The position numbers and the translations under genes were made by a program. From Marivirga sp. ANT-B6 (GTDB lineage: Bacteria; Bacteroidota; Bacteroidia; Cytophagales; Cyclobacteriaceae), in contig LXQK01000012.1 in the NCBI GenBank assembly GCA_001683905.1, positions 1 through 34,709 on the forward strand: a DNA stretch of 34,709 nt, read 5' to 3'. Under the pieces are notes generated by a model, which searched no databases, was not told the DNA's origin, and saw only the letters and a list, made by a program, of their open reading frames with translations. This document shows positions 1 to 34,709 of this stretch, piece after piece (positions within the stretch are counted from its first letter, which is position 1; the number at the start of each line of letters is the position of its first letter).

Positions 1-151
1 TTCGGCGCCGCCAGCTTCCTTTGGCATAGCCATCCCTTCTATGGGGCAGATTCCACCTCACGGTGGACACCCTTGCTATTGGCTAATGGTCGGTAACTAC
101 AAACCCCCATACGGACTTGCACCGTCATGTTATTTGCCATGCACGGCACAC
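1..151 (-). mobile_element. Group II intron, 5' end only (domain I), probably class IIC; continues off the left edge
   Basis: On the minus strand the sequence starts GTGTGCC at 151, matching the GUGYG 5' splice-site consensus. It then shows GGTGCAAGTCCG, TTAGCC, CAAGGGTGTCC, GGAATCTG and GGAAGCTGGCGGC in the order found in domain I of bacterial group II introns. From memory the pattern is close to the Oceanobacillus iheyensis IIC intron, which begins GUGUGCCCGGCAUGG. The intron start lies directly after the U-tract of an intrinsic terminator, the usual insertion site of class IIC introns. Only about 150 bases are in the window, so the reverse transcriptase/maturase ORF (expected in domain IV), domains V and VI and the 3' end cannot be seen. 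Whether the copy is intact is unknown. The group II call is strong; the IIC assignment rests on the start sequence and the insertion site. Confidence 0.88.
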
Positions 152-152
152 C

Positions 153-184
153 AAAAAAAGGCCTTTCCATGAAGGAAAGGCCTT
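153..184 (-). terminator. Intrinsic terminator of the stress-protein gene; group II intron target
   Basis: On the minus strand an uninterrupted 11-bp stem (AAGGCCTTTCC with GGAAAGGCCTT) closes a 5-base loop. It is followed by seven U, then G, then the intron start GTGTG. It lies about 25 bases beyond the stop of the 210-809 gene, so it terminates that gene and serves as the hairpin insertion site of the adjacent intron. Confidence 0.93.
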
Positions 185-209
185 AGTCATATGCTGCTAT
201 TTTCTATTT

Positions 210-809
210 TTATCTTGTTCTGTCGTAAGAACCAGAGCCAGTTGTAGGGCCTGAATCTGTACCCGAGCTATAAACGTCTTCTCCAATGGTGTTCCACTCA
301 TTTTCAAAGTACGCTGCATCGTCCGTAGAACGTGGCGTGACACCCATCACAATACCACCCTCGGCAATGCCTTCTTTATAATACTCAGCTTTTTCCTTCG
401 GAATACCAGAACCGACTAAAGCACCAATCAGTCCGCCTGTAAGACCACCAGCTCCTGCTCCTGCAAGGCCGGCAGCAATTGGGCCAGCTACGATCAGACC
501 TAATCCTGGTATCAAGACAGAAGTACCAATAGCAGCTACCGCACCTACTATAGCACCTAGCGTGCCTCCAATCGCAGATCCTTTTCCAGCAGTTTCCATG
601 GCTTTATCACCCAAGTCTGTATCACGATGTTCATTATCATCCTTAAAATTGGTGTCCCGGGTTTCATCAGACATTAATAAAGTAATTTCATCTTTATTAT
701 ATCCTCTATCTATCAAAGACCTGTAAGCGCGCTCTGCACTATCCCGATCTCTAAACATACCGGTAATAATACCTGTATCTTGATTTTTGTTGTCTCCTGA
801 AATGTTCAT
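210..809 (-). CDS. General-stress-type glycine-zipper protein (YflT/GSP17M-like N-terminus)
   Basis: A 199-residue protein. The N-terminal part (about residues 13-50) reads TGIITGMFRDRDSAERAYRSL, as in the YflT/general stress protein 17M-type domain found in Bacillus and Bacteroidota stress proteins. About residues 72-135 form a long Gly/Ala-rich stretch with regular small-residue spacing (GSAIGGTLGAIVGAVAAIG, then GLAGAGAGGLTGGLIGALVG), a glycine zipper that could insert into or associate with membranes. The stretch around IPKEKAEYYKEGIAEGGIVMGV is typical of the family, and the tail is Ser/Gly/Thr-rich and probably disordered. No enzymatic motif is visible. It is monocistronic, with a perfect terminator downstream and a candidate promoter upstream. 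The exact role is unknown; a stress-related role is inferred from family resemblance only. Confidence 0.8.
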   Translation of the reverse strand: MNISGDNKNQDTGIITGMFRDRDSAERAYRSLIDRGYNKDEITLLMSDETRDTNFKDDNEHRDTDLGDKAMETAGKGSAIGGTLGAIVGAVAAIGTSVLIPGLGLIVAGPIAAGLAGAGAGGLTGGLIGALVGSGIPKEKAEYYKEGIAEGGIVMGVTPRSTDDAAYFENEWNTIGEDVYSSGTDSGPTTGSGSYDRTR

Positions 810-864
810 AATATGGTTATTTAAGTAAAAAAATAATTAATTAAGGTAAAAAATAAGCTTTTAG

Positions 865-896
865 CAAATTTGTAAGCCTTAAATAAACAACCAAAA
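865..896 (-). promoter_or_regulatory. Candidate promoter for the stress-protein gene
   Basis: Reading the minus strand, a TTTG (about 895-892) is followed after roughly 19 bases by CAAATTTG (872-865). This resembles the Bacteroidota -33 TTTG / -7 TAnnTTTG arrangement, but the TA of the -7 element is replaced by CA. It would give a leader of about 50 bases before the ATG at 809. Confidence 0.3.
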
Positions 897-1031
897 TTAC
901 AAGATTATGTTTTTTTTATTTGCCACCGACAGGCAGCACAATTGGGCAAGTATCTTCAGCGTACATATAAGAATGGTTCTTAAAGAAAGGTTAATTCTTA
1001 AATAAGTAATGGGCTTTAGGCAGGGGTCCTT

Positions 1032-1499
1032 CTATGCTCTAAAGAATATCTTATAGCTGACAATATTTCCCGTAGAATCTTTTTGAACCTTATAAAAGTG
1101 GATCGTTTTGAGTCCATTATAATTTTTCCATTTAATTGCCTTATTTTCCTGGAAGCTTGTCGGGGTAGCCTCTTTCAAGCCGAAATATTTTAAACTTTCA
1201 GGTGAAAATGGAATATGCAGAGGATCGTTGATAATGATATCGTTGGACTTGCCTTTCAGATATTGAATTTCCAGGTCGAATTTCTTATACCGTTGTACTA
1301 AAATCTTTCGTGATAATATTTGAAGGGTATAGGTAGTGTCTGGCTCTCCCAAAATTTCAACTACCTCTGTCGGGGAGTGTTGAATCAGGTGAGGAATATC
1401 CAGGACAATAAGGTCTTCTTTCGGTGCTTTCTCTACACAAGAAACCAGCATAACGAAAGACACAAAAAGAAGACCAACGATATTGAAGAAAGATCGCAT
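1032..1499 (-). CDS. Small lipoprotein of unknown function
   Basis: A 155-residue protein with a lipoprotein signal peptide: a hydrophobic stretch followed by LVSC, with Cys21 as the probable lipidated residue. The mature part is mixed alpha/beta in character. It starts with an acidic/lysine segment (VEKAPKEDL), followed by 'LIQHSPTEVVEILGEPD', which recalls the small fold seen in lipoproteins that sense an ascending strand after GEPD (BamE/SmpA-like proteins also carry G-x-P-D turns); this comparison is weak. No catalytic motif was recognised. The gene starts 18 bases after the TonB-receptor stop, on the same strand and with no visible terminator between them, so the two are probably co-transcribed. 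It may be an accessory protein of the receptor. Confidence 0.7.
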   Translation of the reverse strand: MRSFFNIVGLLFVSFVMLVSCVEKAPKEDLIVLDIPHLIQHSPTEVVEILGEPDTTYTLQILSRKILVQRYKKFDLEIQYLKGKSNDIIINDPLHIPFSPESLKYFGLKEATPTSFQENKAIKWKNYNGLKTIHFYKVQKDSTGNIVSYKIFFRA

Positions 1500-1517
1500 G
1501 AGATGATTCTTTGGCTT

Positions 1518-4388
1518 TTACTCTAACAGATACGATACACCCAAAGAAACTGTTCTACCTGTATTGTATGACTGGTAGATGTACTCTATATCGTTATGCT
1601 CCTGGGTAAATTTATAGGCTGGGTTCAATATGTTTTGGAAGGCTAGCTTCGCACTGAACTTTTCAGCAATTCTTTTGGTAACGGCCAAATCTAATACATT
1701 CCTGGGCTGCTCGTAAATATTGGGCGTACCGCCTGTACTTACGACTGTTAGTCGTTGGCCCAGGACATTATATGAAAGGTTTGCTGTGAACCCTTCTATG
1801 CCATACATAAGAAAGGCATTCACAATATAAGGAGACTGGCCGAACAGCTCTCTTTTCGATGAAGCCTCCGGATCGTTCACCCTGATAATTGCTAACTCTG
1901 CTTCGTTGATATCTACTTCAGATTTGATTAACGATACATTAGATCCTATTTTGAAATTATTCATGAAGCCTCCCATAAAGCCCAGACTTTTCCTTATTTC
2001 AAATTCCATCCCATACACGGTAGCCTGGTCTACATTACGGTATAGAAATTTCAAACCATCCTTAGGCTCATTATTAAAAGGACTCGTCGCTCGCTCTATA
2101 GGATTGCTGAAGTTCTTATAGAAACCACTTATAGAAATTATCTCACCTGCCTCTGGAAATAGCTCCCATCTCAGGTCAATATTATCAATTACAGTCCTTT
2201 CCAGGTCTGGATTTCCAGTAACTTCCGCGTCCCCAAGAAAGTCAAAGGTTGTATACCTTGCTAATTCTCTAAAAGTAGGTCTCGCGATGGTTCTTCCATA
2301 AGCTAACCTCAAATTCATGTTTTCTTTTAGCTGCTGCGTGATATTGATAGCAGGTAAAATGTCGTCATTTTTGACATTGGCGAACCTTTGATCTTCAGCA
2401 AGGAATTCGCTGGCATTAGATAAAGAAATATTCGTTTGCTCATACCTTGCACCAGTGCTTATTTTCAACGACTTGCTTACCTGCAGGTCTATCATGGCAT
2501 ATGCAGCCGGCACTTTTTCGTTTCCTGTATAACTACCGCCAAGAGATTCGTTTTTGCCTACGGTAATGCCATATCTATATCGAGGGCCCGCATTGGTTTG
2601 TTGAATGGCTACCAAACCCAAATTCGAATCCGCGAAGAAATCACTAATGTTGCCATCGTAGGGCTGTGTGTTGCTATTGGATTTATATTCGATAATGGTT
2701 TCCTCAAAATCTCTGTCCTTCTCCAGGTATGCGCCACCGAATTTAACTTTGGAACTTAAGCCTGACCCCAGCGAAACGGGAATTTCAAAATTAAGTTTTA
2801 AATCAATATTGGTTTCGTTCAAATTTCTGAAATATCGGCCAGGGTTGCCTGAGGCATTTTCAAAAGTTCTATACGAGGTGCCTTCTGGCGCCTGAACAAT
2901 TACATTGTTAAAAAATCGCAGATCCGGTTCATCCTGTGTAGAATATGTATAGGCTGTAAGCCAGTTGATTTTTATAGGATTATTTGCATCCCCCAGGGCA
3001 TGGTCTCCTTTTAATTGGGCCGAGCTTAATGATCTATGTACATTTTGTATGGCACGGTTTTGTAATTCCTCCTGTTCATTGTTGGCATCGGCAGGAAATG
3101 TTCCCTGAAGAAATCTTGAAGATGCATCTGCGCTTTGGTTTCTCAACAAGTTTAACCCAATCTTATGATTTGAACTGATTTTATAGCTTGTATTGAGCAA
3201 AGCGCCCCACAGTACCGATTCTACGCCTCTGGTATCTGAAAACTCCCTTAAAGTGATCAATTCTGGCGCATCTACTGAACCCGGAAGAAAATATCTGCCC
3301 GTTTTTCCATTGTCGTAGAATTCATAGCTTCGTTGGTAACTTATTCCCCCGATAAAACCCAAAGGCTTTCCTAATAAGGTTTTTTGATTACCTACAGAGA
3401 AAGAATAGCTTTGGTTCAGGAAAGGCAATTTTTTAACAGGATCGAAACTTGTGTTAAAGGCCTTCGAGGCGGCGTCAAGGGCTAAAGCTTGCTGCTCATC
3501 TCTTACCGAAGGGGCAGGAATTGGCCCGTTTAAAATATCGGGAAGCGCATGTGTTCCATCGTCAAAACCAGCAAAAAAAGTTTTTCCCTGTGTATCGGAT
3601 AAAAATGACTTGTTAAAAGTTGCATTTGTATTATATCCCAGCGAAGTCGAGGCTTGAATGGTAAGCCTGTCTGGAAAGTCTTTCGTAGTAATGTTTACAA
3701 ATCCACCACTGAAGCTGGCCGGCAATTCCGGGGAAAATGTTTTGTAAACTACGAGGTTATCGATGAGGTTAGACGGGAACAAATCCATCTGAACGGCATT
3801 TTTATTAGGATCCAGCCCTGGTATTTCAGCATTGTTCAGCGATGTTTTGCTATACCTATCACCCAGGCCCCGAACGATAACATATTTCCCTCCTTCAACA
3901 GACACACCGGTGACGCGCCTCATGGCAGCTGCTGCATCATTGTCATTGCTACGGGCAAATTGCTCAGAGGAAATTCCATCCATGACGAGGCTTGATTTGC
4001 GCTGTATTGTAAGCAATGCAGACTCAGAGTTTTTGATGGCCTCAGCCTGGATAACCACCTCTTCTAGACCAATGGTCTCATCGGTTAATCGTATATTTTG
4101 AATCGTGACCTCTCCGCTATTTACCACAACAGCTTCGATTGTTTTAGCCTGATATGAAACAAATGAGAAAGTTAACGCATGCGTACCAGCGCTAACATTA
4201 TTGATGGAATATTTTCCATCCAGATCAGTAGCTGCACCATTGGCTGTTGCGCTTATAATGACGGTAGCGCCAATTAATGGTTCGCCTGTTTTATCGTCAA
4301 TGACCTGGCCCCTGATCGTACCCGTTTGGGCAGACACTTGGGCAATGAAAATAACCTGAAGTAAGATTAATGTTAGAAAACGCATCAT
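1518..4388 (-). CDS. TonB-dependent outer-membrane receptor with N-terminal CarboxypepD_reg-like domain
   Basis: A 956-residue protein. Signal peptide about 1-20, ending VSAQ. A carboxypeptidase-regulatory-like beta-sandwich follows at about 23-105 (TIRGQVIDDKTGEPLIGATV), then a linker and the plug domain at about 125-235, with the signature GKYVIVRGLGDRYSKTSLN and GLDPNKNAVQMDLFP. The rest (about 240-956) alternates turns and amphipathic strands as in a 22-strand barrel and ends in a beta strand (TVSLGVSYLLE). The plug motif with 'RRVTGVSVEGG' marks a Bacteroidota receptor family that recurrently neighbours beta-helix lipoproteins such as the gene at 4565-6253. It would import an unidentified substrate across the outer membrane using TonB energy. 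No siderophore- or SusC-specific feature was recognised; there is no SusD partner. It has its own promoter (4405-4412) and is probably followed by the small lipoprotein in one transcript. Confidence 0.95.
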   Translation of the reverse strand: MMRFLTLILLQVIFIAQVSAQTGTIRGQVIDDKTGEPLIGATVIISATANGAATDLDGKYSINNVSAGTHALTFSFVSYQAKTIEAVVVNSGEVTIQNIRLTDETIGLEEVVIQAEAIKNSESALLTIQRKSSLVMDGISSEQFARSNDNDAAAAMRRVTGVSVEGGKYVIVRGLGDRYSKTSLNNAEIPGLDPNKNAVQMDLFPSNLIDNLVVYKTFSPELPASFSGGFVNITTKDFPDRLTIQASTSLGYNTNATFNKSFLSDTQGKTFFAGFDDGTHALPDILNGPIPAPSVRDEQQALALDAASKAFNTSFDPVKKLPFLNQSYSFSVGNQKTLLGKPLGFIGGISYQRSYEFYDNGKTGRYFLPGSVDAPELITLREFSDTRGVESVLWGALLNTSYKISSNHKIGLNLLRNQSADASSRFLQGTFPADANNEQEELQNRAIQNVHRSLSSAQLKGDHALGDANNPIKINWLTAYTYSTQDEPDLRFFNNVIVQAPEGTSYRTFENASGNPGRYFRNLNETNIDLKLNFEIPVSLGSGLSSKVKFGGAYLEKDRDFEETIIEYKSNSNTQPYDGNISDFFADSNLGLVAIQQTNAGPRYRYGITVGKNESLGGSYTGNEKVPAAYAMIDLQVSKSLKISTGARYEQTNISLSNASEFLAEDQRFANVKNDDILPAINITQQLKENMNLRLAYGRTIARPTFRELARYTTFDFLGDAEVTGNPDLERTVIDNIDLRWELFPEAGEIISISGFYKNFSNPIERATSPFNNEPKDGLKFLYRNVDQATVYGMEFEIRKSLGFMGGFMNNFKIGSNVSLIKSEVDINEAELAIIRVNDPEASSKRELFGQSPYIVNAFLMYGIEGFTANLSYNVLGQRLTVVSTGGTPNIYEQPRNVLDLAVTKRIAEKFSAKLAFQNILNPAYKFTQEHNDIEYIYQSYNTGRTVSLGVSYLLE

Positions 4389-4404
4389 TTATCAAAATTT
4401 TATG

Positions 4405-4412
4405 CAAAGGTA
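4405..4412 (-). promoter_or_regulatory. -7 promoter element TACCTTTG for the TonB receptor
   Basis: The minus strand carries TACCTTTG, an exact match to the Bacteroidota -7 consensus TAnnTTTG, 17 bases upstream of the receptor ATG. A canonical -33 TTTG is not evident; one AATGTTAA copy (4425-4418) lies just upstream of the -7 element. Confidence 0.6.
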
Positions 4413-4417
4413 GGGTC

Positions 4418-4494
4418 TTAACATTTTCCCATAGTTATTGGTATTTTATGTAAATGTTAATTTTTAACATTATTTGCGAAAATGAAATAACATT
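4418..4494. repeat. Repeated TTAACATT/AATGTTAA motif, including an inverted pair, upstream of the TonB receptor
   Basis: Copies: TTAACATT at 4418-4425, AATGTTAA at 4453-4460, TTAACATT at 4464-4471 and the shorter TAACATT at 4488-4494. The middle two form a perfect 8-bp inverted repeat with a 3-base spacer. The same-orientation copies are spaced 46 and 23-24 bases. The position, just upstream of and partly overlapping the receptor promoter, suggests a regulator-binding region. The regulator is unknown, and the AT-rich background makes chance matches possible. Confidence 0.45.
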
Positions 4495-4500
4495 AAATTA

Positions 4501-4536
4501 ATATGGCAAAGAACTTGCATAAGTTCTTTGCCATAT
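4501..4536 (-). terminator. Perfect 16-bp hairpin between the beta-helix lipoprotein gene and the TonB receptor
   Basis: ATATGGCAAAGAACTT and its exact reverse complement flank a 4-base loop (GCAT). The hairpin lies 28 bases beyond the stop of the 4565-6253 gene. On the minus strand it is followed by TAATTTAATGTTATT, a weak rather than continuous U-tract. It may terminate the upstream gene or stabilise its 3' end. Confidence 0.65.
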
Positions 4537-4564
4537 CTGTAAAGGGTAAAAAGGTTAAAAAGGA

Positions 4565-6253
4565 TTACTCAAAAAGGCCATAGGCATCTGCTGCTGTCCA
4601 ACCAATCAACCAATTGTTACTTCCGAAAGCGCCCTTGTAAGTTACCGTTTCGTAGGTAAAGCCGTTGACAGGAGCAGCGGGATAAGCAGCCAAACCACTA
4701 TAGGCAGGACCCGTAGTTGCAGGTATCGGGTTTAAAGCGTTGACTGCTATACCGCCCAAAGCTGGGTTTTCATACGTATTGGCATTTGCCGTAAGATGGG
4801 TAGCAAGTGGCGCTAAACCCTCAGCAACCTGATCTAAAGTAGTGTAGGCACCTATGCTCCAAAAAATGTTGTTCGAGAATACTAGCTCACCATTTTCTAA
4901 TCGATCTCTTGTATTCTTACCTGGTGCACCAACATCAGTAAGATTAATACCTGACCTAAATTGGGTTATGATGCTGTTTCTAATAAACCCGCCATTCCCT
5001 TCAGTCATAAAGATAGCTGGTGCCCCACCTGGAGTGGCACCTAATTGGGTAGCAGTTCCAATTAAAGTCATGTTAAAGACGGTTGGCTGAGAGAAAACGT
5101 CTGATCCCAGGTTGTCACTGTGAGCTCCGTCAAGCTCCATTCCACGATCAGAACCAGCAAAGTCAGGCACCTGGTAAGCGAACCAAAACTGGTTCTGTCC
5201 TCTATAACCAAAATCCCAATCAAAAGCGTCGTCCTGATTATAAATAGAAGCTAGGTAACTCGTGTTAACCGTACCTCCAAACCACTCAAAACCGTCATCA
5301 TCATTACCATATACTTCAATATATGATATCTCTGTTCCTGAACCTACACCACCCATGGTTAAGCCGTTAATCTCGTTGGCGGCACCTATAAGTGTTCCCC
5401 CATGACGGATAGAAATATATTTTAATTTACCAGAATTATCGTCTGCAACGTTGCCACCATAAATCCCTCTTGCTTCTGTTTCAGGTATTCCTTCGATTAT
5501 TGTTTGGGTAGCCACATGGTTGATAGGCGCTTTTCCCAGCACAATTAATCCACCCCAGAGCCCTCTGGCGTTTACAGCGAGATCATCAGGATCTTCCGTA
5601 TCGTCATCCTCAGCGGTGAAGATAATTGGATTTTCCTCAGTGCCTACTGCCATTATTTTACCCCCACGTGCTATGATTAACGCACTGGCGCCGGCTCCCT
5701 GACCTGGCTGTCCTTTAACAACTGTTCCTGCCTCTATGGTTAAAGTTTGTCCATCATTAACATAAACAAAACCCCGTAGGATATAAATATTGTCTGCTGT
5801 CCATGTCACTGTACCTGTACCATTGGCGCTGTTCAGAACCTCCACGATAGGCTTTTCAACCACGGGAGCTTCCGTGACACTTACTGTTGCGGCTTCAGTG
5901 GCTGTTAGTGAAGGACTCTGTGCGTCATTCACTGTTAGCGTGATGGTCTGGCTTCCGGCAGTGGCAGGAGCCGTGTAGGCTACGTTGACAGTTCCGGATG
6001 TCTTACCTGTAAGGTCATTTAAGTTTGTTATTGAAGCTGTCCCAGCAGATGCCTGCACAGTTATAGTTTTTACATTTCCAGGTGCATTAACACTAAACGC
6101 TAATGTGGTTTCATTGCCAACCTGTACAGTTGTTCCAGTGGGAACAGTGATAGTTGGCCGTGCTGCAACCGTAGGATCATCATCCTTATCGCAAGCCGAA
6201 AAACCGACCGTAAGGGTGGCCATAATTAAAAATAGGTACGAAAATCTTTTCAT
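4565..6253 (-). CDS. Surface-exposed beta-helix lipoprotein, partner of the TonB receptor
   Basis: A 562-residue protein. A lipoprotein signal ends FSAC with Cys21, followed by DKDDD. A run of acidic residues just after the lipidated Cys is the known Bacteroidota signal for export to the cell surface. Residues about 30-130 resemble an Ig-like/Big-type beta-sandwich (PTITVPTGTTVQVGNETTLAF, later AYTAPATAGSQTITLTV). From about 150 the pattern changes to a right-handed beta-helix-like region with ILRGFVYVNDGQTLTIEAG, ALIIARGGKIMAVGT and NPIIFTAEDDD, followed by asparagine/aspartate-rich turns. Databases often mislabel this family 'multidrug transporter'; nothing here supports transport by itself. 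Because it neighbours the receptor gene, a surface capture role is a reasonable inference. The ligand is unknown. It is separated from the receptor by a hairpin and a promoter, so it is probably a separate transcription unit. Confidence 0.85.
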   Translation of the reverse strand: MKRFSYLFLIMATLTVGFSACDKDDDPTVAARPTITVPTGTTVQVGNETTLAFSVNAPGNVKTITVQASAGTASITNLNDLTGKTSGTVNVAYTAPATAGSQTITLTVNDAQSPSLTATEAATVSVTEAPVVEKPIVEVLNSANGTGTVTWTADNIYILRGFVYVNDGQTLTIEAGTVVKGQPGQGAGASALIIARGGKIMAVGTEENPIIFTAEDDDTEDPDDLAVNARGLWGGLIVLGKAPINHVATQTIIEGIPETEARGIYGGNVADDNSGKLKYISIRHGGTLIGAANEINGLTMGGVGSGTEISYIEVYGNDDDGFEWFGGTVNTSYLASIYNQDDAFDWDFGYRGQNQFWFAYQVPDFAGSDRGMELDGAHSDNLGSDVFSQPTVFNMTLIGTATQLGATPGGAPAIFMTEGNGGFIRNSIITQFRSGINLTDVGAPGKNTRDRLENGELVFSNNIFWSIGAYTTLDQVAEGLAPLATHLTANANTYENPALGGIAVNALNPIPATTGPAYSGLAAYPAAPVNGFTYETVTYKGAFGSNNWLIGWTAADAYGLFE

Positions 6254-6451
6254 TGTGTAAGTTTTAGTTTGTTATTCACTTCCGCAAAGTTGAGTAATAT
6301 TTGTTAAGTCAGGGCTTATATTACATTACCATATTGTTAAAACCAGCCATCGTATATTACCTCAAGTTTAAGAAAATATCATAAACCTTCGTTTTTGGGG
6401 TATCTCGGCTGTTTGAAACAATGAAGGTCTATTTTTTCGTTATAGATACAT

Positions 6452-7798
6452 ATGAAAGCAATCTATGCGCTATTCTCTTTAATAATTATTGTGGCATCTT
6501 CCGCAGATACGCTGGCCACGATGTGGATTGGAGCTAGTGATGGGTCCAGAGATGGCAACGGCACGTTGGAGCATCCTTATGACTTAAAAACCATTTTCGG
6601 ATCCGGAGGTGGTATAAATCCTAAAAAAATTCAGCCCGGGGACACCATTGCGATACGCGGAGGTACTATTAATGATAGTTATTGGGTGCAACTCTATGGA
6701 ACCGAAAATGCACCTATTGTTGTCATGCCGTATCAGCAGGAAAAGGTAATATTTGATACCAACTTCCCAAGGAAAGTAAAAAACGAATTAACATGTGCCA
6801 TAAAATTGTCGGGGGATTACATCATATTCAGAGACTTCACCTTTACCAGTACTATCCAACATCGGGTATCGGAGGGTACTACCGGTAAAAGTATGGGAAT
6901 CAACACGCGATCAGGTATGTATCTCTACGCCACCAATTCTAAGGTGATCAACTGTGTTTTTCATAACCTCACCAGCAATGGTATCCTATGGCTGGCGCAA
7001 TCCAATAATACGTTGTTGTATGGCTGCCTTTTTATGATGAATGGCTGGGATGGCTCCGACCGTGGTCATGGACATGCTATCTACATAAGAAATAACAATG
7101 TTTCTAAACCCAAAGTAATTGCCAATAATGTTTTTCACAATAGCATGGGGCATCAAATTAACGGATACGGTGAAATAGAAGGCTTTATCGTAAAGAATAA
7201 CGTTGCTTTTGAGGGAGGTAACTTAAGCAAGCATGGAGCTGAAAGGAATATATTTTTCGGGGGCTCTGGTAGAAGCAAGACCATCGACGGTTTGGTAATC
7301 ACCGACAACATCACCTATCATCGTGGAGAAGGCAGAGGCTTTGAGGTAGGTTATATTGAAGAAAATAAGAAATCTGTGGTCATTAAGAATAATATCATCC
7401 TGGGTGGCAGGCTGCTGGTGGTAAAAGAAGGATTTGAAAACCTGGAGGTAGCGGACAACCAACTTAAAATGACTGATCTTGTGAAGGTTCAGCCTAATCA
7501 ATATGACCACAAAAAAGCGACAATTACAGTCCTAAATCCGGAGGAAAAACCAACAATCAACGTTGATCTATCGGCTGTTTTACCAAAAAATACACGTTTT
7601 AAACTAATAGACTACCAGAACTATTATGGCAAACCCGTATTAGAAGGCATCTATAAAGGAGGCACTATTACATTACCGCTTCACCTGAAAGAGATACTTG
7701 AACCGATAGGGGACGTAAATGTGAAGCCAACACATACCGGCCCGGAATTTAACAGCTTCATGCTTTTAGCTGAGCAAGACCTTTACCCCCCAAGTTGA
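6452..7798 (+). CDS. Secreted right-handed beta-helix protein (possible polysaccharide lyase-like fold)
   Basis: A 448-residue protein with a signal peptide (about 1-22, a hydrophobic stretch then SSADTLA). The start of the mature part (WIGASDGSRDGNGTLEHPYDL, then IQPGDTIAIRGG) is the typical cap of parallel beta-helix proteins, where a 'G-T-x-x-x-P' segment precedes the first turn. Turns of the helix follow as IFRDFTF, KVINCVFHN, NNTLLYGCLF, KVIANNVFHN, FIVKNNVAF, LVITDNITYH and VVIKNNIIL. Family members include pectate lyases and other polysaccharide-acting enzymes, but I could not identify a catalytic set, so activity is not assigned. The C-terminal 100 residues (VDLSAVLPKNTRFKLIDYQN) look like a separate beta domain. 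It diverges from the lipoprotein gene with 198 bases between them. Its stop abuts the stop of the convergent MoxR gene. Confidence 0.8.
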   Translation: MKAIYALFSLIIIVASSADTLATMWIGASDGSRDGNGTLEHPYDLKTIFGSGGGINPKKIQPGDTIAIRGGTINDSYWVQLYGTENAPIVVMPYQQEKVIFDTNFPRKVKNELTCAIKLSGDYIIFRDFTFTSTIQHRVSEGTTGKSMGINTRSGMYLYATNSKVINCVFHNLTSNGILWLAQSNNTLLYGCLFMMNGWDGSDRGHGHAIYIRNNNVSKPKVIANNVFHNSMGHQINGYGEIEGFIVKNNVAFEGGNLSKHGAERNIFFGGSGRSKTIDGLVITDNITYHRGEGRGFEVGYIEENKKSVVIKNNIILGGRLLVVKEGFENLEVADNQLKMTDLVKVQPNQYDHKKATITVLNPEEKPTINVDLSAVLPKNTRFKLIDYQNYYGKPVLEGIYKGGTITLPLHLKEILEPIGDVNVKPTHTGPEFNSFMLLAEQDLYPPS

Positions 7799-8788
7799 TT
7801 ACTTATTGATTGGCACCTTATTCAATATGTTTCGGATCAGGTCCTTTGTATTGACACCATCTGCTTCAGCTTCATAATTCAGGATAATTCGATGGTTAAA
7901 AACGTCTGGTGTAACTTCTTTGATGTCCTCCGGTAATACATAATCCCTGTTATCAAAAAAGGCAATGGCCTTTGCAGCCAGGTTCAGGTTGATGCTTGCT
8001 CTTGGCGAAACACCAAACTGAATATAATTGGCCTCATCATGCAGACCGTAATCGGCAGGTTTACGTGTTGCAAAAACGAGTTCCACAATGTACTTTTCCA
8101 GCGAATCAGAAATATTGACCTGGTTGATCTCATCCCTTATCTGGAAGATATCGTTTTTTGTAAGAATGGTATTTACCTCTCCTTTAAAGCTTAAGTTAGA
8201 CATCCTTCGCATTACCTCCAGTTCAGATTCCTTTGAAGGATAGTTTACGTAAACCTTCATCATAAACCTGTCCATCTGAGCCTCTGGTAAGGGATAAGTA
8301 CCTTCCTGATCCACTGGATTTTGTGTTGCCAATACCAGGAAGGGCCTGTCTAGAAGAAAAGTCGTTTCGCCGATGGTTACTTGCTTTTCCTGCATGGCCT
8401 CCAGCAAAGCTGCCTGAACTTTTGCAGGTGATCTGTTGACTTCATCAGCAAGAATCAGGTTTGAGAAAATTGGTCCTTGCTTCACCTGAAACTCCGAGAT
8501 TTGCTGGTTATAGATCATGGTACCTACGAGATCTGAAGGCATCAGATCTGGCGTAAACTGAATGCGTTGAAAGTTGAGGTGCAACACCTTCGCTAAGGTA
8601 TTTACGGTTAGTGTTTTAGCTAATCCAGGCACACCTTCCAATAGAATATGCCCTTGGGTAAATAGGCCTATCAGCAATCGATTTATCATATACTCTTGCC
8701 CTACCACAACTTTCCCCACCTCCTGGAATACTTGATTTATCTTTGCCTGGTGATCTTTTCTGACGTCTCTATCTGTTAGCTCTTCCAT
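7799..8788 (-). CDS. MoxR-family AAA+ ATPase
   Basis: A 329-residue protein. The AAA_3 core carries Walker A GVPGLAKT (about 52-59), Walker B LILADEVNR (about 112-120), the sensor segment FLVLATQNPVDQEGTYPLPEAQMDRF typical of MoxR, and an AAA-lid region with GVSPRASINL. MoxR ATPases act as chaperones that mature partner proteins, commonly with VWA or DUF58 proteins encoded next door. None of those partners follows here: downstream is the convergent beta-helix gene, with zero bases between the stops. The gene upstream on the same strand is only a short questionable ORF. The partner is therefore presumably encoded elsewhere. The ATG at 8788 is supported by the usual family N-terminus (EELTDRDVRKDHQAKI). 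Confidence 0.93.
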   Translation of the reverse strand: MEELTDRDVRKDHQAKINQVFQEVGKVVVGQEYMINRLLIGLFTQGHILLEGVPGLAKTLTVNTLAKVLHLNFQRIQFTPDLMPSDLVGTMIYNQQISEFQVKQGPIFSNLILADEVNRSPAKVQAALLEAMQEKQVTIGETTFLLDRPFLVLATQNPVDQEGTYPLPEAQMDRFMMKVYVNYPSKESELEVMRRMSNLSFKGEVNTILTKNDIFQIRDEINQVNISDSLEKYIVELVFATRKPADYGLHDEANYIQFGVSPRASINLNLAAKAIAFFDNRDYVLPEDIKEVTPDVFNHRIILNYEAEADGVNTKDLIRNILNKVPINK

Positions 8789-8797
8789 GAATGATTT

Positions 8798-9043
8798 TTA
8801 TTTTTTCTTTCCGCTTTTACGAATATCTAATTTCGGTATCTCAGGCTTGATTACCTCCATAACCTCACCCAATGTATGAAACGCTAAGTTAAATAAATTA
8901 TGATTAAATGCTGTGCAATTAAATGTTGCTTTTTGAGATGTAAAACTGTCAAACACCCGGAAGCTGGTATTAACCCTAGGGATTATACCACTAAAAGCAT
9001 TAAACGGCAACACTGACAAAGGCTTCTCCAATACCAAAAGCAC
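8798..9043 (-). CDS. Questionable short ORF upstream of the MoxR gene
   Basis: An 81-residue ORF with a GTG start ending 9 bases before the MoxR ATG. No family was recognised. The last 20 residues (from an internal ATG, MEVIKPEIPKLDIRKSGKKK) read like a genuine basic protein tail, whereas the first 60 are unusually rich in Phe, Asn and Ser and lack clear secondary-structure pattern. It could be a short real protein translated with MoxR, the 3' remnant of a decayed gene, or chance. There is no other gene between 8789 and 9281. Confidence 0.25.
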   Translation of the reverse strand: MLLVLEKPLSVLPFNAFSGIIPRVNTSFRVFDSFTSQKATFNCTAFNHNLFNLAFHTLGEVMEVIKPEIPKLDIRKSGKKK

Positions 9044-9088
9044 GCTGGCGATAAAAATTTGTTATTTATTTTCGTCTGATGCATTACC

Positions 9089-9112
9089 ATATATACGTCG
9101 AAAAGTATATAT
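9089..9112. repeat. Inverted repeat ATATATAC-N8-GTATATAT in the region upstream of the receiver gene
   Basis: Perfect 8-bp arms (9089-9096 and 9105-9112) separated by GTCGAAAA. It lies about 170 bases upstream of the receiver-protein start, in a 238-base gene-free stretch (9044-9281) that otherwise contains only a weaker TTGAC-N9-GTCAA repeat at 9126-9144. A dimeric regulator site is possible; AT-rich chance pairing cannot be excluded. Confidence 0.35.
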
Positions 9113-9281
9113 ATTATGCAAGCCTTTGACAGTCGACACGTCAATTGTCACAGTATAAGTTTAACCGAACGTTAAAGGAGAAATAAATTAAATATTACTG
9201 TGAAAAATATATGTCATCCCGCTTAACATTCTCTACTTGTGAAGCGTTGTATAAATATAAATTCTACCAATTTTCAAAGAT

Positions 9282-9794
9282 ATGGGTGCTATTCAATTAA
9301 CCGATGCAGACAGGCTACCGCGTGCCAAAAGGATCATCAAGGGATCCATTCGGGTTCTATTGATAGGAAATAATCCTATAGAATTGAGTCCAATATATGA
9401 CGCTTTAAATAACTTTAGCAAGAAGAAGTTTAAGACAGAAATTGCCTTTAATATTCATGACAGTATTCTGAAAGCTATAAAATTTAAACCACGATGTATT
9501 GTGTTGGATGATAATGTGGAAAGAGAGAACATCAGGACGTTTATGGAGCAACTGCGTGGGGATGAACGGACAGCTGCTATCCCAGTTACGTTAATGAAAA
9601 ACTCAAACCGAAGTGAAAGCTTTTCTGCAGGCATTCAGGATTTTGTACTAAAGGAAAATTTGACTACTGATCGTATCGCCAGAAGTATCTTTAACGCCAT
9701 CAGGTATTCGAAGACCCAGAGATTTCTATTTAACACCTATTACAAAAACAAATCGAAGGTGCTCAATTTCTTCAACGAAAAAGAAGCATCGTGA
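9282..9794 (+). CDS. Stand-alone degenerate response-regulator receiver protein
   Basis: A 170-residue protein whose central part (about 22-140) follows the CheY-like order: beta strand IRVLLIGNN, helix, then CIVLDDN (Asp76 or Asp77 at the phosphoacceptor position), PVTLMKNS, and DFVLKENL with the conserved Lys124. The acidic pair that binds Mg2+ after the first strand is replaced by Gly-Asn-Asn (29-31), so normal phosphorylation is doubtful. There is no output domain. The C-terminal tail (about 143-170) is basic and aromatic (RFLFNTYYKNKSKVLNFFNEK). This resembles the small receiver proteins that Bacteroidota place beside hybrid histidine kinases, but no kinase is nearby. Function is probably signal transduction by protein contact; partner unknown. 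Confidence 0.75.
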   Translation: MGAIQLTDADRLPRAKRIIKGSIRVLLIGNNPIELSPIYDALNNFSKKKFKTEIAFNIHDSILKAIKFKPRCIVLDDNVERENIRTFMEQLRGDERTAAIPVTLMKNSNRSESFSAGIQDFVLKENLTTDRIARSIFNAIRYSKTQRFLFNTYYKNKSKVLNFFNEKEAS

Positions 9795-9805
9795 CGCTTT
9801 AGATT

Positions 9806-11050
9806 TTACAGCAGTCTTTTCAACCGAAATTTTTTCTTGATATACTGGTTATCGCGTCGTATTTTCATCCTTATGCGCTTACCAGGCTTAGACCGAACCA
9901 GGTTGTTGATATAAGCAAGGCTTAGCTGATCACCCTGGTTGCTATTGAATTTTTCAATAATGTCACCCTTTCTGATATCAGCTTTTGCGGCGGGAGAGTT
10001 CTTGCGTACTTCAGTTACGATAATGATATCTAGCTTTGCTCCTAAAGTTATAAACTCCATGCCACTCATATTGTAATCAAATTTACCTTTATAACCGCTG
10101 TTTTTACGTAGGTAAACTTTGTGGTTGAAATAATCAAAAATAACATGAAATCTGGTGAATATACCTCCTCCGAGTGTCCCTTGTCTGGCCGTTCGTGCAA
10201 TGATGTCGATGTATGTTTCCTCATCAGGATAGGAGGCAATCACGCCCTCGAACATAAACTTGTCGAATTCTAACGTCTTGATGCGTCCGATATGGCCATT
10301 GATGTCTCCACCCAAACCACGACCCAAATTAGCGTCCAGATTGATCTCCGGAAGTAAAATATCATTTCTATCAGATTGATGCAACAACAGAGAATGGCTC
10401 GCCCCTGTATCCATCATCAATTTAGTCGTAATGATGCTGCCATTGAATTGCATAATCTCCGCGTTTAGATAAGGTTTAGAGTCTTCGATAGTAATAGGAA
10501 TCGCTTCAAATGACTTTCTCACATTAAATGAGGTTGGTTCATGCAAAGTAAGTACTCGCCTTTGGTAATCGATTTCGACGATGAATCGACTGAAAACATC
10601 ATAGCCGATAATGCCGTGTACATTTTTACCAAGACTATTGCTCAATTGAAGATAATCCTCTTCGAGTACGAGCATCGACTGGTTTTTCCCGTCAGCACCG
10701 GGTAGATGAAAAGACATGTCATTAGCCACAAGAGCGGTAATGCCCTGGCCGCCGGCAGCCCCTACCAATTCAATGCTTCTGGAATACTTGATTTTTAAAA
10801 AATCAGTCATTGTTTTATCCATAAGGATGGCTGATCGCACACCCGTATCCAATATAAATAGAAGCGGTAAAACCCCATTGAGGGTCACTGGTATTACAAT
10901 AAGGTTATTGATAGACTCAAATGGAAAGGCAACACATTTTTTACCCGGAGGAAGCTGAAAACCAAAGGATTGAGCAAGGCAAGGTTGTAACTCACAACAT
11001 AAAAATGCTATGACAATTAACTTTGATAAACTCTGATTTAAACCCGCCAC
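9806..11050 (-). CDS. Exported two-domain retropepsin-like aspartyl protease with C-terminal PDZ
   Basis: A 414-residue protein starting at GTG (the only fitting start that preserves the signal peptide; an ATG at 11052 is in another frame). Signal peptide about 1-26 (VIAFLCCELQPCLAQS). Two aspartyl-protease domains each carry a DTG: FILDTGVRSA with Asp68 and LMMDTGASHS with Asp214, each followed by a family-like flap and IIGYDVFSRF or GGGIFTRFHVIFDY segments. A PDZ domain occupies about 325-405 (VRKNSPAAKADIRKGDIIEKF). A single chain with both catalytic loops could form an intramolecular active pair. The PDZ suggests binding of protein C-termini in the periplasm. The family is widespread in Bacteroidota; substrates are not known. 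It is convergent with the receiver gene, 11 bases apart. Confidence 0.88.
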   Translation of the reverse strand: MAGLNQSLSKLIVIAFLCCELQPCLAQSFGFQLPPGKKCVAFPFESINNLIVIPVTLNGVLPLLFILDTGVRSAILMDKTMTDFLKIKYSRSIELVGAAGGQGITALVANDMSFHLPGADGKNQSMLVLEEDYLQLSNSLGKNVHGIIGYDVFSRFIVEIDYQRRVLTLHEPTSFNVRKSFEAIPITIEDSKPYLNAEIMQFNGSIITTKLMMDTGASHSLLLHQSDRNDILLPEINLDANLGRGLGGDINGHIGRIKTLEFDKFMFEGVIASYPDEETYIDIIARTARQGTLGGGIFTRFHVIFDYFNHKVYLRKNSGYKGKFDYNMSGMEFITLGAKLDIIIVTEVRKNSPAAKADIRKGDIIEKFNSNQGDQLSLAYINNLVRSKPGKRIRMKIRRDNQYIKKKFRLKRLL

Positions 11051-11146
11051 ATCACACCTCCGTTTACTGACTAATTTAATAATTAATACGATCTGAATAA
11101 ACTATTTCGTAAATCAAACCATAAAAAGTTTCACTTCGTAAGCGTA

Positions 11147-11581
11147 TTAACCGAATACTTTTCGATAAATAGGCTTTCTATATAAAAACTGAAGATATAG
11201 TATCGGATAAAGTACCCACGTGAACAGTAGGTTGTAAGCATAAAAATCTATATCGTCTATGATCTCGCTTCCACCTTCTATCCTTTTGATGATATGCGTA
11301 TGCTTCCATTTACTAAGAAAAAATGGAAGTTTGTCACCTACATCAATGAAATGGAACTTGGAGTCGTCGAGAGAATCTTCAATGATTTGACTTTCCCACA
11401 TTTGCTTAAATAAAACGAAATCCAGCTCGATGCTTACCAAGTCCCCTTTTTCACACCCATCAAAACGGAGCAGCCTTACAAATGGAAATGGTGGATTCAG
11501 CCGAAGAAAAAGCTGCTCGTTAAATCCGTCCTTGACCTTTAGGAAATCTTGTTGGACTTTTGTACTTATTTTTAATTTCAT
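11147..11581 (-). CDS. SRPBCC (START-like) superfamily protein
   Basis: A 144-residue protein. The order of segments (KVQQDFLKVKDGFNEQLFLRL, then LLRFDGCEKGDLVSIELD, then WKHTHIIKRIEGGSEIIDDIDFYA, then a hydrophobic C-terminal helix LLFTWVLYPILYLQFLYRKP) matches the ligand-binding SRPBCC proteins common in Bacteroidota: a helix-grip fold with a final long helix. No catalytic residues are recognised and the bound ligand is unknown. The family is sometimes annotated as cell-division inhibitor or polyketide cyclase, without support here. It lies 96 bases upstream of the protease start on the same strand, so it may share a transcript with it. Confidence 0.7.
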   Translation of the reverse strand: MKLKISTKVQQDFLKVKDGFNEQLFLRLNPPFPFVRLLRFDGCEKGDLVSIELDFVLFKQMWESQIIEDSLDDSKFHFIDVGDKLPFFLSKWKHTHIIKRIEGGSEIIDDIDFYAYNLLFTWVLYPILYLQFLYRKPIYRKVFG

Positions 11582-11696
11582 CTTATCGGGAATGATGCAA
11601 AGATCGATTAACTTCTAAAGAACTTTCTTCCAAATATCAAGCTATTATTTTGCTACGTAGCTTTTGATTACATGGATCGAATTCCACCAAATGCAA

Positions 11697-11726
11697 AAAG
11701 GGCTACTTTATAAAAAGCAGCCCTTT
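11697..11726 (-). terminator. Intrinsic terminator of the PRC-barrel gene
   Basis: The minus strand folds AAAGGGCT/AGCCCTTT with an inner CTTT/AAAG stem, one mismatch and a short loop, followed by five U. It lies 15 bases after the PRC-barrel stop codon. Confidence 0.8.
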
Positions 11727-11741
11727 ATGAAAGCGATTGTT

Positions 11742-12989
11742 CTACTTATTGTTGAGGTAGTCACCGGTACCTTTTTGACCCCGCCTTGGGTTTCTGGCGC
11801 TCTTAAACATACTCTCATCGAAATGCTGATGGTTATAAAACTCATTCGAAGAATAGCTATTTTCGGAATCTGTCGACATATCCTTATCAAGATACTTTCT
11901 CAATTTGGTCTCATAATCTCTGGAAACTGGTCCACCTCCATATTCAGGCGAATCATGAATATTACTAAAGTCAAGTTTCTGTATGAGAACCTTATCATCC
12001 TCCTCATCCAGCTTTGCATACCCAATAGGAATCAATAGTCTTTTTTCCTTATTTTGTTGGCTCCCCATCCGTTCTGAGCCTGAACGTTCATTATCCTGAC
12101 CACCATTTCCACCAGCGTGAAAACCTCTTCCACGATTTACATCTCTGTCACGATTCTTCTCTACTTCAGCCAGATTTTCCTCTCTCATTCTCTCCGTATC
12201 TTCCAAGTCTCTATCGCCGAAATTGCTATCCAAATCCGACGCTCGTGCCGCACCTCTTGGTTCGGTTTCTAGTGAAGATTCTTCATTATCCATCCTAATG
12301 CCACTGTTGGTATCTCTTTCACTTCCGAAATCTGCAGACGTTCTGGTTTCCATATCCCGGTCGCTTTCAGCATTAATATTTGAATCACCAAGACCAGATG
12401 TATCAATCTCGGAGGCATCTCCTGCCGAACGACCCGACTTATGTAAATCACCGGTTCTGTCCCTATCATTCAGATCAAACCCTCCTCCGGTTGCACTTTC
12501 ATCACCTATATTCCTATCACCATGCATTTCTGCACTACTGCGCGTTTCCATCGAACGATCCTTGGCCTTGTCGTAGTCGCTGTTTCCAAAACCCACATCC
12601 CGATTTGAATCATCATCCTCTATGGCTTTGTTTTGTGAAAAAAATCCTTCAGAACGGCTGCTGTCATCATCTTGATCACTTATATATGAGCCTTTCGACC
12701 GCTTGCTTAGATCGCTGTCGCTCCCCGTATAATCAACAGAACTCGTACTTCGACCACCATCCTTCATAGATGTTTCAACATCCACAACCAGATAGCGTAC
12801 TTTCATTTGCTTAGGATCTACAATTAGCTCCTCTACTTTTCCCATTTTGTTTCCATGCTCATCAAGCACATCCCAACCCCTAACATCTGGGTCGTTATCA
12901 TCTACTTCATAATCATCCAACTCGTTTAAGGCATATAAATGTCTATTTTTTTCTTCTTCGTTACGATTTATTCTATTGTCATTTTCCAT
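11742..12989 (-). CDS. PRC-barrel protein with long low-complexity centre
   Basis: A 415-residue acidic, hydrophilic protein with no signal peptide. Residues about 33-75 form a PRC-barrel domain (DVRGWDVLDEHGNKMGKVEELIVDP, then KVRYLVVDVE). A second PRC-like segment is at about 316-345 (RLLIPIGYAKLDEEDDKVLIQKLDF). Between them lies about 240 residues rich in Asp, Ser, Arg, Glu and Gly and clearly disordered. This centre contains an internal repeat: METRSSAE at 147 and METRTSAD at 213, spaced 66 residues. The layout resembles stress-associated PRC proteins of soil and freshwater bacteria, whose biochemical role is unknown. It follows the 13013-13654 gene after 23 bases and ends at an intrinsic terminator, so the two probably form one unit. 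The many plus-strand ORFs here are shadows of this composition. Confidence 0.8.
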   Translation of the reverse strand: MENDNRINRNEEEKNRHLYALNELDDYEVDDNDPDVRGWDVLDEHGNKMGKVEELIVDPKQMKVRYLVVDVETSMKDGGRSTSSVDYTGSDSDLSKRSKGSYISDQDDDSSRSEGFFSQNKAIEDDDSNRDVGFGNSDYDKAKDRSMETRSSAEMHGDRNIGDESATGGGFDLNDRDRTGDLHKSGRSAGDASEIDTSGLGDSNINAESDRDMETRTSADFGSERDTNSGIRMDNEESSLETEPRGAARASDLDSNFGDRDLEDTERMREENLAEVEKNRDRDVNRGRGFHAGGNGGQDNERSGSERMGSQQNKEKRLLIPIGYAKLDEEDDKVLIQKLDFSNIHDSPEYGGGPVSRDYETKLRKYLDKDMSTDSENSYSSNEFYNHQHFDESMFKSARNPRRGQKGTGDYLNNK

Positions 12990-13012
12990 AATTTCTGTGT
13001 TTTCAATCTATA

Positions 13013-13654
13013 TTAATTACTTTTGTTGGTAGAAGCCATTGATTCTACAACCTGGCTCGATTTTTCAAAAAATGTCTTTACGCTATTTTTTTGATTTAGC
13101 GTCATTTCGCTTGGCTGGATAGCATCTGCTGCTGTTTTCACTTCATTTACCTGCTGATTCATATTTGGATAATTAGCCTGCTGAATGGACATCATTAAAT
13201 CAGTAGCGGCAGCAAAAGCGCTTTTTATGCTATCGGCATGCTGCGTTGATGCTTCATTTTGTCGGATAAAATTGGCTTTACGCTTCATCTTACTTCTCTT
13301 TGCATCAATTTCTGCCCCTTCAATATCCTTTTGTTCTACGAGGGCATCAAGCGCAGCGGCCAGTTTCATAATTCCTTCACTTGTATAGGCATGGCTTAGA
13401 TCCATTTCGCCGTCAGTTTCCTGCTGTGCAAAGGTTACATATTCTTCTACCTCATCTGGCATTTCATCGCTAATGATAGCTACCGCACCCGGCTCGCTTC
13501 CAATAGTCTCAGTGGTTGTGGCAGGTTCGTCGTCGATATTGTCGTCGTCAAAAGCTTCAATGAGAAGCCATACTAAGATAGCGGCGATGATCAGTCCAAT
13601 AATCCAGGGCCAAATGTTGTTGTTTTTCTTTTTTTGAATTTCTATTTCTGCCAT
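13013..13654 (-). CDS. Single-pass membrane protein of unknown function
   Basis: A 213-residue protein. The short N-terminus is basic (EIQKKKNNN), one transmembrane helix spans about 14-34 (IWPWIIGLIIAAILVWLLIEAF), and an acidic linker (DDDNIDDEPATTTET) follows. The remaining 120 residues are largely helical and charged (AALDALVEQKDIEGAEIDAKRSKMKRKA, later NYPNMNQQVNEVKTAADAI). Positive-inside topology places the bulk outside the cytoplasm, anchored at the inner membrane. I do not recognise a family. Its neighbour, the PRC-barrel gene, starts 23 bases downstream. The 232 bases upstream (13655-13886) hold no gene; a small GGCC-type hairpin (GGCCAGC..GCGGCC) sits in the probable leader. Confidence 0.7.
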   Translation of the reverse strand: MAEIEIQKKKNNNIWPWIIGLIIAAILVWLLIEAFDDDNIDDEPATTTETIGSEPGAVAIISDEMPDEVEEYVTFAQQETDGEMDLSHAYTSEGIMKLAAALDALVEQKDIEGAEIDAKRSKMKRKANFIRQNEASTQHADSIKSAFAAATDLMMSIQQANYPNMNQQVNEVKTAADAIQPSEMTLNQKNSVKTFFEKSSQVVESMASTNKSN

Positions 13655-13886
13655 AATACTGTGATTAATTAAAAATTGTTAAATAAATAAATTAGGCCAG
13701 CAAAAGCGGCCACTTAAAAAATGTAAAAAGCAGATAAAAAGCGTTAATAAGGATACGTCTTTAATCTATACTAATAAAGACAAAAGGGGGTGTTATTGTT
13801 TAGAAGAACTTTATATAATTATCGTTTTTAAAAAAAATTGGAAAGGGCTTGTTACTTTACTGCAATAATCTATTTGCTCAGTACAG

Positions 13887-15980
13887 TTAGCTTATTCTAC
13901 TCCAGTTAATGGCGGTCTTCTTCTGCGCATCGATTTGGCGGCGTACTGGTGCATTTTCTGCGTTGTTAAGTTCAGGATCCACAGCTAAGAGTGCTTGTGC
14001 GGCTTGCCTCGCTTGTTGCAAAATATCGCCATCTTTTCCCAGATCTGCAATCAATAAATCCAAAACCCCACTCTGCTGGGTGCCGGTTATTTCCCCTGGA
14101 CCACGTAATTTCAGGTCTATATCGGCAATCTCAAATCCATTGTTGGTTTGTACCAGGGTGTTAATGCGTAACCGGCCCTCTTTACTTAGCTTGTATCCTG
14201 TTGTTAGGAAACAATATGACTGATCGGCACCCCGACCGACACGGCCACGCAACTGATGCAACTGAGCCAGGCCAAATCGTTCGGCATTTTCGACCACCAT
14301 TACGGACGCATTAGGAACATTCACCCCAACTTCTATGACAGTGGTGGCCACCATTATCTTGGTTTCATTCCTGACAAAACGCTGCATTTCAAAATCCTTG
14401 TCTTCTGGCTTCATTTTACCATGCACTATGCTAATAGGCACCCCTGGAAAAGCCCTGCTAATACTTTCGTACCCTTCCATCAGATTGTTGTAATCCAATT
14501 TTTCAGACTCTTCTATTAGCGGATATACGATATATACCTGCCTACCCAGGGCGATTTGTTCTTTTAGGAACCCAAACAACCGCAACCTGGCCGAATCAAA
14601 AAAATGAACCGTTTTTATGGGTTTTCGTCCCGACGGCAGTTCGTCTATGACAGACACATCCAGATCCCCGTACAATGTCATAGCCAACGTGCGCGGTATG
14701 GGTGTAGCCGTCATGACCAGCACATGCGGATAGATATTGTCGGTTTTCTGCCACAACTTAGCCCGCTGTGCCACACCAAATCGATGCTGCTCATCGACAA
14801 CAGCCAGTCCCAGTTTATGGAATTGCACCTCATCCTCAAGTAAGGCGTGGGTTCCTACCAGGATATTGGTTTCGCCAGATTGAAGCTTTTCGTGTAGTAT
14901 CCTACGGTCCTTTTTTTTGGTGGACCCTGTTAACTTAGCGATACGAATGCCAATTTTTTCTGCATATGCCTTTAAACCCTGGAAATGCTGGTCCGCGAGT
15001 ATTTCAGTGGGAGCCATGAGTGCTGCCTGCGCCTGGCTACCGACAGCCTGCAACATACAGATAAAAGCAACCATGGTTTTACCACTTCCTACATCGCCCT
15101 GCAATAGCCTATTCATCTGCTTCCCGGAGCGCATATCATGATAGGCTTCCTTGATAACACGCTTTTGTGCGTCGGTAAGGGTAAAGGGCAGGTGATCATG
15201 ATAGAAATCCTTAATCAGCTGGGTGTTGGTGAGCACAATCCCTTTGTATTTTTCAATGCGTGTAAGCCTTAACTTCAATAGCCGCAGTTGAATATAGAAA
15301 AACTCTTCGAATTTTAGCCGAAACTGGGCTGCCTGAAGCTGCACCGAATCAGAGGGGAAATGTATTTGTACTACCGCGTCTTTTTTGGGTAATAGCTTGT
15401 AACCATTCATTATGGGTAAGGGCAAGGTTTCAGGAATGTGCGCGAAAGCGAGCTTCAGCAAAGCTTCCTGTAGCATGGCGATACCTTTACTGTCGAGCAA
15501 CCTACGCTTCAGTTTTTCTGTCGTCGAATAAATAGGTTGATAATGAAGCCCGCCGGTTTGCTGGTTTCCCGGAATATCAATTTCAGGGTGTGCTATATTG
15601 TATTTACTTCCATAGCGCACTGGTTTACCAAATACAAGATATGCTGTCCCCGGCTTCAATTTTTTTACCACCCAGTTGATCCCTTTGAACCAAACAAGTT
15701 CAATGGTTCCCGACGAATCTGCCAGTTGTACAACAAGGCGTTTTTTTAGACCAGAGCCCACCAATTCTATATGCCGGACCTCACCATAAAGCTGAATATT
15801 CGGTATATCCTCGTTTATTTCTGAAATCCTATAGATTTTAGACCGATCTTCGTACCTGAATGGATAATGCTGGATCAGGTCCCCATAGGTGAAGATATTT
15901 AACTCTGTATTGAGAAGAGCAGCTTTTTGTGGTCCTACGCCTTTTAAAAATTCTATCTTCGTCTCAAAGAAACTGGCCAT
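13887..15980 (-). CDS. recG: ATP-dependent DNA helicase RecG
   Basis: A 697-residue protein of standard RecG length. The N-terminal wedge/OB part (about 1-160) is followed by the SF2 helicase core: Walker A GDVGSGKT (about 295-302), the segment APTEILADQH (motif Ia), DEQH box VVDEQHRFG (about 395-402), TATPIPRT (motif III region, 424-431), and the C-terminal QLRGRVGRG (motif VI) with the TRG region. RecG reverses stalled replication forks and branch-migrates Holliday junctions. It is the last gene of the mutY-ssb-gldE-gldD-recG run. Its ATG abuts the gldD stop (TAAATG), a sign of translational coupling. No terminator is obvious in the 232 bases that follow to the membrane protein gene. Confidence 0.97.
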   Translation of the reverse strand: MASFFETKIEFLKGVGPQKAALLNTELNIFTYGDLIQHYPFRYEDRSKIYRISEINEDIPNIQLYGEVRHIELVGSGLKKRLVVQLADSSGTIELVWFKGINWVVKKLKPGTAYLVFGKPVRYGSKYNIAHPEIDIPGNQQTGGLHYQPIYSTTEKLKRRLLDSKGIAMLQEALLKLAFAHIPETLPLPIMNGYKLLPKKDAVVQIHFPSDSVQLQAAQFRLKFEEFFYIQLRLLKLRLTRIEKYKGIVLTNTQLIKDFYHDHLPFTLTDAQKRVIKEAYHDMRSGKQMNRLLQGDVGSGKTMVAFICMLQAVGSQAQAALMAPTEILADQHFQGLKAYAEKIGIRIAKLTGSTKKKDRRILHEKLQSGETNILVGTHALLEDEVQFHKLGLAVVDEQHRFGVAQRAKLWQKTDNIYPHVLVMTATPIPRTLAMTLYGDLDVSVIDELPSGRKPIKTVHFFDSARLRLFGFLKEQIALGRQVYIVYPLIEESEKLDYNNLMEGYESISRAFPGVPISIVHGKMKPEDKDFEMQRFVRNETKIMVATTVIEVGVNVPNASVMVVENAERFGLAQLHQLRGRVGRGADQSYCFLTTGYKLSKEGRLRINTLVQTNNGFEIADIDLKLRGPGEITGTQQSGVLDLLIADLGKDGDILQQARQAAQALLAVDPELNNAENAPVRRQIDAQKKTAINWSRIS

Positions 15981-16598
15981 TTATCTTTTACCCCCTGGCG
16001 TCTCCTTTTTTTCCCTCCACTCCAGCGTATTGATGAGCTGTACAAGGTCTGCTTTAATATATTCTATCACGGGTGCGAGCGAATCATTTTTTGTAGCCGT
16101 CTCGAAATAAAGCGCCCCCCGTAGGAAATGTTGTACAGAGTCGGTCATGATAAACTGGAACTGACTCGGCACTTCACCGCTTAACTCAGCTACCATTGCG
16201 GTTTTTCCACTCGGCGTTATCAACGCGGTTTCTTCAATAGCATAGGCCTTCACCTGGTGTTTGGAGGTAAGCTTGTAGGCATCGCCCAAATACTGCTCCA
16301 GCAACTTTTGGTTATTATTGATGGGCTTGTATGTGATTTGTACACTCGCGCCCATTTGCGGATACACAATATCCAGCCAATACTTTTCCGCGTACGGTGA
16401 AGAATCTTTGCTTAATCTGGCATATCGCGAGAATTCAAATTGATAAGGTAAGGTATCGGCCAATGACTGGTAAGCAGGTGCAGGTAATATTATTCTGTTG
16501 TAACCTTTTGGCTTGGGAAGATAGTCTTCTGAACAGGCTGAAAATAATAGTGCTGCCAACAAGCAGAGGGTAATCTTACGTATGTACTCTTGGATCAT
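15981..16598 (-). CDS. gldD: Gliding motility lipoprotein GldD
   Basis: A 205-residue protein with a lipoprotein signal ending LLFSAC (Cys22). The mature sequence starts [14 protein letters not shown] and continues with [11 protein letters not shown], which is the GldD family signature; length is as expected. GldD is required for gliding and type IX secretion in Flavobacterium johnsoniae, and GldD and GldE are encoded next to each other there too, supporting both calls. It lies 19 bases after gldE, and its stop overlaps with the recG start region (no gap). The lipidated protein should sit in the periplasmic face of the outer or inner membrane; the exact role is not settled. Confidence 0.95.
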
Positions 16599-16617
16599 AA
16601 CATAAAGCTAATCATAA

Positions 16618-18012
16618 TCAGGAAAGATTCTCACTTACTTCTTTAATGAAAATCCTCACCCGTTTTATACGCCGGGTATCAACTGAAACAACGGTAAAGA
16701 CAAATCGATCGTATGTCACCTTTTCCCCGGCCCGAGGTAACTTCGAATACATTTCCAGAAGCAAACCACCGAGGGATTCGCTTTCTCCTTTGATATCTTC
16801 AAAAATTACTGGATCGACATTGGCAATTTTGCAAAAATCGTTCAACGATGTTTTGCCTTCAAAAATATAGGTGTTCTCATCCAGCTTATTGTAAGCAATG
16901 TCATCATCATCAAATTCATCATTAATCTCACCGACGATTTCCTCAATGATATCCTCCAAAGTAATTAACCCTGAAGTTCCGCCGTATTCATCAACAACGA
17001 TGGCCATATGCACGCGCTTATCTTGAAAATCCTTTAGTAGGCTATCAATTTTTTTACTGTCAGGAATGAAAAACCCCGGTCTCAGTAAAGTTTGCCATTC
17101 GAATGTTTCCTCATTTTCAAGAAAAGGAAGCAAATCCTTGATGTATAATACTCCTTCAATTTTGTCGATCGTTTCCCGATAAACCGGTACTCGGGAGTAC
17201 CCACTCTTGTTGATACGATCCATCAGTTCGTGGAAATCTGAATCGATATCAAAGGCAGTTATATCAAGTCTGGACCGCATCACCTGCCGAACAGAAAGGG
17301 TTCCAAAATTGACAATACCTTTAAGAATGCCCTTTTCTTCTTCCGAAGAGCTATTTCCTGTAATTTCCAAGGCATGGTTGAGCTCATCCACAGAAATGTT
17401 ATAGCCTCTTTTAACCACTCTTTTTTCTATAAAGTAGCTCAAATTCAACAACACCCATGATAAAGGCCTGAACACATAGTCGGCACCCTTAAGAAAAAGC
17501 GATACCTTTTTTGCAAAGTACAAATTGTTTTGATTGGCATACACCTTGGGTACAACTTCTCCAAAGAATACGATGGCAAATGTCACCACAAAAGTAAGAA
17601 TTGCTACAACCGCGCCTTCCGTTGTCTTTGAGCCTACGATTTCCCAGGATACAAAGGTAGACAAGGTAACAAAGGCAACGTTTACCAGATTGTTGATGAT
17701 AAGGATTGTGGCTAAAAGTCGTTTAGGATGATCCAGAAGGCTGACAAGACGTTGCTCAGCAAAGTCGCTACTCGTCTTGCATCGTGCTACTTCGTCAGGC
17801 GACAGCGAGAAAAAAGCAACCTCAGATCCGGATATCAAAGCAGACATCAACAGTAACGACGTCAGGATGAGGCCGTTTACAATATAAAATAGTAAGGGTG
17901 TATCCGTAGTTTCAGTTAGTTGAATAAGCAAATGAATGCTTCGAAAACATAGGCTCCCCGTCTGGTATAGAAAAAAACCACCCGGGAAAGGGTCATCTAA
18001 TGTAGATTCCAA
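16618..18012 (-). CDS. gldE: GldE, CNNM/CBS-domain membrane protein (gliding motility)
   Basis: A 464-residue protein. After an N-terminal extension (about 1-38), four hydrophobic segments form a CNNM-type transmembrane domain (about 40-185; ALISGSEVAFFSLSPDE and FFGEVVPKVYA are the family motifs). A CBS pair follows at about 240-355 (RQVMRSRLDITAFD, then RVPVYRETIDKIEGVLYIKDL and VDEYGGTSGLITLEDIIEEIVGEI), and a CorC_HlyC domain at the C-terminus (about 370-455). The family includes CorC-type Mg2+ transport-linked proteins; in Bacteroidota the copy next to gldD is GldE, a partner of GldD in gliding. It lies between ssb (21-base gap) and gldD (19-base gap), the conserved order. Confidence 0.95.
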   Translation of the reverse strand: MESTLDDPFPGGFFLYQTGSLCFRSIHLLIQLTETTDTPLLFYIVNGLILTSLLLMSALISGSEVAFFSLSPDEVARCKTSSDFAEQRLVSLLDHPKRLLATILIINNLVNVAFVTLSTFVSWEIVGSKTTEGAVVAILTFVVTFAIVFFGEVVPKVYANQNNLYFAKKVSLFLKGADYVFRPLSWVLLNLSYFIEKRVVKRGYNISVDELNHALEITGNSSSEEEKGILKGIVNFGTLSVRQVMRSRLDITAFDIDSDFHELMDRINKSGYSRVPVYRETIDKIEGVLYIKDLLPFLENEETFEWQTLLRPGFFIPDSKKIDSLLKDFQDKRVHMAIVVDEYGGTSGLITLEDIIEEIVGEINDEFDDDDIAYNKLDENTYIFEGKTSLNDFCKIANVDPVIFEDIKGESESLGGLLLEMYSKLPRAGEKVTYDRFVFTVVSVDTRRIKRVRIFIKEVSENLS

Positions 18013-18033
18013 AATTTAGTGTTTAAGTAAAAT

Positions 18034-18462
18034 CTAAAATGGCAGATCATCAGATTCTTCCGAGTCCTGGACAAAGGCTTTATTGCCTTCACTAGCACTC
18101 CCTGCATTACCTTGGTCAAATTCGCTGCCACCATTTTTGCCACCGAGCATCGTCATGTTGAGACCCCGGATTTTCGTCGTGTATTTGTTATTACCTTCTT
18201 TATCCTGCCAGCTATCGGTACGAAGTTTACCTTCTATATAAACCGACTGCCCCTTTTTCAAGTATTGTTCGGCCACTTTTGCCAGGCCGTCCCAGAGCTC
18301 TATCCTGTGCCACTCGGTTTGTGTTACCTTCTCACCATTCTTATTATAAGTTTCTGAAGTGGCAATGTTAAAATTGGCCACAACGGAGCCTCCTTCCAAA
18401 TGCCTCACTTCAGGGTCTGCACCTAAATTTCCAATCAAAATTACTTTATTTACCCCAGCCAT
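18034..18462 (-). CDS. ssb: Single-stranded DNA-binding protein
   Basis: A 142-residue protein. The OB-fold (about 1-105) begins AGVNKVILIGNLGADPEVR, followed by WHRIELWDGLAKVAEQYLKKGQSVYIEG, as in bacterial SSB. A glycine/serine linker leads to the acidic tip EESDDLPF, the DDLPF variant of the conserved DD(I/L)PF protein-interaction motif. It coats ssDNA and recruits repair proteins, which fits its place between mutY and recG. It follows mutY after 43 bases. Confidence 0.97.
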   Translation of the reverse strand: MAGVNKVILIGNLGADPEVRHLEGGSVVANFNIATSETYNKNGEKVTQTEWHRIELWDGLAKVAEQYLKKGQSVYIEGKLRTDSWQDKEGNNKYTTKIRGLNMTMLGGKNGGSEFDQGNAGSASEGNKAFVQDSEESDDLPF

Positions 18463-18505
18463 AGTCTTTCGTTTGAGTTAAAAAAATATTGTCTTATAAA
18501 ATTAG

Positions 18506-19588
18506 TTAAAAATTCCTTCCGTTCAAATAATTAACAATTAAAATAGGCTTTGGCAATAAATTAATTTCCTCAGAATTATACAATCCGAAACCGTACTTAT
18601 TTGTTACACTCATGGCTGTTTTTTTATCCTCCAATTGATAGTGGTAAAATTTTGCATGAATAATCTGATGTGTAAGTACGTGTTTATAGTTCGACGATTT
18701 TTCGAACAAAAAAGCCTGATTGGCCACTAATTCATTTAAAAAATCATCGTTTGGAACAAAATTCTCATGAAGTTCAGTTTCCTCTATCGCATGGAAATCG
18801 TAAAGTCCACTCCAAATGTCTTTACCGATTCTTTCTTTCATGAAGATTTTTTCCTGGTGGTGTACAATGATATAATGTAAATAACGCTTCTTCACCTTTA
18901 CTTTAGAGATCTTCACAGGCAGCAGGTGTTGCATTTGTAGCTGGCTAGCCACACAGCTTGTCTCAAAGCTGCATTCATGGCATTGAGGCATTTTTGGAGT
19001 ACAATGCAGGGCACCAAACTCCATGATGGCCTGATTATAGGTGGCAGGGTCATCTGCGCTGATCAGTTGCTCAGCGAGCCTCTCAAACACCTTCCTTCCC
19101 CTACCGCTAAGAATATCCTCGTCGATGCCAAAAATTCGCGACAACACCCTGAAGACGTTGCCATCTAAAACCGCGACGTTTTCATGGTATGCAAAAGAGG
19201 CAATAGCTGCTGCAGTATAACTTCCCACCCCTGGCAGTTGAAGTAACGCTTGGTAATTATTTGGGAATGAACCCTGATATTCCGCTACAATTTTTTTTGC
19301 ACAGGCATGTAAGTTTCTAGCCCTGGAGTAATATCCCAGCCCTTGCCAGAGTCTAAGCACGTCGCGCTCATCCGCCTTGGCTAAAGAAGCTACTGTTGGA
19401 TAAGTTGTTACAAAATTATAATAATAAGGCAAGCCCTGCTGTACACGCGTTTGTTGTAGGATGATCTCAGAAAGCCATATTCGATATGGATCGGTCGTCT
19501 CCCTCCAGGGAAGATCTCGCTTGTTTTTTTCATACCAGACGATCAGACCAGCGGCGAATTTTGAAGGTTCCAATGTTCTATTTTCCAT
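18506..19588 (-). CDS. mutY: A/G-specific adenine DNA glycosylase MutY
   Basis: A 360-residue protein. The helix-hairpin-helix/GPD core includes IWLSEIILQQTRV with catalytic Glu41, LPGVGSYTAAAIASFA (HhH, about 118-133) and VLDGNVFRVLSR with catalytic Asp142. The [4Fe-4S] loop has C196-X6-C203-X2-C206-X5-C212. The C-terminal NUDIX-like domain (about 230-360) recognises 8-oxoguanine. It removes adenine mispaired with 8-oxoguanine. It is first in the minus-strand run, with a -7 element TACCTTTG 30 bases upstream, and diverges from the HU gene across 152 bases. Confidence 0.97.
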   Translation of the reverse strand: MENRTLEPSKFAAGLIVWYEKNKRDLPWRETTDPYRIWLSEIILQQTRVQQGLPYYYNFVTTYPTVASLAKADERDVLRLWQGLGYYSRARNLHACAKKIVAEYQGSFPNNYQALLQLPGVGSYTAAAIASFAYHENVAVLDGNVFRVLSRIFGIDEDILSGRGRKVFERLAEQLISADDPATYNQAIMEFGALHCTPKMPQCHECSFETSCVASQLQMQHLLPVKISKVKVKKRYLHYIIVHHQEKIFMKERIGKDIWSGLYDFHAIEETELHENFVPNDDFLNELVANQAFLFEKSSNYKHVLTHQIIHAKFYHYQLEDKKTAMSVTNKYGFGLYNSEEINLLPKPILIVNYLNGRNF

Positions 19589-19617
19589 TTTTTATTCGGG
19601 CCTAAACCCACAACTTA

Positions 19618-19625
19618 CAAAGGTA
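19618..19625 (-). promoter_or_regulatory. -7 promoter element TACCTTTG for mutY
   Basis: Minus-strand TACCTTTG matches TAnnTTTG exactly, about 30 bases before the mutY ATG. Identical octamers precede the TonB receptor and glmM. It would be the promoter of the mutY-ssb-gldE-gldD-recG unit. Confidence 0.6.
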
Positions 19626-19667
19626 TATTTTTGACGTTATTTATTTTTTATTTACTGCCTCAACCTA

Positions 19668-19675
19668 TAACTTTG
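19668..19675 (+). promoter_or_regulatory. -7 promoter element TAACTTTG for the HU-family gene
   Basis: Plus-strand TAACTTTG (within CCTATAACTTTG) matches TAnnTTTG, 65 bases before the chosen GTG. It supports the downstream GTG start, since the longer ORF-track start at 19690 would leave almost no leader. Confidence 0.5.
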
Positions 19676-19740
19676 TAAGATCAAAATAGGTGGTTCTTAG
19701 TATTTTAAAGAATTATTTAAACTCTAAATTAAAAAAAACA

Positions 19741-20043
19741 GTGACTAAAGCAGAGGTAATTTCACAGATTTCGGAAAAAACAGGAATCGATAAAGCGGAT
19801 GTTCAAACTACAGTTGAAGCCTTTTTCAGTGTGATAAAAGGATCGATGGCTGATGGCGAAAACATCTACGTTCGTGGGTTTGGCAGCTTTGTTAACAAAA
19901 AGAGAGCTAAAAAAATAGCAAGGAATATTTCCAAAAATACCGCCATTGTTATTGATGAACATTTTGTTCCTAGTTTCAAGCCATCAAAAGTTTTTGTTGA
20001 AAGAATAAAATCCAGTAAAAAAGTTAGACAAACCGTAAGTTAA
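19741..20043 (+). CDS. HU/IHF-family DNA-binding protein (GTG start)
   Basis: The ORF track starts at 19690, but the family begins at TKAEVISQISEKTG, so GTG at 19741 is the better start and gives 100 residues. DNA-binding hallmarks: helix pair in the N-terminal half (IDKADVQTTVEAFFSVIKGSM), then YVRGFGSFVNKKRAKKIARN with the beta-arm, and the arm-tip region VPSFKPSKVFVERI that carries the intercalating Pro in HU proteins. The basic tail (KSSKKVRQTVS) is slightly longer than in E. coli HU. It bends and compacts DNA as a dimer. It diverges from mutY and is followed by a strong hairpin. Confidence 0.93.
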   Translation: MTKAEVISQISEKTGIDKADVQTTVEAFFSVIKGSMADGENIYVRGFGSFVNKKRAKKIARNISKNTAIVIDEHFVPSFKPSKVFVERIKSSKKVRQTVS

Positions 20044-20054
20044 TCAAACTTATT

Positions 20055-20095
20055 AAAGGCTTATTCCGTTACTTTACCGTTCGGATTAAGCCTTT
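20055..20095 (+). terminator. Terminator-like hairpin between HU and the TPR gene
   Basis: AAAGGCTTATTCCG pairs with CGGATTAAGCCTTT (14 bp, one mismatch) around a 13-base loop, followed by TATTATG. It ends only 4 bases before the TPR ATG at 20100. It terminates the HU transcript, and any readthrough would place it in the TPR leader. Confidence 0.75.
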
Positions 20096-20099
20096 TATT

Positions 20100-20939
20100 A
20101 TGTTCAAATCGCCCTATTTCATTTTATTCATTGCGCTTGCCCTGATTGTTGCCTTGTTTTTACTACCCAAAGTTGTGGTAAATAACGAGGAAAAACAACT
20201 TTCTGAAGAAGAACACTCCCCCGACGACGGCCACGACCATGGCCCCGATGAATCTCCTGCCACAGCAGTCCATAGTGCCACCCTATCAGCATCTGACGAA
20301 GAAAATATAAAAGTTTTAAGAGAAAATATATTTAATAGCGTTAATAAAGAAAAAAGTGCTACATTTGCGGATTCGTTAGCAACCTTGTTCAGGAGCATGA
20401 GCAGGTACGATAGCGCCGCAAAGTATGTAGAACACATAGCTACCTTGCAGCCGGGCCAACAAACGTGGCTAAGGGCGGGCAATAGTTATTATGATGCTTT
20501 TAGCTTTGCTGTCGATCAGAAGAAGTTGACATATTTAGGTGAAAAAGCGCGTGAATATTATTCACGCGCGTTGGAGGTAAATCCGGCATTGCTTGAGGCT
20601 AAAAGTAATATGGCCATGACCTATCTGTCTACAGACAACCCAATGCAGGGGATTGCGTTGTTGAGAGAGGTTTTGGTAACTGATCCCAATAATGAGCAGG
20701 CGCTATTCAACCTCGGGATTTTGTCGATCCAATCTGGTCAGTATGACCTGGCCATCGAAAGGTTTGAGAAGTTGGTTGAGCTATATCCCAATAATTTGCA
20801 AGCGCAGTTTTACCTGGGCGTGGGTTATTTTGAGGGCGGAAAAAAGGCAAAGGCCAGGAAACAGTTTGAAAAGGTAAAGCTTACAGATGCAGACCCTGCA
20901 GTGCAGGCCGCTATCGAAGGCTATATGGAAGAATTGTAA
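20100..20939 (+). CDS. Membrane-anchored TPR protein
   Basis: A 279-residue protein. An N-terminal hydrophobic helix (about 4-24, YFILFIALALIVALFLLP) anchors or exports it; no lipobox is seen. A His/Asp-rich linker (SPDDGHDHGPDE) follows. Then a helical region (about 70-140), and tetratricopeptide repeats from about 155: YYSRALEVNPALLEAKSNMAM, GIALLREVLVTDPNNEQALFNLG, AIERFEKLVELYPNNLQAQFYLG and KARKQFEKVKLTDAD. TPRs mediate protein contacts. In Cytophagales a TPR protein regularly lies between the HU-family gene and rng, so it may be a conserved neighbour; the function is unknown. The ATG sits 4 bases past the terminator hairpin; the start is still preferred because the anchor helix follows at once. 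Confidence 0.85.
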   Translation: MFKSPYFILFIALALIVALFLLPKVVVNNEEKQLSEEEHSPDDGHDHGPDESPATAVHSATLSASDEENIKVLRENIFNSVNKEKSATFADSLATLFRSMSRYDSAAKYVEHIATLQPGQQTWLRAGNSYYDAFSFAVDQKKLTYLGEKAREYYSRALEVNPALLEAKSNMAMTYLSTDNPMQGIALLREVLVTDPNNEQALFNLGILSIQSGQYDLAIERFEKLVELYPNNLQAQFYLGVGYFEGGKKAKARKQFEKVKLTDADPAVQAAIEGYMEEL

Positions 20940-20988
20940 AAATTTAGAATATAAAATAATATAAACACTAACATTAAATTTAAAAATT

Positions 20989-21078
20989 ATGCCTTGTGGT
21001 AAAAAAAGAAAGCGACATAAAATAGCAACGCACAAAAGAAAGAAGCGCCTTAGAAAAAACAGACATAAGAAGAAATAA
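20989..21078 (+). CDS. AURKAIP1/COX24-type small basic protein
   Basis: A 29-residue ORF, too short for the track: MPCGKKRKRHKIATHKRKK then RLRKNRHKKK. It is almost wholly Lys/Arg/His. It matches the COX24/AURKAIP1 C-terminal domain annotated in many Bacteroidota and related to mitochondrial mS38 and the mycobacterial bS22 ribosomal protein. By that relation it probably binds the small ribosomal subunit, although this is not shown for Bacteroidota in my knowledge. It lies 49 bases after the TPR gene and 101 bases before rng, an RNA-processing gene, with no terminator visible between them, so co-transcription is likely. Start codon ATG; no Shine-Dalgarno. Confidence 0.85.
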   Translation: MPCGKKRKRHKIATHKRKKRLRKNRHKKK

Positions 21079-21179
21079 TATTTTGCCGTATATCTTCATG
21101 TCAATGATGGGGTATCCGGCTATTTTTCTAATTATACACATCAGAAAGGAAATTATTTTCAACCTTTAATCTTAAAGTA

Positions 21180-22736
21180 TTGAGTAACGAATTAGTTATA
21201 AATTCTACTCAAAATGGATGTCGTATAGCCCTTTTAAAGGATAAAAGTCTTGTAGAATTCCACTACGATGAGAGTGGAAATCAGTTTACGGTTGGTGATA
21301 TTTACCTGGGTACGGTTAAAAAAGTAATCCCCGGGCTCAATGCCGCATTTATAGATATTGGATACGAAAAAGATGCATTTTTGCATTACCTGGACCTTGG
21401 TCCTCAGGTTTCGTCACTTAATAAATTCACCAAACTAGCGCTTTCCAAGAAAAATACTGCCTTAAAGTTATCTAAGTTTAAGCTTGAATCTGATATCGAC
21501 AAGCTCGGTAAAATCACGCAGGTTCTAACGAAAAATCAACAGATCCTTGTACAGGTAGTTAAAGAACCTATTTCAACAAAAGGGCCTCGGCTTTCATGCG
21601 AGTTATCTATTGCAGGACGTTACATCGTTTTAGTACCGTTCTCCAATACAGTAAATGTCTCCAAGAAAATTACCGACAACGAGGAACGTAAGCGCCTGGT
21701 GCGTTTGCTGTCTTCCATCAAGCCAGATAATTTTGGTATTATTATCCGTACAGTTGCCTCGAAGAAAGAAGTAGCTGAGCTCGACAAGGATCTTCGGAAC
21801 CTGGTAGAAATCTGGGAAAACGGCGCCACAAAGCTGGTGAATGCCAACCCTCGCGATAAGGTGATTGGCGAAATGAGTCGTGCGTCATCTATACTACGGG
21901 ATATGCTCAATGAATCTTTTGATAGCATAACGGTGGACGATAAACAAATTTTGGAGGAAGTAAAAAGCTATATTCATAAGATTGCTCCTGAAAAGGAAAA
22001 AATTGTAAAGCAGTACAACGGCAAAGCGAAAATCTTCGAAAGCTTTGGTATAGAGAAGCAATTTAAGTCTTTATTTGGCCAGTCAGTAAGCCTTACCGGC
22101 GGTGGATATCTGATCATCGAGCATACAGAAGCTTTGCATGTAATAGACGTGAATAGCGGAAACAAGTCTAATGCTGAAAAAGACCAGGAAGCTACCGCAG
22201 TGAGTGTCAACATCGAGGCTGCCAAGGAAATTGCCCGACAACTTCGGCTGAGAGACATGGGCGGAATCATTGTCATCGACTTCATCGATATGAAGAAAGC
22301 AGAAAATAAAAAACTGCTTTACGACAAGATGAAGGATGAAATGAAGTTCGACAGATCCCGGTTTACGATTCTTCCCCTCACAAAATTTGGGCTGATGCAA
22401 ATTACCCGCCAACGGGTAAGGCCGGAGATGAATATTGCTACCAAGGAAAAATGCCCTACCTGTAACGGAACAGGTAAAATAACGGCCTCAATTCTGGTTT
22501 CTGATTTAATAGAGAAAAACCTCGATTACATCCTGGCCAAGCAAAACAACAGCAAGGTAACGATCGCCTTACACCCATACCTATTTGCTTACTTTAAAAA
22601 AGGAGTAATGTCGCGTCAGGTGAAATGGTTTTTTAAATATTACAAATGGGTTAAACTAGACAAAGATTCCTCCCTTGGCGTAACGGAATATAAATTCCTC
22701 AACGAAGTAGGTGATGAAATAGACATTATCGTTTAG
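21180..22736 (+). CDS. rng: Ribonuclease G/E family endoribonuclease
   Basis: A 518-residue protein starting at TTG (21180), chosen because SNELVINSTQNG is the usual Bacteroidota RNase G start. An S1-type RNA-binding region spans about 35-130 (GDIYLGTVKKVIPGLNAAFIDIG), with a Bacteroidota-style insertion around 80-115. The catalytic DNase I-like domain has HVIDVNSG with Asp323 and IIVIDFIDM with Asp367, the pair that binds Mg2+. The Zn-link CPTC at 425-428 supports a dimer of dimers. It lacks the long disordered RNase E tail, so it is RNase G-like. It matures rRNA ends (16S 5' end in E. coli) and degrades mRNA. It follows the COX24-like gene by 101 bases. Confidence 0.96.
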   Translation: MSNELVINSTQNGCRIALLKDKSLVEFHYDESGNQFTVGDIYLGTVKKVIPGLNAAFIDIGYEKDAFLHYLDLGPQVSSLNKFTKLALSKKNTALKLSKFKLESDIDKLGKITQVLTKNQQILVQVVKEPISTKGPRLSCELSIAGRYIVLVPFSNTVNVSKKITDNEERKRLVRLLSSIKPDNFGIIIRTVASKKEVAELDKDLRNLVEIWENGATKLVNANPRDKVIGEMSRASSILRDMLNESFDSITVDDKQILEEVKSYIHKIAPEKEKIVKQYNGKAKIFESFGIEKQFKSLFGQSVSLTGGGYLIIEHTEALHVIDVNSGNKSNAEKDQEATAVSVNIEAAKEIARQLRLRDMGGIIVIDFIDMKKAENKKLLYDKMKDEMKFDRSRFTILPLTKFGLMQITRQRVRPEMNIATKEKCPTCNGTGKITASILVSDLIEKNLDYILAKQNNSKVTIALHPYLFAYFKKGVMSRQVKWFFKYYKWVKLDKDSSLGVTEYKFLNEVGDEIDIIV

Positions 22737-22760
22737 CTCCCGGAAAAGTTTCGGTTGATC

Positions 22761-22794
22761 ATATATAACCCATCAAATGGCATGGGTTATATAT
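22761..22794. terminator. Perfect hairpin between rng and the convergent UbiA gene
   Basis: ATATATAACCCAT pairs with ATGGGTTATATAT (13 bp) around CAAATGGC. It lies 24 bases after the rng stop and overlaps the last codons and the stop of the convergent prenyltransferase gene. No long U-tract follows on either strand. It probably serves as a bidirectional transcription end. Confidence 0.6.
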
Positions 22795-23645
22795 ATCACC
22801 AGAAAAAAGATGTTTAGGCATACCGCCGATATCGTATTAAGCTGCATCGTAGACTTAAAATTAGCCGCCCTGGCATCCTTTCTTACCCTTCCAAACCAAT
22901 AGAAAAAATAGAGCAGCATAGGCAAAATAAATACCTGAAAAAGGATTGCTTCTCTGGGGGAGAAGTACTGGAGAAAGAATAAAATGAAGCCAATATTTGC
23001 CAGTACAAAAACACCCGCTGTAAACATGAAGGTGCCCTTGATCCCCAGCCTGATACTCAACGTATAATCACCTCTCCGCGAATCCTCTTCGTGCTGGTAA
23101 ATCTGCGTCATCGGGTATGACCCCCACAGCAGGACCGAACTTAAAAATGCAGGAAATAAAACCGCCTCCTGTAACGACGCCGACAAAGTGAGCTGGTTGA
23201 TCCCGATATAAATCATTATAAAAGTAAAAAAACCCTGAAAAAGTCCTGCCATCAACCATCCTCCAAAGGGGTATTTCTTTAACCGGATCGACGGATGACT
23301 ATAGGCTTTTGAAATTAACCCATAAATCAACAGCATAAGCGCAAACTCAAGGCTGATAAAAACCCCCATGATAAGCGCGATCAGATCAAAAAATAAAGAG
23401 GTATAATATAGTTCTTTTCGAACTGGTGGTGGATTTTCCAATCCACCGATACTAGACTCATCTTTATCGAAATAGCTATTATAACCATTGCTGGCAGGGT
23501 ATAAAAAGAGGTGGAGAATAACAAAAACCAGCAGCGTATACCCTGTGTTGGCAGATGGTGAAATGCTCAGTGCAAATAAAAATACGGGCATCAAGTAGAA
23601 AGAAAAAGGAATTCTCAAATGAAGCCATGTTGATTTGTGGAGCAT
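22773..23645 (-). CDS. UbiA-family prenyltransferase
   Basis: A 290-residue polytopic membrane protein with about eight hydrophobic segments. The first Asp-rich motif is NGYNSYFDKDE (Asn53 to Asp62) and the second, QIYQHEEDSRRGD, precedes TLSIRLG as in UbiA enzymes. In that second motif the usual leading Asp is Gln, while the later Glu/Asp residues are kept. UbiA enzymes attach a prenyl chain from a diphosphate to an aromatic ring at the membrane. The N-terminus LRIPFSFYLMPVFLFAL differs from typical MenA or UbiA. It diverges across 291 bases from a type III polyketide synthase, whose aromatic product would be a natural acceptor; this is inference. Confidence 0.85.
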   Translation of the reverse strand: MLHKSTWLHLRIPFSFYLMPVFLFALSISPSANTGYTLLVFVILHLFLYPASNGYNSYFDKDESSIGGLENPPPVRKELYYTSLFFDLIALIMGVFISLEFALMLLIYGLISKAYSHPSIRLKKYPFGGWLMAGLFQGFFTFIMIYIGINQLTLSASLQEAVLFPAFLSSVLLWGSYPMTQIYQHEEDSRRGDYTLSIRLGIKGTFMFTAGVFVLANIGFILFFLQYFSPREAILFQVFILPMLLYFFYWFGRVRKDARAANFKSTMQLNTISAVCLNIFFLVIYITHAI

Positions 23646-23936
23646 ATAATGGGTTATTTAAAACAAGTTATCACTTTTTTGCTTAATATAGAAGATCTAT
23701 CCAAATAGGACGAGATAATCCTTCTATGATGACAGAACAGGGTATAGCTCGAATGAAAATCAAAAGCAAGGGTTTTACTTTAAGTGACGAGTATCTTGTA
23801 CTACACACTTTGATCTATATCCAAACGCCTACTTTTTTCAGTCATGCGCCTTAAAACTAAGCCTACGGATTAAAACTGTTGAATTAAAAATAAATAGGGC
23901 ATTCCTGTACATCATTATTTAAAAGATATAACTCAT
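23646..23936. other. Divergent intergenic region between UbiA and the type III PKS
   Basis: Just under 300 bases between two divergent genes that both need promoters. I found no exact TAnnTTTG element. A 42-residue ORF (23726-23854, plus, starting MMTEQGIARM) is possible but has no recognisable family. No tRNA, repeat or hairpin of note. Confidence 0.4.
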
Positions 23937-25046
23937 TTGAAAACTTATATAACTGCGATAGGCACGGCAAACCCTCTTCATTCTCTTCCACAAGCAGAGA
24001 TAGGAGAGTTTATGGCTGATGCATTAAATCTGCAAGGAAATGAACGACGAAGACTAAAAGTGCTATACCGGGCGTCTGGTATACAGTCACGGCAATCGGT
24101 CATAGAGGATTACGGCAAAAAAAACGGTGATTTTACTTTTTTCCCCAATACCCGAGAGCTTGAGCCCTTCCCTGACGTAGCCGATAGGATGGCACTATAC
24201 AAAGATTCGGCGCTCGATCTGTGTGTAAAGGCAGCACATCGTTGTTTTGAGGGTACCAATGGCATAGCCAATAAAGATATTACCCATATAATCTCGGTAA
24301 GCTGTACGGGCATGTATGCTCCCGGATTGGATATTGAATTGGTGGAAGCCCTTTCACTAAGCACCCATGTACAACGAACAGCGATTAATTTTATGGGCTG
24401 TTATGCCGCTTTTAACGCTTTAAAAGTAGCTGATGCAATCTGTAGGGCAGATGCTGATGCTAATGTGTTATTGGTATGCGTAGAATTATGCAGCATACAC
24501 TTTCAGAAAAAAAACGACGACGACAACCTCCTTGCCAATGCACTATTTGGCGATGGTGCCGCTGCAGTAATCCTCACATCGAAACCAAAAAAGGGATTAT
24601 CGCTCTCGCTGGAAAATTTTTATTGCGACCTGGCCTATGCCGGAAAGCAGGAAATGGCCTGGAACATAGGTGGTCTTGGTTTTGAAATGCGCCTCTCGGC
24701 TTATGTACCCGATATTATCAAGTTGGGCATAAAGAAGCTTGCTGATAATCTTTTACAAAAGATCAGCCTCAGCCGTAAAAACATCGACTTGTTTGCTATA
24801 CATCCGGGAGGAAAAAAAATACTTGAAACCATAGAAAAGGAGCTTGGCTTAACCCGGCAAGATAATGCCTGTGCCTATAAAGTACTCAGGGAACACGGCA
24901 ATATGTCTTCACCAACAGTACTATTCGTGTTAAAGGAGATTATGGACGGCATCGGTATTGATGAAGAAAAGAAAAATATATTGAGCTTTGCCTTTGGGCC
25001 GGGATTGACCATGGAAAGCATGCTTCTCAAAAGTCACTATAACTAA
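23937..25046 (+). CDS. Type III polyketide synthase (chalcone synthase-like)
   Basis: A 369-residue protein with a TTG start. The catalytic triad is in place: Cys155 in NFMGCYAAFN, His289 in FAIHPGGKKI and Asn322 in REHGNMSSPT. Also present are FGDGAAA (204-210) and the C-terminal AFGPGLTME loop. These enzymes extend a CoA-activated starter with malonyl-CoA and cyclise the chain to a pyrone, resorcinol or phloroglucinol-type ring; starter and ring type cannot be read from sequence here. Its N-terminus and SCTGMYAPGLDIELVEAL are typical of the bacterial clade. The methyltransferase gene begins 11 bases after its stop, and the UbiA gene diverges upstream. Confidence 0.93.
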   Translation: MKTYITAIGTANPLHSLPQAEIGEFMADALNLQGNERRRLKVLYRASGIQSRQSVIEDYGKKNGDFTFFPNTRELEPFPDVADRMALYKDSALDLCVKAAHRCFEGTNGIANKDITHIISVSCTGMYAPGLDIELVEALSLSTHVQRTAINFMGCYAAFNALKVADAICRADADANVLLVCVELCSIHFQKKNDDDNLLANALFGDGAAAVILTSKPKKGLSLSLENFYCDLAYAGKQEMAWNIGGLGFEMRLSAYVPDIIKLGIKKLADNLLQKISLSRKNIDLFAIHPGGKKILETIEKELGLTRQDNACAYKVLREHGNMSSPTVLFVLKEIMDGIGIDEEKKNILSFAFGPGLTMESMLLKSHYN

Positions 25047-25057
25047 TCCAGTAACTC

Positions 25058-25774
25058 ATGACCGGGAAGTTTCGACATCGTTCTACTCAAAAAGAAATCA
25101 TGGATGATTTTAATGGTGCAGGAGCCGAAATGGATCAGACGCTTCGCGAACTGGATGCTGTCAACCGGATATTAGGCGGTAATAATATCAGTATCGACGG
25201 CTTGCAAAAATTTCTTAACGATAGAAAAGTCGGCGCATCGATAACCATTGCTGATTTAGGATGCGGTGGAGGCGATATCATGAAGAAGATGGCAGACTGG
25301 GGAAGGAAAAAAAACATTCAAATGGCCTTAGAAGGTGTTGATGCCAATCCTAACATCATCGGCTACGCCCAGAACAATACGGCGGAATATTCAGAAATAA
25401 CCTATAAAACGCTTGATATATTTTCTGACGAATTCAGACAGCGCAAGTATGATCTAATACATTGCAGCCTTTTTACACATCACTTCACAGATGAGGAATT
25501 GGTCTGTTTATTTGGCCAGCTAAAGGACCAGGTGAGAATAGGGATCATTATCAACGATCTGCAGAGAAACTGGTTCGCCTATTATGCCATCAAGTACATT
25601 ACAGCGGTTTTTTCCCGATCTGCTATGGTCCAAAATGACGGCCCGATTTCCGTACTGAGGGCATTTCACAAAAAAGAGTGGGAGAATATCCTGGGTCAGG
25701 CCGGAATAAAAAACTTCACGATGAAATGGATGTGGGCTTTTCGCTGGCAGGTTTTAATAAGTAGGAAAGCATAA
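25058..25774 (+). CDS. SAM-dependent methyltransferase (class I)
   Basis: A 238-residue protein. Motif I is ADLGCGGGD (about 65-73), followed by the acidic post-I segment LEGVDANPNII, and a motif around YDLIHCSLFTHHFTDEELV, with the histidine pair typical of this Bacteroidota clade. An active-site helical cap at the N-terminus (RHRSTQKEIMDDFNGAGAEMDQTLREL) resembles methyltransferases that follow type III PKS genes. It would methylate the ring carbon or hydroxyl of the polyketide; which is unknown. It starts 11 bases after the PKS gene, surely in one operon. The next gene converges with only 3 bases between stops, so no further pathway enzyme follows. Confidence 0.88.
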   Translation: MTGKFRHRSTQKEIMDDFNGAGAEMDQTLRELDAVNRILGGNNISIDGLQKFLNDRKVGASITIADLGCGGGDIMKKMADWGRKKNIQMALEGVDANPNIIGYAQNNTAEYSEITYKTLDIFSDEFRQRKYDLIHCSLFTHHFTDEELVCLFGQLKDQVRIGIIINDLQRNWFAYYAIKYITAVFSRSAMVQNDGPISVLRAFHKKEWENILGQAGIKNFTMKWMWAFRWQVLISRKA

Positions 25775-25777
25775 AGA

Positions 25778-27739
25778 TCAGGGCAAAAGGCTAATTTTTA
25801 AAATTTTATCCCCAACCTCGAGAAGGTGCACAATGTCCATCCCTGACGCAACCTTAGCAAATATAGTATAACGCCCATCTAAATGGGGGGTAGGATTGTG
25901 GGTAATGAACCATTGGCAACTTTCAGTGTCCTTTCCGGCAGAAGCCATCCCTACATAACCTTCTTCGTAACTTAACGGTGCAAATTCGGAGCGAATGGAG
26001 TAGTCGGTACCACCCCAGCCATCGCCCCTTGGGCAACCTCCTTGCGCCACGAAGTTGGGTACTACCCGGTGGAAAAATCTGCCATTATAGAAGCCCTGTC
26101 GTACAAGACTTAAAAAATTTATAACCGACCCTGGCGCATCTTCCACCACTAATTGTAATGTAATAGTTCCTCTATCTGTCGCTATGCTTACCTTTTGGGT
26201 AACCGGTACTTTCTTTACACCTTCCCAATCTATCGGGTGGTTGTATGGATTGGCGGGAGCTTCTGATTTCACGTTTTGTTTGGTAGATCCTGCAAGAACG
26301 CCTTCAGCATAATCAATCGTCTTTTGAAGCTCTATCAGGGTCTCTATATCCTCCGGTAGTTCGAGCTTATTTTTTGCCGTATACAAAAAGCCTATGTCTT
26401 TATAAAAGCCGTCTTTGGTAAAAAGAGGATTTCGGATGGCGGAAGCCGCGAGTCCTATCATGGCCATATCGCCAGATAAAATACCCCGTTGAAAAATCTC
26501 TCGGAAATGAGGGGCCAAAGTATCTGGAAAATCTTTGCTAAATCTCATGGCCATCAACGACTCCATACCATAGGTGCTTACAACAGGAACTTTCGTATTG
26601 AACGTCTGATCTTCTACAAACCTGTAAGATTCCGGATCTGCACCAAGCGCCTTCAATAAAGCGGCTTTTTTATAGCTGTTTTTCGTTTTCTGGATATGCT
26701 CTTTTACATTCGCGGCAAGCGCACTTCCTTTTTCCGGATCCAACTTTAAGAATGCCGCTATGATATTAGCCCGTACGCGAGAATTAGGATGATCCAGCAA
26801 GGGGAGTAACGAATGCGCTTCGTCAATGTGCGAGGCATTAGCCAAAAGCACTTCAGAAGCTACGACAGCGACATTTGGGTTTTTTGCATTTAATCCCTGA
26901 AACAGCACTTGGTGCAGTGGCTTTGTATCTCCCACGGCACGCAATGCGCTCACCCTTACCCTGTAATCTGGATCGCTTTCATAAAGCATAGCTAATGTAT
27001 CCTGAATTTCTATGGCAGTAATTTTACCCAAAGCCAAAACGGATGCCAGCCTCACATGGGGAGAAGTATCATGATGAGCATTAACAGTAAGTTGCGCCTG
27101 ATGGGGCAGTAGCTCCTCAGCATTTACACTCCGGGAGAAAAAATTCGCTGCTGCCAGACGGGCGCGGTAGGGGGAAGCCGGCTGGAGCAGGGTCGCGGCT
27201 TTGTTTTGTGATTCTAAGGAAACGATATTTCTAAGGCCAGCGCGATAGATTCCCCACGCACACCCTGCTGCTTCAGAATCATTGCGTACCTGAAAGTCTG
27301 AAAGATATAACAGGCCTTTGGCTGTACAAATTTTGCCTAAGGCTTCTAACATATTTGCCTTTCCCGTAAGATTCCCTTCGGCACTAATTGCTTCCATTAA
27401 AGCATCTTGAGCCTGTGACGATCCAATCTGTCCTAAAGCATACGCTGAAGCACTTCTCACCGCTGCGGCAGGGTCATGCAATAGTTTGATCAGCGGCTGT
27501 AAAGCAGCGGAATCTTGTACCGAGGCAAATGCCATAGCCGCCTCGGCCCGATACACTGGGTTTTCATCGTTAAAATAGGCCAACAACTTTATACTTTCCC
27601 GCCGATCCTGAAGGTCATAAATGGCGACAATAGAAGGATCCGAAAATTTATTGACGGAGGCTTTACTTCCTGGAGATGGTCTGATGCCCTGGCAGCTAAA
27701 GCAGAAAATCATGATGATAATGTAGCTGTATCTGATCAT
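25778..27739 (-). CDS. HEAT-repeat lipoprotein fused to a cyclophilin-type peptidyl-prolyl isomerase
   Basis: A 653-residue protein. A short lipoprotein-like signal ends FCFSC (Cys16; the position -3 Phe makes the lipobox imperfect). Residues about 40-400 are HEAT repeats (NPVYRAEAAMAFASVQD, AAAVRSASAYALGQIG, SPHVRLASVLALGKI, PDYRVRVSALRAVGD, NSRVRANIIAAFLKL). The last 150 residues are a cyclophilin domain: VSIATDRGTITLQLVVEDAPGS, FFHRVVPNFVAQGG with the catalytic Arg context, and GYVGMASAGKDTESCQWFIT. It would catalyse prolyl isomerisation with the repeats as a binding scaffold, probably in the periplasm. It overlaps the mazG stop by one base (TAATG), so it is coupled to mazG. Confidence 0.92.
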   Translation of the reverse strand: MIRYSYIIIMIFCFSCQGIRPSPGSKASVNKFSDPSIVAIYDLQDRRESIKLLAYFNDENPVYRAEAAMAFASVQDSAALQPLIKLLHDPAAAVRSASAYALGQIGSSQAQDALMEAISAEGNLTGKANMLEALGKICTAKGLLYLSDFQVRNDSEAAGCAWGIYRAGLRNIVSLESQNKAATLLQPASPYRARLAAANFFSRSVNAEELLPHQAQLTVNAHHDTSPHVRLASVLALGKITAIEIQDTLAMLYESDPDYRVRVSALRAVGDTKPLHQVLFQGLNAKNPNVAVVASEVLLANASHIDEAHSLLPLLDHPNSRVRANIIAAFLKLDPEKGSALAANVKEHIQKTKNSYKKAALLKALGADPESYRFVEDQTFNTKVPVVSTYGMESLMAMRFSKDFPDTLAPHFREIFQRGILSGDMAMIGLAASAIRNPLFTKDGFYKDIGFLYTAKNKLELPEDIETLIELQKTIDYAEGVLAGSTKQNVKSEAPANPYNHPIDWEGVKKVPVTQKVSIATDRGTITLQLVVEDAPGSVINFLSLVRQGFYNGRFFHRVVPNFVAQGGCPRGDGWGGTDYSIRSEFAPLSYEEGYVGMASAGKDTESCQWFITHNPTPHLDGRYTIFAKVASGMDIVHLLEVGDKILKISLLP

Positions 27740-28545
27740 TATAATGACTTTGCTTTATTCCAATAAGCATCCATTTCCTCCAGGCTCATCTCCGATAAAC
27801 TTTTACCTGCCTGTTTGGCACCATCTTCTAAATATTGAAAGCGTTTGATAAATTTTTTGTTGGTTCGTTCCAGCGCTTCTTCGGGATTTATATCAATAAA
27901 CCTGGCATAATTGACTAGCGAAAACATAAGGTCGCCGAATTCAGCCTGGGCCTTGTCTTTGTCTATTTCCTTGCCATCTTCCACATTAAATTCCTCTTTG
28001 AATTCCTGCATTTCTTCTTCTACCTTCTCCCAAACCTGGCTTTTCTTCTCCCAGTCAAATCCTACACCCCGTGCTTTCTCCTGAATTCGCATTGCTTTGA
28101 TCAAAGCAGGCAATGAAGCAGGTACTCCTCCTAAAACCGATTTATTGCCTTTTTCTTTCAGCTTTATTTTTTCCCAATTCTGCTTTACCACGTCTTCAGA
28201 TTCTGCCTGCACATCGCCATAAATATGTGGATGTCTCCTCACCAGCTTTTCACATTGTTCTTCTATAACTGCCTGAATATCAAAAGCACCGGCTTCGAAA
28301 CCCAGACGCGCATAAAATAAAACATGAAGTAAAATATCTCCAAGTTCCTTTTTTACCTCGTCCAGATCACCATCGATGATGCTATCCGAAAGCTCATAGG
28401 TTTCCTCCAATGTTAAGTGACGCAGGCTTTCCATGGTTTGCTTCTTATCCCAGGGACAGTTTTCCCGTAGCTCATCCATGATGGTGAGCATCCTATCAAA
28501 AGCATTCAGCTTTTCCTTTCTATTTTCGTCGTGGGTAATTTTCAT
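27739..28545 (-). CDS. mazG: Nucleoside triphosphate pyrophosphohydrolase MazG
   Basis: A 268-residue protein with two MazG repeats. The first has CPWDKKQTMESLRHLTLEETYEL with the EExxE-type metal site and KKELGDILLHVLFYARLG. The second has QAEFGDLMFSLVNYARFID. It hydrolyses non-canonical or excess NTPs to NMP and pyrophosphate, a house-cleaning role. Start ATG at 28545. Its stop overlaps the start of the HEAT/cyclophilin gene. It diverges from the chloride channel across 179 bases that hold no gene. Confidence 0.95.
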   Translation of the reverse strand: MKITHDENRKEKLNAFDRMLTIMDELRENCPWDKKQTMESLRHLTLEETYELSDSIIDGDLDEVKKELGDILLHVLFYARLGFEAGAFDIQAVIEEQCEKLVRRHPHIYGDVQAESEDVVKQNWEKIKLKEKGNKSVLGGVPASLPALIKAMRIQEKARGVGFDWEKKSQVWEKVEEEMQEFKEEFNVEDGKEIDKDKAQAEFGDLMFSLVNYARFIDINPEEALERTNKKFIKRFQYLEDGAKQAGKSLSEMSLEEMDAYWNKAKSL

Positions 28546-28724
28546 AGTCTAATGTAAAAATTTAATGTCCAAATAAGAAATTCGAGATAAAATTTACTGT
28601 ATTGTAATCATTAGCCATAGAATACCTTTTTTATTTGGGTATAATGGGTAAAATTGCAGACTGAAGTTTACCATCATCCCAAGGCCAAAGATCGCGCTAA
28701 TATGCAAATATTCTTTTATCATCG

Positions 28725-30518
28725 ATGCGAGATTATCAAAACATAAAGTCAAAACGCCTTCTCACCCGGTTTCTAATCTGGAGGTTAAGACATATCAACC
28801 GCAAAAATTTTATATTGATCTTAAGTGGATTGATAGGGATAATTTCGGGTATTGCGGCAGTTATACTTAAACAAAGTGTCCACTTTATCCAGCAGATCTT
28901 AACTGGTAACTTCGATATTCAATATGCCAATTATCTTTATCTAAGCTATCCTCTTATTGGCATTTTGCTTACGGTTTTGTTGTCAAAATATGTGCTTAAA
29001 GAAAAACTGGGACATGGAATCACGAATATACTCTTTACAATCTCGAAAGGCTCAAGCGTAATCTCTGGTACCAAGATGTATTCCCGGATGCTCACCAGTG
29101 CCGTTACAGTGGGGTTTGGCGGGTCCGTGGGTCTGGAGTCTCCCATTGTTGTTACTGGCTCAGCCATAGGCTCTAACATCGGGCGCATGGTGCACATGAA
29201 TTATAAAAGTCGTACACTGCTAATCGGCTGTGGTGCAGCAGGCGCGATATCTGCAATATTTAATTCCCCTGTAGCTGGCGTAGTTTTTAGTATAGAAGTC
29301 ATCTTAGTAGATATAACCATTGCGGCATTCATTCCTCTTCTGATAGCTTCTGTTTTCGGTTCTTTAGTAACCCTTGTACTATTGGGTGATGAAATTCTCT
29401 TTAGTTTTCAGCTCCAGGATCCCTTTGTTGCAAAGGATGTTCCTTATTATATTGTATTAGGGGTTGTCTGTGGGCTGGTATCGGTATATTTTGTCCGCAT
29501 CACTTATGCGGTGGAAGGGTGGCTGACATCTTTAAAAAACGATATCGGCAGAGGGTTGGTAGGAGGAATTTGCCTGGGGATTATTATCTTCGTCTTTCCT
29601 CCGATTTACGGAGAAGGATATAGCTTCATTAAGTTATTACTCACCGGCAATGGTTTTGAGATTTTCAACAATAGCCTGTTTTTCGACCAGTTTAATAACT
29701 ATGTCTTATTGGCCGTATTTATATTTGGCTTGATACTGGTAAAGCCCATAGCTGCTGCCTTAACCATCGGATCTGGCGGTTCAGGAGGTATCTTCGGTCC
29801 CTCACTTTTCTTAGGCGGCATGACTGGCTATTTTCTAGCCAATATCATGAATTTTCTGCCGCTTGATTATGCCTTAAGTACTAGCAATTTTACACTTGTA
29901 GGTATGTGCGGCGTGATGAGCGGGATAATAAGTGCACCTTTGACGGCTATTTTTTTGATAGCAGAAATCACAGACGGATACACTTTATTTGTGCCGCTCA
30001 TGTTGGTAAGCGCCATATCCTATAGTACTTTTTCTTATTTCGAACGCTACTCATTTTACAGCAAGCAACTGATAGAAAAGGGAGACTTGATCCCCTATAA
30101 CAAAGATCTTCAGGTACTTAGTCTTATTGATTTAAATAAAATTATAGAGACTGACCTGCTCGCCATTCATCCGGAGGCAAAGCTTCAGGATATCGTAAAA
30201 TTAGTCAGAACTTCAAAAAGGAACATTTTTCCTGTCGTGGAAGACAATAAACTAATGGGCGTAGTAATGCTTGATGACATTCGTGAAATTATGTTTGACG
30301 AAGATTTGGGAAAGCGCGTGGTCATCAAAACCTTGATGCATCCTCCCCCTGCACAAATTTCGTCGCTGGAAAATATGCAGTCGGTCATGCATAAGTTCGA
30401 GAAGACAGGTGCCTGGAATTTGCCCGTAATAGATGACGATCAATATGTTGGCTTTGTCTCCAAATCACGGATCTTTAATGCTTATCGAAAAAAATTAATC
30501 CGGCAGCATCAGGATTAG
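28725..30518 (+). CDS. CLC-family chloride channel/transporter with C-terminal CBS pair
   Basis: A 597-residue protein. The CLC core spans about 30-430 with signature GFGGSVGLESP (gating Glu138), FNSPVAGVVFSIEV (about 179-192) and GSGGSGGIFGPSLFLGG, the GxFxP selectivity motif. Two CBS domains follow at about 460-590 (LAIHPEAKLQDIVKLV, later RVVIKTLMHPPPAQISS). The position that is the internal proton glutamate in E. coli ClcA (FIIEEM) reads FSIEVI here, that is Val, as in eukaryotic CLC channels, so passive chloride conduction is possible rather than Cl-/H+ exchange. This is inferred from alignment by eye. The upstream sequence contains TTTG and TATAAT-like stretches. Confidence 0.93.
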   Translation: MRDYQNIKSKRLLTRFLIWRLRHINRKNFILILSGLIGIISGIAAVILKQSVHFIQQILTGNFDIQYANYLYLSYPLIGILLTVLLSKYVLKEKLGHGITNILFTISKGSSVISGTKMYSRMLTSAVTVGFGGSVGLESPIVVTGSAIGSNIGRMVHMNYKSRTLLIGCGAAGAISAIFNSPVAGVVFSIEVILVDITIAAFIPLLIASVFGSLVTLVLLGDEILFSFQLQDPFVAKDVPYYIVLGVVCGLVSVYFVRITYAVEGWLTSLKNDIGRGLVGGICLGIIIFVFPPIYGEGYSFIKLLLTGNGFEIFNNSLFFDQFNNYVLLAVFIFGLILVKPIAAALTIGSGGSGGIFGPSLFLGGMTGYFLANIMNFLPLDYALSTSNFTLVGMCGVMSGIISAPLTAIFLIAEITDGYTLFVPLMLVSAISYSTFSYFERYSFYSKQLIEKGDLIPYNKDLQVLSLIDLNKIIETDLLAIHPEAKLQDIVKLVRTSKRNIFPVVEDNKLMGVVMLDDIREIMFDEDLGKRVVIKTLMHPPPAQISSLENMQSVMHKFEKTGAWNLPVIDDDQYVGFVSKSRIFNAYRKKLIRQHQD

Positions 30519-30649
30519 CGCCCAACATTTGCTTAAAATCCTAATGCGACACCTTTTTTTCGCGATACAAGCCACTACCAAAGTAGTTGATCTTCTATTT
30601 TTTATTCCCGAAACTTTGACCAATATCTACGCGTTGTAAAAGAAACCAT

Positions 30650-30657
30650 TATTTTTG
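30650..30657 (+). promoter_or_regulatory. Candidate -7 element TATTTTTG before the NqrM-like gene
   Basis: TATTTTTG fits TAnnTTTG, 17 bases before the ATG at 30675. A -33 TTTG at the usual distance is not seen, so this is tentative. Confidence 0.35.
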
Positions 30658-30674
30658 CATATAATTTACTTAAC

Positions 30675-30905
30675 ATGGCTACTATATTTTTGGCAATAGG
30701 CTTCCTGGCATTCTTTTTTATCCTGATGTCGGTGCGGCTGATATTTTTAAAAAAAGGAGAATTTAAAGGAACATGCGCTTCCCAAAGCCCATTCCTGAAT
30801 AAAGAGGGAGGCACCTGTGGCTATTGTGGAAAAAACGTAACAGCTGGAGAAGATTGTGGCAATCCGGAATCAGAGGTAAACAAGGTATTATCACGATTCA
30901 AATAA
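30675..30905 (+). CDS. NqrM-like small membrane protein with four cysteines
   Basis: A 76-residue protein with one N-terminal transmembrane helix (about 3-25) and four cysteines (34, 48, 51 and 61) in KGTCASQSPFLNKEGGTCGYCGKNV and GEDCGN. The layout matches NqrM, the small iron-binding protein needed to mature the Na+-translocating NADH:quinone reductase, and its Bacteroidota relatives. No nqr genes are in the window. It is not an ordinary shadow ORF: the reading frame is protein-like, and a promoter-like element precedes it. An alternative is a general metal-binding membrane peptide. Confidence 0.75.
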   Translation: MATIFLAIGFLAFFFILMSVRLIFLKKGEFKGTCASQSPFLNKEGGTCGYCGKNVTAGEDCGNPESEVNKVLSRFK

Positions 30906-30948
30906 TTTATAACCTTTTAGATATACGGTTACCAAATTTATTTTTTGT

Positions 30949-30956
30949 TACCTTTG
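30949..30956 (+). promoter_or_regulatory. -7 promoter element TACCTTTG for glmM
   Basis: TACCTTTG, identical to the octamers before mutY and the TonB receptor, 28 bases before the GTG start of glmM. It implies that glmM and the cysteine desulfurase have their own promoter. Confidence 0.55.
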
Positions 30957-30984
30957 TGTGCATTGACCAAACTTTTTTATATAC

Positions 30985-32376
30985 GTGCCATTAATAAAAT
31001 CAATTTCAGGGATTCGGGGAACCATTGGCGGCCAGATAGGTGATGCGCTAACGCCCATAGATGTTGTTAAATTTTCAGTAGGTTTCGGTAATTGGGTAAA
31101 AAGCAGGCCAGTAAGCCCAAAGATCGTGATAGGGCGCGATGCGCGGCCATCTGGGGAAATGGTTTCCAGGTTGGTAGTAGCATCGTTGCAGTCGATTGGT
31201 ATTGATGTGGTCGACCTGGACCTGTCCACTACCCCGACTGTTGAACTGGCGGTGACGGCCGAAAAAGCTGGTGGAGGCATTATCATCACAGCGAGTCATA
31301 ATCCGATTCAATGGAATGCGCTAAAACTACTGAACGAAAATGGTGAATTTATCTCTGGCGATGACGGCGCGGCAGTATTAGAACTCGCAGAAGCTGAATC
31401 GTTTGATTTTTGCGATGTAAAGAAATTAGGAAGCTATACCCTGAAAGATGGTTATATCGAAAAACATATTGAACAAATCGTAGCCCTGCCGCTGGTAGAT
31501 GTTGAAGCAATACGGGCGAGAAACTTTAAAATTGCCATTGATTGTGTGAATTCTACAGGTGGTATCTCCATACCGCCCCTATTAAAGGCATTAGGAGTAG
31601 AATTAGTGACGGAATACTACTGCGATGTTAATGGGTTTTTTCCACACAACCCCGAGCCTCTTCCCGAAAACATTACCCACATTTGCAATGAAATCCGCCA
31701 TGGGCAGTTTGACCTGGGTATCGTAGTAGATCCCGACGTAGATAGACTGGCATTGGTTTGTGAAGATGGAACACCCTTTGGCGAGGAATATACACTGGTA
31801 GCAGTTGCTGATTATGTACTTACGCATGTTCCCGGAAATACCGTATCTAACCTTTCTTCAACCCGCGCTTTGCGCGACGTAACTGAAAAAAGAGGAGGAA
31901 AATATACCGCGTCGGCCGTTGGGGAAGTCAATGTGGTTACCGCCATGAAGGCTACAAAAGCTGTAATTGGTGGAGAAGGCAACGGTGGTATCATCTATCC
32001 GGAGCTCCACTATGGCCGCGACGCGTTGGTGGGCATAGCCTTATTCCTGACACATCTCGCCAAATTTGGAAAGTCGGCTTCGATGCTGCGGGCCACCTAC
32101 CCAGGCTACCATATTTCTAAGAACAAAATTGAACTTACCCCACAGATAGATGTTGATGAGGTGTTGGAGAAAATCAAGGATCGGTATAGCAAACAACCTG
32201 TCAACACGTCAGATGGCGTTAAGATAGAGTTTGGCTACGAATGGGTTCACCTCAGGAAATCTAATACTGAACCCATCATCAGAATATATTCCGAATCAGA
32301 GTCTTTAGCCACCGCAGATCACCTGGCTCATAAGATCATGATGGACATCAAAGAAATTATTAGTAACAATGGTTGA
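30985..32376 (+). CDS. glmM: Phosphoglucosamine mutase
   Basis: A 463-residue alpha-D-phosphohexomutase with a GTG start. The N-terminus KSISGIRGTIGGQIGDALTP is standard for Bacteroidota GlmM. The phosphoserine loop is ITASHNP (Ser104), the Mg2+ loop VVDPDVDRL, the sugar-binding loop GGEGNGG and the phosphate-binding tail RKSNTEPIIRIYSE. It converts glucosamine-6-phosphate to glucosamine-1-phosphate for UDP-GlcNAc, hence peptidoglycan and lipopolysaccharide. A phosphomannomutase function is the main alternative. Its 3' end overlaps the cysteine desulfurase start by 8 bases, so the two are translated from one message. Confidence 0.9.
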   Translation: MPLIKSISGIRGTIGGQIGDALTPIDVVKFSVGFGNWVKSRPVSPKIVIGRDARPSGEMVSRLVVASLQSIGIDVVDLDLSTTPTVELAVTAEKAGGGIIITASHNPIQWNALKLLNENGEFISGDDGAAVLELAEAESFDFCDVKKLGSYTLKDGYIEKHIEQIVALPLVDVEAIRARNFKIAIDCVNSTGGISIPPLLKALGVELVTEYYCDVNGFFPHNPEPLPENITHICNEIRHGQFDLGIVVDPDVDRLALVCEDGTPFGEEYTLVAVADYVLTHVPGNTVSNLSSTRALRDVTEKRGGKYTASAVGEVNVVTAMKATKAVIGGEGNGGIIYPELHYGRDALVGIALFLTHLAKFGKSASMLRATYPGYHISKNKIELTPQIDVDEVLEKIKDRYSKQPVNTSDGVKIEFGYEWVHLRKSNTEPIIRIYSESESLATADHLAHKIMMDIKEIISNNG

Positions 32377-33517
32377 TTCAAAGCATATATATCTTGATAA
32401 TGCTGCTACTACGCCTTTAGATGAAGAAGTATTTGAAGCCATGAAGCCTTATATGCTTGGGTCTTTTGGAAATCCCTCCTCTATCCATACCCATGGTAGA
32501 GAAGTAAGATCGGCCATTGAGAAATCGCGCAAAAAAGTTGCAGACTTATTAGGCACATCACCATCAGAAATTTTCTTTACTTCAGGAGGTACAGAAGCAG
32601 ATAACACCGCTATATGTTGTGGTATCAATGCCCTTGGAATAAAAAGAGCAATAACTTCGAAACTGGAACATCATGCTGTTTTGCACACCCTACAGCACCT
32701 GGAAAGGCAAGGAAGGATACACCTGGAATATGTTGCCCTTGACGCAAAGGGCCATGTTAGCCTGGCGCATTTAGAGGAGGTGCTGAAGGATCAGGAAAAA
32801 GCTTTCGTTTCCCTGATGCAGGCGAATAATGAAATTGGTAATATTACAGATATTGCTGCTGTTGGAGAGATCTGTGCTGCTTATGGCGCTTGTTTTCATT
32901 CTGATACTGTACAGACAATTGGCCACTATAAGCATGAATTAAGTAATATTAAATTGCAATCGCTGGCAGGTGCTGCCCATAAATTCCATGGTCCTAAAGG
33001 CATAGGGTTTTTGTACTTAAATAATACACACAAGATCTCGCCATTTATCTTCGGTGGTGCACAGGAAAGAAATATGCGAGGCGGTACAGAAAATGTCTAT
33101 GGCATCGTAGGTCTTGCAAAAGCCCTGGAAATTGCCTATCGCGATATGGATGCTCATCGCACACATATCCAGTCGCTAAAATCACGAATGATTGAAAGGC
33201 TAAAGGCAGCGCTGGATGTGTCGTTTCATGGAGATTCTGACAACTCAGAAAAAAGTCTTTATACAGTATTAAACGTATGTTTACCGCCTTCTGAGGATAA
33301 TGATATGTTACTTTTTAATCTTGACATCAACAAGATATCTGCCTCTGGAGGGAGTGCCTGTTCCAGTGGTAGTAGCATAGGCTCTCATGTGTTGACTGCA
33401 TTAAATACTGACCCTGCCAGGGGAGCTGTTCGTTTTTCTTTTAGCAAGTACAATAATCCGCAGGAGATTGATTATGTGGTTGAAAAATTAGTGGATATAT
33501 ACCAGGTAAAAGCCTGA
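32369..33517 (+). CDS. Cysteine desulfurase (NifS/IscS type)
   Basis: A 382-residue PLP enzyme. Fold type I features: TSGGTEADN, HHAVLHT, HSDTVQ, and the PLP lysine in AGAAHKFHGPKG (Lys205). The catalytic cysteine lies in SGGSACSSGS (Cys331), with the short loop of group I (IscS/NifS) enzymes. It removes sulfur from cysteine for Fe-S clusters, thiamine or tRNA. No iscU or other Fe-S genes are nearby, so the exact branch is not set. Translation overlaps glmM. A weak hairpin follows. Confidence 0.93.
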   Translation: MVDSKHIYLDNAATTPLDEEVFEAMKPYMLGSFGNPSSIHTHGREVRSAIEKSRKKVADLLGTSPSEIFFTSGGTEADNTAICCGINALGIKRAITSKLEHHAVLHTLQHLERQGRIHLEYVALDAKGHVSLAHLEEVLKDQEKAFVSLMQANNEIGNITDIAAVGEICAAYGACFHSDTVQTIGHYKHELSNIKLQSLAGAAHKFHGPKGIGFLYLNNTHKISPFIFGGAQERNMRGGTENVYGIVGLAKALEIAYRDMDAHRTHIQSLKSRMIERLKAALDVSFHGDSDNSEKSLYTVLNVCLPPSEDNDMLLFNLDINKISASGGSACSSGSSIGSHVLTALNTDPARGAVRFSFSKYNNPQEIDYVVEKLVDIYQVKA

Positions 33518-33526
33518 TAGGGCTTT
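33509..33526 (+). terminator. Weak terminator-like hairpin after the cysteine desulfurase
   Basis: AAAGCC and GGCTTT (6 bp) close a 6-base loop that contains the stop codon; a run of seven T comes about 12 bases later, inside the convergent hemH 3' end. The spacing is poor for an intrinsic terminator. Confidence 0.3.
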
Positions 33527-33531
33527 ACTTC

Positions 33532-34560
33532 TCAGCTATTTTTTTGTACCATTTCTTTTAGGCATGCCACCCACATGGGGTGGTCATTGAGGCTTTCTAC
33601 CAATTGCCATTCGGTACCTCCCGCTTCTTCAAATATCTCCTTAAATTCATCTCCTACCTCTATTGTCGTTTCAAGGCAATCGGCTATAAACGATGGTGAA
33701 AAGGCCAGCACCTTTTTGATACCTTTTTTCGGCAAATCGGCAATGACAACATCAGTATATGGCTTAATCCACGGATCTCGCCCTAATCTCGACTGAAAAC
33801 TAACAGTGTATTGATCTTCTTTTAAATCCAGCGCCCTGGCTAAAAGCCTCGAGGTTTGAAAGCATTGGGCTCTGTAACATAAAAAATTCTTTTTATGATA
33901 TACACCGCAGCATTTTTCATTAAGCTGACAATAATTATCGCAAGAACCTTTCTTTATCTGTCGCTCGGGTATACCATGATAGCTAAATACAAAGTGGTCG
34001 AAGGTGGTTTTCGCCATATGCTCTTTAGCAATTGTTGATATTGTTTTAATAAAAAGGTCTTCTTCCAGAAAATTGCTAATAAAATTGATAGAAGGTATTA
34101 CTTGCCAATCTTTTACAATCTCCATTACCTTGTCAATTACCGACCCGGTACTCGCAGATGCATATTGTGGAAACAAAGGAATAACAATGATCTTCCGGAC
34201 ATTTTTAGACTGCAGTTCAGTCAAAGCAGATTGGATGGAAGGTTGTTGATAACGCATTCCCAGGATCACGATAAATTCGTCACCCAAAGTTTGCTGCAAC
34301 AGGCCCTTTAGATCTTCCCCGTAAAATTTTAATGGTGATCCACGGTCTTCCCAAAGCTGTTTGTAAATAGCGGCAGATTTTGGCGCTCGAAACGGAGCAA
34401 TAATTAAATTAACCAGCGCCCATCTGGGTACTGCATTGATGTCTATAACCCTTTTATCCCATAAAAACTCACGCAGATACTTCCTAACGTCTGGCGTACT
34501 CGGGCTATCCGGCGTTCCCAGGTTAACCAACAACACCCCAATTTTACCTAATTTACTCAT
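33532..34560 (-). CDS. hemH: Ferrochelatase
   Basis: A 342-residue protein. The start GKIGVLLVNLGTPDSP is the family N-terminus. The active-site His195 lies in FSYHGIPERQI, and the C-terminal motif FIADCLETTIEVGDEF contains the conserved Glu297. It inserts Fe2+ into protoporphyrin (or coproporphyrin) to make heme. A cysteine-rich stretch at 207-233 (SCDNYCQLNEKCC, then LCYRAQC) is larger than in E. coli and could hold a [2Fe-2S] cluster as in some bacterial ferrochelatases; this is not established here. The promoter is not clear: TATCTTTA at 34585-34592 on the minus strand is a near match. Confidence 0.95.
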   Translation of the reverse strand: MSKLGKIGVLLVNLGTPDSPSTPDVRKYLREFLWDKRVIDINAVPRWALVNLIIAPFRAPKSAAIYKQLWEDRGSPLKFYGEDLKGLLQQTLGDEFIVILGMRYQQPSIQSALTELQSKNVRKIIVIPLFPQYASASTGSVIDKVMEIVKDWQVIPSINFISNFLEEDLFIKTISTIAKEHMAKTTFDHFVFSYHGIPERQIKKGSCDNYCQLNEKCCGVYHKKNFLCYRAQCFQTSRLLARALDLKEDQYTVSFQSRLGRDPWIKPYTDVVIADLPKKGIKKVLAFSPSFIADCLETTIEVGDEFKEIFEEAGGTEWQLVESLNDHPMWVACLKEMVQKNS

Positions 34561-34666
34561 AAAGTCTTTTCAATTTCTATAGGGTAAAGATAAACATAAA
34601 AAAATGTACTCTTCCATTCTGTTGGAGGTTGTTCACCAACATTTAAACAAAAAATACAGAAAAAAT

Positions 34667-34709
34667 ATGAATTTGAAAAACTTTTTTAGGCTTGGTCTTG
34701 AGCACGAGG
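34667..34709 (+). CDS. Possible start of a new gene, cut by the right edge
   Basis: An ATG opens MNLKNFFRLGLEHE and runs open to the window end (14 codons). It is divergent from hemH across about 106 bases. Too short to identify; it may be chance. Confidence 0.3.
   Translation, partial: MNLKNFFRLGLEHE

Follow-up and report, generated by a model that had tools for sequence, protein, structure and literature searches.

The first letters of a 34,709-nt stretch of Marivirga sp. ANT-B6 (Bacteroidota; contig LXQK01000012.1, here C24), referred to below as the window, raise the question whether a group II intron starts directly behind the terminator of a host gene and, if so, what kind of element it is. 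A preliminary description of the locus had proposed a group IIC-like intron whose 5′ end sits exactly behind an intrinsic terminator.

The terminator and the intron start at the window edge

Read 5′ to 3′ on the minus strand, the window edge consists of the stop of a 199-aa ORF, a hairpin, a T run, a single G and then GTGTGCCGTGCATGGC, which starts at position 151 and continues to the contig end. The ORF (positions 210–809, minus strand) is the host gene whose terminator served as target, and encodes a protein rich in glycine that weakly resembles the YflT heat-stress domain. The earlier label of a stress-protein gene is kept here in a weaker form: the YflT likeness is present, but the match to PF11181 (22 bits, E=2.3e-4) is below the 26.2-bit cut-off.

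The terminator hairpin (positions 158–184, minus strand) has a perfect 11-bp stem and a 5-nt loop, with the sequence AAGGCCTTTCC-TTCAT-GGAAAGGCCTT from 184 to 158. The T run occupies positions 159–153, the G is at 152 and GTGTGCC starts at 151. The T7 run and the G (152–159, minus strand) form the 5′ exon end, which contains IBS1 (final four bases TTTG) in the register given by the covariation of EBS1 and IBS1 in the family. Two of the seven T residues pair inside the 11-bp stem, leaving a free tail of U5 plus G. The terminator region folds at −26.0 kcal/mol (z = −4.9 relative to shuffled controls), and among 15 terminator-like sites in positions 1–20000 of the window this hairpin alone combines a stem of at least 10 pairs with five straight T residues after it. 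The perfect 11-bp terminator, U7, one G, GTGTGCC and domain I motifs listed in the preliminary description are all found on the minus strand.

Identity to another copy in this genome, on contig C11, assigns positions 7–151 (minus strand) to a group IIC intron: they are its first 145 nt, with the 5′ GTGTG and the beginning of domain I, before the contig end interrupts the element. The domain I motifs include GACGGTGCAAGTCCGT and GTCCACCGTGAGGTGGAATCTG. The window starts at base 1 of C24 and the DNA to the left is unassembled, so that any reverse transcriptase (RT), domain V and 3′ end that this copy has would lie off the contig. The six terminal bases (1–6, minus strand) are unlike the paralogue (GCCGAA vs. 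AAATAT), and may reflect a contig-end artefact or true divergence.

Rfam group II models gave no match to the window. When the C11 copy was cut at the end point of the window copy, its best group II match fell to 11.6 bits, which is not above chance, compared with 125.7 bits uncut. Since the equally cut C11 copy is missed too, we attribute the miss to truncation; the Infernal search for domain I suggested in the preliminary description is thus uninformative for the window, and its positive outcome comes from the full C11 copy (RF02001).

A second, RT-bearing copy in the same genome

A search of the same genome returned one near-identical stretch, on contig C11. Window positions 151–7 and L006:4754–4899 are identical at 144 of 146 positions, the differences being one single-base gap and one substitution. 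Immediately upstream of the C11 copy is a strong terminator (GGCTACCTGAAAAATCGGGTAGCCTTTTTTTG, z = −6.8) downstream of a DUF4136 gene; the preliminary description had suggested looking for other copies after terminators in the genome. The copy comprises a complete domain I (RF02001, 125.7 bits) together with a domain II–III region (RF01998, 46.1 bits). Its RT/maturase frame is open over 386 aa and runs into the contig end, with the last ∼38 aa off the contig. The protein matches the group II RT model TIGR04416 with 393 bits, contains RVT_1 and GIIM domains only, with no endonuclease domain, and has GsI-IIC RT as its nearest solved structure (E=5e-121; LtrA, E=8e-34). On the basis of these RT matches, the domain composition and the proximity to GsI-IIC RT, the C11 element was assigned to class C (IIC). 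A 25-nt insertion in domain I (CCCCATAGAAGGGATGGCTATGCCA; window ∼21–46, L006 ∼4859–4885) is common to both copies; the nearest relatives, L118 and L026, lack it.

A DNA search of the genome with the 3′ part of an Algoriphagus antarcticus intron (L026) led to contig C73. Its opening (L144:1–82) contains domain V–VI of this intron lineage, folds as DV-DVI and ends in the intron 3′ end ACCCGAT, followed by tpiA, a gene named from its protein sequence and the synteny of relatives. A search of the genome with RF00029 (domain V) returned two introns of another type and none of this lineage. Because uvrA immediately precedes tpiA, in the same orientation, in four relatives, and C11 carries the uvrA and DUF4136 genes, C73 is most likely, judged by this synteny, the far side of the C11 copy; the gap between C11 and C73 was estimated at ∼120 nt from the A. 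antarcticus intron. The alternative that C73 supplies the missing 3′ half of the window copy was rejected, because the gene in front of tpiA in relatives is uvrA rather than the YflT gene. An RT and a domain V had been expected to the left of the junction: for the window copy this expectation falls off the contig, whereas in the paralogue the RT and domain I are present and domain V most likely so, as judged by synteny.

Terminators and EBS1-IBS1 pairing among relatives

The association with terminators was analyzed at 80 loci encoding relatives of the C11 RT, with 5′ ends located by intron-internal motifs alone. This yielded 63 distinct 5′ junctions, including those of the window and C11, which were compared with 4,000 random positions. 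A hairpin of the required score ending no more than 12 nt from the junction was present at 57 of the 63 junctions and at 41 of the 4,000 random positions. When at least five T residues in the last ten bases were also required, the counts were 56/63 and 15/4,000; the 63 junctions are non-independent, many coming from a few copy-rich genomes, and several of the failing ones (e.g., L044 and L093) have hairpins overlooked by the simple detector. In the Marivirga genome itself, each of the three copies whose 5′ end can be seen lies behind a terminator. Matches on contigs C252 and C187 proved to be look-alike terminators without an intron.

These frequencies bear on the reading that, at the window edge, a terminator and an intron-like sequence lie side by side by chance, in favor of which there is the shortness of the sequence and nothing else. 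Against it stand both the rarity of such terminators at random positions and the position of the three copies in the same genome, and the paralogue already refutes it; its probability is practically nil.

EBS1, taken as the tetranucleotide that follows TTGC in domain I, covaries with the last four exon bases across lineages. The EBS1-IBS1 complementarity reached 57.1 out of 60 over 15 EBS1 types, compared with a maximum of 50.3 in 20,000 shuffles. EBS1 was assigned by a regular expression, and the AGTA picked in L033 and L034 is probably an error (their visible loops are TAAA); it was kept, which lowers the observed score. With AAAA as EBS1 and TTTG at the exon end, the C11 copy can pair at three of the four bases; the EBS1 of the window copy itself is off the contig. 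The exon G at −1 is present in both copies. In the usual register it forms a G·A mismatch, and a one-base slip (CAAAA/UUUUG) would pair five bases. The preliminary description had called the junction intact to the base. The target and the intron 5′ end are indeed both seen, but the −1 G facing an A in the EBS1 of the C11 copy calls for a reservation.

Reading of the window copy and comparison with known introns

We conclude with high confidence that the first bases of the window belong to a mobile intron of group IIC (IEP class C) that retrohomed in sense orientation directly behind the terminator of the YflT-like gene. This conclusion is drawn from the junction and its hairpin, the 99% identical paralogue behind a different terminator, the RF02001, RF01998 and RT matches of that paralogue, the full-length A. 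antarcticus relative, and the family-wide statistics. The proposed 5′ end exactly behind a terminator is thereby borne out, by the junction and by the RT-bearing C11 copy. The points against it are that (i) the window itself has no Rfam match; (ii) the −1 G is unpaired in the usual EBS1 register; and (iii) the last six bases depart from the paralogue. By analogy with the class, recognition by the excised intron RNA and its RT/maturase would involve both the stem-loop of the terminator and a short pairing of EBS1 with IBS1 within the T tract, the intron RNA would reverse-splice into the recognized strand, and the RT would copy the inserted RNA into DNA.

Group II intron remnants are common in bacteria, and the window copy might be a truncated or decayed one, of which the first ∼145 nt are left, perhaps with a 3′ piece. 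The departure of its last six bases from the paralogue would fit, as would the existence of a decayed relative on contig C25 of the same genome (C25:8863–9039). However, identity at 144 of 146 positions to a copy with an RT points to recent spread, near-identical repeats are places where contigs are expected to break, the window copy continues uninterrupted far past the deletion point of the C25 remnant, and it keeps the family-consensus G (AAGGAAGC) at a place where the C11 copy has A. We therefore consider a remnant rather unlikely, and retain the mobile IIC intron as the reading of the window copy.

The C25 remnant (L115:1864–2040) is 177 nt long, with ∼64 nt of the 5′ end fused to domain V–VI and the 3′ end, and lies directly behind a strong terminator other than that of the window. 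Its domain V has CCCUG/CAGGG where most relatives have CCGUA/UACGG, with pairing preserved. An RT fragment at the C25 contig end was rejected as a IIC piece, being followed by a different domain V and lacking a IIC look.

ORF-less IIC introns were found on the minus strands of L118 (G150:C1; 652 nt) and L117 (G018:C83; 629 nt), in two other genera of the family, with domain I–III matches, full 3′ ends and positions behind terminators. Both genomes encode RT genes elsewhere, and mobilization in trans by these RTs is possible. The window copy could by the same token be an ORF-less intron of ∼650 nt, mobilized in trans by the C11 RT, a reading for which these two introns and the 84% identity of L118 to the window copy across the first 106 nt can be cited. 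At 99% identity, the RT-bearing C11 copy is a much nearer relative of the window copy and shares with it the 25-nt domain I insertion that L118 lacks; an ORF-less window copy appears very improbable. More broadly, IIC introns with an RT, ORF-less introns of ∼650 nt and minimal forms of 177 nt (a 5′ end joined to DV-DVI) might coexist as one mixed population in this Bacteroidota family, all behind terminators, the short forms being mobilized in trans by class C RTs; that this is so, and that the window copy could belong to it, is doubtful.

Other group II elements were also observed. L122 (G067:C15, ∼1049–1580, plus strand) is an internally deleted IIC intron behind a terminator, in which a C-terminal RT piece alone is kept. 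In the Marivirga genome, C212 (L007) carries an unrelated group II intron with RF01999 and RF00029 matches and an intact RT, near an ORF resembling an IS110-type transposase (named by eye). C129 (L145:1170–1440, minus strand) carries an RT-less fragment directly behind an ORF end, with a domain II–III likeness (RF01998, 24 bits, below the cut-off) and a domain V-like hairpin.

A 2015 review (PMC4424553) states that IIC introns insert behind intrinsic terminators. Such insertion has been measured over 304 genomes in PMC8919778, where Robart et al. (2007) is cited for low transcription; the proposal in the preliminary description that the intron RNA would be made only by readthrough or from a promoter of its own agrees with that paper. 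The terminator stem-loop with IBS1 is described as a mobility substrate in PMC7161350; in the passages of PMC8919778 and PMC7161350 that refer to Robart et al. (2007), such insertion appears as established by 2007. The window element is in this respect ordinary. It confirms the spread of a class C intron via terminator hairpins in a Bacteroidota genome, at a low-cost site that spares coding genes, and provides a clean two-copy example within a family with covarying EBS1-IBS1. Since the same 2015 review calls ORF-less bacterial introns rare, the ORF-less IIC introns of the relatives are a better lead than the window copy.

The element resembles B.h.I1, GsI-IIC and Ta.it.I1 in the GTGYG 5′ end (seen in the window) and the sense orientation directly behind a terminator hairpin, and, as judged from the paralogue and relatives, in the IIC-type domain I, the class C RT without an endonuclease domain and, probably, the short EBS1-IBS1 pairing. 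It differs from them in detail only, by the 25-nt domain I insertion and the −1 G opposite an EBS1 A. The full-length A. antarcticus IIC intron (∼1.98 kb), which has a domain V match and a terminator upstream, encodes an RT 80% identical to the C11 RT and has the same EBS1 loop, but its exon end is TTTT rather than TTTG and it lacks the 25-nt insertion. The group IIC-attC integron introns belong to the same intron class and also use a stem-loop DNA target; in contrast to them, the present element has inserted at an intrinsic terminator with a T tract.

Follow-up and report, generated by a model that had tools for sequence, protein, structure and literature searches.

In Caulobacter, the surface lipoprotein ElpS (CC0170) is produced under phosphate starvation and adjoins the TonB receptor CC0171, the gene of which was reported to be constitutive, while deletion of elpS left phosphatase activity unchanged (PMC2996285). 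A similar arrangement is found in Flavobacterium johnsoniae, where the β-helix lipoproteins FI and FII, induced at low phosphate, lie beside TBDTs (Fjoh_3856/3857 and Fjoh_0546/0545; PUSIII and PUSIV). The SusC/SusD and PusC/PusD systems likewise combine a TonB receptor carrying an N-terminal CarboxypepD_reg-like domain with a surface lipoprotein. BtuG is a β-propeller for cobalamin, unlike the β-helix described below. The BtuB-BtuG vitamin B12 pairs of Bacteroides are nevertheless comparable, in that a non-SusD surface lipoprotein is combined with a TonB receptor (PMC10404256).

Here, a locus in the window, i.e., the whole stretch of 34,709 nucleotides from Marivirga sp. ANT-B6 (a draft genome, 82.7% complete), was compared with these systems. 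It is likely that the window holds a PhoB-controlled, ElpS-type outer-membrane pair for phosphorus acquisition, and membership in the ElpS and FI/FII kind is well supported by homology and gene order. The likeness to ElpS was traced through a homologue in Sphingomonas, where the locus is of the elpS type (hhalign probability 100%, E 8e-44, 37% identity, 276 columns), and alphaproteobacterial receptors are homologous to the window receptor over most of their length, with 25-26% identity. The alphaproteobacterial relatives of the pair lie upstream of T2SS genes, exactly as elpS/cc0171 does, whereas T2SS genes are absent from the window. The window lipoprotein also differs from ElpS in its Bacteroidota acidic export signal and its Ig-like domain. 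Compared with SusC/SusD and PusC/PusD, the lipoprotein has a β-helix in place of the SusD fold, and with the NCBIfam SusC model the receptor reaches 67 bits, below the cut-off of 368. Regarding F. johnsoniae, the receptor gene precedes the lipoprotein gene there, while the window has the lipoprotein first, which is the order of a separate clade; furthermore, phoBR is absent beside the window copy, unlike at the Fjoh_0541-0546 locus. The window family was found at the matching phoBR locus of Flavobacterium-like genomes (a label inferred from gene order), and the link to Fjoh_0546 consists of gene order and these homologues. Since the co-occurrence of ElpS and CC0171 and the low-phosphate induction of FI and FII have been published, the kind of system is already known. 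The present analysis adds that one pair of families unites both reports, and that a Pho box is common to the promoters of the pair even where no phosphate gene is near.

Architecture of the Locus

The features of the locus, all on the minus strand, are as follows.

1032..1499 (-): 155-aa lipoprotein (ORF), a sub-clade accessory
1518..4388 (-): 956-aa GLGDRY-type TonB-dependent receptor (Pfam PF13715, PF07715, PF00593), of the receptor family that is paired in relatives
4404..4412 (-): TACCTTTGC before the receptor gene (sequence), resembling the Bacteroidota -7 element TAnnTTTG
4444..4460 (-): Pho-box-like site TTAACATTTACATAAAA, 72 bp before the receptor start, 16.8 bits
4500..4537 (-): 17-bp perfect hairpin between the lipoprotein and receptor genes, -22.6 kcal/mol, z -8.5 versus shuffles
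4565..6253 (-): 562-aa surface-type lipoprotein (ORF, AlphaFold model); signal 1-20, Cys21, acidic DKDDDP, Ig-like part ~34-127, β-helix ~136-550
6284..6292 (-): CAACTTTGC element, position kept in L047 and L053
6302..6307 (-): third TTAACA half-site, 33 bp downstream of the first half-site
6324..6340 (-): Pho-box-like site TTAACAATATGGTAATG, 87 bp before the lipoprotein start, 16.2 bits

The gene anatomy given in the preliminary description was borne out: the open reading frames place the three genes on the minus strand with 18 bases between the receptor gene and the 155-aa gene. The receptor is of the GLGDRY type, as had been stated, with a CarboxypepD_reg-like domain, a Plug (E 7.8e-8) and a barrel (E 2.5e-30) in Pfam, and contains RGLGDRY. 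A Pfam and NCBIfam profile search of the window gave no SusD-family gene beside it, again in agreement. The nearest NCBIfam model was TIGR01782 (TonB-Xanth-Caul) with 262 bits, which is still below the cut-off of 310. For the 562-aa lipoprotein, the sequence and the AlphaFold model (pLDDT 86.5) likewise agree with the earlier reading of Cys21 with an acidic signal, an Ig-like part and then a β-helix. The protein belongs to no Pfam family and has no NCBIfam match above cut-off, and when both lipoproteins were compared by sequence with Pfam, NCBIfam and PDB, no relative with a bound ligand emerged. Its Cys21 with the acidic DKDDDP is an export signal of the type that most relatives have, and by this signal the lipoprotein is predicted to reside on the cell surface.

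Pairing of the Lipoprotein and the Receptor in Relatives

The lipoprotein family is present in 56 of 59 genomes, comprising its own and 58 relatives, and in an even sample of 297 genomes from the whole phylum a profile search detected it in 202. In the family loci fetched from relatives, the receptor directly adjoins the lipoprotein in 56 of 59 cases. The lipoprotein and the receptor are thus a conserved pair, near-universal in the order and widespread in the phylum and beyond. Most sampled Bacteroidota genomes carry a family, usually beside a TonB receptor, that has no Pfam entry and is mostly annotated as "hypothetical protein". Two gene orders occur, lipoprotein-then-receptor (the window type) and receptor-then-lipoprotein, which follow the receptor tree almost perfectly, with 3 changes; the window receptor falls in an 11-row clade with support 98. 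Within the lipoprotein, conserved residues cluster in the β-helix (NEiNGLT..GVGSGT, DDG.E.FGGTVN and DD..D.D.G..G) and include the acidic residues E254, E294, D319, D320, E323, D341, D345, and E373, the ~20-30-residue spacing of which suggests an acidic face on the β-helix.

The family also varies in form. Additional members lacking both a receptor and the lipobox cysteine, perhaps secreted forms, were observed in Flavobacterium-like loci (L241, L242, L244, L252, L254, L256, L258, L259). Moreover, two or three β-helix domains or genes stand in tandem, beside one receptor or alone, in L078, L091, L099, L130, L131, L150, and L183. A candidate second lipoprotein of the same genome, on contig C82, was excluded from the family because only the signal and the Ig-like part are in common and because it belongs to a SusCD locus.

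The small lipoprotein behaves differently. Co-occurrence of all three genes had been expected at the outset; this holds strongly for the lipoprotein and receptor but to a limited extent for the 155-aa protein. Of the 59 loci, 6 contain relatives of it, always convergent and never co-directional downstream, and five of these 6 loci belong to the same clade as the window. It should therefore be regarded as an accessory, its co-directional place 18 bp after the receptor being specific to the window. That the three genes form one functional complex, with the 155-aa protein as a periplasmic or surface subunit, is suggested by the short gap and by the relatives at the same place within the clade; considering the convergent orientation, the few loci, and the failure to find a consistent Pho box before the small-lipoprotein genes of relatives, we judge this quite unlikely. 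The three-gene set is really a conserved pair with a sub-clade accessory. The motif LGEPDT in the 155-aa protein had raised the suspicion of a BamE-like protein, and its model (pLDDT 84) gave no PDB fold match at E 0.001.

Linkage to Phosphate Genes

Phosphate genes were looked for near the pair within the window, and none were found. In relatives the surroundings are more telling. In Flavobacterium-like genomes, e.g., L243, the pair is divergent from genes for a PhoB-like regulator, a histidine kinase, a PF07396 porin, and a GT28 protein. The same order is present in F. johnsoniae at Fjoh_0541-0546, where phosphate depletion causes a strong induction of both the receptor and the FII lipoprotein (PMC8115612). 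In L255 and L257, a PF07396 porin and a PHO4 phosphate transporter lie downstream of the pair. In Alteromonas macleodii, the row consists of phoB, phoR, a phosphate-binding protein, an oxygenase, the lipoprotein homologue, the receptor, DUF3450, and an ExbB/ExbD/TonB set. Annotated records of Sphingomonas and Indioceanicola contain the lipoprotein, the receptor, and T2SS genes in a row, which is the arrangement of the Caulobacter elpS-cc0171 locus (PMC2996285).

This linkage was also counted. Of 139 loci that were collected solely for their similarity to the lipoprotein, 14 had a PhoB-like regulator (at least 190 bits) on the fetched stretch, a number that overstates independent events because the loci are related to one another, compared with ~0.5 expected, given that relatives have about one such gene per genome. 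None of the PhoB-like proteins tested reaches the NCBIfam PhoB equivalog cut-offs. On the receptor tree, phosphate linkage requires at least 15 changes and appears in both clades; L166 is an example from the 11-row clade of the window. In an unbiased Pfam survey of 118 flanking proteins, OmpR-type regulators were the most frequent (13), and polyphosphate kinase (3) and PHO4 (2) also ranked among the commonest. The earlier proposal of a receptor paired with a surface lipoprotein stands, the pairing being conserved across phyla, while its "substrate unknown" can be narrowed to phosphorus acquisition on the strength of the PhoB, PhoR, Pit, and polyphosphate-kinase neighbors, the Pho box described below, and the published low-phosphate induction of the related lipoproteins in F. 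johnsoniae and Caulobacter.

The same survey bears on two other substrates. If the pair served glycan import, the β-helix lipoprotein would bind or cut a polysaccharide in the manner of a polygalacturonase and the receptor would import the products, with phosphate control confined to some relatives. The best solved fold for the 562-aa lipoprotein is indeed GH28 exopolygalacturonase, although the match is weak, and modelling led the authors of the F. johnsoniae study to propose that FI and FII bind plant cell walls (PMC8115612). However, Pfam glycosidase models for GH28 polygalacturonase and pectate lyase do not match the lipoprotein even at E 1, the commonest neighbors are regulators and phosphate genes rather than carbohydrate-enzyme families, and the Pho-box motif occupies about nine in ten promoters, which makes glycan import very unlikely. 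Import of iron or a metal complex, with the phosphate linkage reflecting phosphate-metal cross-talk, would fit the classical general role of TonB receptors, and the conserved acidic face could bind cations. Nevertheless, siderophore or Fur-type genes were not recurrent beside the pair in the Pfam neighbor survey, and the low-phosphate TBDTs of F. johnsoniae were induced by phosphate depletion only, not by iron or nitrogen limitation (PMC8115612); a metal substrate is thus most improbable.

Pho-Box-Type Repeats in the Promoters

The promoters of 119 pairs, with the window left out, were subjected to motif discovery by unseeded expectation-maximisation starting from random stretches. The motif obtained was TTAACA-N5-TTAACA, with an 11-bp period and an occupancy of 91%. 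Pho boxes in general are built from direct repeats with an 11-bp spacing (PMC4415409), and for PhoP of Riemerella anatipestifer, a PhoB-type regulator in the Bacteroidota, the most conserved core in DAP-seq is TTTAACA (PMC9603813). Within 250 bp upstream, TTAACA-like hexamers spaced by 11, 22, and 33 bp were present before 52, 48, and 38% of phosphate-linked pairs, and before 51, 34, and 27% of pairs outside the phosphate-linked set, compared with 9, 5, and 4% of 661 other genes in the same loci. Furthermore, a held-out model built from 24 phosphate-linked loci scored 52% of the unlinked pairs higher than the 95% threshold set by the controls (p = 6e-33). Upstream of three proteobacterial pairs, candidate Pho boxes of the E. 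coli type were unconvincing. For the Bacteroidota, the motif provides a usable Pho-box model with which the Pho regulons of uncultured genomes can be predicted.

In the window, 11-bp-period direct repeats of the Pho-box type lie in the promoters of both the lipoprotein and the receptor. When both strands of the whole 34.7 kb were scanned, TTAACATTTACATAAAA was the best and TTAACAATATGGTAATG the second-best match to the promoter model. For TTAACATTTACATAAAA, 1.2-1.4% of control promoters score as high. TTAACAATATGGTAATG is moderately rare, its score being reached by 1.5% of 661 control promoters, by 5% with the held-out model from phosphate-linked loci only, and by 0.05-0.15% of promoter shuffles (p 0.0005-0.0015). 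The spacing of the third half-site and the CAACTTTGC element equals that in L047 and L053. A scan with the promoter model gave no Pho-box-like sites at the loci of eight other receptors of this genome.

The genome contains five exact TTAACA-N5-KTAACA sites, some oriented opposite to the gene, including those upstream of phoB-phoR (a PhoB-PhoR pair is located on contig C95), the PhoX phosphatase, and two other TonB receptors; the genome-wide count is not safely above the reversed control, so that the positions alone are informative. The two further receptors, on contigs C119 and C218 (L269, L263), are candidates for extra phosphate-regulated transporters.

Proposed Capture and Delivery of the Ligand

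PhoB control of the pair is supported by the motif evidence, and the pair is probably switched on when phosphate is scarce. We infer that in Marivirga sp. ANT-B6 the pair is induced, forms a complex, and imports a ligand that contains phosphorus. The process may be envisaged in several stages. At low phosphate, PhoB would bind the 11-bp-spaced TTAACA repeats before each gene. Large amounts of the lipoprotein would then be synthesised, and its acidic signal would direct it to the cell surface. Here, the hairpin between the two genes, a candidate terminator-like or processing site, implies that production of the lipoprotein could exceed that of the receptor. FI, a relative of the window lipoprotein, is the most abundant exoprotein of F. 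johnsoniae under phosphate starvation and is apparently likewise in excess (PMC8115612). At the surface, the β-helix with its conserved Asp/Glu face would capture or handle a phosphorus-containing ligand, a capture role for the lipoprotein having been suggested from the beginning. Subsequently, the TonB receptor would take over the ligand and bring it into the periplasm in an energised step, and phosphatases together with Pit/Pst may complete phosphorus uptake there.

Alternatively, the lipoprotein may activate or anchor a surface phosphatase rather than capture for the receptor, which would import or sense something else, as suggested for ElpS. Overproduction of ElpS raised secreted phosphatase activity, although ElpS itself is no phosphatase (PMC2996285), and the receptor-less members in Flavobacterium-like genomes would suit such a role. 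However, adjacency to one receptor family is tight across phyla and in two gene orders, which points to joint work of the lipoprotein and the receptor; the helper role is therefore considered unlikely. The capture-and-import process might also be extended to a general class, so far unrecognised, of SusD-less outer-membrane phosphorus importers in Bacteroidota and several other phyla, in which an acidic-faced β-helix supplies a GLGDRY receptor with the specific phosphorus compound or polymer that it captures; this extension is put forward tentatively and with some doubt. The shared Pho box raises a testable question, namely which phosphorus compound is carried across the outer membrane during starvation.

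Further Genes of the Contig

Between moxR and the pair lies a gene for a 448-aa secreted protein (6452-7798, plus strand), a β-helix by eye, with no Pfam or NCBIfam match and no tblastn match in the 60 loci fetched from relatives. The MoxR ATPase (7799-8788, minus strand) is a conserved flank of the pair (25 loci), and in R. anatipestifer the promoter of moxR is among the sites bound by PhoP (PMC9603813). Epimerase, LOG-like, and uvrA genes flank the pair in many relatives, and a lipoprotein family of ~187 aa follows it in nine loci of the receptor-first clade (L076, L080, L086, L087, L089, L090, L093, L095, L096). At 210-809 (minus strand), a 199-aa protein has a weak match to the YflT (heat-induced stress) domain, E 2.3e-4, below cut-off. 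A viral-contig search found nothing. The gliding lipoprotein GldD (E 5e-65) is encoded at 15981-16598 (minus strand), and the host thus probably possesses gliding or type IX secretion genes. Finally, a UbiA prenyltransferase, a type III polyketide-synthase-like protein, and a methyltransferase adjoin one another at 22773-25774, possibly constituting a small lipid or pigment pathway.
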